Notes under the pieces: model-generated
What the model was told of the DNA's origin: nothing
Database searches by the model: none
What the model saw: only the letters and a program-made list of their open reading frames with translations
Part shown: piece by piece, positions 1-64,000 of the stretch
Position numbering within the stretch: position 1 is the stretch's first letter
Layout: every line of letters begins with the position of its first letter
Assembly: GCA_019218445.1 (NCBI GenBank)
Contig: JAHUUM010000008.1
Span: forward strand, 1-64,000
Direction: 5' to 3'
DNA: 64,000 nt
Source: Weeksellaceae bacterium TAE3-ERU29
Lineage (GTDB): Bacteria; Bacteroidota; Bacteroidia; Flavobacteriales; Weeksellaceae
Translations under genes and position numbers: made by a program

Positions 1-89
1 ATTTTTATTTTAATCCAATTTCTCAAATATTTGATAGCAAAGTACATTTAGCATTATAAAATAGCTTTAAAATAAATTTATATGCGTTT

Positions 90-794
90 TTACATCTTTA
101 AATAGAAATTTTTCACTAAATCTATATATTTTTGAGTATAGATATGCCTTTGTTCTTCTATAATTAATAAATCTTCTTCTACTTCAAATTTATCAAAAGA
201 AAAACAAATCAAACTTCTTTTGATTTTAGAATTAATATTTCCTTTCACTCGCAAAATCTTTTTAGCGAATAATTTTACCTTTTCTGCTAATAAAATAAAT
301 TCCTGCTCATACTCAAAAGGAATTATAACAGAAAAAATGCCGAAAGGGGATAAAATTGAAGATACTTTATTTATTAAATGTTCAAACGAAAGGGAAGATT
401 CATTACGTGCAAAATTTCTTTGTTGATTATCAATCGGGAAAATATTTTTATAAAAAGGCGGATTAGATACAATACAATCATATTTTTTAGTGAAAGGGTA
501 TTCTAAAAAATCACCTTTTAAAAGGTTTAAATTATCTTTCCATATAGACTGTTCAAAATTGAAAGAAGCCGTTTTACAAGCATTATTATCAATATCAATC
601 GCATCAATAATACTTCTACTTCTTTGGGCTAAAATTAAAGCAATTACTCCTGTGCCTGTTCCTATGTCTAAATAATTTTTATACTTTTCGTTAATGGGAG
701 TCCATGCACCTAATAAAACTCCATCTGTTCCTACTTTTGCTCCTACATTATTTTGTGAAACTTCAAACTTTTTAAACCGAAAAACATTAGACAT
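90..794 (-). CDS. trmN6: tRNA1(Val) adenine-37 N6-methyltransferase (TrmN6/YfiC family)
   Basis: Predicted SAM-dependent methyltransferase that would make m6A37 in tRNA-Val. The 234-residue length is normal for the family. Residues 43-49 (DIGTGTG) form SAM motif I, the acidic stretch at 63-69 ends strand beta2, and NPPF at 111-114 is the N6-adenine methylase motif IV. The N-terminal FRFKKFEV...VGTDGVLLGAW is typical of YfiC proteins. It lies 3 bp downstream of the DUF3078 gene on the same strand, so it is probably co-transcribed with it. A protein-glutamine methyltransferase is the main alternative for NPPF enzymes, but the N-terminal segment argues for TrmN6. Confidence 0.88.
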   Translation of the reverse strand: MSNVFRFKKFEVSQNNVGAKVGTDGVLLGAWTPINEKYKNYLDIGTGTGVIALILAQRSRSIIDAIDIDNNACKTASFNFEQSIWKDNLNLLKGDFLEYPFTKKYDCIVSNPPFYKNIFPIDNQQRNFARNESSLSFEHLINKVSSILSPFGIFSVIIPFEYEQEFILLAEKVKLFAKKILRVKGNINSKIKRSLICFSFDKFEVEEDLLIIEEQRHIYTQKYIDLVKNFYLKM

Positions 795-797
795 AGT

Positions 798-1751
798 TTA
801 TAAATTTAATTTAAACCCTACACCAAAATGTTGTCTTATTTGAAAACCACTAAAGACATTATCATCATAAGTAGCCTGAAATAATAAATTCGTGGAAATT
901 AATTTATTAACTTTAAAATTAATATTCATAACGTAATCCAAATCAATATTTTTTGGCTCATTTAAATAATCAGAATAAAGAGATAGTTTATTTTCTATTC
1001 CAATATTTTTAAACAAATTAAATTTAGCATAAACAGAAGAATAAAAACCTAATTGATAGTTAATTTCTTCTCCTGCTTCTACTCCGTATATTTGTTTTTC
1101 GGAATTACTTATAAAAGTTTTTGAACTGTTATCATATTCAAAAACTTTTCCATTTAAATAAGTCATTCTTAAAGATGCCGGAGCTAAATTAACTACTAAA
1201 TTATTACTTTTTCTCCACATAATACCCGGTCCGGTAGCAATGTATAAAGGTGCTAAAAATCCGGAAATACGATATTGCTCTTCTTTATCTTTATTTTCTA
1301 AATAAGAATTAGTAAGCTGAGTCCTTAAATTAAGAAAAAAGGAGTAAGAAAAATTATCGCTTTCTTTTCTACCAAATATTGAATTAAATGTTACTTGATC
1401 TGATGTTTTTTTTAATTCCTCTCCATAGTTTTTATTCATTCCGTAAATGATATCTAAACTATTATCCCATACTATTTTATTATTCTGATAGCTAAGTTTT
1501 TGAGAAAATTTTCCGAAAGTTTCTAACTTTCCGGTACCTCCACCTATCCAATTATCATAATAATATTGCCCGAAAGAAACATCTAAATTACCTTCGCGTT
1601 TCCATCTTCTTTCTTCAACTTTCTTTTTATCAATATTAAATTCTATTCTCTTTATTTCTTTAAAAACATCTTTAACTTGAGCTTTAGTAAGATAATGAAT
1701 AAAGAATAAAGTAATAATAATAATATTTCTAAAAGTCCTCAATAACCACAT
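798..1751 (-). CDS. DUF3078 family secreted protein, copy 2
   Basis: Protein of 317 residues related to DUF3078 proteins of Bacteroidota. Residues 1-24 look like a signal peptide (hydrophobic IIIITLFFIHYL ending KAQ). The mature part contains the family landmark GQYYYDNWIGGGTGKLETFG, then alternating aromatic/polar stretches and a C-terminal amphipathic end (HFGVGFKLNL) like an outer-membrane beta-barrel. It is a paralogue of the next gene upstream (1824-2759), with the same order of blocks (GRKESDNFSYSFFLNLRTQ; GPGIMWRKSNNLVVNLAP). Function unknown; outer-membrane location is inferred. Confidence 0.8.
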   Translation of the reverse strand: MWLLRTFRNIIIITLFFIHYLTKAQVKDVFKEIKRIEFNIDKKKVEERRWKREGNLDVSFGQYYYDNWIGGGTGKLETFGKFSQKLSYQNNKIVWDNSLDIIYGMNKNYGEELKKTSDQVTFNSIFGRKESDNFSYSFFLNLRTQLTNSYLENKDKEEQYRISGFLAPLYIATGPGIMWRKSNNLVVNLAPASLRMTYLNGKVFEYDNSSKTFISNSEKQIYGVEAGEEINYQLGFYSSVYAKFNLFKNIGIENKLSLYSDYLNEPKNIDLDYVMNINFKVNKLISTNLLFQATYDDNVFSGFQIRQHFGVGFKLNL

Positions 1752-1779
1752 TCCGGCAAAAATAATGAATAAAAAAAAA

Positions 1780-1799
1780 GCTAAACTTAAAAGCTTAGC
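1780..1799 (-). terminator. Rho-independent terminator after DUF3078 copy 1
   Basis: On the minus strand GCTAAGC pairs with GTTTAGC (one G-T wobble) across a 6-base loop, followed by a run of T. It sits between the two DUF3078 genes, so they are at least partly separate transcription units. Confidence 0.6.
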
Positions 1800-1823
1800 C
1801 TTTTAACATATTATTTAAAATTC

Positions 1824-2759
1824 CTAAAAATTAAGATTAAATCCTAAACCAAATACTTCTCTTACTTGCAATCCTTTAAAAGCATCATCATCATATACTG
1901 TTTGTACTGTAAGATTTGTAGTTATGTATTTGTTTATTTTCATAGCGAGATTCATTGTATAATCCACATCTATATTCTGAAAATCATCTAAATAATTAGA
2001 ATAAAAAACAGCTATATTCTCTAAAGTTATATTTTCCATTAATTCAACTTTGTAATATCCTGTAGCATACATACCCAGCTCATATCTATAGTGTTTTCCC
2101 GGTTCTATACCAAACATTTCTACTTCATCAGAGGATTTAAAAGTTTTTAAATCATATACTTTGTCTAATAATAATGTGATTTTAGAAGTAACCGGAGCAA
2201 TATTAAATTTTAAATTATCACTTTGTCTCCATAATAATCCCGGGCCAAAGGTTAAATAAGCAGGTTTCATAAATCCTGAGTTAGGGAAGTCTTTATAGGT
2301 TGTCCCTACGGGTAAATCCTTTGCATTATAATTATAACCATCTGTAAATTGAGTTCTGAAATTCGCAAACAAAGAGTATTTCCAATAACCAAAAGCTTCT
2401 CTACCTACCAAAGAATTAAGTTCAATACGGTCATCTGTTTTTCTATAATCTACTTCTTCTCCTTTATTTTTAGAAATTCCATAAGCCAAAATAATTTTAT
2501 TATCCCAATTCCAAGGACCATTCTTATAATTTATATCGTAGTTTACAGATGCATTTCCTGCTATGTTATTTACTCCACCGGCTACCCAATTAGAAAAAGC
2601 TGATTGATTAAATGAAAATGAAAATATTCCTCCATTTTTCCATCCGTCGATTGTATCATTATTTTGAACAGCTATTTTACTAATTTCTTTTTTTACATCT
2701 TTTAACTGTGCAAAAGATAAACTCGAAATAAGTGTAGTTGCTAATAATAATTTTTTCAT
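1824..2759 (-). CDS. DUF3078 family secreted protein, copy 1
   Basis: Protein of 311 residues with a clear signal peptide (MKKLLLATTLISSLSFAQ, cleavage near residue 18). It carries the DUF3078 signature FNQSAFSNWVAGGVNN and the block FGPGLLWRQSDNLKFNIAPVTSK, and ends with aromatic FGLGFNLNF as outer-membrane barrels do. It is closely related to its neighbour at 798-1751 and probably arose with it by tandem duplication. A TACTTTTG promoter element lies about 20 bp before the start. Role unknown. Confidence 0.82.
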   Translation of the reverse strand: MKKLLLATTLISSLSFAQLKDVKKEISKIAVQNNDTIDGWKNGGIFSFSFNQSAFSNWVAGGVNNIAGNASVNYDINYKNGPWNWDNKIILAYGISKNKGEEVDYRKTDDRIELNSLVGREAFGYWKYSLFANFRTQFTDGYNYNAKDLPVGTTYKDFPNSGFMKPAYLTFGPGLLWRQSDNLKFNIAPVTSKITLLLDKVYDLKTFKSSDEVEMFGIEPGKHYRYELGMYATGYYKVELMENITLENIAVFYSNYLDDFQNIDVDYTMNLAMKINKYITTNLTVQTVYDDDAFKGLQVREVFGLGFNLNF

Positions 2760-2778
2760 TCTTTATTTTTTATTCGGG

Positions 2779-2786
2779 CAAAAGTA
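2779..2786 (-). promoter_or_regulatory. -7 promoter element of DUF3078 copy 1
   Basis: The minus strand reads TACTTTTG, matching the Bacteroidota -7 consensus TAnnTTTG, 20 bp upstream of the ATG at 2759. No -33 element was assigned. Confidence 0.5.
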
Positions 2787-2820
2787 TAAAAATTTACTAT
2801 CGTTTAAAATATTATATAAA

Positions 2821-2848
2821 AAAATCGCTTCGGTATCAAAGCGATTTT
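2821..2848 (-). terminator. Rho-independent terminator of the galE operon
   Basis: Perfect 10-bp arms (AAAATCGCTT / AAGCGATTTT) with an 8-base loop lie 23 bp after the galE stop. On the minus strand the stem runs into a T-rich tail. Confidence 0.75.
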
Positions 2849-2870
2849 ATTTTTATAATCAATTAATAAC

Positions 2871-3887
2871 TTATTTAGCCAGAGATTTTTGCCATTCCCA
2901 AGCTGTTTTTAAAGCCTCTTCTAAAGAAGTATCAGGATTCCAACCAAGTTCTTTAGACGCTTTAGAATTATCTGCATAAGCCGCAGTTATATCTCCGGCA
3001 CGTCTATCGGTAATTTTATAATTTAATTTTACACCATTAGCTTTTTCAAACGCATTGATTACTTCTAAAACAGTAGAACCTGTTCCTGTTCCTAAGTTAA
3101 ATACTTCATAATCTTCTTTATTTTCACCGTTTAATAAGCGTTTTAATGCTTTAACATGAGCTTTTGCTAAATCTACTACATAAATGTAATCACGAACAGC
3201 TGTTCCGTCGCGTGTTGGGTAATCATCTCCAAATACAGATAAGCATTCTCTTATTCCCGCAGCAGTTTGTGTTACAAACGGAATTAAGTTATTCGGAACT
3301 CCTTTTGGTAACTCCCCTATTAAAGCAGTTGGATGTGCTCCGATAGGATTAAAATATCTTAACGCAATTACGTGTTTTTTAAATGCACGAGAGAAATCTT
3401 CTAAAATTTCTTCTCCCATTTGTTTCGTTTTACCGTAAGAACTTTCTGCCTTTTTGATTGGTGCAGATTCGTCTATCGGTAATTTATCTGCCTGACCGTA
3501 AACTGTACATGATGAACTAAATATTACATTATCTACATCATTTTCTTTTGCCGCTTCCAATAAATTTAAAAGTCCTACAATATTATTTCTATAATACATT
3601 AAAGGTTTTTCCATAGATTCTCCCACTGCTTTATGTGCCGCAAAGTGAATAATCCCTTGAATATCTTGATGACTAAAAAATTCATCAACTGCTTCTTGAT
3701 CTTTTAAATCTAAAATATGTGTTTCTACCGGTTTACCCGATATTTTTTCTATTCTTTCTTGTACAAAATCTTCTGAGTTAGATAAATCATCTATTATAAC
3801 TACCTCAAAACCTTCGTTTTGTAACTCTACTACGGTGTGAGAACCAATGTATCCCAATCCACCTGTTACTAATACTTTTTTACTCAT
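2871..3887 (-). CDS. galE: UDP-glucose 4-epimerase GalE
   Basis: Interconverts UDP-glucose and UDP-galactose (or the GlcNAc/GalNAc forms), supplying sugars for surface glycans. The Rossmann NAD-binding motif GGLGYIG is at residues 9-15, the catalytic SSSCTVYG block at 124-131, and the YxxxK pair is Y151/K155. The 338-residue length is standard. It overlaps the upstream aminotransferase gene by 8 bp, so the two form an operon. The short-chain epimerase fold is certain; exact sugar preference cannot be read from the sequence. Confidence 0.93.
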   Translation of the reverse strand: MSKKVLVTGGLGYIGSHTVVELQNEGFEVVIIDDLSNSEDFVQERIEKISGKPVETHILDLKDQEAVDEFFSHQDIQGIIHFAAHKAVGESMEKPLMYYRNNIVGLLNLLEAAKENDVDNVIFSSSCTVYGQADKLPIDESAPIKKAESSYGKTKQMGEEILEDFSRAFKKHVIALRYFNPIGAHPTALIGELPKGVPNNLIPFVTQTAAGIRECLSVFGDDYPTRDGTAVRDYIYVVDLAKAHVKALKRLLNGENKEDYEVFNLGTGTGSTVLEVINAFEKANGVKLNYKITDRRAGDITAAYADNSKASKELGWNPDTSLEEALKTAWEWQKSLAK

Positions 3888-5010
3888 TAAAAAATGTTTT
3901 TATTGTTGTGGTTATTTTTTCTAATTGTTCCTCTGTCAATTCTGTATGCATTGGCAAAGAAATTACCTCATCTATCAACTGCATAGTTACCGGAAAATCT
4001 TTATCATCATAGTTTCCCCGATTATACGCTTTTTGCTGATGAAGAGGCACAGGATAATAAATCATAGCCGGAATATCATTTTCAGCTAAGAAATGTTGTA
4101 ATTCATCTCTATCCGTGTCTAAAACTCTTAATGTATATTGATGAAATACATGTGTACTTTTAGGACTTCTTGTAGGAGTTACGATATTAGGACAATCCTC
4201 AAAAGCCTTATCATAATAATCTGCAGCATCTTGTCTGGCAGAATTATAATGGTCTAAATGAGGTAATTTAAGTCTTAAAATCGCCGCTTGAATACTATCT
4301 AATCGAGAATTTACTCCAACCTCATCATGATAATATCTTTTATACATTCCATGATTTACGATACCTCTCATTTTATGAGCCAAATCATCATCATTTGTAA
4401 AAATTGCACCCCCGTCTCCGTAGCAACCTAAGTTTTTAGACGGAAAAAAAGAAGTAGCTCCTATATGTCCTATTGTTCCGGCTTTTTTACTTGTTCCATT
4501 AGAAAAATGATACTCTGCACCCAATGCCTGAGCGGTATCTTCTACTACATGTAAGTTATGTTTTTCGGCAATATCCATAATTTCTTCCATATTAGCACAT
4601 TGTCCAAAAAGATGAACAGGAATTATGGCTTTAGTCTTTGGTGTAATTGCATTTTCCAGAGCCTCTACATCTATGTTGAAAGTTTCTTTATCAACATCTA
4701 CCAAAACAGATTTTAACTTTAATAAATCTATTACCTCTACTGTAGCCGCAAAAGTAAAATCTGCCGTAATAATCTCATCTCCCTCTTCTAACCCTAAAGA
4801 CATAAGAGCAATTTGCAGAGCATCTGTTCCATTAGCACAAGGAATAACGTGTTTTACATTTAAATACTCCTCTAATTCTTGTTGAAAAGCCTTAACTTCC
4901 GGACCATTAATATATGCCGAAGATTCTACAACTTCTATAATTTTTTTATCTAATTCAGGCTTGATTTTTTGGTACTGCGACACTAAATCAACCATTTGTA
5001 TTTTTTGCAT
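3880..5010 (-). CDS. DegT/DnrJ/EryC1/StrS-family PLP aminotransferase
   Basis: Predicted sugar aminotransferase that transfers an amino group to a nucleotide-linked keto-sugar for surface polysaccharide or LPS. The PLP Schiff-base lysine is K192 in FFPSKNLGCYGDGGA; D158 in VVEDTAQALGA would contact the pyridine nitrogen. The 376-residue length fits the family. It is the first gene of a two-gene operon with galE (8-bp overlap), which supports a nucleotide-sugar substrate. The specific substrate is unknown. Confidence 0.9.
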   Translation of the reverse strand: MQKIQMVDLVSQYQKIKPELDKKIIEVVESSAYINGPEVKAFQQELEEYLNVKHVIPCANGTDALQIALMSLGLEEGDEIITADFTFAATVEVIDLLKLKSVLVDVDKETFNIDVEALENAITPKTKAIIPVHLFGQCANMEEIMDIAEKHNLHVVEDTAQALGAEYHFSNGTSKKAGTIGHIGATSFFPSKNLGCYGDGGAIFTNDDDLAHKMRGIVNHGMYKRYYHDEVGVNSRLDSIQAAILRLKLPHLDHYNSARQDAADYYDKAFEDCPNIVTPTRSPKSTHVFHQYTLRVLDTDRDELQHFLAENDIPAMIYYPVPLHQQKAYNRGNYDDKDFPVTMQLIDEVISLPMHTELTEEQLEKITTTIKTFFNE

Positions 5011-5164
5011 TCTTTATAAATGTTTGGTTTGTAAAGTTAATTAAACTTACATGAATAGAGAAATTTATTAAGATGAAAAATGTTAGGGTTTGTTTTTTAA
5101 TCAAACTCAAATAAACCTCAGTAAGTTAATAAATTTTAATTATTTTTGAATAAAATATTTTACA

Positions 5165-5410
5165 ATGAATACTGAAGCAAGAAAAATATCATTTATTCAA
5201 GATTATCTAAAAATTAATGATGAAAGAATTCTTAATGCGGTTGAAAAATTCTTTTATAAAACTAAGTCTGAAGTTTTTGAAGAGAAAAGTTTTAAACCTA
5301 TGTCTTTAGAGGTGTTTAATAATGAAATAGATAAGGCTATTGAAGATGAAAATAATAATAAAATTACAGATACTGAAACACTGAAAAAAAGAATTCAAAA
5401 ATGGACTTAA
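5165..5410 (+). CDS. Antitoxin of a RelE/ParE-type toxin-antitoxin pair
   Basis: Acidic 81-residue protein whose C-terminal half is charged and probably helical (EVFNNEIDKAIEDENNNKITDTETLKKRIQKW). It overlaps the toxin gene by 10 bp, the usual arrangement for a type II pair. There is no recognisable HTH, so DNA binding is not shown by sequence. The assignment rests mainly on position, size and the partner gene. Confidence 0.72.
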   Translation: MNTEARKISFIQDYLKINDERILNAVEKFFYKTKSEVFEEKSFKPMSLEVFNNEIDKAIEDENNNKITDTETLKKRIQKWT

Positions 5411-5718
5411 AAGTTTTTTGGTCAGAACTTGCAGAAGACAAATTAAGAGATATTTTTGATTATTATAAAGTAAAAGCTAATTTAAAAACAGCTCAATCTG
5501 TTGTAAACCAAATCATTGAAAGAACAATTTGTTTAAATCAAAATCCTAAAATAGGAAATGTTGAAGAATTACTAAAAGATAGAAAACAAGAATTTAGATA
5601 TTTAATATCAACAAATTATAAAATTATTTATTACATAAATTTTGAAACTAAAAGAATTGTAATTGCTAATATCTTTGATTGTAGACAAAACCCTGAAAAA
5701 ATAAAAAATACGCGTTAA
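5401..5718 (+). CDS. RelE/ParE-family toxin
   Basis: Protein of 105 residues with the family's start pattern (VFWSELAEDKLRDIFDYY) and end pattern (YRYLISTNYKIIYYINFETKRIVIANIFDCRQNP, the conserved YKIIY strand and a C-terminal basic residue). RelE members cleave ribosome-bound mRNA and ParE members poison gyrase; the sequence does not decide between them. It is translationally coupled to the antitoxin. Confidence 0.83.
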   Translation: MDLKVFWSELAEDKLRDIFDYYKVKANLKTAQSVVNQIIERTICLNQNPKIGNVEELLKDRKQEFRYLISTNYKIIYYINFETKRIVIANIFDCRQNPEKIKNTR

Positions 5719-5724
5719 ATAACC

Positions 5725-5732
5725 TATCTTTG
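5725..5732 (+). promoter_or_regulatory. -7 promoter element giving a probably leaderless kdtA mRNA
   Basis: TATCTTTG matches TAnnTTTG and ends only 4 bases before the kdtA ATG. Transcription would start at or next to the start codon. The next in-frame ATG is 33 bp later, but the residues before it (YNIGIKAM) match the usual KdtA N-terminus, so the first start is kept. Confidence 0.5.
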
Positions 5733-5736
5733 TTAC

Positions 5737-6966
5737 ATGCAATTATTCTATAATATAGGAATTAAAGCCATGTCTGTAGGCATAAAGATTCTTTCTTTTT
5801 TTAATGAGAAAGCTAAAAAATCAATTGAAGGAAGAAAGCACACTTTTGATTTAATTAAAAAAACAGTAAAAAAGGATGAAAATTGGGTTTGGATTCATTG
5901 TAGTTCTTTGGGTGAATTTGAGCAAGGCAGACCGGTTATAGAAACGCTAAAAAAGAAACATTCCAATTATAAAATTGCACTTTCTTTCTTTTCGCCGTCC
6001 GGTTATGAGATTAGAAAAAACTATAATCAAGCGGATTTAGTTTTTTATATTCCGTTTGATACACCTAAAAATGCTAAAAAATTATTGCAAGTTTTTAAAC
6101 CTAAATTATGGATTTTGGTAAAGTATGATTATTGGTATAATCATTTAAAAACATTCAAAAAAGCGAATGTTCCAATCATTGTTATTTCTTCTATTTTTAG
6201 AGAAAATCAAATTTATTTTAAACCTTACGGAAAATGGTTTACTCGGCAATTAAAAGAGAATTTAGCTCACTTTTTTATTCAGAATGAAAAATCTAAAAAT
6301 TTATTACAAAACATTGATATCAATCAAGTTAGTGTTGTAGGAGATACTCGATTTGACAGAGTTTGGCAAATTGCTGATAATGCAGAAAGTTTAAGCTGGG
6401 TAGAAACTTTTAAAAATGAAAATAATTTAATTGTAATCGGAAGTTCTTGGAAAGAAGATGAAGATTTGTGGATAAAATGGATTAATGAAAAACTTCCAAA
6501 TAATTGGAAAGTAATCATTGCTCCACACGAAATGACCTATAAATCAATTATTGAATTAAAAAATCAATTTAAGGTTGGGGTAACTACTTATAAAAATCAA
6601 AATGATTTACAAAATTCAAAAGTTTTAATCGTTGATGCCATTGGATTTTTAAGTAAAATTTATGCCTACGCAGATATGGCTTATGTGGGCGGAGGATTTA
6701 ATAAAAGTGGTGTTCATAACACTTTAGAACCTGCGGTTTTTGGTGTTCCGATTATTATAGGTCCTCACTATCAAAAGTTTAATGAAGTTTTAGAACTCAA
6801 AAATGAAGGTGTAATTCTCCCTATAAAAGATTACACCTCTTTTGAACAAGTTTTAGATAATTTAATCAACTCAGAATTAAGTTCTTTTAAACCAAAAGCT
6901 AAAAAAGTATTTGATAAAAACCTTGGAGCTACCAACAAAATTTTAAATTGGATTGAGGGTTTATAG
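5737..6966 (+). CDS. waaA: 3-deoxy-D-manno-octulosonic acid transferase (KdtA/WaaA)
   Basis: Membrane-associated glycosyltransferase that adds Kdo from CMP-Kdo to lipid IVA, an essential LPS core step. Residues 1-20 form the hydrophobic N-terminal anchor. HCSSLGEFEQGRP at about 54-66 contains the catalytic-base glutamate E60. The C-terminal GT-B half has YVGGGFNKSGVHNTLEPAVFGVPIIIGPHYQKFNE, the donor-binding signature. The 409-residue length is normal. It ends 2 bp from the stop of the convergent restriction gene, which marks the left edge of the restriction island. Confidence 0.95.
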   Translation: MQLFYNIGIKAMSVGIKILSFFNEKAKKSIEGRKHTFDLIKKTVKKDENWVWIHCSSLGEFEQGRPVIETLKKKHSNYKIALSFFSPSGYEIRKNYNQADLVFYIPFDTPKNAKKLLQVFKPKLWILVKYDYWYNHLKTFKKANVPIIVISSIFRENQIYFKPYGKWFTRQLKENLAHFFIQNEKSKNLLQNIDINQVSVVGDTRFDRVWQIADNAESLSWVETFKNENNLIVIGSSWKEDEDLWIKWINEKLPNNWKVIIAPHEMTYKSIIELKNQFKVGVTTYKNQNDLQNSKVLIVDAIGFLSKIYAYADMAYVGGGFNKSGVHNTLEPAVFGVPIIIGPHYQKFNEVLELKNEGVILPIKDYTSFEQVLDNLINSELSSFKPKAKKVFDKNLGATNKILNWIEGL

Positions 6967-6968
6967 TT

Positions 6969-9479
6969 TTACCTCATCTCCAAATACTCTCTATTTTCTA
7001 CTGTGGTATCAAACCCTCCTACTCTTTCGCCCGTATGCTTATCTACACCCGTATAATTTAAGCTGGAATCTTCGTATCGTTTGAATTTAAAAACAGCATC
7101 ATTCATCAGAGCTCCGTTAAAAACATTTAGCCTTTCCAATAAAGCAAAATCTTCTACCGATAATCCCGTTACCTTTTTAAATAATTGAGGCTCTAATTTG
7201 GTAATAACATCTTTCAGCGTGTGTTCTCTAAAATCTGTAAGATACATAAACACAGGAATTCGTGTGGCAAATTTAATCAATTTTTCTTGAATTTGCTTGC
7301 GTAAACTTTTCGCTTCTTTTTCTTCTTTTGTAAGTTCTTTCTTTGTTTTTTTATCTAATTCTTCGCCATTTTCTGAAGCCTCTTTCCGAGCTTTTTTAAC
7401 CGCTTCAGATTTATTGATAATCGTTTCTAAATCTTGATTTAACGAACGAAATCCCTCTATACTCATCAATGCTTTCATCGCTCTTTCATCGTTCATTAAG
7501 CGTTGCAGAGTTACATTATCCACATTTACCAACAAAGCACTTTCCCAGCGTTTGGCTAAAAGCGTGGCGGTCGTTCCTCGTGTGGCAATATCTAAAATTT
7601 CTTCTGCGTTTACCTCTTTCATTGAACTTCCGTCATAGGCTAAAATCGGTAGAAAACGAACAAACTCCGCGACTTTTGTTTCGGGACTTACTCCTTCATC
7701 AAAATTTAACTGACCGCTGTAAGTCGCTACTTGGCTCAATGCACGAGTAGGCGAAAAATCAAACACATAACATTCTCTTTTAATAATTTCCTCTTGATTA
7801 GGCGATTTTTTATCGGGATTTTTAAGCACCCAAGGCGATTGCACTCGAAACACTGCCTGAAAATAAGTTTCGGGACTGGAAGAATTACGCAACATAAAAA
7901 TTCCCGTCCATGGTTTTACGGTTACTCCTGTGGTAAGTTTTCCGCAAGAAAGTGTTATCGTTTTGGTTTCCAAAGGTTCTCGCATAGCTTTTTCTACGGG
8001 TTTTAAAGCCTCAATCCCGATACCCGCTTTTGTTCCCGCACAAGTAATGATTTCGTAATCGTGGAAAAATTTATTTTGCGGTTGTTGCAATAAATTCGCC
8101 ATTGCATAACAGGACGCTACACTCGGTAAAAACCAAAAAGTATGTTGTAATGCGTTCAACAAACGAACATCAGAAAATGGCATTGGCGGTTTCTTATGCC
8201 CTAATTTTAAATCATTTATAAAACTTTCTTTGTACTGACCTTGTATCAGTTGTAACCATTTTTGGACTTCCTCCTCATACTTGAATTGGGCATTTTTTCC
8301 CGTTCCCTCGGCTGAGAAAAATACATTCAAATCAAATTCATTAAATTCTCCTTTTAAAGCAATTTGCTGAATTTCCTCAGGCATTTGGTAAGTGAGCATT
8401 ACCATTCTCGGCAAAGATTCATACGGATTTACTCCGTTTTCTTCGTTCCAATCTTGTTTGGCTTTTTGCTCATCGCTATATGTCCAATTAAAAATTTGTT
8501 CTTCTATAAATTCGCCCGAACCAATCGCCCGAAAAGGTGTTCCCGAAAGATATAAATAATGATTAGTCGTGATAGGAATAGCCTCCTCATCAAAATAATC
8601 GGGGTTGTCCATTTCCATTTCGGCTAACTCCTCTTTTAAGGTTTGATATTCTTGTTTTTCCTCTTTCCCGAATAAATCTTTGGCATTTTCCCGCCACGCT
8701 CCATAATGATATTCATCAAAAATCACACAATTCCACTGCTCGGCGTGTACCCATTCATTTTTAGGTTTGATACCGCCCGTTTTGTTATCTTTCCCCAAAA
8801 CATCTTGAAAAGATGCAAAATACACGAAAGGCTTGGAATGGTCGAGGTCTTGCTCGTTTAAATCTTCCTCTTTGGTTGAGGCAAATTGCCAATTTTTAAA
8901 ATCGATATGAGATTGCAAATCTTCTCGCCACGCACTTAAAACGGCAGGTTTGAAAGTAAGCACCAACACCTTTTTCCACCCCATTTCCAAAGCTAATTGA
9001 TACGATGCAAAAGTTTTCCCGAAACGCATTTTCGCATTCCATAAAAAGTGGGGAATTACCTCATCATTTTGAAACGAACGAAAATAGTGAGCCGTTTTTT
9101 CCACAGCTTCTCGCTGTTCGGGACGCATTTTAAAACTTTGTGTCCTATTTTCTTCATTGATGATTCCCTTTTTCTCGGCTAAAATACACGCTCGGACATC
9201 ACTTTCAGTACAATGAAACCACTCGCCCGCCTCATTGATAAATCCTTTTTGCTTAAGGCGTTTGTGTATGGCATGGTCATCGAAAAAAGTGCCGTCTTCT
9301 CGGATTGCCAACTCGTCCAAAACGATTTGCCACGATTGCAAAGGCGTTTTAACAGGATATTGCTCTTGCACTCGCTCCTCTGCCGATTTATTGGTATAAC
9401 CAACTTTTAAACAATTAGGATAACGAGTATCTGAATAAGCATAAATACGGGGATTGCTCGGTGTGGGGAATAGTTTCAT
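6969..9479 (-). CDS. Restriction protein: GIY-YIG (T5orf172-like) domain fused to SF2 helicase
   Basis: Protein of 836 residues. Residues 11-100 (RIYAYSDTRYPNCLKVGYTNKSAEERVQEQYP ... EWFHC) resemble the T5orf172/Mug113 branch of GIY-YIG nucleases. An SF2 helicase follows: Walker A variant MRFGKT at 151-156, DEYH box at 255-258, and motif III-like YLSGTPFRA about 60 residues later. The C-terminal third (about 600-836) has a charged coiled-coil (KKARKEASENGEELDKKTKKELTKEEKEAKSLRKQ). It is the last gene of a leftward operon with two methylase subunits, so I read it as the translocase and nuclease of a restriction system. Which domain cuts is inferred. Confidence 0.8.
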   Translation of the reverse strand: MKLFPTPSNPRIYAYSDTRYPNCLKVGYTNKSAEERVQEQYPVKTPLQSWQIVLDELAIREDGTFFDDHAIHKRLKQKGFINEAGEWFHCTESDVRACILAEKKGIINEENRTQSFKMRPEQREAVEKTAHYFRSFQNDEVIPHFLWNAKMRFGKTFASYQLALEMGWKKVLVLTFKPAVLSAWREDLQSHIDFKNWQFASTKEEDLNEQDLDHSKPFVYFASFQDVLGKDNKTGGIKPKNEWVHAEQWNCVIFDEYHYGAWRENAKDLFGKEEKQEYQTLKEELAEMEMDNPDYFDEEAIPITTNHYLYLSGTPFRAIGSGEFIEEQIFNWTYSDEQKAKQDWNEENGVNPYESLPRMVMLTYQMPEEIQQIALKGEFNEFDLNVFFSAEGTGKNAQFKYEEEVQKWLQLIQGQYKESFINDLKLGHKKPPMPFSDVRLLNALQHTFWFLPSVASCYAMANLLQQPQNKFFHDYEIITCAGTKAGIGIEALKPVEKAMREPLETKTITLSCGKLTTGVTVKPWTGIFMLRNSSSPETYFQAVFRVQSPWVLKNPDKKSPNQEEIIKRECYVFDFSPTRALSQVATYSGQLNFDEGVSPETKVAEFVRFLPILAYDGSSMKEVNAEEILDIATRGTTATLLAKRWESALLVNVDNVTLQRLMNDERAMKALMSIEGFRSLNQDLETIINKSEAVKKARKEASENGEELDKKTKKELTKEEKEAKSLRKQIQEKLIKFATRIPVFMYLTDFREHTLKDVITKLEPQLFKKVTGLSVEDFALLERLNVFNGALMNDAVFKFKRYEDSSLNYTGVDKHTGERVGGFDTTVENREYLEMR

Positions 9480-9488
9480 GGGTTATTA

Positions 9489-10334
9489 TTATATTTTAAT
9501 AGGGGTTGCTGTTAATTTTGAAAATTCTATATCTTTTTCTATTTGATAAAAAGATACATTTGAAAAATTTTTATTTACTTCTTCTATAATTTCTTTCATA
9601 TCTTCTTTTGAAGTATCAATTCCAAAAATTATCTCTTTTATAGAATTTTCATCTAATTTAATTTTCCTATCTTCTTCAGTCCAAGTTTTAAAAATGCGTA
9701 TTTCTTCTTCATAACTCCATTTATTATTTTTTGTAATAAATAAATCTAAATATGTATCTATTTTATTTTTGGAATTATGAGGCATTATAATCTCCTTATC
9801 TAAATATTTGACTTCTCTAATTATACAACGAAATAAAATATTTTGAATATTTCTTATATCAAAACCTATACAAAAACCTTTAGAATTATTAGAATAATGA
9901 GCCCACATTACATCATTATTATTATTTTTACTTAGAGAATATACTCCAAAATTCTTCATTATTCCTAAATGAGTTTCATAATATTCTCTCCAATCAATAC
10001 CACTTTTATACTTATCAAACATTATTTCTAATTTTTCCTCAGTCAATGAATAGAACTCTTTTTCATCTTCTTTTTCTAATACTTTTTTCCATTCTTCAAA
10101 TGATAAATTATTATCAAAACGAAATGGTCTTTGCATATCAAACTTATCATTGAAGTCTGAATAAGTAGGAAAATATAATTCTTTTCTTGTAATAATTTCT
10201 TTATGATAATTATTACTCCAATCTCGATATTTATATCCAATTGGATATTCAGTTATAATGCGTTCATCTTCATCTAATTGAATAGCATTATTAATTTCAT
10301 CAGATATTTTTTTTGATAAATCTACGTTTTTCAT
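9489..10334 (-). CDS. DUF2971 family protein inside the restriction operon
   Basis: Protein of 281 residues with the DUF2971 hallmark MWAHYSNNSKGFCIGFD near the middle, preceded by FPTYSDFNDKFDMQRPF and followed by WSYEEEIRIFKTW and KEIIFGID. Its biochemical role is unknown to me. It lies between the large methylase gene and the helicase-nuclease gene on the same strand (9-bp gap to the latter), so it belongs to the transcription unit and may modulate the system. It is more AT-rich than its neighbours, suggesting a separate origin. Confidence 0.75.
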   Translation of the reverse strand: MKNVDLSKKISDEINNAIQLDEDERIITEYPIGYKYRDWSNNYHKEIITRKELYFPTYSDFNDKFDMQRPFRFDNNLSFEEWKKVLEKEDEKEFYSLTEEKLEIMFDKYKSGIDWREYYETHLGIMKNFGVYSLSKNNNNDVMWAHYSNNSKGFCIGFDIRNIQNILFRCIIREVKYLDKEIIMPHNSKNKIDTYLDLFITKNNKWSYEEEIRIFKTWTEEDRKIKLDENSIKEIIFGIDTSKEDMKEIIEEVNKNFSNVSFYQIEKDIEFSKLTATPIKI

Positions 10335-10423
10335 ATCCTCAATTATATTTTTTATAAATTAATATCTACAAAAGTATTTCACTTAGTTTCTTTCTCCAAA
10401 TAGATAAAATTTTTTATTATCTT

Positions 10424-11926
10424 TTAATTATCCATTGGTCTTACCATACTTTCTATATAATTGATTTCTTCCTCTGTCAGATTATATTTTTTATATAATT
10501 TTTCGTCTGTCCATTCTTCATCAAAATTTTGTATTGGAATAAATTCATAAGTTGATTTTGTTGTATTTTGAGTTGATTTTTTTAAAAGTAATAGATTTCT
10601 AAAAAATTTAGTTTCCATATATGAAATTACATTTTCACATCTATTTTTATCTTTGAAAGCTCCTATCAATAAGTAAGTTTCTGTACACGCTGTATTAGGT
10701 TCTCCATAGATAGGATTATTTATAACTTTATAAGGTGGTTGATTACCCATTCCGTAGGCTTTTCCTACATATACTTTATGTTCATTTATCCAATGCTCAT
10801 TCTGGAAAATATCTTCTTTTTTAATATATCCTGTCCCTTTTGTCTGATATAGTTTTATATTTTCATTTTTAACATAAGGTTTTGTATTTCCTTTAATAGT
10901 AGATGATAATCCAAAAGGCTTTCTTGAACTTACAATTTTACTGAAACTATCTTCATTAAATTTTTGGACTTTTCTTAAAATAGAAATAGCTTTATTATAT
11001 CGTATAAAAACATCTGTATCTTTTTCTTTTAAAGGGCGTTTCATTTCTGAAATACATTCCTCATTCTCATAAGTTTTTATCAAACAATCGCCTCTATATT
11101 CTCTATCCCATAAAAAATAATTAACTCCTCCTTCTAAACTTATCCCCGGGAAACATTCTGAGGCATTTGGAAAATCGTGAATTTCTTTCATTCGTTTATC
11201 ATTCAACATTTCATCTCTAAAATCATCTAAACCTTTTCCTCCCACAAACCAACGGCTCGGAATAATCATACACAGATAATGCGGTCTTAATTTTTTTGCT
11301 TGTTGCACAAATAAATGATACAAAGGTTTTGCACTTGAACCTGTTCCTCCACCGTCATTTAATTGGTAAGGCGGATTTCCTATAATTACATCAAACTGCA
11401 TATTTTTAAAAGGATTTTTGTTGTGTATAAATTGGTATGCGTGGGTTTCCAAGCTGTCATCTCGGTCGTAAATATCTTGGTTCGCACCGCAATAAGTACA
11501 TTTTCCGTTTTCCCAAGTATGCGGGATATTTTCAAAATGAATATTCCCGTTTTCACTTTTAAAACCGGTAACTACCGAGTATTCTCCATTGGCATTTTTG
11601 GTGCAATAAAGCGTACGCCGTGCCAAAAGTGAGGTCAGTTCTGTGATACCAATTCCAAAAATTTGATTTTGCATTATGTGATTGATACGCTCTTGCAAAT
11701 CGGGGATTTGGGTTTCTAAACCTTTTAAAAGTCGCTTGGCAATTTCTCTTAAAAATACACCCGATTTAGTAAACGGGTCTAAAAAAGTGGCTTTCGGATT
11801 ACTCCAAAGTTCTTGCGGTAGTGTGTCCAGCATTTGGTTGGCAATATTGGGCGGTGTAAAAACTTCATCGTTACTTAAATTCGCCAAACAAGTCAGCACA
11901 TCGGGGTTGTAGTTGAGCTTATTCAT
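10424..11926 (-). CDS. Eco57I-like N6-adenine DNA methyltransferase, large subunit
   Basis: Protein of 500 residues. SAM motif I is the variant LDPFTKSG (49-56), a zinc-knuckle-like CTYC lies at 143-146, and the catalytic motif IV is FDVIIGNPPY, with NPPY at 184-187, followed by LCMIIPSRWFVGGKGLDDFRDEML. The C-terminal half probably holds target recognition (INEHKVYVGKAYGMGNQPPYKV). It overlaps the small methylase gene by 8 bp. The two proteins together probably protect DNA from the downstream helicase-nuclease. Confidence 0.87.
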   Translation of the reverse strand: MNKLNYNPDVLTCLANLSNDEVFTPPNIANQMLDTLPQELWSNPKATFLDPFTKSGVFLREIAKRLLKGLETQIPDLQERINHIMQNQIFGIGITELTSLLARRTLYCTKNANGEYSVVTGFKSENGNIHFENIPHTWENGKCTYCGANQDIYDRDDSLETHAYQFIHNKNPFKNMQFDVIIGNPPYQLNDGGGTGSSAKPLYHLFVQQAKKLRPHYLCMIIPSRWFVGGKGLDDFRDEMLNDKRMKEIHDFPNASECFPGISLEGGVNYFLWDREYRGDCLIKTYENEECISEMKRPLKEKDTDVFIRYNKAISILRKVQKFNEDSFSKIVSSRKPFGLSSTIKGNTKPYVKNENIKLYQTKGTGYIKKEDIFQNEHWINEHKVYVGKAYGMGNQPPYKVINNPIYGEPNTACTETYLLIGAFKDKNRCENVISYMETKFFRNLLLLKKSTQNTTKSTYEFIPIQNFDEEWTDEKLYKKYNLTEEEINYIESMVRPMDN

Positions 11927-12563
11927 CAGTATAAAGTTTTAGATAATGAGTGGGCGGATATTCAGTGTTATGCTCGGGAATGGTGGCAATTTGATTATCT
12001 TCTCCAAAAATGGAAAGTTGTTTCCCGTCTTCCAAAACAACTTGATAATCAAAGCATCGCCTTTTTACTTGTGTGCTATTGATGAATTTCCACTCGGTAA
12101 AAACCAAAGGTGTTCCCTCCAAAGTAGTGTATTTGAGAGCATCGCCACATACGATGTTTTTATTCAAAATATGGCGAATGCTTTTCATTAAATGCGGATA
12201 GTCTCCGCTTGTTTTAAATGCCTTTGGGTAGTCTTTTCCTACCTTTTCGAAAAGACGATTTCGGCATTCTATGGCGTTGTCTTCCAAAAGTTCGACACCA
12301 TATATACTACTCACGCTTTTGATAAGGTGTGTATCGTATAAAATTTTGTCTTTCTTGTATTTGTCTTTTAGAATGAGTATTCTCCGATTGAGAATTTCGA
12401 TAAGGAAATTACCCGAACCACAGGCGGGTTCTAAAAAAGTGGCATCAATGCGTTCCACTTGGTCTTTTACCAAATCGAGCATTGCATTTACTTCTCGCTC
12501 ATTGGTAAATACCTCGCCGTGGTCAGCCACCCGCTTTCGGGATTTGACTTGTGTTTTTTCCAT
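11919..12563 (-). CDS. Partner methylase subunit with SAM motif I but no NPPY
   Basis: Protein of 214 residues if it starts at the ATG at 12563; an in-frame TTG at 12590 would add 9 residues (MERGSGYIA). I prefer the ATG because MEKTQVKSRKRVADHGEVFT looks like the family start. It has EVFTNEREVNAMLDLV then motif I FLEPACGSGNFL and NIVCGDAL, but no NPPY follows, so it cannot be a complete adenine methylase alone. It overlaps the large subunit by 8 bp, implying a two-chain enzyme. Confidence 0.75.
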   Translation of the reverse strand: MEKTQVKSRKRVADHGEVFTNEREVNAMLDLVKDQVERIDATFLEPACGSGNFLIEILNRRILILKDKYKKDKILYDTHLIKSVSSIYGVELLEDNAIECRNRLFEKVGKDYPKAFKTSGDYPHLMKSIRHILNKNIVCGDALKYTTLEGTPLVFTEWKFINSTQVKRRCFDYQVVLEDGKQLSIFGEDNQIATIPEHNTEYPPTHYLKLYTDE

Positions 12564-12705
12564 AGCAATATAGCCACTGCCTCGCTCCAAAACAGTGATT
12601 TTTATTGACTAAAAGCGTGGAACAAAAAGCCTTACTCTTAATTCACGGAAAAAACTATGCACACGGCAGAGGATAGCATAAACTACCCTCCACCTTAGGC
12701 TAACC

Positions 12706-12848
12706 TATTCTGTGTTGCTGTTTTAAAATTTGGTAGATTTAGGACAGCAGAATAAAGCTAACGCTTTTCTATATTTACAAAAAAGAAAGCGTGAGTAAAA
12801 CTCAACCCTGCTGTCCTAGGCTCTACCAAAGCCGTGCAACACAGAATA
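12706..12848. repeat. 143-bp composite inverted-repeat element
   Basis: Nested arms pair perfectly: 12706-12718 (TATTCTGTGTTGC) with 12836-12848; GGTAGA at 12732-12737 with TCTACC at 12822-12827; TAGGACAGCAG at 12740-12750 with CTGCTGTCCTA at 12808-12818; ACGCTTT at 12761-12767 with AAAGCGT at 12786-12792. The order of arms is collinear, so the whole can fold as one long stem with internal loops. It lies just upstream of the restriction operon. It could be a structured RNA, a MITE-like element or a recombination site. Confidence 0.7.
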
Positions 12849-12891
12849 AAGTAATAACCCACGCATATAGCGTGAGCATCAACTTTTTGTT

Positions 12892-12951
12892 TCTGTGTTG
12901 CTGTTTTAAATTTGGTAGATTTAGGGCAACAGAACAAAAGCTAACGCTTTT
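12892..12951. repeat. Second copy of the element's left arm
   Basis: About 60 bp nearly identical to 12709-12771 (both begin TCTGTGTTGCTGTTTTAAA and end GCTAACGCTTTTCT), with a few substitutions and one deletion. The matching right arm is absent, so this is a partial duplication. Between the two copies (about 12859-12874) is a small hairpin CACGC-ATATA-GCGTG. I found no reading frame in 12591-13017. Confidence 0.7.
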
Positions 12952-13017
12952 CTTTAATTTTTAATGTTTCAAAGATAGGGAATTATTATAGATAGAAATA
13001 AATTTAATTAAAAAAAT

Positions 13018-13050
13018 AAATCGTTCTAATATAATTTATTAGAACGATTT
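13018..13050 (-). terminator. Strong hairpin, probable displaced leuS terminator
   Basis: Perfect 14-bp arms AAATCGTTCTAATA / TATTAGAACGATTT flank a 5-base loop. On the minus strand the stem is followed by ATTTTTTTAATT. The nearest minus-strand gene upstream is leuS, whose stop is about 320 bp away, with the tandem repeats in between. A plus-strand terminator for an RNA from the inverted-repeat element is an alternative, since T-rich sequence also follows on that side. Confidence 0.6.
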
Positions 13051-13097
13051 AAGTTTTTTATTCTTCTTAATTTATTTTAAACTTTAAAATTTCATGC

Positions 13098-13370
13098 GAT
13101 ACTGAAACAAGTTCAGCATGGCAATCGTTATTCACACATCTGTCACTCTGAATTTATTTCAGAGTCTCATACTTAGAAACATCCCCTTAATCCCTTTAAA
13201 GGAAAAGTTTAAAACTTATGTGATACTGAAACAAGTTCAGTATGACAATCGTTATTAACACACATCTGTCACTCTGAATTTATTTCAGAGGCTCTAAAAA
13301 CATCCCATTAATCCCCTTCAAAGGGGAAGTTTTAAAACTTATGTGATACTGAAACAAGTTCAGTATGATA
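13098..13370. repeat. Tandem repeat of about 124 bp, 2.2 copies
   Basis: The phrase GATACTGAAACAAGTTCAG starts at 13098, 13222 and 13345 (spacings 124 and 123). Each full unit continues with CACTCTGAATTTATTTCAGAG (an internal palindrome) and a CCCTTNAAAGGG-type palindrome. The third copy is truncated and runs straight into the leuS stop codon. It resembles intergenic palindromic repeat families of flavobacteria. No coding potential seen. Confidence 0.8.
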
Positions 13371-13371
13371 A

Positions 13372-16206
13372 TTACATTACAATATTCACAATTTTACCGG
13401 GTACAACTATCACTTTTTTAGGTGATTTTCCTTCTAAATACTTTTCGGTTTGTTCGTTTGCCAATACTGCTTTTTCTACTTCTTCTTTAGATAAATCTAA
13501 AGGTAAATTCATAGTAAAACGCATTTTTCCGTTAAATGAAATCGGATACTCTTTAGCATCTTCTTTCAAATATTTTTCTTCAAAAATCGGATAAGGTTGT
13601 GTCGTAACTGTTCCCTCATTTCCTAACTGATGCCATAATTCTTCTGCAATATGCGGTGCAAACGGCGAAATTAAAATTACCAACGGCTCTAAAATCGCTT
13701 TTTTGTTACATTTTAATTTTTGTAAATCGTTCACGGCAATCATAAAGGCAGAAATAGACGTATTGAAAGAGAATTTCTCTATATCGTCTGTTACTTTCTG
13801 AATTAATGTATGCAATACTTTTAATTCTTCTTTGGTAGGCTCTGTATCTGAAATGTTTAAGTTTTCTCCTTCATAGAACAAACGCCAAAGTTTTTTAACA
13901 AATCCATTTACTCCACTTAATCCATTAGTTATCCAAGGTTTAGCTTGTTCAATCGGACCTAAAAACATTTCGTACATACGTAATGTATCTGCTCCATATT
14001 CCTCGCAAATATCATCAGGATTTACTACATTAAATTTAGATTTAGACATTTTTTCTACCTCACGAGAAACATAGAATTTTCCGTTTTCAGAGAAAATAAA
14101 TTCTGCATCTTTTAAATCATCTCGCCATTGTTTAAATCTTTCTGTATCTAAAGAATTGCTTGAATCTACCAAATTAACATCAGCATGAACTGCAACAGTA
14201 TCATAATGGTCTTTTCTGTCAGCAGAAACGTATTCGTTACTATCTTTAATTCTGTAAACAAAAGCACTTTCGCCCAAAATCATTCCTTGATTAATCATTT
14301 TTTTGAAAGGCTCTTCTACTTCAACATATCCTATATCTTTCAAGAATTTAGTCCAAAAACGACTGTATAATAAATGCCCAGTAGCGTGTTCACTTCCACC
14401 TAAATATAAATCAACATTTTGCCAATAATTTAAAGCCTCTTTAGATGCCAATTCGGTGTTATTATTAGCGTCCATGTATCTGAACTGATACCAAGAACTT
14501 CCTGCCCAACCCGGCATTGTATTTAATTCTAACGGGAAAACAGTTTTTTCATCGATTTTATCATTAGAAACTACCTTTTTATTTTCGGTATCCCAAGCCC
14601 ACTGAGTAGCTCGTCCTAATGGTGGCTCTCCGGTTTCGGTTGGTAAATATTCATCAACCTCAGGCAATTCCAACGGAAGATTTTCCTCTCCTATTGATTT
14701 TGGAATTCCGTTGTCAAAATACATTGGTACGGGTTCTCCCCAATAACGCTGACGGCTAAATACGGCATCTCTTAATCTGTAATTTATTTTTCCTTTTCCT
14801 ACGCCTAATTCTTCTAATTTTTCGATAGCTTTTGGCAATGCATCTTTTACGGTTAATCCGTTTAAGAAACCTGAATCTTTTAACGGAATATTTCCTGTTT
14901 TATCTGAGTACGCCTCCTCGCTGATATTTACTCCTTCAAAAATATTAGGAATTTCTATATCAAAAGTTTTGGCAAAAGCATAATCTCTCTCATCTCCCGC
15001 AGGAACCGCCATTACAGCCCCCGTTCCGTAACCTGCCAAAACATAATCTGCAATCCAAATAGGTACTTCTTTTCCATTCACAGGGTTAATGGCATACGCT
15101 CCTGTAAATGCTCCCGTAACTCGCTTGGTATCTGCCATACGCTCGCGCTCACTACGTTTAGAAGTTTCTACGATATAATTTTCAACTTCAGTTTTTTGCT
15201 CTTCGGTTGTAATTTCTTTTACTAAATCATGCTCAGGTGCGAGTACCATAAATGAAACACCAAAAATAGTATCTGCTCGAGTAGTAAATACTTCGATAGA
15301 ATAATCGTTTTCGTGTTTTACTTTAAAATTAACAGAGGCTCCTTTGGATTTTCCTATCCAGTTTTTTTGAGATTCTTTTATGGCATCTGTCCATTCTAAA
15401 GCTGATTCGTTATAAGCTATTCCATTTAATAATCTTTCTGCATAGGCTGTGATACGCATCATCCATTGTGTCATTTTTTTGCGTTGCACAGGGTGTCCTC
15501 CACGTTGAGAAACTCCGTTAACTACCTCATCATTAGCTAATACTGTACCCAATTCAGGACACCAGTTTACCTCAGCTTCGGCTAAATAAGTAAGTCTGTA
15601 TTTTAATAATATTTCTGATTTTTCCTTTTCGGTAAAATTATTCCATTCTTCTGCTGTGAAATTTGGTACATTATCATCACAAGCTACGTCTAAATCTGAA
15701 TTTCCTTTTTCTTCAAAATATTTAATTAAATCAGAAATCGGTTTAGCTTTTTGGTCTTTATTACAATAAAATGAATTAAATAATTGTAAGAAAATCCATT
15801 GAGTCCATTTATAATAATCAGGATTAGAAGTTCTGATTTCTCTGTCCCAATCAAAAGAAAATCCTATTTTATCTAATTGTTCTCTATAACGTGCTACGTT
15901 TTCTTTGGTAGTAACCGCAGGGTGCTGACCTGTTTGTATCGCATATTGCTCTGCCGGTAATCCGAAAGAATCGTATCCCATTGGGTGCAATACATTGAAT
16001 CCTTTGTGTCTTTTATAACGAGCGTAAATGTCTGATGCTATGTATCCTAACGGGTGTCCTACGTGTAATCCTGCTCCGGACGGATAAGGAAACATATCTA
16101 AAACATAAAACTTTGGTTTGTCTGATTTATCTTTAGCTTCATAAATCTTATTTTCAGCCCAAAACTTTTGCCATTTAGGCTCTATTTCATTCGGATTGTA
16201 TTGCAT
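13372..16206 (-). CDS. leuS: Leucyl-tRNA synthetase
   Basis: Class I aminoacyl-tRNA synthetase that charges tRNA-Leu. The HIGH-type motif is HVGH at 48-51 within [22 protein letters not shown] lies near residue 719, and the CP1 editing domain is visible ([21 protein letters not shown]). The 944-residue length is longer than E. coli LeuS (860), as is common in Bacteroidota. Its 3' end abuts the tandem repeats. Its upstream region faces rpiB divergently. Confidence 0.97.
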
Positions 16207-16813
16207 AGCTTTTTTATTTTTGATACATCTGCGAAGATAAGAATTTTTTATTCCTTATTATTTGTTTTCAATTTTTTTGATTCCATACCTTCGTATTAAT
16301 TTTACATGGCAAAGATGAGCAAAGAATTACTCGATTCAAAAGAAATAAGTTTTTAACTTTTAACTCATATATTTATATAATAAATTTAATTTTAAAAAAT
16401 TTTAAAAAAAGATATGATGTATATAATATGCCTGTTAATATGTGGATAACTTAATTATTGATTTTTTATAGAAATTTAGTTTTTCTTAATTATAAAATGT
16501 TATATTTAAATTGATTGAAGAGGTTATCAACAAACTAACAAAGACGTGTAAAATTGGAAAATAAAGACCAAAAAAGAGCATTAATAACTATTGATAGTCG
16601 GTTAATAATTAATCAATAGAAAACAATAAATAAATTTGCATTGGATTATCTGTTCATTGTATTGTAAAAATTAAGACACGAGTCAAGGAAAATCTTTTAA
16701 AAGTTTTAAACTTGAATTAAAGATTAATCAACAATTTGGTAATATTAAAAAAGGTTTGATTAGTAATATTTTAGAATAAATTCCGACTTTTGTAGTGTTG
16801 AAAACTTATTTAT
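16207..16813. other. 607-bp AT-rich divergent gap with DnaA-box-like sites
   Basis: No reading frame of note. The region is very AT-rich and contains one exact DnaA-box sequence on the minus strand (plus strand TGTGGATAA at 16441-16449) and a one-mismatch copy TTATCAACA at 16524-16532. It separates leuS from rpiB. The leuS minus strand has a TATCTTCG -7-like element just upstream of its start. It could hold long promoters, a dispersed DnaA-binding site or, less likely, a replication origin. Confidence 0.35.
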
Positions 16814-17245
16814 ATGAAAATAGCGATAGCATCTGACCACGCAGGTTTTGAATTAAAAGAGAAAATTAAAGCGTTATTAACAAGCAAAGAAATTGACTTT
16901 AAAGACTTTGGAGCTTTTTCCACAGACAGTGTTGATTATCCTGATTTTGCACATCCGGCAGCAACTGCTGTAGAAAACAAAGAAGCAGACTTTGGAATTT
17001 TACTTTGCGGAAGCGGTAACGGAATTGCAATGACAGCAAATAAACACCAAGGTATAAGAGCTGCAATTTGTTGGAATACCGAATTGGCTGAACTTGCCAA
17101 ACAACATAACGATGCCAATATTTTGGTATTGCCTGCTCGTTTTATTTCTGAGGAATTAGGTTTAGAAATTGTGGAGGCTTATTTAAATACTGATTTTGAA
17201 GGTGGAAGACATCAAAGACGTGTAGATAAAATTGCATGTATGTAA
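16814..17245 (+). CDS. rpiB: Ribose 5-phosphate isomerase B
   Basis: Interconverts ribose 5-phosphate and ribulose 5-phosphate in the pentose phosphate pathway. SDHAG at 7-11 binds substrate, and CGSGNG at 65-70 carries the catalytic cysteine C65. The C-terminal VEAYLNTDFEGGRHQRRVDKI is typical. The 143-residue length matches the LacAB/RpiB family. A terminator follows directly, so it is probably monocistronic. Confidence 0.95.
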   Translation: MKIAIASDHAGFELKEKIKALLTSKEIDFKDFGAFSTDSVDYPDFAHPAATAVENKEADFGILLCGSGNGIAMTANKHQGIRAAICWNTELAELAKQHNDANILVLPARFISEELGLEIVEAYLNTDFEGGRHQRRVDKIACM

Positions 17246-17261
17246 CTTAAAAGATAATTAG

Positions 17262-17289
17262 AAAAGCAATTAAATTTTTAGTTGCTTTT
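17262..17289 (+). terminator. Rho-independent terminator of rpiB
   Basis: AAAAGCAA pairs with TTGCTTTT and continues into a T run, 17 bp after the rpiB stop. Confidence 0.75.
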
Positions 17290-17409
17290 TTTGTTTAAGT
17301 ATTACTAAACCATAAAATTTTGAATTAATTAACAAAATAGCATAATAATTGATTGGTATAGAAACGACTTATGAATAAAAGTTCTATAAGTCATTAAATT
17401 AAAAGCAAT

Positions 17410-19563
17410 ATGTCACAAGATAGAAAGCAAAAAAATAGAACAAACGAAAAAGGTTTTAGAAAAACTGCAAAAAGTATACTTCAATATTATTTAAAATATC
17501 CAAATAAGACTTTAAATCATAAGCAATTAGGTACAGCTTTACAATATACCAACGCAAAAGAAAAACAGCATTTAATAAAAGTGCTTTCTCGTTTAGCGGC
17601 AGATGATTCTTTAATTGAGGTTTCTCCGGGAAAATTCAAATTGAATATGGAGAAAAATATGTTGGTAGGTACAATAGATTTTACTTCATCCGGAGCAGCT
17701 TACGTAATTGTAGAAGGCTTAGAAAACGATATTTATATTCCGAAAGGAGAAACTAAAAATGCTTTACAGAATGATTTAGTTCAATTAGTTGTACATAAAA
17801 CTTCTAAAGGTAGAAAGCCGGAGGGTAGCATTGTAAAAGTTATTCAACGTAATAGAATGCAATATGTAGGAGTTTTACAGATTATTGCTGATAGAAAATA
17901 TGGTTTTGTAGTGGTAGAAGGAAAATCTATGCCGGTGGATATTTATATTTCTAAAGAAAACCTAAACCATGCACAAAACGGTGATAAAGTAGTTTGTAAT
18001 GTGGTGGGTTGGCCGGAAGATGCAGATTCACCGTTTGGAGAAATTACAAGAGTTTTAGGAAAACCGGGAGAACATGATGTAGAAATTCATGCTATTTTGG
18101 CAGAATATGGTTTACCTGCTGCATTCCCGAAAGAAGTGGAAGATGAGGCACATAATTTAGATACGTCTATCACGGCAGATGAAATTGCAAGAAGACGAGA
18201 TATGCGAGATGTTCCTACATTCACCATAGATCCTAAAGATGCTAAAGATTTTGATGATGCTTTATCATTCAGAACTTTAGAAAATGGAAATTATGAAATA
18301 GGAGTGCATATTGCAGATGTTGCTCATTATGTAAAACCCGGAACTTTATTAGACGAAGAGGCATATAAAAGAGCAACTTCGGTTTATTTGGTAGATAGAG
18401 TAGTGCCGATGCTACCGGAAGTTTTATCTAATTTTGCCTGTTCATTACGTCCTAATGAGGATAAATACACTTTTTCTGCCGTTTTTGAAATGAACCATAA
18501 AGCCAAAATTATTAAAAGTTGGTTTGGTAGAACAGTAACACATTCTGATAGAAGATTTGCTTATGAAGAGGCTCAAGAAATTATAGAAGGAGCTGAAGGA
18601 GATATGAAAAATGAAATTTTGGCTTTGGATAAATTAGCTAAGATTTTAAGAAAAGAAAGATTGAAAGACGGTGCAATTAGTTTTGACAGATTAGAAGTTA
18701 AATTTAATTTGGACGCCGAAGGAAATCCTATTAATGTTTACTTTAAAGAAAGTAAAGATGCCAATAAATTGATTGAAGAATTTATGTTATTGGCTAATAA
18801 AAAAGTATCTGAATTTGTAAGTTTAAATAAAAAAGGAAATCCTAACGATAAAACCTTTATTTACCGTATACATGATGATCCCGATCCTGAAAAATTAGCA
18901 AGTTTAAAACAATTTATTAATCAGTTTGGATATGGTTTAGAATTAGGTGATAGAAAGAAAACTACTGCCTCTATTAATAAATTATTGCATGATGTAAAAG
19001 GTAAAGGAGAAGAAAATATGATTGAAACTCTAACTTTACGTTCTATGTCAAAAGCGATTTATTCTACTGAGAATATAGGACATTATGGTTTAGCTTTTGA
19101 ATATTATTCACACTTTACATCACCAATTCGTCGTTATCCCGATGTTATAGCACATAGACTTTTACAACATTATTTAGATGGTGGAAAATCGGTGGATAAA
19201 GAAACTTATGAAGATAAATGTGAACATTGTAGCCAAAGAGAGCGTTTAGCGGCAGATGCGGAAAGAGATAGTATAAAATACATGCAAGTTAAATTTATGG
19301 ATAAGCATGTAGGCGAAGAATTTGAAGGAGTGATTACAGGAGTTACAGAATGGGGAATTTATGTAGAATTACCACAATGTAGAGCAGAAGGATTAGTAAG
19401 ATTAAGAGATATTCATGGAGATCATTATGTATTTGACCAAAAGAATTATGCAATTGTAGGACAATCTTCCGGTAAAACTTATCAATTAGGAAGCGAAGTA
19501 AGAGTAAAAATAGTAAGAGCAGATTTAGAGAAAAAACAACTTGATTTTGAGTTGATTGAATAA
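17410..19563 (+). CDS. rnr: Ribonuclease R
   Basis: Processive 3'-5' exoribonuclease that degrades structured RNA. N-terminal helix-turn-helix-like region and cold-shock OB folds (1-230), then the RNB catalytic domain beginning near residue 275 with DPKDAKDFDDALSF, whose aspartates bind the metals. Further RNB marks are YEYYSHFTSPIRRYPDVIAHRLL and the C-terminal S1 domain (VGEEFEGVITGVTEWGIYVEL). The 717-residue length is normal. CCGG is strikingly frequent in this gene (9 by hand count). Confidence 0.95.
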   Translation: MSQDRKQKNRTNEKGFRKTAKSILQYYLKYPNKTLNHKQLGTALQYTNAKEKQHLIKVLSRLAADDSLIEVSPGKFKLNMEKNMLVGTIDFTSSGAAYVIVEGLENDIYIPKGETKNALQNDLVQLVVHKTSKGRKPEGSIVKVIQRNRMQYVGVLQIIADRKYGFVVVEGKSMPVDIYISKENLNHAQNGDKVVCNVVGWPEDADSPFGEITRVLGKPGEHDVEIHAILAEYGLPAAFPKEVEDEAHNLDTSITADEIARRRDMRDVPTFTIDPKDAKDFDDALSFRTLENGNYEIGVHIADVAHYVKPGTLLDEEAYKRATSVYLVDRVVPMLPEVLSNFACSLRPNEDKYTFSAVFEMNHKAKIIKSWFGRTVTHSDRRFAYEEAQEIIEGAEGDMKNEILALDKLAKILRKERLKDGAISFDRLEVKFNLDAEGNPINVYFKESKDANKLIEEFMLLANKKVSEFVSLNKKGNPNDKTFIYRIHDDPDPEKLASLKQFINQFGYGLELGDRKKTTASINKLLHDVKGKGEENMIETLTLRSMSKAIYSTENIGHYGLAFEYYSHFTSPIRRYPDVIAHRLLQHYLDGGKSVDKETYEDKCEHCSQRERLAADAERDSIKYMQVKFMDKHVGEEFEGVITGVTEWGIYVELPQCRAEGLVRLRDIHGDHYVFDQKNYAIVGQSSGKTYQLGSEVRVKIVRADLEKKQLDFELIE

Positions 19564-19585
19564 ATAGTAAATAGACTAAAAGAAT

Positions 19586-19609
19586 CCGTCTTGATACCCA
19601 TCAAGGCGG
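19586..19609 (+). terminator. Rho-independent terminator of rnr
   Basis: CCGTCTTGAT pairs with ATCAAGGCGG (one G-T wobble) across ACCC and is followed by TTTTTT, 22 bp after the rnr stop. Confidence 0.85.
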
Positions 19610-19689
19610 TTTTTTATTTGTTTTAGTAGGATTATAAAAAAAGGAGATATTATCCCCTAAAGTGTGTAATTTAAAAAGAGGCTTAGGTA

Positions 19690-20046
19690 TTATAATCTGA
19701 GCCTTTTGTCAAATATAAGCATAAATTGGTTTAAAACCATACCCCAATTAGCAATAGGCTTCGACCATTTTTTTGTAGCTTCTCTTAGAGCTAAATATAC
19801 CTACTTGATAATTGTCTCATCTGTAGGAAAATATATTTTGTTTTTTGTGTATATTTAGAACACTTTTTTATCTTTTATAGAAGTGTTTGTAAATGACTTT
19901 GCATTTCGTATTTTTCCATTGAGGTTTTCTATTAAATTAGTGGTATATGTAATTAAAGAAAGCCCTATCATCTTATTATTATAATACGGTGATAGGTAGG
20001 ATATAAGTTACTCAATCAAGTCAAAAATAGCCAATTTTGTTCTTGA
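19690..20046 (-). pseudogene. IS256-family (mutator-type) transposase remnant, C-terminal part
   Basis: Minus-strand translation reads ITYTTNLIENLNGKIRNAKSF, then after two in-frame stops VYLALREATKKWSKPIANW and GMVLNQFMLIFDKRLRL before a final TAA. This matches the C-terminal end of IS256-type transposases (YTTNAIESLNRQIRK ... LYLA ... KKW ... NW ... LNQ ... F..R). I see in-frame stops near 20011, 19855 and 19801. The catalytic region and both IS ends are missing, so it is inactive. Weak similarity probably extends to about 20046. Confidence 0.8.
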
Positions 20047-20108
20047 TTATATTATTTAAACATTCAATTAAAATACAGAATTCTTATATGATTTTTTTAA
20101 TAAAAAAA

Positions 20109-20128
20109 CCGTCTCAAAACTGAGACGG
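20109..20128 (-). terminator. Rho-independent terminator of the cold-shock gene
   Basis: CCGTCTCA pairs with TGAGACGG across AAAC, and the minus strand continues into seven T. Confidence 0.85.
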
Positions 20129-20153
20129 CTCCTTCTTTTGTGTAAATGTAATT

Positions 20154-20351
20154 TTAGTCTTCAGCTAATTCTACGTTTACAGCGTTTAATCCTTTTTTTC
20201 CTCTTTCTACGTCGAAAACAACTTTGTCATCTTCTTGAATTTTATCTTTAAGAGCAGATATATGAACAAACACATCTTCTCCTCCGTCTGATGGAGTTAT
20301 AAATCCGAATCCTTTTGTTTCGTCAAAAAACTTTACTATTCCTTCTTGCAT
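20154..20351 (-). CDS. CspA-family cold-shock protein
   Basis: Small OB-fold RNA chaperone of 65 residues. RNP1 KGFGFI is at 13-18 and RNP2 VFVHI at 27-31, and the start MQEGIVKFFDETKG is typical. It lies 20 bp downstream of a second cold-shock-domain gene and is probably co-transcribed from the promoter at 20977, with its own terminator just after. Confidence 0.93.
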   Translation of the reverse strand: MQEGIVKFFDETKGFGFITPSDGGEDVFVHISALKDKIQEDDKVVFDVERGKKGLNAVNVELAED

Positions 20352-20371
20352 TTTTACTAATTTATTAATTG

Positions 20372-20812
20372 TTATTTTACTTCTTTTTTTACATTGTTGG
20401 CTATATAGCCTTTGGGATTTTTCTCTTTTTCAAAAGTTACTCTATCTCCTTTTGTTAACTCTTCAGTTAATTGATTGATATGAACAAAAATACTTTCTTT
20501 CGTTTTATCATCAATAATGAAACCATATCCTTTCTCATCGTTAAAGAAAGAGATCACTCCACTACCTTCTAATTCTTCCTCCGGTAATGGTGCAGCACCT
20601 AACAGAATATCGTCTAATTCTATATCTGCTACTTTTGTTCTATCCGGTGGAGTAGAGGTTAAGTTTCCGTTTTCATCAACATAAGAAATCATAGCTTCTA
20701 AGCCTTTTCCTTTATTGTTGTTGGTTTTACGATCCTCTCGTCTTTGAGCTTTTTCTTTTAATTTTTGAGCTTTTTTCTTTGAATTTTCCTTTTTAGAAAA
20801 AGAATCTCCCAT
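20372..20812 (-). CDS. Cold-shock-domain protein with basic N-terminal extension
   Basis: Protein of 146 residues. The first 38 are very basic and probably helical (SKKENSKKKAQKLKEKAQRREDRKTNNNKGKG), a likely RNA-binding tail. A linker follows, then a cold-shock domain from about 83 with KGYGFI at 94-99 and IFVHI at 108-112. Such two-part proteins are common in Bacteroidota, though I do not know a specific function. It is first in an operon with the small Csp and has a leader of about 160 bases, a setting in which cold-shock mRNAs often fold in a temperature-dependent way. Confidence 0.85.
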   Translation of the reverse strand: MGDSFSKKENSKKKAQKLKEKAQRREDRKTNNNKGKGLEAMISYVDENGNLTSTPPDRTKVADIELDDILLGAAPLPEEELEGSGVISFFNDEKGYGFIIDDKTKESIFVHINQLTEELTKGDRVTFEKEKNPKGYIANNVKKEVK

Positions 20813-20976
20813 ATTTTTTTATTTAAATTATTAATTAATACTACATTAGCTTATTCGCCTATGAGTAGAATTAACTAATGATAGAAAGGTAACGTGATGG
20901 CAATACTGTGAGATGGGAATTTTTAATTTACACCTTTCAGAAAGCAAAGGCAGTAACCTGTCGTTTTATTATTTGA

Positions 20977-20984
20977 CAAATCTA
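20977..20984 (-). promoter_or_regulatory. Promoter of the cold-shock operon with long 5' leader
   Basis: The minus strand reads TAGATTTG, a match to TAnnTTTG. The leader from about 20971 to 20813 (about 160 bases) has no reading frame. It is a candidate regulatory leader; no specific fold was worked out. Confidence 0.5.
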
Positions 20985-21054
20985 CATAAAATAAATGAAT
21001 ATCCACTATAATAATGGAATAAATTTAAAAAATTTATTTAAAAAATAATAAAAA

Positions 21055-21080
21055 CCCGAAAAAATTATTGTTTTTTCGGG
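21055..21080 (-). terminator. Rho-independent terminator of the amino-sugar operon
   Basis: CCCGAAAAAA pairs perfectly with TTTTTTCGGG across a 6-base loop. It lies 34 bp beyond the stop of the minus-strand kinase gene. The minus-strand tail after the stem is only moderately T-rich. Confidence 0.65.
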
Positions 21081-21113
21081 CCTTATATATATAAAACTTT
21101 ATATATATGATTA

Positions 21114-22145
21114 TTAATCAAGTATATGCGTAGCGTCTAAAATACCTTTTAATAAATTTAATTGATTCATTGTTCTATCTAAGTTTTGGTTTTCTCTTTT
21201 AACAGTATAATAAACATCGCCATTTAAGAAGTCTGTTAAAAATCTAACAGCCTGAATATATACAACTGTAGCTCCTGCCAAATCAAAGTTTTCTAATTCT
21301 TGTTTAGTCAATTTATCTTGTAAGGGCTCTAAGAAACCTTTTTTAATGGCTTCGTAATTTTCTTTAGAAAAATTATTTGGTGTAGGGTCATCCTCATCTT
21401 TAGTGTTGGTATAAGAGCGTACCATATCTCCAAAATCATAAAGAATAGTACCCGGCATAAGTGTGTCTAAATCTATAATTGCGACAGGTTTGTATTTATC
21501 CTCAGCATCTAAAAGTATATTACTGATTTTAGGATCTGCATGGATTAAGCGTTTAGGAAAGCCTTCTTTAGATATTACTTCTGTCCATTTTTCCGGAATA
21601 GATTTCCATTTATCTACTAATTCAATAGCTTCTAAAGCTTGTTCTTTTCTTTTTGGGGAAGCATTATTAATGGCTTGTCCGTAATCTCGCATTCTTTTTG
21701 CAAAATCTATAAATCCGGGAATAGGTTCTTTTAGTCCTTCTACATCTAAATCATAAACATAAGAGTGAAATTCTCCTATAAATTTAGCTACCTCATAAGC
21801 TTGTTCCGGGTTTTCTACTGTCTCTATACATTGTGTATTCTCAATTAATGGAATAACTCTCCAAACACCAGTGTCTGAATAAACTAAACTTTTTTCTTTT
21901 TTAATTGTTTTCTTTGGTCTCAGAATAGCATGAGGATATCCTTTAGCCTCTAAATGGTCGGCTAATTTTGTCATATTTTCTATAATAACCTCAGGATTCT
22001 CAAAAATATTTGTATTAAACTTTTGTAATACAAAACTTCCTTCTTTATCTCTTAAAAAATAAGTAGTATTTATATGTCCTATCTCATTTTTTTCTAGCTT
22101 AAAATTAGCATCCTTTCCAAAAAACTTTTTTACAATTTGCTCCAT
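21114..22145 (-). CDS. APH-fold sugar kinase, N-acetylhexosamine 1-kinase-like
   Basis: Protein of 343 residues with the aminoglycoside-phosphotransferase/choline-kinase fold. The catalytic loop is HADPKISN at 202-209 and the metal-binding segment IDLDT at 224-228, followed by MPGTILYDFGDMVRS, which is close to NahK-type anomeric kinases. It lies 5 bp downstream of a sugar nucleotidyltransferase gene and divergent from nagB, supporting a role in phosphorylating free GlcNAc or a similar hexosamine at C1. Choline or homoserine kinase are less likely alternatives. Confidence 0.75.
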   Translation of the reverse strand: MEQIVKKFFGKDANFKLEKNEIGHINTTYFLRDKEGSFVLQKFNTNIFENPEVIIENMTKLADHLEAKGYPHAILRPKKTIKKEKSLVYSDTGVWRVIPLIENTQCIETVENPEQAYEVAKFIGEFHSYVYDLDVEGLKEPIPGFIDFAKRMRDYGQAINNASPKRKEQALEAIELVDKWKSIPEKWTEVISKEGFPKRLIHADPKISNILLDAEDKYKPVAIIDLDTLMPGTILYDFGDMVRSYTNTKDEDDPTPNNFSKENYEAIKKGFLEPLQDKLTKQELENFDLAGATVVYIQAVRFLTDFLNGDVYYTVKRENQNLDRTMNQLNLLKGILDATHILD

Positions 22146-22150
22146 ATTTT

Positions 22151-23080
22151 TTATTTATTACTCCAAAGAGGAGCGTTATATTTACCGTTCTTTGTTTTTT
22201 CTTGTAATGCATCAACTACAATCTGTCTATCTTCAGGATATGTCATTCCAAACCAGTCTTCACTACTCTGTTTTACCCAAACATTAAGATTCCCTTTTTG
22301 AATTTCGTTATCTATATATAGAGGTATAAAGAATTCTTGTTTTTCTTTATTTTCTATAGTGCTTAAGAATTCATGGAAACTTTTTTCTAAATTATCAAAA
22401 ATAGTATGATCCAATATCCAGAAATTCATAGAAACTTTAGATTTAGGTTCTAATTTAATATCAATATCTTGATCAGCTTCGTTTACTATTTCTCCGTTTT
22501 CTTTTTTAATAATTTTGAGAACTTCCGTTACTTTTGTTAATTTCTCTCCATCTACTTCACAAACTCCTCTGGAAACAGTTCCGTTATCGCTTAAAGTTTT
22601 TTCTAATTGGAAAGAAACCATTCCATAATTTTTTTCGTCAATTTTACCTTCTTTTACTAAAGAGTGAGCCAATTCATAAGTATTTGCTCCATAAAAATCA
22701 TCGGCATTCATTACAATAAAAGGCTGATTAATAAATTCTCTTGTCATTAAAACGGCATGAGCAGTTCCCCAAGGTTTTAATCTTTGTGGTACTAAATCAG
22801 CATATTTTTCCGGAACTTCATTTTCCATTGCCTGTAAAGCAAAATCTACTTTTATTCCTTTTTCTTCTAAAGGTTTTCTAAGAAGAGTTTTAGTTTCTTC
22901 TAAAAGTTGATCATTTATAACAAAAACAACATGATTAACTCCATTGTTAATAGCATCGTATAAACCGAATTCCATTAAACATTCTTCATTTGGACCGACT
23001 GGGTCTATTTGTTTTTGTCCTTTATATCTACTTCCCAACCCCCCGGCAAGGATAACTAAAGACATATTTTTATTACTCAT
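22151..23080 (-). CDS. Sugar-1-phosphate nucleotidyltransferase
   Basis: Protein of 309 residues. LAGGLGSRYKGQKQIDPVG near residues 11-29 is the nucleotide-binding signature of the NTP-transferase fold; MNADDFYG is the metal site, and SMNFWILDH lies further on. Together with the kinase 5 bp downstream it would turn a hexosamine-1-phosphate into a nucleotide sugar (salvage route). The nucleotide used (UTP or other) is not evident. The pair is transcribed away from nagB. Confidence 0.82.
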   Translation of the reverse strand: MSNKNMSLVILAGGLGSRYKGQKQIDPVGPNEECLMEFGLYDAINNGVNHVVFVINDQLLEETKTLLRKPLEEKGIKVDFALQAMENEVPEKYADLVPQRLKPWGTAHAVLMTREFINQPFIVMNADDFYGANTYELAHSLVKEGKIDEKNYGMVSFQLEKTLSDNGTVSRGVCEVDGEKLTKVTEVLKIIKKENGEIVNEADQDIDIKLEPKSKVSMNFWILDHTIFDNLEKSFHEFLSTIENKEKQEFFIPLYIDNEIQKGNLNVWVKQSSEDWFGMTYPEDRQIVVDALQEKTKNGKYNAPLWSNK

Positions 23081-23233
23081 AACGTATAAATTTTATTTAT
23101 TTTAATACCTAACTGTACTGTAAATTATTGAAATTTATCAAACCAGGATATATCAAAGTTAATAATTTTTTGTAAAGATTCCTAATTAAATAGCACAGAA
23201 TTTTTTTTATTTATAAAATTGTGCTTATAAATA

Positions 23234-23249
23234 TCCTAATTTATTAGGA
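23234..23249. promoter_or_regulatory. 16-bp palindrome, candidate operator in the divergent nagB intergene
   Basis: TCCTAA-TTTA-TTAGGA is an inverted repeat with 6-bp arms, located between the nucleotidyltransferase start (23080) and nagB (23361). It is about 80 bp upstream of a TACCTTTA -7-like element at 23328-23335 that would serve nagB. It could bind an amino-sugar-responsive regulator; no such regulator gene is in the window. Confidence 0.35.
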
Positions 23250-23360
23250 CATACACAAATGATAATTTTCATAGTTAATTTAATTGTTATTTTATATAAA
23301 ATATTACCGAGTATAAATAATAAAACGTACCTTTAGAGTTCTATTTAAATATTCAATGTT

Positions 23361-25346
23361 ATGAAAAACATTTTAGAAGAAAATCCATCACTAAAGAAAA
23401 ACAAAATCATTTTAAAGAAGGCTAAAGATGAATTAGAGTTATCTCAAATAACTCGAGAGGAAAGAATTCCTGTAGAGATATGCGAAACTGCAGCAGAAGG
23501 TTCTAAGCTTGCGGCGAAAGAAGTAGCTGAGCTTATTAAGGAAAAGCAATCTTCCGGAGAGAAGTGTGTTTTAGGATTAGCTACAGGTAGTAGTCCTATT
23601 GCTATGTATGATGAGCTTATAAGAATGCATAAAGAAGAAGGTTTAAGTTTTGAAAATGTAATTACATTTAATTTGGATGAATACTATCCTATGGATAAAG
23701 AATCTCCAAATTCGTATAACTTCTTTATGAATGAGCATTTATTTAAACATATAGATATAAAACCTGAAAATATAAATATTCCGGATGGAACAGTTTCTCT
23801 TGAAAACTTGAAACAAAGTTGCCGTGAATATGAGAAAAAAATAGATGCAGCCGGAGGAATTGATTTACAAATCTTAGGAATTGGTAGAACCGGGCATATC
23901 GGTTTTAATGAGCCGGGATCTAATATGAATTCATATACAAGACTTGTTTCTTTAGATGAGTTAACGATTAGAGATGCAGCGAAAGATTTCGGAGGAATTG
24001 ATAATGTGCCAAAAGGGGCTATCACTATGGGGGTTGGTTCTATATTCAAAGCAAGAAAAATAATTTTATTAGCTTGGGGAGATAAGAAATCGGCAATCGT
24101 AAGAAAAGCGGTAGAAGGAAAAGTAAAAGATGATGTTCCTGCAAGTTTCTTGCAGAGACATGAAAATGCTAAATATATTATAGATATGGATGCTGCGGGA
24201 GAACTTACAAGAGTGAAAACTCCATGGAAAGTAGGTTCTTGCGATTGGACTCCAAGTTTGGTAAAAAGAGCGGTAGCTCAACTTTGTTTAGCGACAGGAA
24301 AACCAATCTTAAAGTTAACTAATAAAGATTATACAGATCATAATTTAGATGAGTTGGTTGTTTCTTACGGGTCTGCTTATAATGTTAATATACAAGTTTT
24401 TAATGAGCTTCAAAATACGATAACAGGTTGGCCCGGAGGGAAACCAAATGCAGATGATACAAAACGTCCTGAAAGAAGAGAACCGGCTCAGAAAAGAGTA
24501 ATTGTATTCAGTCCACATCCGGATGATGATGTAATTTCTATGGGAGGAACGCTTAGAAGATTAGTAGAACAAAATCATGATGTTCACGTAGCTTATCAGG
24601 TTTCCGGTAATATTGCAGTGGCTGACTATGAGTTATTACGACCAATGCTTTTAATGAAGAATTACTTAGAAGAAAATGGCGATACTGCATCTAAAACGTA
24701 TAAAAATCTCACAGAATATTTAAGTCAAATTGGAGAGCAAGAAACTTTTGAAAAAGTAACTCCAAATATTCTTCACTTAAAAGGATTATTGAGAGAAGAA
24801 GAAGCAAAATCAGGATGTAGACACGTAGGTGTGAAAGATGGAAATGCCCATTTCTTAAGACTTCCGTTCTATGAAACAGGAAAAGTAAAAAAAGATGATT
24901 TAAGCCAAAAAGATGTTGATATTGTAAAAGAATTTATTCGTTCTATAAAACCACATCAAATATTTGCAGCAGGTGATTTAATGGATCCTCATGGAACTCA
25001 TAAAGTTTGTTTAGAAGCTATTTTCTTAGCATTAGATCAAATCAAAGAAGATGGAGATGAGTGGTTAAAAGATTGCTGGGTATGGATGTATCGTGGAGCA
25101 TGGCAAGAGTGGCCGATCAATGAGATTGAAATGGCTGTACCAATGAGTCCAAGTGAATTAAGAGCAAAAAGAAATGCAATTTTAAGACACCAATCTCAAA
25201 TGGAGGCAGCTCCGTTTATGGGAAGTGACTCTCGTTTATTCTGGCAAAGAGCAGAGGATAGAAATAGAGAAACGGCAGAGTTATATAATAAATTAGGATT
25301 AGCAGAATACGAAGCTATGGAAGGTTTTGTAAGATATATTCCTTAA
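23361..25346 (+). CDS. nagB: Glucosamine-6-phosphate deaminase fused to PIG-L/LmbE-like domain
   Basis: Protein of 661 residues. Residues about 30-285 are NagB: LATGSSPIAMYDEL, DEYYPM and GRTGHIGFNEPGS (175-187), which converts GlcN6P to fructose-6-P and ammonia. Residues about 375-650 form an LmbE-like deacetylase fold starting SPHPDDD (about 383-389), with DPHGTH further on. This two-domain form is characteristic of Bacteroidota. The second domain may deacetylate an amino sugar, but that is inferred. It opposes the salvage kinase/nucleotidyltransferase pair. Confidence 0.93.
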   Translation: MKNILEENPSLKKNKIILKKAKDELELSQITREERIPVEICETAAEGSKLAAKEVAELIKEKQSSGEKCVLGLATGSSPIAMYDELIRMHKEEGLSFENVITFNLDEYYPMDKESPNSYNFFMNEHLFKHIDIKPENINIPDGTVSLENLKQSCREYEKKIDAAGGIDLQILGIGRTGHIGFNEPGSNMNSYTRLVSLDELTIRDAAKDFGGIDNVPKGAITMGVGSIFKARKIILLAWGDKKSAIVRKAVEGKVKDDVPASFLQRHENAKYIIDMDAAGELTRVKTPWKVGSCDWTPSLVKRAVAQLCLATGKPILKLTNKDYTDHNLDELVVSYGSAYNVNIQVFNELQNTITGWPGGKPNADDTKRPERREPAQKRVIVFSPHPDDDVISMGGTLRRLVEQNHDVHVAYQVSGNIAVADYELLRPMLLMKNYLEENGDTASKTYKNLTEYLSQIGEQETFEKVTPNILHLKGLLREEEAKSGCRHVGVKDGNAHFLRLPFYETGKVKKDDLSQKDVDIVKEFIRSIKPHQIFAAGDLMDPHGTHKVCLEAIFLALDQIKEDGDEWLKDCWVWMYRGAWQEWPINEIEMAVPMSPSELRAKRNAILRHQSQMEAAPFMGSDSRLFWQRAEDRNRETAELYNKLGLAEYEAMEGFVRYIP

Positions 25347-25369
25347 TTTATAAAAATTATAGAAAATTG

Positions 25370-25394
25370 AAAAGCAGCTCACAGAGTTGCTTTT
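25370..25394 (+). terminator. Rho-independent terminator of nagB
   Basis: AAAAGCAGCT pairs with AGTTGCTTTT (one G-T wobble) followed by more T, 23 bp after the nagB stop. Confidence 0.75.
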
Positions 25395-25423
25395 TTATTT
25401 ATAGTTTGATTATGAGATAAAAT

Positions 25424-25452
25424 AAAAGCCCAGCTAAAATAGCTAGGCTTTT
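25424..25452 (-). terminator. Rho-independent terminator of pgk
   Basis: On the minus strand AAAAGCC-AGCT pairs with AGCT-GGCTTTT around a 5-base loop with one unpaired base, then T-rich sequence, 20 bp after the pgk stop. Confidence 0.75.
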
Positions 25453-25472
25453 GTTATTACATAAAATTGAGA

Positions 25473-26666
25473 TTATTTATCCATTGCAGCTACACCCGGA
25501 AGTTTAATTCCTTCTAAGCTTTCTAACATTGCTCCTCCTCCTGTAGAAACATAGCTTACTTTGTCTTGATAACCGAATTGTTTTACTGCAGAAACACTAT
25601 CTCCACCACCCACAAGTGAGAATGCTCCGTTTTTAGTTGCTTCTTCTATGGCGTCTCCAATGGCTTTAGTTCCTTTAGCAAAGTTTTCAAATTCGAATAC
25701 ACCTACAGGTCCATTCCATAAGATAGTTTTTGAGTTTTTGATAACATCAGCAAAAAGCTCCATAGTTTTTGGTCCTATATCCAAACCTTCCCAGCCATCA
25801 GGAATTTCTCCAGCCTCTACAATTTGTGTTGCCGCTCCGTTATTAAAGTCGTCAGCAGCTAATGAGTCTAAAGGTAAATAAACTTTTACATTATGTTTTT
25901 CTGCTTGTTCTAAGATCTCTAAAGCTAAATCAAGTTTATCATCTTCAACAATAGAATTTCCGATTTTTCCACCTTTAGCTTTTGAGAAAGTATAAGACAT
26001 TCCTCCACCAATAATTAAGTTATCAACTTTTGGTAAAATGTTATCTATAATTGTAATTTTAGAAGAAACTTTAGAGCCTCCTAAAATTGCTGTAACTGGT
26101 TTTTCTCCACTTTTTAAAACTTTATCTATAGCTTCTAGCTCTTTTTGCATTAATTTACCAAAACATTTATGGTCTTTATCAAAGAACTTAGCGATAACTG
26201 CTGTAGAAGCGTGTTCTCTGTGTGCTGTACCAAATGCATCGTTAACATAGAAATCTCCTAATTCTGCTAATTGTTTAGCAAATACTTCGTCTCCGCTTTC
26301 TTCCTCTTCTCTAAAACGAACATTTTCTAATAATAAAACACTACCCGGTTGTAAGTTTTTTGCTTTTTCTTTTGCATCTTCTCCAACTACATCGTCAGCT
26401 ACTTCTACAACAACGCCTATAATATCAGAAATTGTACCTGCGATGTGTTTTAAAGATAATTCATCTTTTTTCTCTCCTTTTGGTCTACCAAGGTGAGTGA
26501 TTAATATCGCTGCTCCACCATCTTCCAAAATTTTTAAGATAGTTGGTTTTGCTGCTTCTATTCTATTAGTATCTGTTACATTCAATTCTTTGTCTTGCGG
26601 GACATTGAAGTCTACACGAACTAATACTTTTTTGTCTTTAAAATTAAAATCGTTAAGTGTTTTCAT
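25473..26666 (-). CDS. pgk: Phosphoglycerate kinase
   Basis: Glycolytic enzyme making ATP and 3-phosphoglycerate from 1,3-bisphosphoglycerate. Recognised by [16 protein letters not shown] near the N-terminus, [42 protein letters not shown], and the nucleotide-site [13 protein letters not shown] near the C-terminus. The 397-residue length is normal. A TATCTTTG -7 element (26686-26693, minus strand) lies about 20 bp before the ATG. Confidence 0.97.
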
Positions 26667-26685
26667 ATTATTTATTATTACACAA

Positions 26686-26693
26686 CAAAGATA
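26686..26693 (-). promoter_or_regulatory. -7 promoter element of pgk
   Basis: The minus strand reads TATCTTTG, an exact TAnnTTTG match, 19 bp upstream of the pgk ATG. Confidence 0.55.
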
Positions 26694-26793
26694 GGTAATG
26701 ATTTTTAGAAAAGAAACTAAACTTTACACTCTCTTGCTGATATTTTAGTAGAAAGTAACTACTATAAAATTAAATGTTTTTAGATAGAAATAT

Positions 26794-26892
26794 TTAATCT
26801 TTATTTAAATTGTTCAGTTCTTTTACTTTAAGCCACATAGCAGTAGCGAATCCTAGACAGACTACAAAAAATATAATGTATATAGCTAACAT
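26794..26892 (-). CDS. Possible 32-residue single-span membrane protein
   Basis: A short frame reads MLAIYIIFFVVCLGFATAMWLKVKELNNLNKD: one transmembrane helix (about residues 2-20) and a charged C-terminal tail, in a gap of 281 bp between pgk and the DUF389 gene. The hydrophobic/charged pattern looks like a real small membrane protein rather than chance. There is no Shine-Dalgarno sequence and no homologue I recognise. Confidence 0.45.
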   Translation of the reverse strand: MLAIYIIFFVVCLGFATAMWLKVKELNNLNKD

Positions 26893-26947
26893 ATTATTTG
26901 TTTTTTGCTAAATTAATTAGAATTATCAATAAAAAAAATGATTTTTA

Positions 26948-28366
26948 TTACTTATGTAATAACTGTATGGTATCTAAAGATAGTCTTGATTTTAAAAATT
27001 GATTAATTCTTCGTTCTTCATCGGAATGGGTTTTGTTGTCATTCCATAATAGAATAAATGTAGGCATTATATTTCTGTTTTTGAAATCGGTATAATTAAA
27101 GGTGGCGTATCCAAAATAATCGAGCTCAGGATAAAGTGATTTCAGCTCTTTAGAGATGCTTTGGAACGGAATGGTGTCACTATTCAGCCTGTTAATTTGT
27201 TTTTGTTGATATTCAATTATACTATCTCTTTTTTGAATGTCCCCTTTTACAGTAGAATAAATAGAACTGTAAATTCTCTCGTTTATTTGGTTGTTAGCCA
27301 TAGGCATTCCCCCTTGATGAACGATTAATTTGGTGTTTTTTAAATTATATTTTTCTCGTAGAATAATGTTCCAGTTTTTTATTACTTCTTGAGGAATTAC
27401 TTCTGTAATTGTGGAAATCGTTATAAGATTTACAGAGTCTTTTTTTGTTAAAGTAGGATTGTTTAAATTAAAAAATGCATTTTCATAGGGAATCGCAATT
27501 TCATGATTTAAAAAGTTATTTACTTGTACTTTGTATAATTCTTCTTTAATGATTCCATAAAATATAAATCCACTTGGGATGATGGTTAATACCGCTACTC
27601 CTGCAATTATAAAATTTGTTTTCCTAGCCTGTGTTGCATTTTGATATTGTGCTAAAGGAAATTTATTTAATTTTATATACACATAAGTAGAAATCCCAAT
27701 AAAAATTGAGTTGATTATAAATAAATAGAAAGCATTTAGAGCTGCTCCATAGCCTGAATAGTCTTTATATCCTATTTGCTCTGTTCCCATAGATAGTCCG
27801 TATCCTACGGTACAAAGGGGAGGCATTAGAGCAGTTGCAATTGCAACTCCTGCAATTACGTTTGAATTTTTTATTTTACTACTAAAGGCCGCAATCCCGG
27901 CTAAACCACCAAATATACCTATTAAGACATCTAATGAAGTGGGTTCTATTCTGCCTTTTAATTGCTCTGTTAAGGTGGTAAGCGGAGCAATAGAGAAATA
28001 AATAAAGGAGGTAAGCATGGCGATTACCACCATAATACCAAAGTTTGTAAATGATCTATTGAGTGTTTTTATATCATTTACGGCAACAGCATAGCCTAAC
28101 CCCATAATTGGCCCCATAAGAGGGGAAATAAGCATGGCTCCTATTACTACGGCAACCGAATTAGAGTTTAAGCCAATAGAGGCTATAAATACAGAAGCTA
28201 TAAGTACGAATGCGGACAGTCCTTTAAAGTTTATATTGTCTAAAACTTCTTCTCGGGTTCTTTCTTTATCAACTTGGTCGTGTAAATTAAAAACTTCTCT
28301 AAGAAAGGAAAAAACACTCTCTCCTATAGAGATGTGTTTTTCTTCAGGTTTTTTGTTTTCTTCCAT
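26948..28366 (-). CDS. DUF389 family integral membrane protein
   Basis: Protein of 472 residues. The DUF389 core lies at about 50-260, with several transmembrane segments and the conserved SNSVAVVIGAMLISPLMGPIMGLGYAVAVND and VAIATALMPPLCTVGYGLS. The C-terminal half is a soluble, presumably periplasmic region (about 290-472). Function unknown. It follows manC (16-bp gap) and the SprT-like gene in the same direction, so it probably ends a three-gene operon. Confidence 0.87.
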   Translation of the reverse strand: MEENKKPEEKHISIGESVFSFLREVFNLHDQVDKERTREEVLDNINFKGLSAFVLIASVFIASIGLNSNSVAVVIGAMLISPLMGPIMGLGYAVAVNDIKTLNRSFTNFGIMVVIAMLTSFIYFSIAPLTTLTEQLKGRIEPTSLDVLIGIFGGLAGIAAFSSKIKNSNVIAGVAIATALMPPLCTVGYGLSMGTEQIGYKDYSGYGAALNAFYLFIINSIFIGISTYVYIKLNKFPLAQYQNATQARKTNFIIAGVAVLTIIPSGFIFYGIIKEELYKVQVNNFLNHEIAIPYENAFFNLNNPTLTKKDSVNLITISTITEVIPQEVIKNWNIILREKYNLKNTKLIVHQGGMPMANNQINERIYSSIYSTVKGDIQKRDSIIEYQQKQINRLNSDTIPFQSISKELKSLYPELDYFGYATFNYTDFKNRNIMPTFILLWNDNKTHSDEERRINQFLKSRLSLDTIQLLHK

Positions 28367-28382
28367 TAATTTTACAGAGGTT

Positions 28383-29471
28383 TTAAATGTGTCTTTGCTT
28401 TTTATTTAATTTTATATCAGTTACATAATTTTTGATTTTTTGACTATTCTCTATAGGAGATATCAATAAAGCATCATTTGTATCTACTACAATATAACCT
28501 TCTAATTTATCTATTACTGTAACTTTATTTTTCTGAGTATAAATAATGTTTCTATTTGAGCTATAAGTAAATATATTTTTACTGAGTTTTGCATTTTTGT
28601 TATCATCTTTATCAGCTTGTTCGTATAAAGATAACCATGTTCCTAAGTCGCTCCATCCAAATTGAGAGGGGATTACATAAACATTTTTATCTTTTTCCAT
28701 AATGCCTACATCTATCGATACTTTTTGTAATGTGGGGTAAACTTCTTTTACTTTAGAAAGTTCATCTTTGGTATTTAAATAATCATTTATAGAGTTAAAA
28801 GCATTGTACATTTCCGGTAAATACTTTTTAAAAGAATCTAAGATATCTTTAGCCGACCAAATAAAGATTCCGCTATTCCAAAGGAAATCTCCTGATTTAA
28901 GAAATTTTTCTGCTAAATCTAAATTAGGTTTTTCGGTAAAGGTTTTCACTTTCTTTATCTGTTTGTCACTTTCTACATATTGAATGTATCCGTAGCCGGT
29001 ATCCGGTCTGGTAGGTTTTATTCCCAAAGTATAAAGTCCTTGGTTTTCTTTAGAGCTTTTCAGTGCTAATAAAACTGTTTCTGTAAATCTTTCTTCATTT
29101 AAAATTAAATGATCTGAAGGACAAACTAAAATTTCTGCCTTAGGGTTTTTCTTATAAATCTTCATTGCAGAATATAAGGCACAAGGGGCTGTATTCATAC
29201 CCACCGGTTCGCCAATAATATTTTCTATATTAAGTTCAGGAATTTGTTCCTTTACTAAATCAATATAATTTCCGTCTGTAATTACATAAATATTTTCCGA
29301 ATTGCAAAAACTCAGTAATCTATCATAAGTTTGTTGAATTAATGTTCTGCCAACGCCTAAAATATCATGAAACTGTTTAGGGTGATTTGTAGTGCTCATC
29401 GGCCAAAATCTGGAACCTACACCTCCGGCTAATATTACACAATAAGTATTCTTCTTATCCATTTTTATCAA
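28383..29471 (-). CDS. manC: Mannose-1-phosphate guanylyltransferase
   Basis: Makes GDP-mannose from GTP and mannose-1-phosphate for surface glycans. Nucleotide-binding signature AGGVGSRFWPMSTTNHPKQF at about 15-34, VCPSDHLI in the middle, FTEKP near 170, and SFDYGIMEK-like SIDVGIMEKDKNVYVIP. The 362-residue length fits the short form without an isomerase domain. Its start overlaps the SprT-like gene by 17 bp; an internal start at MDKKN three codons later is equally possible. Confidence 0.9.
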   Translation of the reverse strand: MIKMDKKNTYCVILAGGVGSRFWPMSTTNHPKQFHDILGVGRTLIQQTYDRLLSFCNSENIYVITDGNYIDLVKEQIPELNIENIIGEPVGMNTAPCALYSAMKIYKKNPKAEILVCPSDHLILNEERFTETVLLALKSSKENQGLYTLGIKPTRPDTGYGYIQYVESDKQIKKVKTFTEKPNLDLAEKFLKSGDFLWNSGIFIWSAKDILDSFKKYLPEMYNAFNSINDYLNTKDELSKVKEVYPTLQKVSIDVGIMEKDKNVYVIPSQFGWSDLGTWLSLYEQADKDDNKNAKLSKNIFTYSSNRNIIYTQKNKVTVIDKLEGYIVVDTNDALLISPIENSQKIKNYVTDIKLNKKQRHI

Positions 29472-30039
29472 TTACTTTATCTATTGGAGCCAAACCATGA
29501 ATGGTATATTTTTTACCCGTAGATAGTTCGGTGCAAATATATCTTATTTTTCTTTTATTTCCTTTCTTAAATATTTTGTTTCCGATAGAAAATATAGTGT
29601 TTTCCTTTAAATCAGATAATAAAGTTTTGTTAATTTCTCGTTCATTGTTAAAGTAATTTACGATAGGTGAATAGGCATAATAGTTTGCTTTAGGGTTTTG
29701 GGCAAAAGCTAAAATAATTTTTTGAAAATCCTCTTTATATGCTTTTACCGACTCTTTTAAAAGTTGCCCAAAAACAAATTTCCATTCTTTACCGTGAGGT
29801 TTTATTTTAAACCCATATTGATGAAAAGCGTGCATATGAGCGATTTCATGCGTTAAAACCATAAAAAATAAATCTTTATTTGGCTCATTATTTATAGTAA
29901 TTTGGTGTCCGTTTTTTAATCTTTTATAATCGCCTAATTTTGTTTTACGTTCATTTTTTACTTTTAATAGTAAAGGATAATCCTGAGTCCATTTTTCTAT
30001 AAAATAAAGGGCAGATTCATTAATATATTTCTTTAACAT
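29455..30039 (-). CDS. SprT-like zinc metalloprotease-domain protein
   Basis: Protein of 194 residues with HEIAH at 64-68 as the zinc-binding/catalytic motif and H82 in KPHGKEWK as the likely third ligand, as in SprT/Spartan-type domains. The C-terminal part (IRYICTELSTGKKYTIHG) may be a degenerate zinc ribbon. SprT-like proteases in eukaryotes act on DNA-protein crosslinks; a bacterial role is not established. First gene of the manC operon. Confidence 0.8.
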   Translation of the reverse strand: MLKKYINESALYFIEKWTQDYPLLLKVKNERKTKLGDYKRLKNGHQITINNEPNKDLFFMVLTHEIAHMHAFHQYGFKIKPHGKEWKFVFGQLLKESVKAYKEDFQKIILAFAQNPKANYYAYSPIVNYFNNEREINKTLLSDLKENTIFSIGNKIFKKGNKRKIRYICTELSTGKKYTIHGLAPIDKVIDKNG

Positions 30040-30098
30040 ATATAAGCGTATTTAAAATTTTAAAACTATGAATAAATGCTTTAACTTAGCCAACAATT

Positions 30099-30857
30099 AT
30101 GATAAAAGTTTTGAAACAATATATAGAAAATATTGGCAAGTATTTCGCCTTGCTTCTTCAAGTGATTAAAAAGCCGAGAAATACAAAGATATATCGTAAA
30201 TTAATCGTGAGAGAGTTGTACGATCTTGGAGTAAACTCTGTAGGATTAGTAGGGATACTTTCTGTTTTTATGGGAGCAGTAGTTGCTATACAGCTATACC
30301 AAAACTTTAAAAGTACCTCTTTGCCTATTCCGGATAGTTATGTGGGATTTGCTACCAAAGTAATCGTGGTTTTAGAGTTTTCGTCTACTATTATTTGTAT
30401 AATTTTAGCGGGAAAAGTAGGGTCTTATATTGCCTCAAGTATCGGGACAATGCGAGCGACAGAGCAAATAGACGCTTTAGAAGTAATGGGAGTAAACTCA
30501 GCTTCATTTTTAATTTTACCCAAAATAATAGCTTCTTTATTATTTTATCCGATATTACTCATGATTTCAATTTCCATGTGTTTGCTCGGGGGATATCTTG
30601 TAGGAGCACTATCCAATATGTGGTCTACGGTAGATTTTGTACAAGGGTTACAAATGGAATTTAATCCTTGGTTTTTCACCTATAGTTTTATAAAAATGGA
30701 AGTTTTCGCCTTTATTATAGCTACCATTCCGGCTTATTACGGATATACAGTGAAAGGAGGATCGTTAGAAGTGGGACGTGCCAGTACAACTGCTGTGGTT
30801 TGGACTTGTATTGTCTTAATAGTAACAAATTTAGTACTTACCAATTTAATATTATGA
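30099..30857 (+). CDS. mlaE: MlaE-family ABC transporter permease
   Basis: Inner-membrane permease of 252 residues for lipid transport between the membranes. It has five or so hydrophobic segments and the MlaE signature VGLVGILSVFMGAVVAIQLYQNF, with AGKVGSYIASSIGTMRATEQIDALEVMGVNS (the coupling-helix region). Its stop overlaps the start of the ATPase gene (ATGA). No MCE/MlaD gene follows here, as often in this phylum. Confidence 0.9.
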   Translation: MIKVLKQYIENIGKYFALLLQVIKKPRNTKIYRKLIVRELYDLGVNSVGLVGILSVFMGAVVAIQLYQNFKSTSLPIPDSYVGFATKVIVVLEFSSTIICIILAGKVGSYIASSIGTMRATEQIDALEVMGVNSASFLILPKIIASLLFYPILLMISISMCLLGGYLVGALSNMWSTVDFVQGLQMEFNPWFFTYSFIKMEVFAFIIATIPAYYGYTVKGGSLEVGRASTTAVVWTCIVLIVTNLVLTNLIL

Positions 30858-31621
30858 TTGAAGTTAAAGACCTTAAAAAAAGATTCGGAGATAAAGAAGT
30901 ATTAAAAGGGATTTCCACTACTTTCGAGAAAGGAAAAACAAGTTTGATTATAGGTTCCAGTGGAGCGGGGAAAACGGTATTTTTCAAATGTCTTTTAGGT
31001 TTATTTGAGCCAACCGAAGGAGAGATTGTTTATGAAGAAGTTTCCACAAAAGATATGTCTTCTAAAAAACGGCATGATATAAGAAAACAGGTAGGTACGG
31101 TATTCCAATACAGTGCACTGTTCGATTTTATGACGGTAGAGCAAAACGTAAGATTCCCATTGGAAATGTACACAAAACTCTCTATGGATGAGATGAACGA
31201 ACGTGTACAAATGATTCTGGAAAAAGTAAATATAGAAGAAGATGCTTTAACCAAAATGCCTTCTGAGATTTCCGGAGGTATGCAAAAGCGGGTAGCTATT
31301 GCCCGTGCAGTGGTTAACAAACCAAAATATCTGTTTTGCGATGAGCCAAACTCGGGATTAGACCCTAAAACAGCAACAGTGATAGATAATCTTATTCAGA
31401 AACTAACCAAAGAATTTGATATTACAACCGTTATAAATTCCCATGATATGAATTCAGTATTGGAAATAGGAGAAAAAATTCTATTTCTAAAAGATGGATT
31501 AAAGGCTTGGGAAGGGACAAAAGAAGAAATTTTAGATACGGATAACGAGGCTGTTTCTGAGTTTGTTTATAACTCTAACTTAATGAAGCGAGTAAGAGAA
31601 GTATTGCAAAAAGGCACTTAA
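30854..31621 (+). CDS. mlaF: MlaF-family ABC transporter ATPase
   Basis: Protein of 255 residues from the ATG at 30854, which overlaps the mlaE stop as ATGA; a longer in-frame start at 30800 would place 18 non-conserved residues before MIEVKDLKKRFG and is rejected. Walker A GSSGAGKT is at 34-41, the signature is SGGMQKRVAIARA, and Walker B FCDEPNSGLDP. It powers phospholipid transport with MlaE. Confidence 0.92.
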   Translation: MIEVKDLKKRFGDKEVLKGISTTFEKGKTSLIIGSSGAGKTVFFKCLLGLFEPTEGEIVYEEVSTKDMSSKKRHDIRKQVGTVFQYSALFDFMTVEQNVRFPLEMYTKLSMDEMNERVQMILEKVNIEEDALTKMPSEISGGMQKRVAIARAVVNKPKYLFCDEPNSGLDPKTATVIDNLIQKLTKEFDITTVINSHDMNSVLEIGEKILFLKDGLKAWEGTKEEILDTDNEAVSEFVYNSNLMKRVREVLQKGT

Positions 31622-31803
31622 ATTAGAATAAGGAAAGTTATAAAAAAAAAGCTGTTTCAAAACTTATTAGATAAAAATATTATTTTGGGAAATGTAAGAG
31701 ATATTTAATCAATTATCCCTTTTTTAATAGAACTTAGGTTAACAGCTAAAAATATTTGACCAAAAATTGGTAATAATAACAAATTGGCTTTTTATATAAA
31801 GAA

Positions 31804-31830
31804 AATGCCCTGATTTTATATCAGAGCATT
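31804..31830 (-). terminator. Hairpin, probable terminator of the broken small gene
   Basis: AATGC-C-CTGAT pairs with ATCAG-A-GCATT (one mismatch), 18 bp beyond the end of the small minus-strand frame. T-rich sequence occurs on both sides, so it may act bidirectionally with mlaF. The rest of 31622-31803 shows no reading frame or recognised element. Confidence 0.5.
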
Positions 31831-31847
31831 ATTGGTTTTATAATTCT

Positions 31848-32031
31848 TTAATAAAATTTTTTCTTGAAATTATAAATACATGCTAAAAAAAGAGAGATAG
31901 GAGTAATAATATATATATTCGAATCTAGATCTAAGAAAAATTCATTTTATTGAATAAATAAAAGGAGATACCAATAAAGTTGGTAAAATTACATTTAATA
32001 AAAATAGTTTAGTCTTACTTGCTTTTTTCAT
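31848..32031 (-). pseudogene. Frameshifted two-span small membrane protein gene
   Basis: The minus strand starts MKKASKTKLFLLNVILPTLLVSPFIYSIK and hits TGA at residue 30. In a second frame the sequence continues at once as NEFFLDLDSNIYIITPISLFLACIYNFKKKFY and stops at TAA. The two parts fit a normal small protein of about 60 residues with two hydrophobic helices, a short polar loop and basic ends. The break is at an A-rich run (ATAAAATGAAT, near 31945), so one lost or gained A explains it. It could be a sequencing error. Confidence 0.5.
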
Positions 32032-32049
32032 GGTTTCTAAAACTTTAAA

Positions 32050-32823
32050 TTACTTTAAAAAATCCAAAGTAATATCTAAGAATTCGTTTGGTTTTTCGGC
32101 GTGTAGCCAATGTCCTGAACCTTCAATTTTTTCTATTTTGGCATTTGGAAAATAATGTTTAATCTGCATGGTATCTTCATTCGTGATATAATTGGAATTT
32201 CCTCCGCCTAAAAATAAAGTATCTCCGGTAAAAGTTTTTTCAGGTAAATGATTAGTAATTAGTTTATTATAATTTTCTGTAAGGCTTTTTAAATTAAACC
32301 TAAATTCATAACTTCCATTATCTAATCGGTTTACACTTTTCATTAAAAACATTCGGATAGAAGCATCTTTTATATAAGGTTTTAAAAACTCTTCTACATC
32401 GCCTCTTTTTTCAACTTTAGAAAAATCTACACTGTTTAAAGCCTTTAAAATTGCCTGATGGTGTGGCTCATAATCCTTTGGCGACATATCTGCAATTACG
32501 ATTTTATCGGTGTTTTCGGTATATTTTAAAGCAAATTCCATTACAGCTTTTCCTCCCAAAGAATGCCCGATAAATGATGCTTTTTCTATTCCGTTTGCTT
32601 GCATATAATTGTAGAGGTCGTCTGCCATTAATTCGTGCGAAATTTCATCTGAATGAAAACTTCTCCCGTGATTTCTGGTGTCTACCAAATGCGTTGTAAA
32701 ATACTCGGCATATTTTTTACCCAAAGTTCCCCAATTATCTAACATTCCGAACAAACCATGCACTATAATTAAATGCTGAGGTTTGTCGCCTATCACTTTA
32801 CTAAATAAAATATTATCTGCCAT
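32050..32823 (-). CDS. Alpha/beta-hydrolase, YbfF-like esterase
   Basis: Cytoplasmic hydrolase of 257 residues. The oxyanion segment is VHGLFGMLDNW (21-31), followed by VDTRNHGRS (48-55); the nucleophile is S88 in GHSLGG, and the catalytic histidine is probably in GSGHWLHAEKP near the C-terminus. This motif set is that of YbfF-type acyl-ester hydrolases. It lies 11 bp after pdxJ in the same direction. Natural substrate unknown. Confidence 0.87.
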   Translation of the reverse strand: MADNILFSKVIGDKPQHLIIVHGLFGMLDNWGTLGKKYAEYFTTHLVDTRNHGRSFHSDEISHELMADDLYNYMQANGIEKASFIGHSLGGKAVMEFALKYTENTDKIVIADMSPKDYEPHHQAILKALNSVDFSKVEKRGDVEEFLKPYIKDASIRMFLMKSVNRLDNGSYEFRFNLKSLTENYNKLITNHLPEKTFTGDTLFLGGGNSNYITNEDTMQIKHYFPNAKIEKIEGSGHWLHAEKPNEFLDITLDFLK

Positions 32824-32834
32824 TTTGTTTATTT

Positions 32835-33578
32835 TTATAGAGATTGAGCTTTTAAAAATCCGTTTTCTATTTTTCTTAAATAAGTTTGAATGGTATTTTC
32901 CAAACCTAAATAAAGAGCCTCCGAAATCAAAGCGTGTCCAATGGAAACTTCGGCTAAATTCGGGATTTCCTGAACAAAAAATTCAATATTATCTAAACTT
33001 AAATCGTGTCCCGCATTTACTTTTAAACCGGCTTCTTCTGCAAAAATAGCAGTTGCTTTGTACAATTCTGCCGCTCCTTCGTCGCCATTGGCATAATCTA
33101 CTGCAAAACCTTCGGTATAAAGCTCAATTCTGTCAGTTCCTGTTGCTGCGGCAGATTCGATTAATTCAGGTCTTGGGTCTAAAAAAATTGAAGTTCTGAT
33201 TCCTGCTTCTTTAAACTCGGCAATAATATCTTTTAAATATTCCAAATGCTTTTCGGTATCCCAACCGGCGTTAGAAGTTATGGCGTCTTCGGCATCGGGA
33301 ACAAGCGTTACCTGATGAGGTTTCACGTCTAAAACTAATTCTCTAAACTTAGGAACAGGATTCCCCTCAATATTAAATTCAGTAGTTATAACCTTTTTTA
33401 AATCATATACATCTTGATAAGTAATATGTCTTTCATCGGGTCTTGGATGAACTGTAATTCCTTCAGCACCAAATCTCTGGCAATTAATAGCAGCTTCTAC
33501 AACATTGGGTGTGTTTCCTCCGCGAGCGTTTCTGATAGTTGCTATTTTATTAATGTTTACACTTAATTTAGTTTTCAT
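32835..33578 (-). CDS. pdxJ: Pyridoxine 5'-phosphate synthase
   Basis: Condenses 3-amino-2-oxopropyl phosphate with 1-deoxyxylulose 5-phosphate in DXP-dependent vitamin B6 synthesis. TIM-barrel motifs visible: LSVNINKIATIRNARGG, GITVHPRPDERHI, VTLVPD (as HQVTLVPDAEDAITSNAGWD), SIFLDP and NAGHDL, with EVSIGHALISEALYLGL at the C-terminus. The 247-residue length is normal. Co-directional with the YbfF-like gene. Confidence 0.95.
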   Translation of the reverse strand: MKTKLSVNINKIATIRNARGGNTPNVVEAAINCQRFGAEGITVHPRPDERHITYQDVYDLKKVITTEFNIEGNPVPKFRELVLDVKPHQVTLVPDAEDAITSNAGWDTEKHLEYLKDIIAEFKEAGIRTSIFLDPRPELIESAAATGTDRIELYTEGFAVDYANGDEGAAELYKATAIFAEEAGLKVNAGHDLSLDNIEFFVQEIPNLAEVSIGHALISEALYLGLENTIQTYLRKIENGFLKAQSL

Positions 33579-33616
33579 GTTTAGTAATATTCAATTTATT
33601 TGAAATAAAAGTTTTA

Positions 33617-34534
33617 TTATAAAATCTCGAAATAAGACAGCTTTTTAAATGTCTTAATTCTTTCGGCAATTTCATCTCTATTGATTTGCAATAATCTTTC
33701 CACACCAAATTTTTCTACCGTAAAAGATGCCAAAGCACTACCATAAATCACGGCTCTTTTCATATTCTCGAAACTATAATCTTTGCTTTTAGCAAGATAA
33801 CCTGAAAATCCTCCCGCAAAAGTATCACCTGCACCTGTAGGGTCAAAAACTTCTTCCAATGGCAATGCCGGCGCAAAAAATACTTCTTCATTATTGAAAA
33901 GTAATGCACCATGTTCTCCTTTTTTTATAATTAAAAACTTTGGTCCCATAGTGAGGATTACGTTTGCCGCTTTTTTAAGACTATATTCTCCACTTAATTG
34001 CCTTGCCTCCTCATCATTTATCGTAAGAATATCTACTTTTTCCAGAACTTTTAAAAGCTCGTCCCAAGTATTATCCATCCAGTAATTCATGGTGTCCATA
34101 ATGGTCATGCGTGGCGGATTGTCCAATTTATTTATGATGTCTAATTGAACGGAAGGGTGCAGATTTCCAAGCATTAAAACTTCGGGGTTTTTACAAGAAT
34201 AGGGAACTTTCGGATTGAAGTTTTCTAAAACGTTCAATTCAGTTTTTAGGGTATCTCGGGAGTTCATATCCATGTGATACTTGCCCGACCAAAAAAAGGT
34301 TTTTCCACCTTTTATGGTTTCTATTCCTTCGGTTCTACAATTATTCTCTTTCAGAGTATTTAAATATTCTTCGGGGAAATCTTCTCCGATAACGGAGATA
34401 ATATTTGTTTCTACTCCTAATTTTGTAGCTGCTAAAGCTATGTAAGTAGCGGCACCACCGAGTATTTTATCTGATTTTCCAAATGGAGTTTCTACCTCGT
34501 CAAAAGCGATAGTACCTACTGTTAATAAACTCAT
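33617..34534 (-). CDS. PfkB-family sugar/nucleoside kinase
   Basis: Protein of 305 residues with the ribokinase fold. ILGGAATYIALAATKLG near residues 24-40 is the first signature and DPTGAGDTFAGGF the second, containing the catalytic aspartate. MGPKFLIIKKGEHGALLF is the typical strand before the ATP site. Substrate cannot be told from sequence; adenosine/ribokinase-like enzymes are equally possible. Probably in one operon with pdxJ (38-bp gap). Confidence 0.85.
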   Translation of the reverse strand: MSLLTVGTIAFDEVETPFGKSDKILGGAATYIALAATKLGVETNIISVIGEDFPEEYLNTLKENNCRTEGIETIKGGKTFFWSGKYHMDMNSRDTLKTELNVLENFNPKVPYSCKNPEVLMLGNLHPSVQLDIINKLDNPPRMTIMDTMNYWMDNTWDELLKVLEKVDILTINDEEARQLSGEYSLKKAANVILTMGPKFLIIKKGEHGALLFNNEEVFFAPALPLEEVFDPTGAGDTFAGGFSGYLAKSKDYSFENMKRAVIYGSALASFTVEKFGVERLLQINRDEIAERIKTFKKLSYFEIL

Positions 34535-34636
34535 ACTTTAATTTATGTATCGCAAAGATAAGTTTTTACTCACAGAGTGAAAAGATTAAATAAGTGAATT
34601 ATAAGTATTGGTTTGTTTTTAGATTCAATTATAATA

Positions 34637-35719
34637 TTATTTTATAAATCTAATTTGTAGATTTAATTTTAATTTTTGAACACCATTCTCCTCATATATC
34701 TCAGCCATTTTATATCTTTTACTTGAAGGAGTTTCCAATTTTGTGTTTTCAAATAAGTAATTCTCAAAATTCTTTATAAAATAGAAATGGTAGCATAAAA
34801 TTTCGCCATCTTCTCTTATTACTAAATAACCACCATTTGCTTGATAATCTCTTTTCCATACTTCTCCGGCTCTCATCCCTAAAGCATATTCAACTAAAAA
34901 ACGTTTTACAATCATTTCATAAATCTCTGAATTTAATGTTAAATCATATCCGAATTCATTATTATTTGAAATGATTTTTGTGAAATTTCTGACAGTATTT
35001 TTTTTAGAATTATTGTTTTTATAGTACAACAACACTATTTCTGACAGTATTTTTGGGAAATTGTAGTCAATGGTTTGAAGATTAAGATTAAATACAGGAC
35101 TATCAACTTTTTCAAATTTCACTTCTATCCCTAAGTCATTAAGTAATTGAAACTTATCAGAAAATTTTTTTAAACTGTTTAATCTTTGTATTTGTTTATC
35201 AGATATATTTTGTGAAAGTTGATAAGTGAAATCTGTTTGTTTACTAGCATTTAAAAGAGTTGAAGATTTACCTAATTGTGATTTTATACTAAATCCAAGT
35301 ATTTGAGAGAATATTGTATTAGGGTCTTCTATTTGAATTGTTATATCACTTTTATTAGTAGCTTTAGATTTAATTGATGTTATATTTATACTATTCAAAA
35401 AATACTCTATTTCAGGTATCGAAAAAGAGCCATTTCTGGACTTAACTTCATTTATGTGATTCAAACATACTTTACTTAATTCTAAAAACTTTCTGACAGG
35501 TATTCGAAATGATTGTTCTTTTGATTTAACAACAACAATATCTCCATCAAAACTAAATTCTGAATTATATGATTTTTCATGATGGATTATCTTAATAATA
35601 GGGTAGAAAATATCTTCAACTTTTTCAAAATTTTCTTTCCCTATAAAAAGTTTTTGTTCAGCAAGTAATTTTAATAGAAGATATGGTTCACTCCATTCTC
35701 CTTTGTTTCCTGTTATCAT
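34637..35719 (-). CDS. HpaII-family type II restriction endonuclease
   Basis: Protein of 360 residues, close to the usual length of this family. It opens with GNKGEWSEPYLLLKLLAEQKLFIGKENFEKVEDIFYPIIKII, the conserved start of HpaII-type enzymes, and ends with LVEYALGMRAGEVWKRDYQANGGYLVIREDGEILCYHFY. If orthologous it cuts CCGG. It overlaps the cytosine methylase gene by 4 bp (ATGA type) and follows it, giving the order vsr-methylase-endonuclease. Catalytic residues were not assigned. Confidence 0.75.
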   Translation of the reverse strand: MITGNKGEWSEPYLLLKLLAEQKLFIGKENFEKVEDIFYPIIKIIHHEKSYNSEFSFDGDIVVVKSKEQSFRIPVRKFLELSKVCLNHINEVKSRNGSFSIPEIEYFLNSINITSIKSKATNKSDITIQIEDPNTIFSQILGFSIKSQLGKSSTLLNASKQTDFTYQLSQNISDKQIQRLNSLKKFSDKFQLLNDLGIEVKFEKVDSPVFNLNLQTIDYNFPKILSEIVLLYYKNNNSKKNTVRNFTKIISNNNEFGYDLTLNSEIYEMIVKRFLVEYALGMRAGEVWKRDYQANGGYLVIREDGEILCYHFYFIKNFENYLFENTKLETPSSKRYKMAEIYEENGVQKLKLNLQIRFIK

Positions 35720-36987
35720 CTTATTTTATATCCTAAAGTTTTTAATATTTGTTTTGCTGTTGCTTGAATTGCCGGAACAGCAACAGAGTTACCGAATTGT
35801 TTATAAGCCGAGGCATCAGCTACCGGAATTATAAATTTATCGGGAAAACCTTGTAATCTTGCCCATTCTCGTGGCGTCATTTTTCTAATGCCTTCTCGAT
35901 TGACTTCCCCTTTGATGTTGGTTGTTGGTGTGAAATCAGTTATTCTATGGTCGTAAACTAAATTTCGTTCTCTTCCCATTCCTCCACAGACTACAGCATT
36001 TGCAATACTATCGTCAGAAATAATCTCGTATCCAAAACCATTTCCTTTATTTTCATGTCGTGCCTTATGCTTTTCTAATGTGTCAAGGTAAACAGTTGAT
36101 AAATAGTATTTTGTAGGAACTACATTTTCTTCCTTTATATCAGAAAATACTTTTTTTACATTACTTGGTTTAGGATAATTAAATTCTGTAATGCCTGTAT
36201 CTTTGTGGAAGCCTACAATAAAAATTCTTTCTCTGTTTTGAGGTACACCAAAGTCTTTTGCATTCATAATTTGAGGCTCCGGAACATAATAACCTAAATC
36301 GTTTCTAAGAACATTTAAAATAGTTTTTAAAGTTTTCCCTTTATCATGATTTCGTAATCCTTTTACATTTTCTAAAAAGATAGCTTTAGGTTGCTTTCTT
36401 TTAATTATTTCTGCTACATCAAAAAATAATGTTCCTCGTGTATCTTCAAAACCTCCCCGCTTTCCGGCTATTGAAAATGCTTGACAAGGAAACCCGGCAC
36501 ATAAAATATCAAAATTATCGGGGATATATGATTTTGTTTCTTCTTTTGTTATATCTCCAAAAGGAACTTCCCCAAAATTAGCATGATAAGTTTCCTTTGC
36601 TTTTTTATCCCACTCACTTGTATAAACACATTTTCCTCCAAGATTTTGTAGGGCTAATCTAAAGCCTCCTATTCCTGCAAATAAATCAATAAATTTAAAT
36701 TTTATTTTTTCGGGTTCGGGAAAAGGAACATCGAAATTGTTAAAGATTCCATATTGTAAGGCTTCTTCAGCAACTTTTTGAGTAATTTTTTGTTCAGGAT
36801 ATTTAATTTCTAATATTTCTTTTGTCACATCAATTGCACCCTTTTTATAGAACTTAGAAGACTTATTTTTTAAATTATGCAGATAATGAGTTAGTAATGC
36901 AGTTTTATTAGAGTCAGGTTCTACAATTCTTATTTTAAATTGTTTTTCTCCTAAACTTTCTATTGCTATTTTTTCTGTAAACTGCAT
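35716..36987 (-). CDS. C5-cytosine DNA methyltransferase
   Basis: Protein of 423 residues. Motif I FIDLFAGIGG at 99-108, catalytic PCQ motif IV GFPCQAFS with C168, ENVKG (206-210), RERIFIVGFH, and near the end FGNSVAVPAIQA (motif X). About 95 residues precede motif I, longer than in many C5 methylases. It overlaps vsr by 22 bp and the endonuclease by 4 bp. It should methylate the site cut by the HpaII-like enzyme (CCGG if the family call is right). Confidence 0.93.
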   Translation of the reverse strand: MQFTEKIAIESLGEKQFKIRIVEPDSNKTALLTHYLHNLKNKSSKFYKKGAIDVTKEILEIKYPEQKITQKVAEEALQYGIFNNFDVPFPEPEKIKFKFIDLFAGIGGFRLALQNLGGKCVYTSEWDKKAKETYHANFGEVPFGDITKEETKSYIPDNFDILCAGFPCQAFSIAGKRGGFEDTRGTLFFDVAEIIKRKQPKAIFLENVKGLRNHDKGKTLKTILNVLRNDLGYYVPEPQIMNAKDFGVPQNRERIFIVGFHKDTGITEFNYPKPSNVKKVFSDIKEENVVPTKYYLSTVYLDTLEKHKARHENKGNGFGYEIISDDSIANAVVCGGMGRERNLVYDHRITDFTPTTNIKGEVNREGIRKMTPREWARLQGFPDKFIIPVADASAYKQFGNSVAVPAIQATAKQILKTLGYKIR

Positions 36988-37400
36988 TTCCTTTCTTTAA
37001 TTTTTTGTTCAATTATTTCGAGGCAATTTACTAAATCTTTTTCTATTTGTTTACCCCAAAATCGTAAAACAATCCATCCTTGTTTTTCTAATTCGGTATT
37101 CACTTCTTTATCTCTTTGGATATTTCGTTCAATTTTTTGATGCCAGAATTTTTGGTTACTTTTATGGTCATATTTACGAATTTTCCAATCTTTTCCATGC
37201 CAAAATTCTCCATCTACAAAAACAGCAATTTTATATTTTGAAAAAGTAAAATCAGGTTTGCCAAATACTTTTTTATTGTTTTTTCGGTATCTGTAACCTT
37301 TATTCCAAAGAGCTTTTCCTAAAATAACTTCAATTTTTGAGCCGGTTGATTTTACTGCTCTCATATTTTTAGAGCGTTGCTCTTTAGTTAGTTTATCCAT
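36966..37400 (-). CDS. vsr: Very short patch repair endonuclease (Vsr)
   Basis: Nicks T:G mismatches left by deamination of 5-methylcytosine at the methylase's site. Residues DKLTKEQRSKNMRAVKSTGSKIEVILGKALWNKGYRYRKN are the family N-terminus, GKPDFTFSKYKIAVFVDGEFWHG holds catalytic D50 and H68. E. coli Vsr has GCFWHGH with zinc-binding cysteine at this point; here the cysteine is glutamate, so the zinc site seems absent, as I would expect for some relatives. First gene of the R-M operon. Confidence 0.92.
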   Translation of the reverse strand: MDKLTKEQRSKNMRAVKSTGSKIEVILGKALWNKGYRYRKNNKKVFGKPDFTFSKYKIAVFVDGEFWHGKDWKIRKYDHKSNQKFWHQKIERNIQRDKEVNTELEKQGWIVLRFWGKQIEKDLVNCLEIIEQKIKERKCSLQKK

Positions 37401-37428
37401 ATTTGTATGAATTTTTATATTTTGAAAA

Positions 37429-38688
37429 TCACAAAAATAAATGTGTAATTGTATAAATTATAAGTCCGACTAAACCACCTACTAATGTTCCGTTTACTCT
37501 GATAAATTGCAAATCTTTTCCTACTTCTAATTCCAATTTTTCACTGAGTTCTCTACCTTGCCAATTTCCTACAGTGGCACTTATTAAATTACCTACTTCC
37601 CCACGGTTTTTAAGAATGTATTTATAAGCATTTTTCTGTAACCATTTATCGATTTTTTCTTGCATTTCTAAATCTGTATCTAACTGATTAGCAAATTTTA
37701 TAATCGATTTTTTTAAATAAGATTTGAATGAAGAATCTTCTAAAGGTTGTTTTAAATCATTTAGCAACATTCCTTTTATGTATTCCCATAAATCTTTGGA
37801 ATACAACGTGATTTTTTCTTCGCTTAAAAGTTTATTTTTAAGATTATCCAGTTCATTTTTCCATTTAGATTCAGTAGAAATTTCATGAATTAACTGATTG
37901 ATTTTATTATCAATTTCAATACGTATGGAATGTTCCGGATTTTCCGAAATCTCTTTAAAATAATTGTTTAAGCCCGCAGTGATTTTTTTAGCCAAAATAT
38001 CATCTACAAAACTCGGAATAAAACTACTGCTCTCCTGTCTTACACGGTCTTTTATCATTTCCTCATTTTCGGAAATATATCCTTGAATTTTATCAAAAAT
38101 ATAATTTAATAATCGCTGATGTTCCTTATTATTAGATACGTATAAAAGTAAATCAGATACAAATAAATGAATCTTTATATCCTTTAATAAAGCCGTAGAT
38201 TTGTCTGAAATGAAGGTTATAATTTTTTCATCATTCGTTTCGTCAATAATTTCTATTATTTTTTCCTGAACTTCTTCTACAATTATATTGGTATTTCTTT
38301 CTTTTTTCAGCCATTTTCCAATATGAGAGGCAATGCTCAATCTCTTAATATACGGACGAATATTCTCAGGATTTAGAAAATTTTCTACTACAAAAGTTCC
38401 TAAATTATCTCCAATATCATTTTTTCTATTTTCGATGATATTTGTGTGTGGAATGGGCAATCCCAAAGGTTTATTAAATAATGCAGTAACTGCAAACCAA
38501 TCGGCTAACGCACCCACCATTGCTGCCTCTGAAAATGCCTTTATATAACCAAGAAAACTTAGTTCGGGATTTCTTTTTTGCCACAATAATGAGCCTATGT
38601 AAACCAAAGCCATTAAAAGGAATAACCCTGTGGCAATGGCTTTATGAAATCTTAGTTTTCGTTTTTTATTATTCATTTTGTTTGTCAA
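37429..38688 (-). CDS. DUF445 family membrane protein
   Basis: Protein of 419 residues with hydrophobic segments near residues 13-30 and at the C-terminus (LVGGLVGLIIYTITHLFL) and a long helical middle region. The family signature is AMVGALADWFAVTALFNKPLGLPIPHTNIIENRKNDIGDNLGTFVVENFL. DUF445 proteins are widespread in bacteria and their role is unknown. It lies upstream of vsr with a 28-bp gap, and may share its transcription by position only. Confidence 0.87.
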   Translation of the reverse strand: MTNKMNNKKRKLRFHKAIATGLFLLMALVYIGSLLWQKRNPELSFLGYIKAFSEAAMVGALADWFAVTALFNKPLGLPIPHTNIIENRKNDIGDNLGTFVVENFLNPENIRPYIKRLSIASHIGKWLKKERNTNIIVEEVQEKIIEIIDETNDEKIITFISDKSTALLKDIKIHLFVSDLLLYVSNNKEHQRLLNYIFDKIQGYISENEEMIKDRVRQESSSFIPSFVDDILAKKITAGLNNYFKEISENPEHSIRIEIDNKINQLIHEISTESKWKNELDNLKNKLLSEEKITLYSKDLWEYIKGMLLNDLKQPLEDSSFKSYLKKSIIKFANQLDTDLEMQEKIDKWLQKNAYKYILKNRGEVGNLISATVGNWQGRELSEKLELEVGKDLQFIRVNGTLVGGLVGLIIYTITHLFL

Positions 38689-38855
38689 GTTACACTTATT
38701 TGTAAATATGCAATAAATTCTTTTTATGGAACATTTAGATTTTAATCTGGGATTATTAATATAAACTTTAATTGATTTTGAATTTTATTATTTGTCGGTA
38801 CGTAATAACAGTAGCTAAACCGATAAATATGAGTATTTTCTTTTTTCAATTATAA

Positions 38856-39539
38856 TTAATAGCATGGTTCATTTTTATTAAATAAACAATGAGGGAAACG
38901 TACATCTACCGAGTCTTTTAGAGTATAGCTTTTTATACTGTCTATTGTTCCTAATTGATTATAATATTTCCATTTCCCATACTTAAAATTATTTTTTACC
39001 TGACCTTCTTCCTTTATAGAGTAAGTTCCTTTTGCCTTATTATAATAAAAATCTTTCCAGTAACCATTTCCTGATTTAAACTCTACATTATAATTCCCAA
39101 CAAAGATATAATTAATATTCCCGTATGCATCATAATTTATATCTCTTCTACATGTTATACCATTTGTGAAATCACAATATAAGCCTACCGGAAGTCCATT
39201 TTTTATACTGATATCTTCTCCCATAAGAGAATCTGTTCTTAATTGTATTTTCGCATTAGAGACTATCAAATTATTATAAAACAATTTACCTTGAATAACG
39301 TTAAAATCTCTTTTCACCTCTGATAAAGACAACATATTTTCTAAGGAATAAAGCTCTGATTTTTTCAAATTATCAACCCTCCAAAATATAATTGTATCAT
39401 TATTATATTGAGTGTTTTTCATGATAGGACGGCTTACTGAAGTACAAGATGAACTTATAAACAATATTAAAACTACTAAAAATATAACTTTATTATTCAC
39501 ATATTTCCATTTTAGAAAAATTAATCTTCCCTTTTTCAT
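38856..39539 (-). CDS. Lipoprotein with MORN-like repeats
   Basis: Protein of 227 residues. A hydrophobic segment VIFLVVLILFISSSC ends in a lipobox cysteine near residue 32. The C-terminal half has aromatic/glycine repeats (GNYNVEFKSGNGYWKDFYYNKAKGTYSIKEEGQVKNNFKYGKWKYYNQLG), like MORN or YwqK-type repeats. The start overlaps the next gene upstream by 47 bp, so a later start is possible. Leftmost member of the small-lipoprotein array. Function unknown. Confidence 0.6.
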   Translation of the reverse strand: MKKGRLIFLKWKYVNNKVIFLVVLILFISSSCTSVSRPIMKNTQYNNDTIIFWRVDNLKKSELYSLENMLSLSEVKRDFNVIQGKLFYNNLIVSNAKIQLRTDSLMGEDISIKNGLPVGLYCDFTNGITCRRDINYDAYGNINYIFVGNYNVEFKSGNGYWKDFYYNKAKGTYSIKEEGQVKNNFKYGKWKYYNQLGTIDSIKSYTLKDSVDVRFPHCLFNKNEPCY

Positions 39540-40041
39540 TTCCTTTAAAAACCCATTTTATAGAGTCTTTTGTAGCTTTCTGCTTGATTTTGAAAACTGA
39601 TTCAGTTGTGTTGTTAAAAATATTTTTTTTATATCCGGTTAATCTTTTGGCTTTACAATCAAAATCTTCTATCGAATAATAATATAACGTTGTGATTAAA
39701 GTCGGATAAAAGACTTCTAATTTATAAATGCGGTTGTTTTGATAATATTTAACCATATTTAGATAAGGCTTTGTCTTTAAACTTTTTATTCCATTTTCAA
39801 AATATAGTGTATAGAAATGATTTTCATCTATAATTATTTTATAAAAACCATTTAATAGAGCGTTTGTTTCTTTTAATGAGTACTCTTTGACCAAGCTGTA
39901 TCCACCACGAGGATTTTTCAAATGATAAATTTGCTCTTGTTTGGTTTTTATGTCTCGTTGATTTATAACAATCGTATCTTTTTGAGCGTACAATTCATTT
40001 ATAGAAAGAATTAAGAATAGTATTTTGATTAGTTGTTTCAT
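39493..40041 (-). CDS. Secreted hypothetical protein of the lipoprotein array
   Basis: I choose the ATG at 40041, which gives a good signal peptide MKQLIKILFLILSINELYAQ; an upstream start at 40068 would add 9 polar residues. The same leader (MKQLISILFLLISVNVFSQ) opens the broken gene at 45229-45803, so the two regions share ancestry. The mature protein has no known motif. Function unknown. Confidence 0.65.
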   Translation of the reverse strand: MKQLIKILFLILSINELYAQKDTIVINQRDIKTKQEQIYHLKNPRGGYSLVKEYSLKETNALLNGFYKIIIDENHFYTLYFENGIKSLKTKPYLNMVKYYQNNRIYKLEVFYPTLITTLYYYSIEDFDCKAKRLTGYKKNIFNNTTESVFKIKQKATKDSIKWVFKGNEKGKINFSKMEICE

Positions 40042-40064
40042 AATCTTTAAATTAGCGTTTTTAA

Positions 40065-40565
40065 TCATTCATACATATTTATATTAAATTGTTTCTGTAC
40101 ATCTTCATATATTTCGTAAACATTTTTAATTTTTTCAGGCAGTTCTGATTTGTAATGACTCACTTCCCAAAATATAATTTCTCCATTGCTCAACTCTATA
40201 TTCACGCCTAAACTTCCTTCGTCTGTTCTGTTTGGATAACCAAAAACTTGATTATTTTCTAAATATAATGAGGGTATATTATCAATTATTTCTAAATATT
40301 TTTTGGGCGTGTCCATAAGTTTTGTTTTTGTTTCATTTGTTAGATGCCCTTCGTTATAGATACTTCGTGTTTTACTTATTTTATCTTTTTCTAATACGAT
40401 ACTCACGATTTTATCATTCAATAGATTTGGATTTTCTACCTCTCCATACATAAGAGAAAAACTTATTTTTTCGATTTTATCAATTGAATTTTGATTGTAA
40501 TCTTTCTTTTTAACACAATTTGTAAAAACGATAAAAATCAATAAGATATATTTAATTGCTTTCAT
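40065..40565 (-). CDS. Small lipoprotein, array copy A
   Basis: Protein of 166 residues with lipoprotein signal MKAIKYILLIFIVFTNC (cysteine 17). It is nearly identical to the protein at 45823-46284, differing mainly by an 11-residue stretch (IIDNIPSLYLE) present here and by scattered substitutions near the C-terminus. No known domain. Overlaps the next gene upstream by 14 bp. The duplication suggests recombination inside the array. Confidence 0.7.
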   Translation of the reverse strand: MKAIKYILLIFIVFTNCVKKKDYNQNSIDKIEKISFSLMYGEVENPNLLNDKIVSIVLEKDKISKTRSIYNEGHLTNETKTKLMDTPKKYLEIIDNIPSLYLENNQVFGYPNRTDEGSLGVNIELSNGEIIFWEVSHYKSELPEKIKNVYEIYEDVQKQFNINMYE

Positions 40566-41004
40566 AAGTATAAATTCTAAATCTATTGTTTTTATCTGGT
40601 TTGGTAATAATCTTATCCTCTGTAATTTTCTCTATAGCAAGAGAGTCATTATTATCAATAACCATTTTATTTTCAGCACTTAACCTTATACTGTATTCCC
40701 ACATTTCATTTGTAAAAGGCAATGTTTTGTTTTTTATATGTTCTTTTTGATATATAATAAATCCTTCTGACCCTGACTTAAATACTTCTATAGCTTTTCC
40801 TAATGAATCATACTTTACTATTTCTTCAATTGGGTATCGATTATTTTCCAACGTACAATATCTATCGTCTGATACCAGTAAACTTGGATTATCTATAAGC
40901 ACATATTTTTCATTAATATACTTTATATTATCCATTTCACTGTTATAATCTTTTTTACAGCCTATACAGAATAAAAAAAATAAACTAACAATATCTAGTC
41001 TCAT
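40552..41004 (-). CDS. Small lipoprotein of the array
   Basis: Protein of 150 residues with signal MRLDIVSLFFLFCIGC (cysteine 16 as lipobox). The mature part is polar with few motifs (EYSIRLSAENKMVIDNND). It overlaps the next gene by 14 bp, consistent with translational coupling. I recognise no family. Confidence 0.6.
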   Translation of the reverse strand: MRLDIVSLFFLFCIGCKKDYNSEMDNIKYINEKYVLIDNPSLLVSDDRYCTLENNRYPIEEIVKYDSLGKAIEVFKSGSEGFIIYQKEHIKNKTLPFTNEMWEYSIRLSAENKMVIDNNDSLAIEKITEDKIITKPDKNNRFRIYTYESN

Positions 41005-41055
41005 AATTTATTGATTCTTTAAACCTTTATTATATCATTTCCCTCCGTAAACTAT

Positions 41056-41529
41056 TTACATTCTCCCGTTATACCATTTTATTTTCCGATCCTCAAATAT
41101 ACTTGAATACCCCTCTTGTTGTTTTATGAGAATATACTTTCCTTGGTTATCTTGCTCAAAAATAAACCTATAAATATTTCCCTTAGGACCAAAATAACTA
41201 ATTTCCACATGCAAATACTTATCATTGGAAAAGGTTCCTATTCCAGTAATCTCTGTTGTTTGATAACCTAAACAATAACTTATTGTTTTAAAGTCTTTGG
41301 TAAGCCAAGGATTATCTCTTTTTAAAAATAAAGTAACCATTTCACATTCTTGATTTTCATCTTCCACCATAAACATTCTTATATACGCTTTTATTTTCGT
41401 CTTTTCATCTGTTTTGTAGTAAATTCTATATCTACTAGACTCCTTAGGAAAGACAGGATGAAAGTATCTTTTCTGTGAAAAAACACTTGTACTAAAAAGT
41501 AAAAAAGCTAACAAAATACTATTTTTCAT
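41056..41529 (-). CDS. Secreted hypothetical protein, intact member of a duplicated family
   Basis: Protein of 157 residues with signal peptide MKNSILLAFLLFSTSVFSQ. The mature part includes FLKRDNPWLTKDFKTISYCLGYQTTEITGIGTFSNDKYLHVEISYF. A related sequence (FLKKENPWLEKDVDIIDTLVGLGTTYIDFTATSNNDYLYVQTF) is found in the broken gene at 45229-45803, so this is the intact paralogue. Function unknown; the periplasm or surface is the likely location. Confidence 0.65.
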   Translation of the reverse strand: MKNSILLAFLLFSTSVFSQKRYFHPVFPKESSRYRIYYKTDEKTKIKAYIRMFMVEDENQECEMVTLFLKRDNPWLTKDFKTISYCLGYQTTEITGIGTFSNDKYLHVEISYFGPKGNIYRFIFEQDNQGKYILIKQQEGYSSIFEDRKIKWYNGRM

Positions 41530-41538
41530 AACTAATGT

Positions 41539-42285
41539 TTAAAAATCAAAGAATGCTTGTCCGTAATTATCATTACTTAATAAAATTTTACTGTTATATA
41601 CAGAGTCTATTTTTTCTATTATATTAGAATTACAATCTCCTTTTCCTACTGTTTTTGTGATATTTAATATATTACCATTCTTTTTATAATCATAAATTAT
41701 GATATGGCTTATATTTCCGTAGCAATCCACCTTTTTTAATGGAAGAGAAATGAATCTTTGAGCAGTATCTTTCTTTATATGATAGATAATCATTTGTTTA
41801 GAAAAGGAAAGACAGCCTGCACTACATTCTTCAATATATTGAAGAATTTCTTTTTCTTTATTATTATCCCAATCTTTATATTCAAAATTTATATTTGTTT
41901 TATCTATTGAATTGATTGTTTTTAGAATAATCTGATTATCTTCAATAAAAAAATTATATTCAATAGCTTTATTTAGTGAAAAATTTGATAAAAATAGATT
42001 TGTATCTAATTTTTCTTCTTTATACACAATGTTTCCTCCCTCATCTTGTATATTTTGAAGAATATCAAACTCGAGGTCTTTATGTTCTTTAATTATAAAC
42101 TCAAAGTATTTAGATTTTTTATATTTTTGAAACAGAGGACTTAGTATGGATTTTTGTTTACTATTGGGTGCTGAAATTTCTTTATGATATGATGAGGTTT
42201 TTTCTTTTATTCTTTTTTCTTTGCTTATTTTATCACAACTAAATAAGCAAAACGAAACTAATATATAGAAAATTAAATATTTCAT
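41539..42285 (-). CDS. Hypothetical lipoprotein of the array
   Basis: Protein of 248 residues with signal MKYLIFYILVSFCLFSC (cysteine 17 in a lipobox). A middle segment has a cysteine pair (EECSAGCLSFSKQMIIYHIKKD) and a later one CYGNISHIIIYDYKKNGNILNITKTVGKGDC. No family recognised. It lies 6 bp from the DUF6714-like gene upstream and probably shares its transcript. Confidence 0.6.
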   Translation of the reverse strand: MKYLIFYILVSFCLFSCDKISKEKRIKEKTSSYHKEISAPNSKQKSILSPLFQKYKKSKYFEFIIKEHKDLEFDILQNIQDEGGNIVYKEEKLDTNLFLSNFSLNKAIEYNFFIEDNQIILKTINSIDKTNINFEYKDWDNNKEKEILQYIEECSAGCLSFSKQMIIYHIKKDTAQRFISLPLKKVDCYGNISHIIIYDYKKNGNILNITKTVGKGDCNSNIIEKIDSVYNSKILLSNDNYGQAFFDF

Positions 42286-42291
42286 TTCTTG

Positions 42292-42879
42292 TTATTTATA
42301 TAAAAACCAATATCTATCAATGGCAGTTTTAGGAGATTTAAAATCTAAAAAATATTCAGAAAAATTCATATCTAAATAATTTAAAAACAAATAGATAATT
42401 CTTCTTTGTTCAATATTGAAAAGGCTTACAAATTCTAAAAAATCGTTTAGTTTTTCTTCAGGATTGTTGTGTTTATAAGACAATATTTTTTCAAAATCAG
42501 TTTTAGGCGTTTTATCATTCAATAAATATTTTTTCACTTCATTTTTGATTAAAATAGTATCTATTTCTAAAGGCAATACTAACTCAAATAATAAATTATC
42601 TGCTAAAGTATCTGATGCTCTCACATCTTTTAAAACATCAATCATAAAAGCCGGAAAATAATATTTCAATGCTTTTTTACTGAAAAAAGACAGTTCATCT
42701 TTATGATTAAAGATAAGAGATTGTTCTAAATCTTGCCATTTTTTTCCTATAAAATAGGATTTAAGTTCAGCACAATCGTCATTATCAGGAGAATTGTCAT
42801 AAACAATGTTTTCATCTCCCATATATCTTTCATTTTTAAAAGCCTCTTTTATTCTTTTTATTAAAACTGTACTTTCCAT
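42292..42879 (-). CDS. DUF6714-like protein, immunity-type
   Basis: Cytoplasmic protein of 195 residues without a signal peptide. The blocks IKRIKEAFKNERYMGDENIV, IGKKWQDLEQSLIFNHKDELSFFSKKALKYYFPAFMIDVL and FLEFVSLFNIEQRRIIYLFLNYL resemble the DUF6714 family, which I recall as linked with polymorphic-toxin immunity. The match is from memory of the pattern. It is the first gene of the leftward half of the array, opposite the divergent gene at 43016. Confidence 0.55.
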   Translation of the reverse strand: MESTVLIKRIKEAFKNERYMGDENIVYDNSPDNDDCAELKSYFIGKKWQDLEQSLIFNHKDELSFFSKKALKYYFPAFMIDVLKDVRASDTLADNLLFELVLPLEIDTILIKNEVKKYLLNDKTPKTDFEKILSYKHNNPEEKLNDFLEFVSLFNIEQRRIIYLFLNYLDMNFSEYFLDFKSPKTAIDRYWFLYK

Positions 42880-43015
42880 ATTTTATCTGAGGTAAAGATA
42901 ATATAATCTTTCTGTATTACAGTTACATATGATTGAAAAAATACTGATTAAGAATTGGATATACAAAATAAAGTGTGTACTATTGTAGAGAGAAGTTTGC
43001 CTTTAAGTTTAAACC

Positions 43016-43567
43016 ATGAAAAAACACAACCTTATACATAAAATTACAATTTTAGTTTTCATCTCTTTGTTTATGGGGAGTTGCTGTATTCCTATTATTC
43101 AGAAAAGATACTATAAAACGAAAAAGTACAAAATGGAAAGGCCTTACAAGTTCAAAAAGAAATATGTAAAACCCATTAACGAAAATAAAAAAGAGTTGTA
43201 CAAATATTTGAATAATAATGCCATTTATAGAAATATATCAAGTATAGTTTTGAATGGAGAAAAAATGGAATTCGATCAATTTATTAGATTTTTTGATACA
43301 GGACAGTTTTTATGGGGAAGTATGAAATGGAAAAGCATGGAAAAAGAAGTTCCTTATAATACATTAGATATGGGATATGTTGGTTATTACTATATTGATG
43401 ATAATAACGATATACATATGTATGAGTTTTCTGTAGGAGCTCAAGATTGTGGAAATTATAGTGAATATATTTATACAATAGGCGATAATTCTATTCAAAG
43501 GGCAAGTATAAATGAAATTTGGAATAGGATAGAGGTCAGTGATTTAGAAGGAACGCCTTATTGGTAA
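43016..43567 (+). CDS. Hypothetical lipoprotein
   Basis: Protein of 183 residues. The signal MKKHNLIHKITILVFISLFMGSCC carries a lipobox (cysteine 23 or 24). The following part is strongly basic (RYYKTKKYKMERPYKFKKKYVK), then a globular-looking C-terminus with GYYYIDDNNDIHMYEFSVGAQDCGNYSEYIYTIG. No family recognised. First gene of a rightward trio. Confidence 0.6.
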   Translation: MKKHNLIHKITILVFISLFMGSCCIPIIQKRYYKTKKYKMERPYKFKKKYVKPINENKKELYKYLNNNAIYRNISSIVLNGEKMEFDQFIRFFDTGQFLWGSMKWKSMEKEVPYNTLDMGYVGYYYIDDNNDIHMYEFSVGAQDCGNYSEYIYTIGDNSIQRASINEIWNRIEVSDLEGTPYW

Positions 43568-43583
43568 ATCAACCTAACAAAAA

Positions 43584-44294
43584 ATGAATATAAAAATAGT
43601 CATAAAACTGCTATTTGTTCTCTTAGTTATGTTTTCTTGTAAGAAGAAAACTGCTACAAATCCATCAGAAATAAACATTGAGAATGGCTATCATAAAACT
43701 ATATTTCAGAATCGTCTGATTTATATGGGAGGAGATAGTATTTTGAGTAAAAGAACAACTTTATTTTATGATAATAAAGATGAGTTGTATCACAAAAAAT
43801 ATGAGGTATTAGCAACCAAAAATGAAAATTCTGATGATTACAAAACTATTATTGATGAATATTACGAGAACGGAAATAAAACATCAGAAGTGAGGTATTT
43901 TGTAAAGGGAGATAGTCTTATTTTACAAGGAAAAGATACGATAAAGTGCAATGAATTACATATTGCGTATGATAAAAATGGAAATGTAAAAGAAAAAGGC
44001 TGTCAAGGCTATATAAGTAATGCTGATATTTCAACCGGAATGAGTGTAGGAACTTGGTTTTATTATAAAAATGGCGAACTTATAAAAGAAGTATATTTCC
44101 ATAATGCTGAATTTGGAAAGGATTATATCATACATCGATGTTTTAATGATGAAGAATTTACCGATGTTATCACTAATAATTTTATTTTATATGAAAATGA
44201 TAGTGTTCCGCTTTCTCCCTCAGAAATTAAAAAAAGAGAAATCATAGATTTGGATTTGATATGGGAAGATACAGGTTTTTGGGGTTGTTATTAA
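43584..44294 (+). CDS. Lipoprotein with MORN/YwqK-like repeats
   Basis: Protein of 236 residues with signal MNIKIVIKLLFVLLVMFSC (cysteine 19). Repeat-like strands are visible: IDEYYENGNKTSEVRYFVKGDSL, IAYDKNGNVKEKG, GTWFYYKNGELIKEVYFHNAEF. Such repeats occur in the YwqK antitoxin-like family in Bacteroidota. It is followed by a 34-bp overlap with the next gene. Function unknown. Confidence 0.62.
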   Translation: MNIKIVIKLLFVLLVMFSCKKKTATNPSEINIENGYHKTIFQNRLIYMGGDSILSKRTTLFYDNKDELYHKKYEVLATKNENSDDYKTIIDEYYENGNKTSEVRYFVKGDSLILQGKDTIKCNELHIAYDKNGNVKEKGCQGYISNADISTGMSVGTWFYYKNGELIKEVYFHNAEFGKDYIIHRCFNDEEFTDVITNNFILYENDSVPLSPSEIKKREIIDLDLIWEDTGFWGCY

Positions 44295-44722
44295 TTAGCA
44301 TTTTTATGATATATTCTTGTAATAGCAAAACTACAAGAAAAGGAGAATTACCTCCAACAAAAGAGGTTGTTGTTTCTAAAGACCGTGTGTTATCTTATCA
44401 GTTTTATAATAATGAGGAGAATATCAACAAACGGATAAATAGCAATTTATATAAAGATTCTATTTTTGAATACATTAACCGATTTAAAGAGGTTGACTCT
44501 TATACTTGGGGACAGTGTTTTGGACATTTTAAATGCTATGCAAAGGGAAATTTAATGTACAAAGGTGTTGTATATGAATACGAGATAAATGCCGGAGGTT
44601 GGATAAAGTTAACTTCAAACCATAAGGAAGTAAAGTTTTTAGGGAGCATGAATAAAAAAGATACGATAAATAGCTTTTTGTCTGTCTATTATTGTGATGA
44701 AGATTGGGAATATTCGCCATGA
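44261..44722 (+). CDS. Small lipoprotein
   Basis: Protein of 153 residues. MGRYRFLGLLLISIFMIYSC gives a lipobox with cysteine 20, which supports this start even though it overlaps the previous gene by 34 bp. The mature part has WGQCFGHFKCYAKGNLMYKGVVYEYEINAGGWIKL, with a CxxxxxC pair. No known family. Confidence 0.58.
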   Translation: MGRYRFLGLLLISIFMIYSCNSKTTRKGELPPTKEVVVSKDRVLSYQFYNNEENINKRINSNLYKDSIFEYINRFKEVDSYTWGQCFGHFKCYAKGNLMYKGVVYEYEINAGGWIKLTSNHKEVKFLGSMNKKDTINSFLSVYYCDEDWEYSP

Positions 44723-44765
44723 TAAGAAAAATACCTTAAGAATAATAAGGAGATTTTCTACCACC

Positions 44766-45227
44766 TCAATAAGACGTCTCATTTATAAAAAACACAGAAT
44801 CATTAGCACTAAAAATATACTTATTACGACCGTCTCGAATTATAATGTTTCTAAAATATTTGTTATTTTTCAAAATATTGTATTTAATATATTTAGCCAT
44901 TTTTTCAATAGAATCTTTTTCTAATATAATAGATTGATAAGCATTTTTTTGAGTACCATAAAACACTAATTTATAATCAAAATTTCTTTTATCATAATCA
45001 TTAACAAACAACGTATCTTTCCCTGCTTTCGTAAAGTTCTTGTAATATCTTATTATGTCTATCTCTCCATTTTTTGTAAATCTCTCAAAATATTCAGTTT
45101 CTTCCTCACTCCATTTGGGTTGCTGAACAATCGGGCTTTGCATCAACCACCAAAATGGATTTAATAGAAACCCAATGATAAGAACTACAACTATTCCTAA
45201 TCCTATTTTTAGGGATTTTTTGTTCAT
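44766..45227 (-). CDS. Membrane-anchored hypothetical protein
   Basis: Protein of 153 residues with an N-terminal transmembrane segment (IGLGIVVVLIIGFLLNPFWWLM) and an extracytoplasmic domain with no known motif. It lies 1 bp after the stop of the decayed gene at 45229-45803 on the same strand. Function unknown. Confidence 0.6.
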   Translation of the reverse strand: MNKKSLKIGLGIVVVLIIGFLLNPFWWLMQSPIVQQPKWSEEETEYFERFTKNGEIDIIRYYKNFTKAGKDTLFVNDYDKRNFDYKLVFYGTQKNAYQSIILEKDSIEKMAKYIKYNILKNNKYFRNIIIRDGRNKYIFSANDSVFFINETSY

Positions 45228-45228
45228 T

Positions 45229-45803
45229 TCACTTTTTTTTATACCAACGAATAGGAATATCTCTATATCTGATACTTTTTTCAGGAGTAGATCCTATATA
45301 CTCCCCGAATTCATTATATTTTGTAATATTCTTTGAATAAGGATACCATTCTTGCTCTTTTTCCAAAAAATAAAGATTATTCACATTTTTTTTAATACGT
45401 ATACATAACCATTTGAGCCTTGTGAAGCAGAATGAAAAGTCTGCACATAAAGATAATCATTATTTGATGTGGCTGTAAAATCAATATATGTCGTTCCCAA
45501 CCCTACCAATGTGTCTATAATATCTACATCTTTTTCGAGCCAAGGATTTTCTTTTTTGAGGAATTTTGTACGAATGTAAACATCATCGGAATAATCTTTT
45601 TTAATTCTTTTATATGTAGATATTCTCATTTTTATCGTCTGTTTAGAATTTTTATCCTTTTTATTTAAAACAACAGGAACAAACCATTCTTTAGGGCGAT
45701 TATCATTTATCTCTGTTCAAGAAGAGTCAGGAATAGGATTTATTTCTTGTGAAAAAACATTTACTGAAATGAGTAAAAATAGTATTGAGATTAATTGTTT
45801 CAT
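45229..45803 (-). pseudogene. Decayed paralogue of the secreted protein at 41056-41529
   Basis: The reading frame starts MKQLISILFLLISVNVFSQEINPIPDSS, meets TGA (near 45717), then continues in frame as TEINDNRPKEWFVPVVLNKK ... NPWLEKDVDIIDTLVGLGTTYIDF to a second stop after YVYVLKKM. The next frame carries on NVNNLYFLEKEQEWYPYSKN ... IPIRWYKKK to the TGA at 45229. So one nonsense codon and one frameshift (in an A run) break it. A fragment of 82 codons (45381-45629) remains open. Confidence 0.78.
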
Positions 45804-45822
45804 AATCTTTAAATCTTGTTTT

Positions 45823-46284
45823 TTAGCCATTTACATTAAACTGTTTCTGTATATCTTCGTATATTTCATAAATATCTCTAATTTTTTCTGGGAGTTCTGC
45901 TTTATAATGACTCACTTCCCAAAATATAATTTCTCCATTGCTCAACTCTATGTTAACGCCTAAACTTCCTTCGTCTGTTCTTTTTGGATAACCAAAAACT
46001 TGATTGTTTTCTAAATATTTTTTGGGCGTGTCCATAAGTTTTGTTTTTGTTTCATTTGTTAGATGCCCTTCGTTATAGATACTTCGTGTTTTACTTATTT
46101 TATCTTTTTCTAATATGATACTCACGATTTTATCATTCAATAGATTTGGATTTTCTACCTCTCCATACATAAGAGAAAAACTTATTTTTTCGATTTTATC
46201 AATTGAATTTTGATTGTAATCTTTCTTTTTAACACAATTTGTAAAAACAATAAAAATCAATAAGATAAATTTAATTGCTTTCAT
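45823..46284 (-). CDS. Small lipoprotein, array copy B (11-residue deletion)
   Basis: Protein of 153 residues, nearly identical to 40065-40565 (MKAIK-ILLIFIVFTNC signal, same NQNSIDKIEKISFSLMYGEVENPNLL). It lacks IIDNIPSLYLE between KKYLE and NNQVF. The deletion is flanked in copy A by short direct repeats coding YLE (ATTTAGAAA-type), so slipped or homologous recombination explains it. The gene is intact in frame. It is the rightmost member of the array. Confidence 0.7.
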   Translation of the reverse strand: MKAIKFILLIFIVFTNCVKKKDYNQNSIDKIEKISFSLMYGEVENPNLLNDKIVSIILEKDKISKTRSIYNEGHLTNETKTKLMDTPKKYLENNQVFGYPKRTDEGSLGVNIELSNGEIIFWEVSHYKAELPEKIRDIYEIYEDIQKQFNVNG

Positions 46285-46369
46285 AATTAATGATTTAAAG
46301 ACTGAGTAAAAATAACTATTTAGAGGTTCAACTACAAGTTATTCTTTAGAAATACTTAATGCATTTTCA

Positions 46370-46377
46370 TACTTTTG
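46370..46377 (+). promoter_or_regulatory. -7 promoter element of hemW
   Basis: TACTTTTG matches TAnnTTTG exactly and lies 20 bp before the TTG start of hemW. Confidence 0.5.
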
Positions 46378-46397
46378 CACCAAATCAAAATTAAAAT

Positions 46398-47522
46398 TTG
46401 GCATCGCTTTACATACATATTCCTTTTTGCAAACAGCAGTGTAATTATTGTAACTTTCACTTTTCTACCATTTTAAGGAATAAGTCTGAAATGATTTCTG
46501 CCATTAAAACAGAATTAAAACTCAGGAAAGCAGAAATAAAAGAGCCGTTGGAAACCATTTATTTTGGTGGTGGAACGCCTTCAATTTTGACTAATGAAGA
46601 GCTAAATTCAATATTAAAATTAATTGAAAGCCTTTTCGAGATTGAAAATAAACCCGAAATCACTTTAGAAGCAAATCCCGATGATTTAACTTTAAGTAAA
46701 ATTAAAGAATTAAAACAAACCCCGATTAATCGGTTTAGTATTGGTATTCAGTCTTTTTACGATGAGGATTTACAATTTATGAACAGAGCTCATGATGCCA
46801 ATCAAGCAGAAAGAAGTATAAAAACTGCACAAGATTTTGGTTTTGAAAACATCACGATTGATTTAATTTACGGGACGCCAACCACAACTACCCAAATGTG
46901 GAAAAACAATATTGAGAAAACCATTGCTTTGGGCATTCCTCATGTTTCGGCATATGCACTCACTATTGAACCGAAAACAGTTTTAAATCATAAAATAAAT
47001 AAAGGAGATTTACCTAATGTAGATGAGGCTTTGCAACAAGAACAATTCAATATTTTGGTAGAAGAATTGGGCAAAAATGATTTTGTGCATTATGAGATTT
47101 CCAATTTCGGGAAAGAAGGTTTTTTCTCGAAGCATAATTCCAATTATTGGGTCGGGAAAAATTATGTGGGCATAGGACCTTCTGCACATTCATTTGACGG
47201 AAAATCAAGAGCTTGGAATGTGAGTAATAACACAAAATATATTCAAGCATTAAATCAAAAAAATATTCCGAACGAAGTAGAAATTTTAACCGAAAAAGAC
47301 CAAATAAATGAACTTACAATGATTGGTTTACGTACGATTTTCGGAATAGATTTCAATGATTTTAAGACTAAATTTTCTTCTGTTTTAATTGATGAATGGT
47401 TGAAACAAGCCACGCCGTTTTTAAATGACGGAAAGTTAATTTTAAAGGATAATAAAATTTATTTGAACTCAAATTACAGATTTTTTGCCGATGGCATAGC
47501 GTCTGAACTGTTTATTATTTAA
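46398..47522 (+). CDS. hemW: HemW-type radical SAM protein
   Basis: Radical SAM family protein of 374 residues, once annotated as oxygen-independent coproporphyrinogen oxidase; HemW is a heme chaperone. The [4Fe-4S] motif is C11, C15, C18 in FCKQQCNYCNF, followed by FGGGTPS and RFSIGIQSF. The start codon is TTG (no ATG is nearby and MASLYIHIPFCKQQC is the family's start). The sequence before it has a good promoter element. It precedes murI by 9 bp, giving a two-gene unit. Confidence 0.9.
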   Translation: MASLYIHIPFCKQQCNYCNFHFSTILRNKSEMISAIKTELKLRKAEIKEPLETIYFGGGTPSILTNEELNSILKLIESLFEIENKPEITLEANPDDLTLSKIKELKQTPINRFSIGIQSFYDEDLQFMNRAHDANQAERSIKTAQDFGFENITIDLIYGTPTTTTQMWKNNIEKTIALGIPHVSAYALTIEPKTVLNHKINKGDLPNVDEALQQEQFNILVEELGKNDFVHYEISNFGKEGFFSKHNSNYWVGKNYVGIGPSAHSFDGKSRAWNVSNNTKYIQALNQKNIPNEVEILTEKDQINELTMIGLRTIFGIDFNDFKTKFSSVLIDEWLKQATPFLNDGKLILKDNKIYLNSNYRFFADGIASELFII

Positions 47523-47531
47523 ATTTGCAAA

Positions 47532-48338
47532 ATGAATGATAACAGACCTATTGGTATTTTTGATTCGGGCGTGGGCGGACTTACGGTAGCTCGAGAAGTT
47601 AAAAATTTATTCCCGAACGAGAGTATTATTTATTTCGGTGATTCCAAGCATTTGCCTTACGGAAACAAATCGAAAGAAGTTATCGTTCAGTATTGTAAAG
47701 ACATCACTCAGTTTTTAATAGAGCAGAATTGCAAAGTGATAATTGTGGCTTGTAACACAGCTTCTTCCAATGCTTTACAAGACATTCAAGGAGTTGCAAA
47801 AGAGCATAATGTTCCTGTCTTGGACGTTATTACACCCGTTGCCGAAAAGGTAGCTTACGGATTTTATCAAAAAATGGGAGTTATCGCAACAAAAGCAACT
47901 GTAAATTCAGGTGTTTATAAAAAAAGAATCAGAAAATTTAATAAACATATTAAAGTTCAGGAATTGGCCACACCTTTGTTAGTTCCAGTAATAGAGGAAG
48001 ATGTGATGAAGTCTGATATTTCCAAAGCTGTTTTAGAACATTATTTATCTAATAAAAAATTAGAAGGAATTGATTCTATCGTATTGGGTTGTACGCATTA
48101 TCCGCTTATAGAAAAGGAAATTGACAATTATTTTCAAGGCATTGTAAAAGTGATAAATTCACCATTAATTGTGGCTCATACTTTAAAAATAATCCTTGCT
48201 AAAAATGAGTTGGAAAGCAATCATGATACAGAAGCAAAGTACAGATTTTATGTTTCTGATATTACTAAAAACTTCCAGAAATTAGCCCGAAAATTCTTCG
48301 GAAAAAATATAGAACTGGAGCTTAAGTTATTGCATTAG
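47532..48338 (+). CDS. murI: Glutamate racemase
   Basis: Makes D-glutamate for peptidoglycan. The first catalytic region is IGIFDSGVGGLTVAREV (D11), the first cysteine is in VACNTASSNA, and the second in VLGCTHYPLIEKEI. The 268-residue length is normal. It is 9 bp downstream of hemW. Confidence 0.96.
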   Translation: MNDNRPIGIFDSGVGGLTVAREVKNLFPNESIIYFGDSKHLPYGNKSKEVIVQYCKDITQFLIEQNCKVIIVACNTASSNALQDIQGVAKEHNVPVLDVITPVAEKVAYGFYQKMGVIATKATVNSGVYKKRIRKFNKHIKVQELATPLLVPVIEEDVMKSDISKAVLEHYLSNKKLEGIDSIVLGCTHYPLIEKEIDNYFQGIVKVINSPLIVAHTLKIILAKNELESNHDTEAKYRFYVSDITKNFQKLARKFFGKNIELELKLLH

Positions 48339-48381
48339 TTATAAATAAATTTTTCAAAAGTATTTATCCGTATAATTTTTA

Positions 48382-48389
48382 TATATTTG
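48382..48389 (+). promoter_or_regulatory. Promoter and candidate operator of the VapBC-like pair
   Basis: TATATTTG matches the -7 consensus, 17 bp before the antitoxin ATG. It sits in a short symmetric stretch (ATATAT ... ATATAT, 48381-48400, around TTGTACGT), a plausible autoregulatory site for a type II antitoxin. Confidence 0.4.
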
Positions 48390-48406
48390 TACGTATATAT
48401 TAAGTT

Positions 48407-48655
48407 ATGGATACAAAACTAACTTTAAAATTAGATAAAAGTATTATTGAGAAAGCAAAAAAATATGCTTCCGAAAAAGAAATAAGTTTATCTAAAATGG
48501 TTGAAAATTATTTTCAATCATTGACTAATGAACAGGTTAATAATGATTTAGAAATATCTCCATTTATAAAAAGTATTTCTTCAGGTAAAAAATTGCCATT
48601 GGATTTAGATTATAAAAAAGAATATTCTAACTACTTAACAGAGAAATACAAATGA
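48407..48655 (+). CDS. DUF6364-type antitoxin
   Basis: Protein of 82 residues. MDTKLTLKLDKSIIEKAKKYASEKEISLSKMVENYF is the ribbon-helix-helix N-terminus of this antitoxin family. It overlaps the PIN-domain gene by 4 bp (ATGA), as expected for a type II toxin-antitoxin pair. Confidence 0.8.
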   Translation: MDTKLTLKLDKSIIEKAKKYASEKEISLSKMVENYFQSLTNEQVNNDLEISPFIKSISSGKKLPLDLDYKKEYSNYLTEKYK

Positions 48656-49077
48656 AAAAACGTATTTTTATAGATACCAATATTATGTTGGATTTGTTAG
48701 GAGAAAGAGAGCCTTTTTATACACCTATTGCCAAGATTGCAACTTTAGCAGAAAAGGGGAAATTAAGTATGGTTGTTTCACCTATTTCTTTTGCTACGGT
48801 CAATTATTTTTTATCAAAATATGAAAATTCAAAAACAGCAAGAGAAAAACTTCGCAAATTTAAAATCATAAGTGAAGTTTGTTCTATTAATGAGCAAATA
48901 ATTGAAAAGGGATTAAATTCAGAAATAAAAGATTTTGAAGACGCTTTACAGTATTTTAGTGCATTAGAGTTTGATTGTAAAGTGATTATAACAAGAAACG
49001 GAAAAGATTTTAAAGAATCTATTCTACCTGTTCAAACCGCAGAGGAATTTTTAAATATTTTTGTAAATTCACAATAA
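48652..49077 (+). CDS. PIN-domain toxin, VapC type
   Basis: Protein of 141 residues. The PIN fold's first acidic residue is D8 in FIDTNIMLDLL, and further acids lie in EIKDFEDALQYFSAL and ITRNGKDFKES. VapC-type toxins are RNases. Start overlaps the antitoxin stop. It ends 1 bp before the next gene, which may be a passenger. Confidence 0.85.
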   Translation: MKKRIFIDTNIMLDLLGEREPFYTPIAKIATLAEKGKLSMVVSPISFATVNYFLSKYENSKTAREKLRKFKIISEVCSINEQIIEKGLNSEIKDFEDALQYFSALEFDCKVIITRNGKDFKESILPVQTAEEFLNIFVNSQ

Positions 49078-49078
49078 T

Positions 49079-49603
49079 ATGATAGATATTCTTCTCGTAA
49101 TATTTCTGTTTTGCCTCATACTTTTATTTTATGGAATTATTTCTGTTGTAATATACTACATATTCAAATACTTAAGAGATAAATTCAAATGGAACAATAA
49201 ATTTTTACGAAATAAATGTTTGATTTTATACCTAAGTATTTCTTCGATAGGCTTATCTGTTTATGAAACTTACAGAGCTTTTTATCCGGCAGATAGTTTT
49301 TATTTTAAGGAATTTGAATATGTAACTAATCGAAAAATTCCCGATTCAGCAGAAATTAAATTTAAAGATTCTTGTTACCCTGATATTCACGGAAAGTATT
49401 TTTCTAAATCTGTTATAGAATTATCTGAAAATGAATTTAATAAACTCCTTACAGAATTAAGAAATAATAAAAATTTAGTTGAATCAAAAACTACAAATTA
49501 TTTAAGTGTTTTTAATAATAAAGAAAAATCAAAAAGTGGAACTCTTAGAATTATATTTTATAAAGACAGAAGAACAATAGAAGTCTATGTTGATAATTTT
49601 TAA
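49079..49603 (+). CDS. Hypothetical membrane protein
   Basis: Protein of 174 residues with two transmembrane segments (about 2-30 and 48-65) and a C-terminal soluble part with aromatic residues (FYFKEFEYVTNRKIPDSAEIKFKDSCYPDIHGKYFSKSVIELSENEFNKLL). No known family. Its start follows the VapC stop by 1 bp, so it is likely co-transcribed with the toxin-antitoxin pair or coupled to it. Confidence 0.6.
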   Translation: MIDILLVIFLFCLILLFYGIISVVIYYIFKYLRDKFKWNNKFLRNKCLILYLSISSIGLSVYETYRAFYPADSFYFKEFEYVTNRKIPDSAEIKFKDSCYPDIHGKYFSKSVIELSENEFNKLLTELRNNKNLVESKTTNYLSVFNNKEKSKSGTLRIIFYKDRRTIEVYVDNF

Positions 49604-49639
49604 ACGTTCAAATTCAATGTTTTTATTTATAATGTAAAT

Positions 49640-49718
49640 AAAACACCCCCTTTATCCCCCTCAGAGGGGGAATTTACGTAATCAACTTGTCCCCTTGAGG
49701 GGATTTTAGGGGTGTTTT
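49640..49718. repeat. 79-bp palindromic repeat between convergent genes
   Basis: AAAACACCCCC at the left mirrors GGGGTGTTTT at the right, and two inner palindromes (TCCCCCTCAGAGGGGGA; TCCCCTTGAGGGGA) lie inside. It resembles flavobacterial intergenic palindromic repeats and could act as a bidirectional terminator between the plus-strand gene ending at 49603 and the minus-strand receptor gene ending at 49741. Confidence 0.75.
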
Positions 49719-49740
49719 AAGCAGGAAATTATTACAATTA

Positions 49741-52146
49741 TTAGAAATCAATATCTAAACCAACATAAATATTAACGGGCATAATGGGAGCATAAACCAT
49801 TCCACCGTCGAAGTAATTTCCGAATGGATTTTTAACGTCTATAATCGGTTGGTCTTGTTGATAACTCAAAATGTTTTCCGCACCGGAATACAATCGAATT
49901 TGTTTATTAAACTGATGAGCCACTTGCGCATTCAACAAGAAATAAGGTTTAGAGTACGAATCCCATTGAAATTCTTTAGGATTTGTACTACTATTTGGCA
50001 AACGCTGTTTTCCTACCCATTGTAAAGTCGTATCAAATGTCCAATTATTGGAATTAGTTTTATAAGCAACATTTAAGAAAGCTCGGTCTTTTGCAGTAAA
50101 AGGAATTTCCTTTTTACCCGATAAATAAAGAGCTTTTGTATCATAATTTTTATATGCAACACGAACGTCTAAATTACGAATTGGTTGAAAATCCCACTGA
50201 ATTTGTAAACTGTTTGCGTATGAATCTTTCATGTTATAAAACAAAATTTTATGCGTAGAAGCATCTAAATCGGGTAAGATTTGATTCTCGAAATCAGTTC
50301 TGAAAAAGTCTGCAATCAAAGTGGATTTTCTGCCTAAAAATCTAAAATCTTGTTGAAGGCTGATTCCGTAATTCCAAGCAATTTCGGGATTTAATCCGTA
50401 AATCTTTCCATTATTGTTTAAAACCTCAATTTTTCGATTACTTGCTAAATAAGTTTGACTTTCGGCAAAGATATTTGCAGTTCTAAAACCTCTTCCTCCT
50501 GAGGCTCTAAGTGTTGTTTTTTTACCTAAATTATACTTTACATTTAGTCGTGGCGTAAACTGAGTTCCCGCCAAATTATGGAAATCTACTCTTACTCCAG
50601 CAACCACTGTTAAATCCATTCCCGAGTAGGTATATTCATAGAATAATCCGGGAACTTTTTCGGTGCGATTGTAAGGTGAATTTTGATAAAATTCTTGGTA
50701 ATCATCATATAAAAAAGAAGCTCCCGTTTTATATTTATGATTTGTATTTCCTAAAATACTTTCAAAAATTAAGTTTGAATAATATGTGTTTTGCGTTCCG
50801 TTATAAACTCTGTTTCCAAAAAATGAATTTTGTTTATAATGTGTATATTTATTCATAAAACCTATTGATTGATAAGGCTTTCCTTTAAAAATATAACCTG
50901 TTTTATTCCAAGCTTGAAAACGAGAAATATCTATTCCCACGCCATAATTCTGAGCCAAAGATTTTTCTTTATCATCATAAAAATCCATTTGTCCGGCTGT
51001 TCTATTATCATTTAAAACATTTATCCCGAAATGAGTTCCTAATCCTGAGTTTTCTAAATCGTTATAATCAAGCAAATAATTAAGATTGATTTGCTTACCC
51101 ACAGGCGTATCTATAAAACCGTCATTATTCTTGTCCTGACGCTCTAAAACTGCGTTTCCGTGTACCAAAAACGACTGACTCCATTTATTGTTTATACCAT
51201 CTGTATGCACTAAATTTCCCTCTACACGCGAACTTAAATCGCCAAAAAGATTGATAGATGTTTTTTCTTCTTTTGTAGATTTAAAAAACTCTGTATTTAT
51301 TTGCCCTGAAATAGATTCGTACCCATTTGTTACAGAACTTCCTCCTTTGGTTAATTGAATTCCGGAAATCCATCTACCCGGTATAAATCCCATTCCGTAA
51401 GCAGAAGAAAGTCCTCTGACTTCGGGTAATAATTCTGTAGAAATCAGAGTGTATTTTTGGTCTAAACCAAGCATTTTAATTTGTTTAGTTCCTGTTACGG
51501 CATTGGCATAGCTTACGTCTACTGTTGCATTGGTTTCAAAACTTTCAGATAGATTACAACAAGCAGCTTTTAATAATTCGCCTTTGTCGATATTAAAAGT
51601 TAATCCGGCACCTTTTTTATCGATGCTTGTCGCCGCCTTGTTTCCTTTTATCTCTATTTGACTTAGTTTAATATTACTATTGTCAGTTGTAAAGTCATTT
51701 TCATTTTTATGAGAATCAGAGTGATTCATGTGGTGAGTATGCTCCTCTGCATCATTTTGATTTGTTTCTACGGTAAAAGGAGAATTCTCTTTTTTTAATT
51801 TATCTAAAGGCAAGTCCTTGCTACTATATTGACAACATCCCGGTAAATTTTTGTAGGCATTTTCAGGAGCTCTATATTCCTCGTTATCATAACCCACTTC
51901 GGCAATACGTTTTAAAATTTTGCTTTTAGAAGTAAGATTTGGATCATAACTGAACGTTAATATTTGATCTTTTATACTCCAACTACCTTGTGCAGACGGC
52001 TCTTTTCGTACAGCCTTTTCTATTTTGCCTTTACAAGTTTCGCAGTTTCCTCTTACTAAAGCAGTCTCGTTTATTATTGTAGTTTCTTGTGCGTATGTAA
52101 ATAACGTAAACATACACAGCATTAATATTGATGTATATAATTTCAT
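49741..52146 (-). CDS. TonB-dependent receptor with N-terminal HMA domain
   Basis: Outer-membrane receptor of 801 residues. Signal peptide 1-19; an HMA-like domain with GNCETC at 33-38 (metal-binding CxxC) and a second Cys pair in LPGCCQYSS; a His-rich linker (EEHTHHMNHSDSHKNEN) near 134-150; then the plug, with YTLISTELLPEVRGLSSAYGMGFIPGRWISGIQLTKGGSSVTNGYESISGQINTEF, and the barrel ending with aromatic FDGGMVYAPIMPVNIYVGLDIDF. Such receptors are assigned to copper or other metals. The neighbour at 52334 supports this. Confidence 0.87.
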   Translation of the reverse strand: MKLYTSILMLCMFTLFTYAQETTIINETALVRGNCETCKGKIEKAVRKEPSAQGSWSIKDQILTFSYDPNLTSKSKILKRIAEVGYDNEEYRAPENAYKNLPGCCQYSSKDLPLDKLKKENSPFTVETNQNDAEEHTHHMNHSDSHKNENDFTTDNSNIKLSQIEIKGNKAATSIDKKGAGLTFNIDKGELLKAACCNLSESFETNATVDVSYANAVTGTKQIKMLGLDQKYTLISTELLPEVRGLSSAYGMGFIPGRWISGIQLTKGGSSVTNGYESISGQINTEFFKSTKEEKTSINLFGDLSSRVEGNLVHTDGINNKWSQSFLVHGNAVLERQDKNNDGFIDTPVGKQINLNYLLDYNDLENSGLGTHFGINVLNDNRTAGQMDFYDDKEKSLAQNYGVGIDISRFQAWNKTGYIFKGKPYQSIGFMNKYTHYKQNSFFGNRVYNGTQNTYYSNLIFESILGNTNHKYKTGASFLYDDYQEFYQNSPYNRTEKVPGLFYEYTYSGMDLTVVAGVRVDFHNLAGTQFTPRLNVKYNLGKKTTLRASGGRGFRTANIFAESQTYLASNRKIEVLNNNGKIYGLNPEIAWNYGISLQQDFRFLGRKSTLIADFFRTDFENQILPDLDASTHKILFYNMKDSYANSLQIQWDFQPIRNLDVRVAYKNYDTKALYLSGKKEIPFTAKDRAFLNVAYKTNSNNWTFDTTLQWVGKQRLPNSSTNPKEFQWDSYSKPYFLLNAQVAHQFNKQIRLYSGAENILSYQQDQPIIDVKNPFGNYFDGGMVYAPIMPVNIYVGLDIDF

Positions 52147-52161
52147 TTTTAGTTGTTTTTA

Positions 52162-52179
52162 AAGGATATGATTATCCTT
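52162..52179. promoter_or_regulatory. Candidate metal-regulator operator before the TonB receptor
   Basis: AAGGATA-TGAT-TATCCTT, 7-bp perfect arms with a 4-base spacer, 16 bp upstream of the receptor's start. It could also be a hairpin in the 5' leader. Confidence 0.35.
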
Positions 52180-52333
52180 GTTTTATTAATAATTGAATAT
52201 TTATCTTCGCTGAAAAGCAAAGATTTTTTGGCTTAAATTCTTATTGATATTACAAAACAGCAACAAACTTTAAAAAGAATGTCATTGATTTATAAATCAA
52301 ATATTTAAGCTGATAATAACGGAATTAAAACAA

Positions 52334-52681
52334 CTAAAATTTAGGAGGATTCCAAACGGAAAAAACTAAATTCCTCACCAGTAAGTGTTTAGGTGGGAAG
52401 TTAGATTCCACAGAATTTATAAAAGATTTTCCCTCTTTTTGTTCCATTATATTTACAGGAATAAAAGAAAAAACAGGACAACTAAAATGGCAATCCATTT
52501 TGCAGTCATCTTTGCAACTTTTCTTTTCAGGTTTATTTGAATCGTTTTCCTGATTTTTTGAACAACAAGACATTTCTGTTTTGGAATTATGCATTTGTGG
52601 AGAATCCATAGCAAATCCTATGGGTGAAAATATAAACACCCACGAAAATAAAAAACTAATGAAAAATCTTTTTATTTCCAC
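52334..52681 (-). CDS. Cys-rich secreted protein next to a metal receptor
   Basis: Protein of 115 residues starting at a GTG (52679-52681); no ATG precedes the signal sequence. Signal peptide about 1-24 (FFISFLFSWVFIFSPIGFA). The mature part has MSCCSKNQEND and KKSCKDDCKMDCHFSCP, a cluster of eight cysteines with one histidine, suited for binding soft metals. Similar proteins (HYC_CC_PP type) accompany such receptors in flavobacteria, from memory. It probably precedes the receptor in one unit. On the minus strand TACCTTTG (52687-52694) lies 5 bases before the GTG. Confidence 0.65.
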   Translation of the reverse strand: MEIKRFFISFLFSWVFIFSPIGFAMDSPQMHNSKTEMSCCSKNQENDSNKPEKKSCKDDCKMDCHFSCPVFSFIPVNIMEQKEGKSFINSVESNFPPKHLLVRNLVFSVWNPPKF

Positions 52682-52733
52682 AAATACAAAGGTAAGAGGA
52701 TTTTTTAATTGTACGAAGAATAATTAAATTTTT

Positions 52734-52741
52734 TATCTTTG
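52734..52741 (+). promoter_or_regulatory. -7 promoter element of maf
   Basis: TATCTTTG ends 5 bases before the ATG at 52747, so the mRNA is probably leaderless or nearly so. Confidence 0.5.
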
Positions 52742-52746
52742 AATTC

Positions 52747-53328
52747 ATGTTATTACAAGAGAAGTTTAAAGACAATCTAATTATATTGGGTTCTCAATCG
52801 CCACGCAGGAAAGAATTATTAGCAGGTTTAAAATTGAATTTTAAGACGATTCCATTAAATGCTGATGAGACTTACTCCAATGATTTAAAACGAGAGCAAA
52901 TCACGGAATATTTATGTAAAGTGAAGGCAAAGGCTTTTAAATTTTCATCTGATAAAGAGATTTTAATAACATCTGATACCATTGTTTGGCTGAACGGCAG
53001 AGCAATAGAAAAGCCAAAGGATAGAGGAGAGGCAATAAAAATGCTGTCCGAATTAAGTGGGAATACTCATGAAGTTATAACATCTGTCGGGATAACAAGT
53101 ACAGAAAAACAAGTTATTTTTTCTGATATTACAGAAGTTACTTTTGGTGATTTAACACAGGAAGAAATTGCGTTTTATGTAGACAATTTTAAGCCGTTTG
53201 ATAAGGCTGGTTCTTACGGTGTACAAGAATGGATTGGTTACATGGGTGTGAAAAACATGAACGGAAGTTATTTTACGGTAATGGGTTTACCGCTGTATCC
53301 GCTTTATAATGAATTGAAAAGATTTTAG
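52747..53328 (+). CDS. maf: Maf-family nucleotide pyrophosphatase
   Basis: Protein of 193 residues. LGSQSPRRKELL at 14-25 is the Maf signature, with SDTIVWLNGRAIEKPKDRGEAIKML and the C-terminal DKAGSYGVQEWIGYMGVKNMNGSYFTVMGLP. Members hydrolyse non-canonical nucleoside triphosphates (m5UTP, dTTP-like). Its stop overlaps the WYL gene's stop by 4 bp (convergent). Confidence 0.93.
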   Translation: MLLQEKFKDNLIILGSQSPRRKELLAGLKLNFKTIPLNADETYSNDLKREQITEYLCKVKAKAFKFSSDKEILITSDTIVWLNGRAIEKPKDRGEAIKMLSELSGNTHEVITSVGITSTEKQVIFSDITEVTFGDLTQEEIAFYVDNFKPFDKAGSYGVQEWIGYMGVKNMNGSYFTVMGLPLYPLYNELKRF

Positions 53329-54335
53329 CAACTATAACTATTCTTAGCTAATTTAATCCTCTCTGCTATTCTTTCTTTAAGAGATATAGGAGCAATTACT
53401 TTTACTTGCTCTCCAAAAGATAAGATAAGTTTTTCTAATTCAAAATTAGGAATAACATTTATCTTAACCTCTAACCCTGAATCTGTATTTTGTTCTTTTT
53501 GGCTTGAATGAAGAGGTTTAGTTACCACATAAGGTGCGACTTCCGAAGTAAATTGCAACACAATTTCTTGAACCTCTATACCCACAGGACGGGTAACTCC
53601 TATTAAATCAGAAAAATATTCTTCCCAATTAATTGTGGAGTTTTGATATTTTACATCTGTTTCTTTTATAGACTCTATACGGTCTAATGCTAAATTCCAA
53701 TTAGGAACTTGGGCATCTTCATTTAAACCAAAAGCAAACCAACGATTATTAAATTGCTTTAAATAATGAGGATGAAAAGTAATTTCATAGGAATGTTCAC
53801 TTTTAAAATCTTTATATTCTACAATCAATACTCTCCTATTAGTAATCGCGTTAAAAAGCGGAGTCAAATGATGAAGACCGGCTAACTTGATATTGCCTTC
53901 AAAACTAATGATTTTATCTTCTCGAGGAATCAACCCAAATTTAGTTTCTAGCATTGGAATCATCTCATTTACCCATTCAAATTGAGGTGTTCCAAAAAAT
54001 CGCGAAAGAATCTGTAATGCTGATTTTATTTGTTCCGCTTCCGATTCATTTAAAGGCTGATTATTGATAGAGAAAGAAGTATCCTCATATCTATAATACA
54101 TTTTTTTTCCAAAACGAATTCTTTCAAGTGGAATAGACCAGCCTTGCTCACTTTCCATAAATTTAATATCATTAAAGAGCTGTCTTCGCTGTATTCCTTC
54201 ATTATTAAAGTCTGCTTCATATAATGCGTTATTGCATTCCTCCAATAAATCTTCTATAAAATACATTCTACCAGTATTACGGAAACAACGGTCTAACGTT
54301 TGATAACGAATTAAAGCATTTTTATTTATGGACAT
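53325..54335 (-). CDS. WYL-domain transcriptional regulator
   Basis: Protein of 336 residues. Residues 1-75 are a likely winged HTH (YQTLDRCFRNTGRMYFIEDLLEECNNALYEADFNNEGIQRRQLFNDIKFME). The middle holds the WYL fold (RRVLIVEYKDFKSEHSYEITFHPHYLKQFNNRWFAFGLNED), and the C-terminus is the WCX extension (NVIPNFELEKLILSFGEQVKVIAPISLKERI). WYL regulators often control defence islands and sense nucleic acid. It is divergent from the retron, with 376 bp between. Confidence 0.9.
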   Translation of the reverse strand: MSINKNALIRYQTLDRCFRNTGRMYFIEDLLEECNNALYEADFNNEGIQRRQLFNDIKFMESEQGWSIPLERIRFGKKMYYRYEDTSFSINNQPLNESEAEQIKSALQILSRFFGTPQFEWVNEMIPMLETKFGLIPREDKIISFEGNIKLAGLHHLTPLFNAITNRRVLIVEYKDFKSEHSYEITFHPHYLKQFNNRWFAFGLNEDAQVPNWNLALDRIESIKETDVKYQNSTINWEEYFSDLIGVTRPVGIEVQEIVLQFTSEVAPYVVTKPLHSSQKEQNTDSGLEVKINVIPNFELEKLILSFGEQVKVIAPISLKERIAERIKLAKNSYSC

Positions 54336-54353
54336 TTTATAAAAAATTATCTA

Positions 54354-54361
54354 CAAAGATA
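54354..54361 (-). promoter_or_regulatory. -7 promoter element of the WYL gene
   Basis: The minus strand reads TATCTTTG, 18 bp upstream of the ATG at 54335, facing away from the retron promoter about 70 bp to the right. Confidence 0.55.
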
Positions 54362-54430
54362 AATTTAATTCCCTATAAAACAAATGATTAATTTATTTCT
54401 AAAAAATATTTTAAAGTTTTATATTTGTAA

Positions 54431-54470
54431 TGCAAATAGAGTGCACACAAGGATTTTACATTTGCATCAA
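54431..54470 (+). promoter_or_regulatory. Retron promoter with repeated operator-like sites
   Basis: TGCAAA (54431) and TGCACA (54442) are spaced 11 bp, then 6 bp further TTTTACATTTGCATCAA (54454-54470), containing the -7 element TACATTTG. The same layout, TGCACA-N5-TGCACA-N6-TTTTATATTTGCATCAA, is found at 59614-59653. Transcription would begin near 54470, just before the a1 arm of the retron RNA. Confidence 0.7.
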
Positions 54471-54697
54471 GTTCTTTGAAACACCTGTCAAAAGATATTG
54501 ATTTCGGATGTTGGTTTCAATTTTAAAATTGAAACAGATCGGCATCTTCTCTACTCGGTAGAGGCTGAATGTTAGGAGGTAAATTCAATATAGATTTAAG
54601 ATATATTTTTATATTTTAATCCTATCTAATTTACCCCCACTAATTTATTTCAAGTTAATTTATACAAAAAGAATATCGATAGGTGTTTTCAAAGTTT
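54471..54697 (+). ncRNA. Retron msr-msd non-coding RNA
   Basis: Between the promoter and the RT gene. The a1 arm 54474-54489 (CTTTGAAACACCTGTC) pairs with a2 at 54678-54694 (GATAGGTGTTTTCAAAG) with one wobble and one bulge; the pairing then extends past a 4-base bulge with GATATT (54494-54499) and AATATC (54672-54677). Inside are two msr-type hairpins, 54507-54546 (perfect 11-bp core GTTTCAATTTT/AAAATTGAAAC) and 54549-54563 (CTCTAC-TCG-GTAGAG), then a long msd-like stem (54572-54585 with about 54628-54643). The priming guanosine was not assigned. Confidence 0.88.
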
Positions 54698-54711
54698 TTA
54701 AATTTTGAGCA

Positions 54712-55986
54712 ATGAAAATAGAACAACAACATATTGACTTTGTAAAAGAAGAATTTGCAAAAATACAAACAAAAGAAGATTTGTTGTGTTTATTAAATAA
54801 TGCAAAGAAAATTATATATAAAGGAAAATGCACACCTATCAGTTTGCGACAACTTACTTATTTTGCAAATCCAAATTTCTGTAAAGAACGTTATCGTTCT
54901 TTTACAATCAAGAAAAAGTCTGGAGCTGATAGACTTATTCACGCTCCAGAAAAAGGACTAAAATCTATTTTGCGTCCGCTTAATTTTATCTTGCAATGTA
55001 TAGATGATCCACATAAATCGGCAACCGGTTTTGTGTTAGACAAATCAATTGTAGATAATGCCAAAAAGCATATCGATAAGCCTTATGTCTATAATATTGA
55101 CATCAAAGACTTCTTCCATTCTTTTACCAAAAGTTGGGTGAAATATGGATTTATGACAGCTCCTTTTAACCTTGGAAAAGAAAAAGAAGATTTAGCCTTC
55201 TTATTGGCTAGTTTATGTACACATCCTTTTGAAATAGATGGGAAAATTCAGAATGTACTACCACAAGGAAGCCCAACTTCTCCTACAATTACAAATATTC
55301 TTTGTAAACGTTTAGACCGAAGGTTATCAGGTCTTGCTAAACGTTTTGGTGCTACTTATACACGTTATGCTGATGATATTACATTCTCGGCAATGTACAA
55401 TATTTTCAAGGAAGAAGAGAATCCTCAGCTTAATGAAAAAGGCCGTTATGATAATTTTATAGCAGAATTAGAACGCCTAATTACTCAAGAAAATCTCATC
55501 ATAAAAGAAGAAAAAGTTAGATTACAGAATAAAGATGCACGTCAAGAAGTAACTGGATTAGTAGTAAATGACAAAGTAAATGTCCGTCGTCGTTATGTAA
55601 AACAATTGCGTATGTGGCTATACTACTGGGAGAAGTACGGCTATAATAAAGCTAGTGAAATTTTTAGTCGTGATTATAAAGCAGATAAAGGACATGTGAA
55701 AAAAGGTACTCCTAACTTTGCTAATGTTTTAGACGGAAAACTTCAATTTTTAAAAATGGTAAAAGGCGAACAAGATGCTACTTATAAGAAGTTGAAGGAA
55801 AGATTTGATGTGTTAAAAGCAGAAATTGACCCCATAAATGAAGTATTAGATATATGGGAAGAAGAGGGTATTGAAAAGGCTATGGATTTTTATTCTAAGA
55901 GAAAAAAGACTCAACCTAAAAAGAAAAAAAATCCTGTAGTACGCACTATGACAATGGAAAAGCTTATGGCTCTCTTTGGTAAATAA
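54712..55986 (+). CDS. Retron-type reverse transcriptase
   Basis: Protein of 424 residues. Order of motifs: RSFTIKKKSGADRLIHAP (motif 1-like), VYNIDIKDFFHSF (motif A region), LPQGSPTSPTITNIL (motif B), YTRYADDITFS with catalytic YADD at 219-222, and EVTGLVVNDKVNVRRRYVKQLRMWLYYWEKYG (the retron VTG motif region), then LDGKLQFLKMVKGEQDATYKKL. It would copy the msd part of the RNA immediately upstream. The C-terminal tail (385-424) is very basic. The next gene starts 23 bp later. Confidence 0.95.
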   Translation: MKIEQQHIDFVKEEFAKIQTKEDLLCLLNNAKKIIYKGKCTPISLRQLTYFANPNFCKERYRSFTIKKKSGADRLIHAPEKGLKSILRPLNFILQCIDDPHKSATGFVLDKSIVDNAKKHIDKPYVYNIDIKDFFHSFTKSWVKYGFMTAPFNLGKEKEDLAFLLASLCTHPFEIDGKIQNVLPQGSPTSPTITNILCKRLDRRLSGLAKRFGATYTRYADDITFSAMYNIFKEEENPQLNEKGRYDNFIAELERLITQENLIIKEEKVRLQNKDARQEVTGLVVNDKVNVRRRYVKQLRMWLYYWEKYGYNKASEIFSRDYKADKGHVKKGTPNFANVLDGKLQFLKMVKGEQDATYKKLKERFDVLKAEIDPINEVLDIWEEEGIEKAMDFYSKRKKTQPKKKKNPVVRTMTMEKLMALFGK

Positions 55987-56009
55987 TTTTAAGCATTAAA
56001 AGTTTAATT

Positions 56010-57212
56010 ATGAATAAACAACAACAGAAGCAAAAGTTTATAGAAGAACTTTTAAAAAAATCTCATCGCTCAAACCCTTCGAATGTTGAGCGTATTTTAA
56101 GACTTGCTTCTAAGGAAGCTTTTAGAGTTTCAAATATTCAAACAAAAGAACAAAGGATAAGCTCTGAAATTCCAAGAGATGAGGAAATGGAGAGTAAAAA
56201 TTCTACAAATAAAAAAGAAAATAAGAAAAAGATACATAATCCTAAAAAAGTAGTAGGTTTTTTAAAGTTCTTTACTTTAGATAACTCAAATATAAAACTT
56301 AGTACACATTTGTGGGATCAAAGACTATATACAACTTATGAAGATTTTATTACTAAACTAGAAAAAGATCTTAAAGAACATAAGTTATATGATTTACAAA
56401 ATTATAGCTATAATTTATATTGGAATAAGCTATTTCCTTTTCTTAAACAAGATAAACTTACAGATATACAAAAGGAAGGAGATTATGGTTGGGGAAAACA
56501 TAAAATAAAAATAGGGTGGCAATTTCCTGATATCATAAGAGAATGGTGTAAAACACATTTTAATGACAAAGGAGAGTTAGCAAAACAGCCTTTTTCTATG
56601 GAAATTCCTCAAGAATTAAAACCGGAAAAGCCTATTGCAGGAAAAACTATTAAATATTTTGAAGATGTAGTAAATCTATTTAAAAAAGAGATAGAATTCC
56701 GTGATAATGATTTGTATAAAGAATTCCGTATAATTACTAAGAGAGACTTAAAAGCTGAGAGTTTTGATATTAGTGGACTTGAATCATTGAGGGGTTGTAG
56801 TTTCTATACAAATACAGAGTATGTGTCAAAAGCTATTAGTCGTGTTTTTAAAATGATAGATAGTCGCCCAGAAAGCCCTAGAATTTCTATTTTTTGTGAT
56901 TATTTAGAAGAAAGCAATGAATATCATATAAAAATAACTCATGTAAATTCATTCTGTAATAAAGATTTAAGACACCCTAAACTATTACTCCAAAATAATG
57001 AAGATAGCGGCGATATAGGAGCTATTAAAAATGATTTAATGAGCCTCTGTGACTTTTCTATTATATCTAAGTTTAAAAAAGATAATAAAATTGTTTTTGC
57101 AGAGATAGAATACCTTTACAAGGGGGTAGATAACAAAAATTATAAACCAAAAGTAAATATTATAGAGAGTGAACCAGAAGGATTCACATTTAATTTTAAA
57201 TTCCCTGTTTAA
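56010..57212 (+). CDS. Retron-linked protein, possible histidine-kinase-like ATPase
   Basis: Protein of 400 residues. Residues 1-80 are very basic and charged. The C-terminal half has a possible GHKL-ATPase layout: a helix VSKAISRVFKMID in the N-box position (without its usual asparagine), the strand ISIFCDYLEESNEYHIKITHVNSF, then GDIGAIKNDLMSLCDFSIISKF like the G2-type box (GxG replaced by GDIG), and a final strand. This is a weak inference. It shares one base with the stop of the next gene (57212), which suggests translational coupling and one complex. Confidence 0.5.
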   Translation: MNKQQQKQKFIEELLKKSHRSNPSNVERILRLASKEAFRVSNIQTKEQRISSEIPRDEEMESKNSTNKKENKKKIHNPKKVVGFLKFFTLDNSNIKLSTHLWDQRLYTTYEDFITKLEKDLKEHKLYDLQNYSYNLYWNKLFPFLKQDKLTDIQKEGDYGWGKHKIKIGWQFPDIIREWCKTHFNDKGELAKQPFSMEIPQELKPEKPIAGKTIKYFEDVVNLFKKEIEFRDNDLYKEFRIITKRDLKAESFDISGLESLRGCSFYTNTEYVSKAISRVFKMIDSRPESPRISIFCDYLEESNEYHIKITHVNSFCNKDLRHPKLLLQNNEDSGDIGAIKNDLMSLCDFSIISKFKKDNKIVFAEIEYLYKGVDNKNYKPKVNIIESEPEGFTFNFKFPV

Positions 57213-57829
57213 TGAAAAAAATAATATTAATAGAAGACAGACCTAAGAGACAAACTCTTTTTTTAGGAGATAACAATGTAAAAAAACTGGAATCTATAGA
57301 AAATCTTTATCTTCCAAAAGAAGACAAATGTCGATTATACATGGAAAAAATTAACTCTAATGAAATAGAGGAACTTAAAGAATATGATATGATTTTGATT
57401 CATAGGTCCAGTCTCAAGAGAGAAGGATTAGAAAATATTGAAATATTCTGTAAGGAAGAGAGTAAAGATTTAATTTTATTTTCGGGGGGGAACTCTCAAT
57501 ATATCTACTCTAATGAACCCTATCAAAATTTAACAATTAATTCAAAAGACTTTTATTCTGAAAATTTAATTGGTTTTATAACGAACTATATAAATGGAAA
57601 CTCTGAAAGCCTACTCGAATTAATTTATAAATCTAATTGGAAATTAGGAGAAATGATGAAATATCGTTTACTCAATGAAAAATATCATCAAGAAAAAGAT
57701 ATAGAGATTCAAATAGAAATAGAAGATAAACTTAATATGATAAAAGAAACCCTCTCTTTACAAAGGAATAATAACAATTATAAAGAAGAAATTGATAGAA
57801 ACATAGAAAAAATAATTAAATCATTATGA
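57212..57829 (+). CDS. Pseudo-receiver-like protein with coiled coil
   Basis: Protein of 205 residues. The N-terminal part follows the receiver pattern: KKIILIEDRP (beta1, acidic pair), EYDMILIHRS (beta3, with the phospho-aspartate replaced by histidine), KDLILFSGG (beta4). Residues about 135-205 are polar helices, probably a coiled coil. It contains a run of seven G (57484-57490) within codons for S-G-G. The gene starts at the last base of the previous stop region and overlaps the next gene by 4 bp. Confidence 0.6.
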   Translation: MKKIILIEDRPKRQTLFLGDNNVKKLESIENLYLPKEDKCRLYMEKINSNEIEELKEYDMILIHRSSLKREGLENIEIFCKEESKDLILFSGGNSQYIYSNEPYQNLTINSKDFYSENLIGFITNYINGNSESLLELIYKSNWKLGEMMKYRLLNEKYHQEKDIEIQIEIEDKLNMIKETLSLQRNNNNYKEEIDRNIEKIIKSL

Positions 57830-59604
57830 ATGCTCTCTTAATACACAATGATAATCTACCTACAGATCTCACAGAAGGGTTTAAAGATAGACTTCTATTC
57901 AACATATCTCAAGCAACTACAATGGAATATGATTTCTCTTTTGACAGAGAAGCTCACAACCAATTAAAAGAAGTACTTAAAGATAAGCTTTTTGATGTTA
58001 TATTTATACCTTATACTTTATCAAATCAAAATTACCTTGAACTATCAGGCTTGCGTTTAGCATTACATATCAGACTAACTAAAGAATTTGGACATCACAA
58101 AGTCCCTATCGTATTCATAGGTCATGAAACAGCAGAACAGATAATGAAACTTTCAGATTTGGGAACGATTCTATTTACTTCCGGCATATTTACAACTAAT
58201 AAATTTGATATTGAGGATATAAAAAAACAATATAAATGGATTTTAAATGAATGGAAGCCTGAAAAAGAAGCTAAACTAAATAATTTTGAATACAATCAGT
58301 TTCTTGATAAAATCCAAATTAAGCCTGCGGGAAACTACCAATCTCACCATAGTATTGATAACGAATTGACTCTTGCCAGGTGGTCTGAATATCTAAAATG
58401 CGATGATAATATACCTGAAGTTAAAAACAATTTGAATTTCAATCTTTATTTTAAATATAGCAGATGTTTAAATCCACTAACTCCCATAAAGAATCCCATT
58501 AATCCATACTGCATAAATATAAAAAAAGCAAAAATTTTATTAATAGATGATGAAGCAGAAAAAGGTTGGCAAAAATTTTATGATACATTTTTTAAAAATA
58601 GTAAGTCATCAATAGAATTTGATTATTTGAAGGATATTGATTTTAAAACTTTATCCCAAGAAGAAATAATAAAAGAAGCTGTCAAAAGAGTTAGAGATTT
58701 TGATCCGAATATCGTCTTATTAGATTTAAGATTATGCGATGATGATTTTGATGATAATATAGATCCTAAAAAACTTACTGGATATAAAATTACAAAGCAA
58801 ATAAAAGATATTAATAGAGGAATACAGGTTATCATTACAACCGCTTCTAACAAGGTATGGAATTACGAAACATTATATGATGAAGGTATAGATGGATATA
58901 TTCTAAAAAATACTACCTTTAATATAGCTGAAGATATCAAAAACTTAAGAAATGTCATCTCAAAAAGTATTGAGAGAAAATATTTGAAAGAGTTCTATAA
59001 AAAAATGAGTTTGCTAAAAAATAACTTCAAAGAACTTTTTTTAAATGATGATTATACACTATCTGAAATAGAAAATTTCCTTAATATATCCTATAATTTA
59101 CTAGAACAGGTAAAACCAAATGATAACACAACCAATAAATATTTTAACTATGCTTTTTTACAATTATATTTGATTATTGAACTATTAGCGAATCGACAAG
59201 ATTTCTTAAAAGTAGAAGGCAGAGAAAATTGTTCTATTGAGATAGAAAATAAAGATATTTATATTCAAAAAGTATATAATGAAGGCGTAAAACGTGCTAT
59301 TAAATTTGATGAAAAAAATCATTATTACACCTTAAAACAAGATGATAATCCTGAAAAGACAAATCCTGACCTAAACTTCAAAATATCTTCTTTACTTATA
59401 TTTAGATATGGTAATGAGAACTCATCTGTCAAGGGTTGGCCTAATATTAATAAAAATAGAAATACAAAAGTATCCCATTATAACAATAAGCAAAAAGGAG
59501 AAAATATTAAGATTTGTGATATAAATGAAATTCTTGACTTTTTAGTTTATATATCAGATCAAGATAATGTAAATAATAAAAATATAGATAACGGGTTACA
59601 TTAA
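57826..59604 (+). CDS. Receiver-domain protein with HEPN-like C-terminus (predicted effector)
   Basis: Protein of 592 residues. Residues 1-140 form a pseudo-receiver (MNALLIHND, FDVIFIPYT). Residues 235-385 form a complete receiver: AKILLIDDE (D241, D242), IVLLDLRL (phospho-D300), VIITTAS (T338/T339) and GYILKN (K361). The C-terminal part is helical with WPNINKNRNTKVSHYNN, which matches the HEPN RNase motif R-N-x4-H (R545, N546, H551). HEPN proteins cut RNA in toxins and defence. Transcribed 4-bp overlapping with the preceding gene. Confidence 0.75.
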   Translation: MNALLIHNDNLPTDLTEGFKDRLLFNISQATTMEYDFSFDREAHNQLKEVLKDKLFDVIFIPYTLSNQNYLELSGLRLALHIRLTKEFGHHKVPIVFIGHETAEQIMKLSDLGTILFTSGIFTTNKFDIEDIKKQYKWILNEWKPEKEAKLNNFEYNQFLDKIQIKPAGNYQSHHSIDNELTLARWSEYLKCDDNIPEVKNNLNFNLYFKYSRCLNPLTPIKNPINPYCINIKKAKILLIDDEAEKGWQKFYDTFFKNSKSSIEFDYLKDIDFKTLSQEEIIKEAVKRVRDFDPNIVLLDLRLCDDDFDDNIDPKKLTGYKITKQIKDINRGIQVIITTASNKVWNYETLYDEGIDGYILKNTTFNIAEDIKNLRNVISKSIERKYLKEFYKKMSLLKNNFKELFLNDDYTLSEIENFLNISYNLLEQVKPNDNTTNKYFNYAFLQLYLIIELLANRQDFLKVEGRENCSIEIENKDIYIQKVYNEGVKRAIKFDEKNHYYTLKQDDNPEKTNPDLNFKISSLLIFRYGNENSSVKGWPNINKNRNTKVSHYNNKQKGENIKICDINEILDFLVYISDQDNVNNKNIDNGLH

Positions 59605-59613
59605 TTATTACTA

Positions 59614-59653
59614 TGCACATCTACTGCACAGTTCTATTTTATATTTGCATCAA
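59614..59653 (+). promoter_or_regulatory. Promoter of the helicase/TPR pair, copy of the retron promoter
   Basis: TGCACA at 59614 and 59625 (11-bp spacing), 6 bases, then TTTTATATTTGCATCAA (59637-59653) with the -7 element TATATTTG. The ATG at 59665 is 11 bp after the block. Same spacing as 54431-54470, so the same factor may bind both. Confidence 0.7.
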
Positions 59654-59664
59654 ATAAGAAAAAG

Positions 59665-61887
59665 ATGACTATTTTTGACTACTTTCAACATATCACTTTA
59701 ACGAATGACCAACGTAATGCAGTTGAGCAGTTCGCTTCTTTTTTAGAAAGCGATAAAAGGATTTTTATCCTTAAAGGATATGCAGGGAGTGGTAAAACAA
59801 CCCTACTAAAAGGCTTTGTTCAGTATCTGGAAGCATTAGAAAAAAACAATTACCTAATGGCACCTACGGGAAGAGCAGCAAAAGTAATTAACCAAAAAAC
59901 AAAGTTTAAAGCAACTACTATTCATAAAAGAATCTACAGCCTTGATGGTTTAGAAGAAATAGAAGAAAAAAATAATTCTGATGAGGATAAAGATGTGTCT
60001 TTTATCTATCAATATAAACTCAGAAATGATAATGAGGCTCATCACTCTATTTTTATTGTAGATGAGGCTTCTATGATTTCTAATGTGCTAAGTCAAGGAG
60101 AATTCTTCCGATTTGGAGATGGATATTTACTTGATGATTTAGTCAGTTATAGTCAAGTTGCAACCCCAAATGCAGAAAGTAAAATTATTTTTGTGGGAGA
60201 TCCCGCTCAGTTACCACCTATCCGAATGAACTTTTCACCGGCTTTGGATGAAAAGTACTTAAAAGAGAAATACGACTTAGATGCTGTTTCTGTAGAAATG
60301 AAAGAGGTAAAGCGTCAAGATACAAACAATGGAATATTACATTCTGCTACTAACCTAAGAAAATGCCTTACTTCCGGATATTTTAATGATTTTGACTTGA
60401 GAGCAAATAATAAAGATATTTTCAATCCCTCTTATGAGAATTTTATTGAAACGTACAAAGCACAAACTAAGAAAAAAATCATTATTTGCTATCAAAATAA
60501 GACAGCTCTTGGTCTAAATAAAACCATTAGAGAAAATAAATTTGGGAAAGAGTTACCTATTCAGCCCTCTGACATTGTCATCATAGGAAATAATAATTAC
60601 AATCTTGATATAATGAACGGAGAGTTTGCTGTAGTTGTAGATGTTGACTCAAATACTGAAAAAAGAGAGATTAGTTATAATAAGAGAGGTGGGGGAAAAG
60701 AACGAGTAACTTTAGAGTGGAGAAAAATAACTCTCAAGATGCGTAGTGAAGACAACGGAATAAAGATAGTAGAAGGATTAATGTTAGAAAACTATCTTTA
60801 CGGAGATAATTATTTAACAAGAGAAGAACAAATCGCTCTTTATATAGATTTTAAGAATAGAAATCCTAAACTAAAACCTAAAACAGAACCATTTAAAGAG
60901 TCCTTAAAGAGTGATAAATATTTTAATTGTATTCAATTAAAGTACGGATATGCCATTACTTGTCATAAGGCTCAAGGTGGAGAATGGGATAATGCTTTTG
61001 TTTTTTGGGATAAAGGCACAAAAAAAGGATTTAATTTTTGTGCATCAGAACAGACGATTGTTGGAAAAGACAATGCAGACTTTTACCGATGGGCTTATAC
61101 TGCGGTTACGCGAGCATCAGAAAAACTATTTTGCATCAATCCACCTCATTTTTCTTCTCATTCTGAAATGAATTTTATTGATATACAAGTTCAAAAAGCT
61201 TTTGATAAATTGACAGGAACATCATCTCATTCCATTGAATTAGAATTAACGGAAGATATCAATAATGAACTTAAAAAGTTTCATTTAGAGGATGCTCCCC
61301 TCCCTATTCAAGATCATTTTATTGAGCGTTGGTATCATTTAAGAAAGCATTATATAGATATTTTCAGCTGGGAAAGAGTCGGTTATGAAATCCGTTATTT
61401 ATTCAAAAGAGGTGATGAAACAGCTTCTTTTAAATATTGGGTAAACGGAAAAAATGAATTTAAAAGTAATTTCCAAAAAATTCCAAAACAAACTTCTTCT
61501 GATGAGTTATTCAATACTATTTCAAAAATCCTTGAAAGTAGTGAGAAAATTGTCGTAAACCGAAATAATGCAGAAGGAATTTTAACCCAAGTAGCTTTCC
61601 ATTTTGAAATAGAAGAAAACAGCCCTTTCTTAAATAATTTATATGATCATCTATCTGAAATCTTAAAAGAAAAAGGTATCTTTATAACAGATGTAACACA
61701 TTTAGATTATAAAGAAAGATATACTTTTGAAAAGGGAAATACTTCTTGTGTTATTGATTTTGAATATAATGGAGGGGGATTTTTTGGAAGAGTATTACCT
61801 CTTGAAAAGAAATGCAATAATCAAGAAATATTAGACACTGTAAAACAGGCTATAAATCACATCAAATACCCAGAATATGTCAAATAA
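59665..61887 (+). CDS. SF1B helicase, RecD/Pif1/Dda-like
   Basis: Protein of 740 residues. Walker A GYAGSGKTT at 38-46, motif Ia APTGRAAKVI, motif II VDEASM (132-137), motif III GDPAQLPPI (178-186), motif V region TCHKAQGGEWDNAFVFWD (432-449) and motif VI YTAVTRASEKLF (478-489). This is a DNA helicase fold. Residues about 510-740 have no motif known to me. It overlaps the TPR gene by 11 bp. It may unwind phage or retron DNA; the role in defence is inferred from position and promoter. Confidence 0.88.
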   Translation: MTIFDYFQHITLTNDQRNAVEQFASFLESDKRIFILKGYAGSGKTTLLKGFVQYLEALEKNNYLMAPTGRAAKVINQKTKFKATTIHKRIYSLDGLEEIEEKNNSDEDKDVSFIYQYKLRNDNEAHHSIFIVDEASMISNVLSQGEFFRFGDGYLLDDLVSYSQVATPNAESKIIFVGDPAQLPPIRMNFSPALDEKYLKEKYDLDAVSVEMKEVKRQDTNNGILHSATNLRKCLTSGYFNDFDLRANNKDIFNPSYENFIETYKAQTKKKIIICYQNKTALGLNKTIRENKFGKELPIQPSDIVIIGNNNYNLDIMNGEFAVVVDVDSNTEKREISYNKRGGGKERVTLEWRKITLKMRSEDNGIKIVEGLMLENYLYGDNYLTREEQIALYIDFKNRNPKLKPKTEPFKESLKSDKYFNCIQLKYGYAITCHKAQGGEWDNAFVFWDKGTKKGFNFCASEQTIVGKDNADFYRWAYTAVTRASEKLFCINPPHFSSHSEMNFIDIQVQKAFDKLTGTSSHSIELELTEDINNELKKFHLEDAPLPIQDHFIERWYHLRKHYIDIFSWERVGYEIRYLFKRGDETASFKYWVNGKNEFKSNFQKIPKQTSSDELFNTISKILESSEKIVVNRNNAEGILTQVAFHFEIEENSPFLNNLYDHLSEILKEKGIFITDVTHLDYKERYTFEKGNTSCVIDFEYNGGGFFGRVLPLEKKCNNQEILDTVKQAINHIKYPEYVK

Positions 61888-63382
61888 AGTTACAGAATTA
61901 AGGAAAGCAGGAAAACTAAGCGAAGCCCTAGAATTAGGTTTACAAAATTTAGAAGAAGCTCCCGAAAATATATGGAATAAACGTGCTATTTCGTGGGTGT
62001 ATTATGAGTTTTTAAAAAATAATAAAGAGGCTGAAAATTTTGATATATTCAAAGAGAACTTAATCAAAATAAAAGAGCTAAACCTACCCAAAGATGAGAA
62101 TATGTTATTTGACAACTGTGCTTGGCAAATAGGGAGTTTTGTCTTTGCGTTACAAAAAGAAAAACAAGTTGATTACTCCAAAATAAATGAGATTTTTGAA
62201 ATCATTAAAGATTTTCATTTTTCAAGACCTTCTGAAGGTTTTTCTTTCTTGTACAAGGCATTTCATAAAGCTTATAAAAACAAAGAAGAATACTTTACAT
62301 TTGCCGATTGGTGGGATTTTAATAACTTTAGAGAAGAAGACTATCAAAAAGAAGAGATAAACGGGCGAAAAATAATGGCTGTTGCAGAACAAGCCTACGT
62401 TGCTTATGCTAAAAAACTATTAGAAGGAGAGGCTACTGATGCTTTTGGTATATTTAAAAAAGTAAACAAGGAAAAAGTAAAAGAATTTCTCCCTAAATTA
62501 GAGAAATTGAATGAGAGTCATCCGGAATACCAATATCCTCCCTATTATATTGCTAAATTGCTTTTAGAATTAGGAGACAAAGAAAATATTTTATCTGCAT
62601 TTCTTCCTTTTGCTAAAAAGAAGAAAAATGATTTTTGGGTATGGGAATTATTAGCGGACGTCTATACTAACAAAGATATTCAATTTGCTTGTTATTGCAA
62701 AGCTCTAAGTTTAAAAACACCTGAGGATTTTTTAGGTAAACTAAGACTTACCTTTGCAAAAGTTTTAACAAACAAACAGATGTATAATGAAGCTAAAACC
62801 GAAATAGAAAAAGTACGTCAAACGTATGAAAATAATGAATGGCGAGTTCCACCTCAAATAGCACAATGGCAAACAGAGGATTGGTATAAAACAGCTCAAG
62901 CAAAGCCAAATAATAGAGATTTATATTCTAAGCATAAAGAGATTGCAGAAGAACTTCTATTTCAAGATATTCCTGAGGAAGTTGTAGCTGTTGAATATGT
63001 AAATAAAGAAAAAAGTATTATTAATTTTATAAAAGATAAAAATAAACATGGTTTCTTTAAATATAAAAATCAAGTTACCCCAAAAGTAGGAGATATTTTA
63101 AAAGTTCGACTTAAAGGGAATGAAGAAAATAATTTTTATCAAGTTCAAACACTGAGAAAAGCAGACATTAACGAAACTTCAGAAGCTATCAAGAGCTTCG
63201 AAGGGAAACTAAAAATTATCCCTCAAGGTTTCGGCTTCATTGAAGATGTTTTTATAGACTCAGGAATCATAAATAGGTCTAATCTATTAGATGGTAGTTT
63301 TTATAAAGGAAGAGCCATTCTTTCATTCAATAAAAAGAAAAAAGAATGGGGTTGGAAAGTTCTGAATGTAGAAACTGATTAA
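61877..63382 (+). CDS. TPR-like protein with C-terminal OB-fold (cold-shock-like) domains
   Basis: Protein of 501 residues. Helical repeats at about 1-340 (LRKAGKLSEALELGLQNLEEAPENIWNKRAISWVYYEFLKNN). Two OB-like stretches follow: INFIKDKNKHGFFKYKNQVTPKVGDILKVRLKG and FEGKLKIIPQGFGFIEDVFIDSGIINRSNLLDG, the second being close to a cold-shock domain. It likely binds nucleic acid and works with the helicase, to which it is translationally coupled by an 11-bp overlap. Confidence 0.8.
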   Translation: MSNKVTELRKAGKLSEALELGLQNLEEAPENIWNKRAISWVYYEFLKNNKEAENFDIFKENLIKIKELNLPKDENMLFDNCAWQIGSFVFALQKEKQVDYSKINEIFEIIKDFHFSRPSEGFSFLYKAFHKAYKNKEEYFTFADWWDFNNFREEDYQKEEINGRKIMAVAEQAYVAYAKKLLEGEATDAFGIFKKVNKEKVKEFLPKLEKLNESHPEYQYPPYYIAKLLLELGDKENILSAFLPFAKKKKNDFWVWELLADVYTNKDIQFACYCKALSLKTPEDFLGKLRLTFAKVLTNKQMYNEAKTEIEKVRQTYENNEWRVPPQIAQWQTEDWYKTAQAKPNNRDLYSKHKEIAEELLFQDIPEEVVAVEYVNKEKSIINFIKDKNKHGFFKYKNQVTPKVGDILKVRLKGNEENNFYQVQTLRKADINETSEAIKSFEGKLKIIPQGFGFIEDVFIDSGIINRSNLLDGSFYKGRAILSFNKKKKEWGWKVLNVETD

Positions 63383-63397
63383 ACAAAAACTCCCTCA

Positions 63398-64000
63398 TTA
63401 TGAATTCTGTTCCTGTTCCAGTTGCTCTTGTAGTTCCTCTAAAACAGGCTTTAATGTACTTTCAGGGATTTCTGAAATTCTGATATACATAAGTCCGTCA
63501 ATAGCGTCATTAAATTTAGGGTCTACATTAAAGGCAATTACTTTAGCATTCTGTTTTATATATTTTTTGATTAAAACAGGAAGTCTTAGAGAATTTGGTT
63601 CTAATTCATCTATTAATTTGTCAAATTTATTTAAATCAGCTTTTGCTTCATCAAAAATAAAATCTTTATCTTGGTCTTTTATTTTTGGTTTAAACTCCTT
63701 TTTAGGTCTTACGTATTGGGCTACATAAGCATCATAAAAATGAGATTGCATAAACTCAATCATTAAAGCTTTAGAAAAACCTGAAAACTTATTACTGATA
63801 CTTACTCCACCCATAATGAATTTATGTTCAGGGTTTCGTAAGGCCACATGAATAATCCCTCGCCAAAGCAGGAATAAAGGCATTGGCTTTTGTTGATATT
63901 CGGGTGTAACAAAAGCACGTCCCATTTCTATACATTTTCCTAAGAAAGGCTGAATTTCCGGTTCAAAATTGAAAAGTTCATTAATATAAAAACCTTTCAT
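63398..64000 (-). CDS. Lysophospholipid/N-acyl transferase-type protein, C-terminal part (runs off the window)
   Basis: The visible 200 residues are EMGRAFVTPEYQQKPMPLFLLWRGIIHVALRNPEHKFIMGGVSISNKFSGFSKALMIEFMQ and FDKLIDELEPNSLRLPVLIKKYIKQNAKVIAFNVDPKFNDAIDGLMYIRISEIPESTL, which I recall as the C-terminal part of a Bacteroidota GNAT-like/OlsB-type acyltransferase (hemolysin-like) of about 600 residues. The ATG at the very right edge is probably internal and the 5' part lies outside. It is convergent with the TPR gene (15-bp gap), marking the right edge of the defence region. Confidence 0.65.
   Translation of the reverse strand: MKGFYINELFNFEPEIQPFLGKCIEMGRAFVTPEYQQKPMPLFLLWRGIIHVALRNPEHKFIMGGVSISNKFSGFSKALMIEFMQSHFYDAYVAQYVRPKKEFKPKIKDQDKDFIFDEAKADLNKFDKLIDELEPNSLRLPVLIKKYIKQNAKVIAFNVDPKFNDAIDGLMYIRISEIPESTLKPVLEELQEQLEQEQNS

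Follow-up and report, generated by a model that had tools for sequence, protein, structure and literature searches.

A TOTE-type pair of helicase and TPR-OB proteins in one block with a retron and a HEPN-like protein in a Weeksellaceae bacterium

The helicase and its TPR-OB partner encoded at positions 59665–63382 constitute a TOTE module, as judged from their domains, and this module is located in the same block as a retron. In the window, the whole stretch of 64,000 nucleotides analyzed here, a WYL regulator, an ncRNA, a retron reverse transcriptase (RT), a kinase, a receiver protein with a HEPN-like region, the helicase and the TPR-OB protein are arranged in this order as one piece. Sequence analysis shows that these genes belong to one block, with a copy of the same operator-promoter at the start of each of its two predicted transcription units. 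We give about half of our confidence to the reading that we consider most likely, a composite retron defence unit in which the pair is the TOTE module and would add a co-regulated, nucleic-acid-engaging arm to a HEPN-type retron.

The helicase gene (59665–61887, plus strand) codes for 740 aa. Pfam matches to AAA_30, UvrD_C_2, PIF1 and TBP-TOTE agree with the earlier note, which had described an SF1B helicase related to RecD/Pif1 (here RecD2/Pif1-like). PADLOC PDC-M16A matches the protein at full length (E = 4.8e-286). The C-terminal region, which had been considered free of known motifs, corresponds to two TATA-binding-protein-like domains (TBP-TOTE, PF22721). The first is at 61306–61533 (50.7 bits), and the second is at 61621–61851 (residues 653–729; 86.3 bits), both on the plus strand; the total for the protein with its two copies is 127.1 bits. 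The motor begins at residue 1, with no N-terminal effector extension.

The partner (61877–63382, plus strand; 501 aa) contains DUF7017, S1CSD-TOTE-1 and S1CSD-TOTE-2 above the Pfam cut-offs, while TPR models stay below them. The OB part is represented by PF22708 and PF22707, both above cut-off. PADLOC PDC-M16B is a full-length match (E = 4.1e-217). The AlphaFold2 model (mean pLDDT 91) is a helical-repeat array with two all-strand segments, 367–428 and 438–499, and its best matches in the PDB comparison are TPR proteins or domains. The helical repeats and two OB-like domains proposed earlier are thus borne out by Pfam, AlphaFold2 and the PDB matches. The two genes, adjacent and both matched at full length by the PDC-M16 models, overlap by 11 bp; the translational coupling suggested in the earlier note is plausible from this overlap. 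One relative of the TPR-OB protein is seen in phage records, on an unannotated scaffold.

The motor part of the helicase resembles RecD2, and the pair might be housekeeping genes for DNA repair or recombination that lie beside the retron by chance. The RecD2 model itself is matched only in part and far under its cut-off. Against this origin stand the full-length matches to PADLOC candidate-defence models and the TOTE domains. The site is also variable: the genes flanking the block abut each other in two of three congeners (G001 and G002) and are 6.2 kb apart in the third (G003), and any TBP-TOTE match is found in just 5 of 149 genomes of relatives, the own genome included. A housekeeping role is highly improbable, and a housekeeping repair helicase is rejected on the PADLOC and TOTE matches, the variable site and the sparse presence. 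The counter-sign named in the earlier note, a mostly core-genome context without links to defence genes, does not describe the pair.

The first operator-promoter (54431–54470, plus strand) is directly 5' of the ncRNA. The second (59614–59653, plus strand; TGCA-N7-TGCACA ... TTTTATATTTGCATCAA) ends 11 bp ahead of the helicase start. The compound pattern has two matches in the whole genome, which are the two copies in the block; the reversed control has none. The pair follows the retron set, as noted before, but it does not share the promoter block of the retron; it has its own copy of the operator-promoter. A promoter common to the retron and the pair is ruled out, with the second operator-promoter directly preceding the helicase. 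The divergent WYL/WCX transcription regulator (53325–54335, minus strand; PF13280 and PF25583) keeps its place next to the RT in many homologous loci, and we infer that it regulates both promoters. Of 16 loci of the RT-linked kind, 6 have a predicted operator within 500 bp 5' of the helicase and 10 lack it. Among RT-less TOTE loci with readable upstream DNA, it is seen in 0 of 18 (L023, with 1 bp upstream, was left out).

The candidate msr-msd ncRNA (54469–54702, plus strand; ends approximate) is located in the gap between the WYL and RT genes. It has a long-range end stem of the a1/a2 type and two conserved hairpins, i.e., it is a structured RNA with pairing ends adjacent to the RT, as expected for a retron. 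In an alignment of 15 loci, 97.8% of 315 cells are paired vs 81.0% in shuffles, and 13 of 21 pairs are changed on both sides. The covariance model R1, built on 10 loci, finds 7 unused loci of the RT clade at E < 1e-4, and at this threshold it finds no RT-less TOTE locus and no locus with another RT. The outer RT members L063, L065 and L066 give no match to it, and L047 shows a borderline match only. In Rfam, no family reaches its gathering score in the window, and the ncRNA stretch gives sub-threshold matches only.

The RT (54712–55986, plus strand; 424 aa) contains RVT_1 and the motifs YADD, NAxxH and VTG, names used for retron-type RTs. Among 11 sequences, N116, A117, H120, Y219, A220, D221, D222, T281 and G282 are invariant, and V280 is replaced by A in L001 and L002. 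Retron models score best in both PADLOC and NCBIfam, those of NCBIfam below their own cut-offs. The RT is fused to the kinase in L007, and also in L047, as judged from translation only. A pattern search of viral contigs, which reaches close relatives only, gave 0 confirmed relatives of the RT.

Downstream of the RT are the genes for a histidine kinase (HisKin-conflict; 56010–57212, plus strand; 400 aa; PF22561, E = 2.1e-48) and a 205-aa protein (57212–57829, plus strand). The latter has no Pfam match and is receiver-like by eye only; its homologs occupy the same position in L002, L003, L007, L010, L039, L040 and L058, and weakly in L047. The third gene (57826–59604, plus strand; 592 aa) codes for an iREC domain, a receiver domain and a C-terminal HEPN-like region (PF22563 and PF00072). 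Structure comparison of its model gives a receiver fold (Z = 12.3 to Spo0F), and the VIA listing for the model contains receiver domains only.

The HEPN RNase motif is R-x4-6-H, and the C-terminus of the receiver protein contains RNTKVSH at aa 545–551. All 14 receiver proteins and all 11 short ORFs that follow the RT carry the motif, where shuffled sequences would give 1.5 and 1.4, respectively; among other ORFs it occurs in 61 of 565. The pattern was widened for this count to include the short ORFs of L046 and L060, which have only R-x3-H; the ORFs of L066 and L067 were counted on the basis of their location following the RT instead of a profile match. The form R[NDS]x3-5H is present in 14/14 receiver proteins and 9/11 short ORFs. 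The AlphaFold2 model of the receiver protein has pLDDT below 50 over residues 456–592, with no confident C-terminal fold. The HEPN-like region has no Pfam match over cut-off, and a PDB sequence search with it gives three matches at E = 0.38 or worse. In profile-profile comparison the probability is 0.4%, with the alignment confined to the RN..H motif. One short ORF, that of L066, has a sub-threshold match to DUF4145 (E = 0.095). From the primary sequence, we infer a HEPN fold for this C-terminus, and the locus probably carries an RNA-cutting suicide protein, i.e., a HEPN effector. In the helicase no nuclease is fused; the effector candidate of the operon would be this HEPN-like motif, whose predicted fold is not confident.

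Sequence comparison of related loci might shed light on the linkage between the pair and the RT. The TPR-OB proteins of the RT-linked lineage belong to one clade (support 84/84), and an RT of one clade adjoins the pair in all 14 treed members of this TPR-OB clade with readable upstream DNA. The clade also includes L004, where the upstream DNA is truncated. The distances of RTs and TPR-OB proteins are correlated (Mantel r = 0.81; 0 of 5000 permutations as high), and this correlation is partly explained by the shared descent of whole loci. The correlation is r = 0.35 between RTs and helicases (46 of 5000 permutations) and r = 0.475 between helicases and TPR-OB proteins (13 of 5000 permutations). 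Inside the RT-linked loci, helicases of two lineages replace one another. Short pieces of other loci (L011–L019) were left out of the trees, the distance tests and the search with R1. The TPR-OB tree also leaves out L009 (partial) and L035 (49 bits), and the distance tests leave out L040, a near-copy of L039. All ORFs entered the distance tests truncated at 700 aa; in the RT tree, those of L007 and L047 were truncated at 480 aa.

The search for co-occurrence proposed in the earlier note was performed, and TOTE pairs were found with and without a retron RT. The RT-anchored set consists of genomes in which the RT match reaches 360 bits or more, the own genome excluded. There are 12 such genomes, and 11 are evaluable; L058 (G557) is not, its contig ending after the receiver gene, and L061 was counted despite its cut upstream side. 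The count leaves out L048 (334 bits, contig end), L049, L050, L067 and weaker matches. Seven of the 11 loci (L046, L047, L061, L063, L064, L065 and L066) have a HEPN-like partner but no TOTE pair. They rule out that the RT always needs TOTE, and indicate that the pair is not needed for a retron of this clade. The pair is beside the RT in 4 of 11 RT-anchored loci vs TOTE in 12 of 394 genomes (binomial P = 2.4e-4, own genome excluded). The TOTE label requires 6 changes on the RT tree. Of the 16 genomes that have a TBP match in a draw from the phylum, 14 are without an RT of this clade. In four loci (L020, L023, L027 and L036) the TOTE helicase is present and its partner is not matched by the TPR-OB model; L028, L031 and L038 match TBP weakly and the helicase not at all. 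The dependence is one-sided: the retron of this clade occurs without the pair, and RT-less TOTE pairs are common in other loci, some of them on plasmids.

These distributions bear on whether the pair is an independent TOTE system parked beside the retron, acting alone on phage nucleic acid as a second layer and sharing only the WYL regulator. Its own promoter, the RT-less pairs in many loci including plasmids, the retrons of this clade without the pair, and the broader spacing of the two units, with additional small ORFs, in some loci (e.g., L039, L059 and L062) are in favor of independence. The fixed company of the TPR-OB clade with the RT and the RT/TPR-OB correlation, itself partly from shared descent, are against it. 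So is the domain structure of the helicases. The N-terminal extension is at most 33 aa in all 14 RT-linked pairs, while it is 180–255 aa in 9 of 19 RT-less pairs (the other 10 are also short), and NERD or DUF4145, both candidate effector domains, was found in the extensions of all four RT-less helicases tested. Independence could be right, but we hold it with clear reservation. The earlier note had left the choice between an independent system and a part of one large system. The latter is favored because of the single block, the common operator-promoter, the one TPR-OB/RT clade and the correlation; partial autonomy is kept because of the own promoter, the 7 of 11 retron loci without the pair and the RT-less TOTE pairs.

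Another role of the pair could be msDNA production, with the helicase and the OB domains processing the ncRNA, cDNA or hybrid for the RT. It would fit that the OB-domain protein, not the motor, tracks the RT, and that a TPR-OB relative is near the CRISPR primase-polymerase CAPP, Cas2 and Cas1 in a type III-B island of Runella. The retron of this clade in L046, with the same ncRNA but no pair, speaks against it, and we regard this role as unlikely.

The composite retron defence unit, with the pair as its TOTE module, could be considered to work as follows. The WYL protein would keep both promoters down until infection. The RT would make msDNA from the ncRNA, and an RNA-DNA-protein complex with the kinase/receiver relay might hold the HEPN RNase off. 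The helicase with its TBP-like domains and the TPR-OB protein with its two OB domains would form the recognition and remodelling arm, acting on phage nucleic acid or on the msDNA hybrid. Infection would free the HEPN RNase, cellular RNA would be cut, and growth would stop. The HEPN-like protein may supply the effector in trans, the helicase being without a fused NERD/DUF4145 extension. It can be speculated further, rather doubtfully, that a layered immune machine exists in which a single HEPN RNase is gated by msDNA, the kinase/receiver relay and the TBP/OB helicase complex together. There the TOTE pair would sense phage nucleic acid, msDNA would serve it as a decoy or a licence, and the receiver would act as a safety under phospho-control, with one WYL regulator setting all of them through duplicated operators.

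The locus combines TOTE and a retron, with a copy of one switch in front of each; its ncRNA is defined and its HEPN effector probable. It offers a testable setting for the targets of the TBP and OB domains, the control of the helicase by msDNA and the two-component gating of a retron. It also points to modular exchange, as retrons of this clade occur with or without the kinase/receiver set and with or without the TOTE pair. To our knowledge, no function is known beyond prediction for TOTE systems, bacterial conflict systems that have been little studied, and we know of few retron effectors that are understood.

As outlined in an excerpt of PMC12458937, citing Aravind, Iyer et al. 2022, TOTE conflict systems are named after TPR, OB, TBP and Effector. 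As in TOTE, the pair here combines TBP-like domains with a TPR protein that carries two S1/CSD (OB) domains, and the TOTE-named Pfam models score strongly. Unlike TOTE, the helicase has no fused effector domain, and the pair sits with a retron RT, an ncRNA and kinase/receiver/HEPN-like genes. The likeness to PADLOC PDC-M16 is in the two adjacent genes whose proteins are both matched at full length. The PDC-M16 models match the pair only, and the kinase, 205-aa and receiver proteins match nothing in PADLOC; a literature search found no paper naming PDC-M16.

Retron types XI and XII, in the PADLOC naming, have an RT fused to a protease or TIR. Their models are the best two for this RT (343 bits for type XI and 319 bits for type XII; type IX gives 145 bits). 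Unlike in these types, no protease or TIR is fused here, and Pfam finds only RVT_1 in the 424 aa. The type IX retron Kva2, as described in a section of PMC13405049, consists of an RT, an ncRNA and a HEPN RNase effector and acts by abortive infection; it also has a winged-helix protein, and its HEPN is without the canonical motif. The locus here resembles this description in combining a retron RT and an ncRNA with a HEPN-type effector, HEPN-like by motif. It differs from it in the canonical R...H motif and in the added kinase/receiver set and TOTE pair. For a winged-helix protein, there is no gene space in 53325–63382, and Pfam gave no such match among the eight proteins scanned. The literature searches brought up no paper that describes a retron together with TOTE, and none from 2022 on with both words, which does not prove absence. 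The TOTE domains and the pair models are already known; here they are joined to a retron through a copied switch.

The two ORFs claimed by the earlier note, at 59665–61887 (+) and 61877–63382 (+), both exist and share an 11 bp overlap. Domain searches find in the first a RecD2- and Pif1-like SF1B helicase motor, followed by two TBP-TOTE domains. These domains occupy the C-terminal region of 230 residues that the note considered to be without a known motif. In the second, the same kind of search finds a TPR/DUF7017 helical part and two OB domains of the S1/CSD-TOTE type. Its AlphaFold2 model (mean pLDDT 91) shows an array of helices and, after it, two domains built of strands alone; the best PDB matches are TPR proteins. 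The PADLOC candidates PDC-M16A/B match the helicase and the TPR-OB protein at full length. Based on these known domains and matches, the two genes are a TOTE pair (TPR, OB, TBP, Effector; PMC12458937).

Upstream of the pair are a divergent WYL regulator, a retron-type reverse transcriptase (RT; 54712–55986 (+)), a HisKin-conflict kinase, a 205 aa protein of no family, and a 592 aa protein composed of an inactive receiver, a receiver and a C-terminal region. The block is flanked by Maf (52747–53328) and an OlsF-like gene (from 63398). In two congeners these flanking genes abut, with 62 and 67 bp between their matched ends, which indicates that everything from WYL to TPR-OB was gained or lost as a single unit at a variable site; individual changes within the unit may also have occurred. 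In a third congener (G003; locus L069, 1235–7158), 6.2 kb lies between the two genes, with amino-acid decarboxylase and transporter genes as judged by eye. The site therefore takes up varied cargo.

Homologous loci were collected in two ways. The TPR-OB/TBP-anchored set contains 10 contig loci from pattern searches biased towards close relatives, regions of 19 genomes, and 7 plasmid or phage stretches. The RT-anchored set comes from overlapping draws of 395 phylum and 395 class genomes, from which 22 regions were fetched. The RT adjoins the pair in the window and in L001, L002, L003, L005, L007, L008, L010, L029, L039, L040, L059, L060 and L062. In the TPR-OB tree, these 14 RT-linked loci form one group together with L004 (support 84/84), in which 373 bp separate the start of the helicase ORF from the contig end. 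In the partial loci L009 and L037, not on the tree, the helicase is preceded by a receiver-HEPN gene, and the contig stops before reaching the RT.

Co-occurrence with and without the retron was proposed earlier as a check on the pair, and both situations occur. Excluding the window, 4 of 11 evaluable RT-anchored loci carry the pair (L029, L059, L060 and L062), and 7 do not (L046, L047, L061, L063, L064, L065 and L066). TBP-TOTE is over the cut-off in 12 of 394 genomes, own genome excluded; 4 of 11 is thus unlikely by chance (P 2.4e-4), the two figures being from partly different genome draws. Of the 16 phylum-draw genomes with any TBP match, only G308 and the own genome have this RT, so TOTE pairs mostly occur without it. 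A serious rival, to which we give limited credence, is a self-sufficient TOTE system with only the regulator in common with the retron. Joint action of retron and pair is the preferred reading.

Several loci show other arrangements. L065 and L059 each have an additional gene or gene fragment from this helicase family upstream of the RT. The one in L065 (14288–15622) encodes a shorter helicase, with no TBP-TOTE among the 25 family matches listed; that in L059 spans 10672–11382. Two Chryseobacterium plasmids (L039, NZ_CP033935.1; L040, NZ_CP094531.1) carry the RT-kinase-receiver-helicase-TPR-OB set, with a WYL gene and a PD-(D/E)XK nuclease gene downstream. The unannotated phage-labelled scaffold L044 (MT835724.1) has an RT-less TOTE pair at 9201–13374, preceded by a NusG-like gene. 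On the Runella sp. SP2 plasmid L041 (NZ_CP031032.1, 4489–13479), a type III-B CRISPR island includes a TPR-OB relative. It is preceded by WYL, a 704 aa protein, CAPP primase-polymerase, Cas2, Cas1 and a 473 aa protein; the helicase model matched no TOTE helicase there.

Among 13 RT-linked loci, the RT distances correlate with those of TPR-OB at 0.81 (0/5000 permutations), helicase and TPR-OB distances at 0.475 (13/5000), and RT and helicase distances at 0.35 (46/5000). The helicase correlations are weaker because two helicase lineages were exchanged (L002, L010, L039 and L062 versus the rest); the helicases of these four retain the TBP domains. Whole-locus shared descent explains part of the correlations. 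The TOTE label has to change 6 times on the RT tree, and well-supported branches force at least 4 of these changes, indicating repeated loss or gain of the pair.

TGCA-N7-TGCA is seen in the window at 54431, 59614 and 24140 (0.43 expected). Joined to the following TTTTAnATTTGCATCAA, it has exactly two matches in 2.37 Mb with up to 3 mismatches, before the ncRNA described below and before the helicase; since the pattern itself was derived from this pair of sites, what the search shows is that there is no third. The reversed control has no match in the 2.37 Mb, and 24140–24154 does not fit the pattern once the promoter element is included. The two copies have 32 of 46 bases in common. Their TAnnTTTG element resembles the Bacteroidota -7 box. 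In the window, L008, L009 and L010 the operator precedes the helicase by 37–38 bp; in L039 and L062 the distance is about 440 bp. This makes 6 of 16 loci of this kind, against none of 18 RT-less loci. The operator lies 241–337 bp before the RT in 14 of 16 RT-bearing loci (not L005 and L060), and 18–19 bp before WYL in L001, L010 and L060. The WYL protein presumably binds these putative operators.

The WYL-RT gap is strongly conserved across distant loci. The ends of its candidate ncRNA (approximately 54469–54702 (+)) pair over 10 positions, with two hairpins inside. Across 15 loci, 97.8% of 315 cells pair, against 81.0% in shuffles and 28–51% in slid controls, the score being favoured by a structure taken from the same alignment; in 13 of the 21 pairs both partners have changed. 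A covariance model built from 10 loci matches L003, L046, L048, L058, L059, L060 and L062, none used in building, at E < 1e-4, and L047 at a borderline E of 0.085. No RT-less TOTE or other-type retron locus falls below 0.8, and the own genome has one match. The outer RT-clade members L063, L065 and L066 have no match and are therefore not covered by the model; L061 and L064 entered the search without upstream DNA. The gap RNA looks like a retron msr-msd and is a candidate for one.

Between RT and helicase, all 14 RT-plus-TOTE loci encode an RN...H-type (HEPN-like) motif, which in nine stands at the receiver-protein C-terminus and in five in a separate ORF of 245–295 aa. L029 has RD in place of RN. 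The pattern R[NDS]x2-5H, chosen after the sequences were seen and widened to include L046 and L060, is present in 14/14 receiver proteins and 11/11 such ORFs of all loci (1.5 and 1.4 expected from shuffles), and also in 61 of 565 other ORFs. For the fold, AlphaFold2 gives residues 456–592 of the 592 aa protein a pLDDT under 50, the PDB sequence search yielded nothing better than E 0.38, and profile comparison reached a probability of 0.4%. The HEPN-like protein is probably the effector of these loci. In RT-linked helicases the motor is preceded by no more than 33 aa. RT-less helicases have 180–255 aa there in 9 of 19; the other ten are short too, so the contrast is not absolute. The four N-terminal domains tested are NERD (L006 and L035) and DUF4145 (L042 and L045). 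In L060, a YhcG/DUF1016 PDDEXK nuclease gene (5605–6642) lies between the HEPN-like ORF and the helicase. RT and histidine kinase are physically linked in one ORF of 725 aa in L007 (3067–5244), and share one of 671 aa in L047 (2951–4966), where the kinase part was judged from translation only.

Composition, linkage and switch sequences are direct observations, from which we infer a chain of action. WYL would control expression of both units. The msDNA made by the RT, with the kinase/receiver relay, would restrain the putative HEPN RNase. The TOTE proteins might engage nucleic acid, either phage or msDNA, and shift this balance, and RNA cleavage would then halt growth.

In the literature searched, from 2022 onwards, no paper naming retron and TOTE together was found. 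That search covered neither the paper that first defined TOTE nor the one that classified retrons, and RT-linked TOTE may already be listed in either. TOTE, PDC-M16, retrons and HEPN retrons are each already known, and in the type IX retron Kva2 a HEPN RNase is described as released by a phage trigger (PMC13405049).
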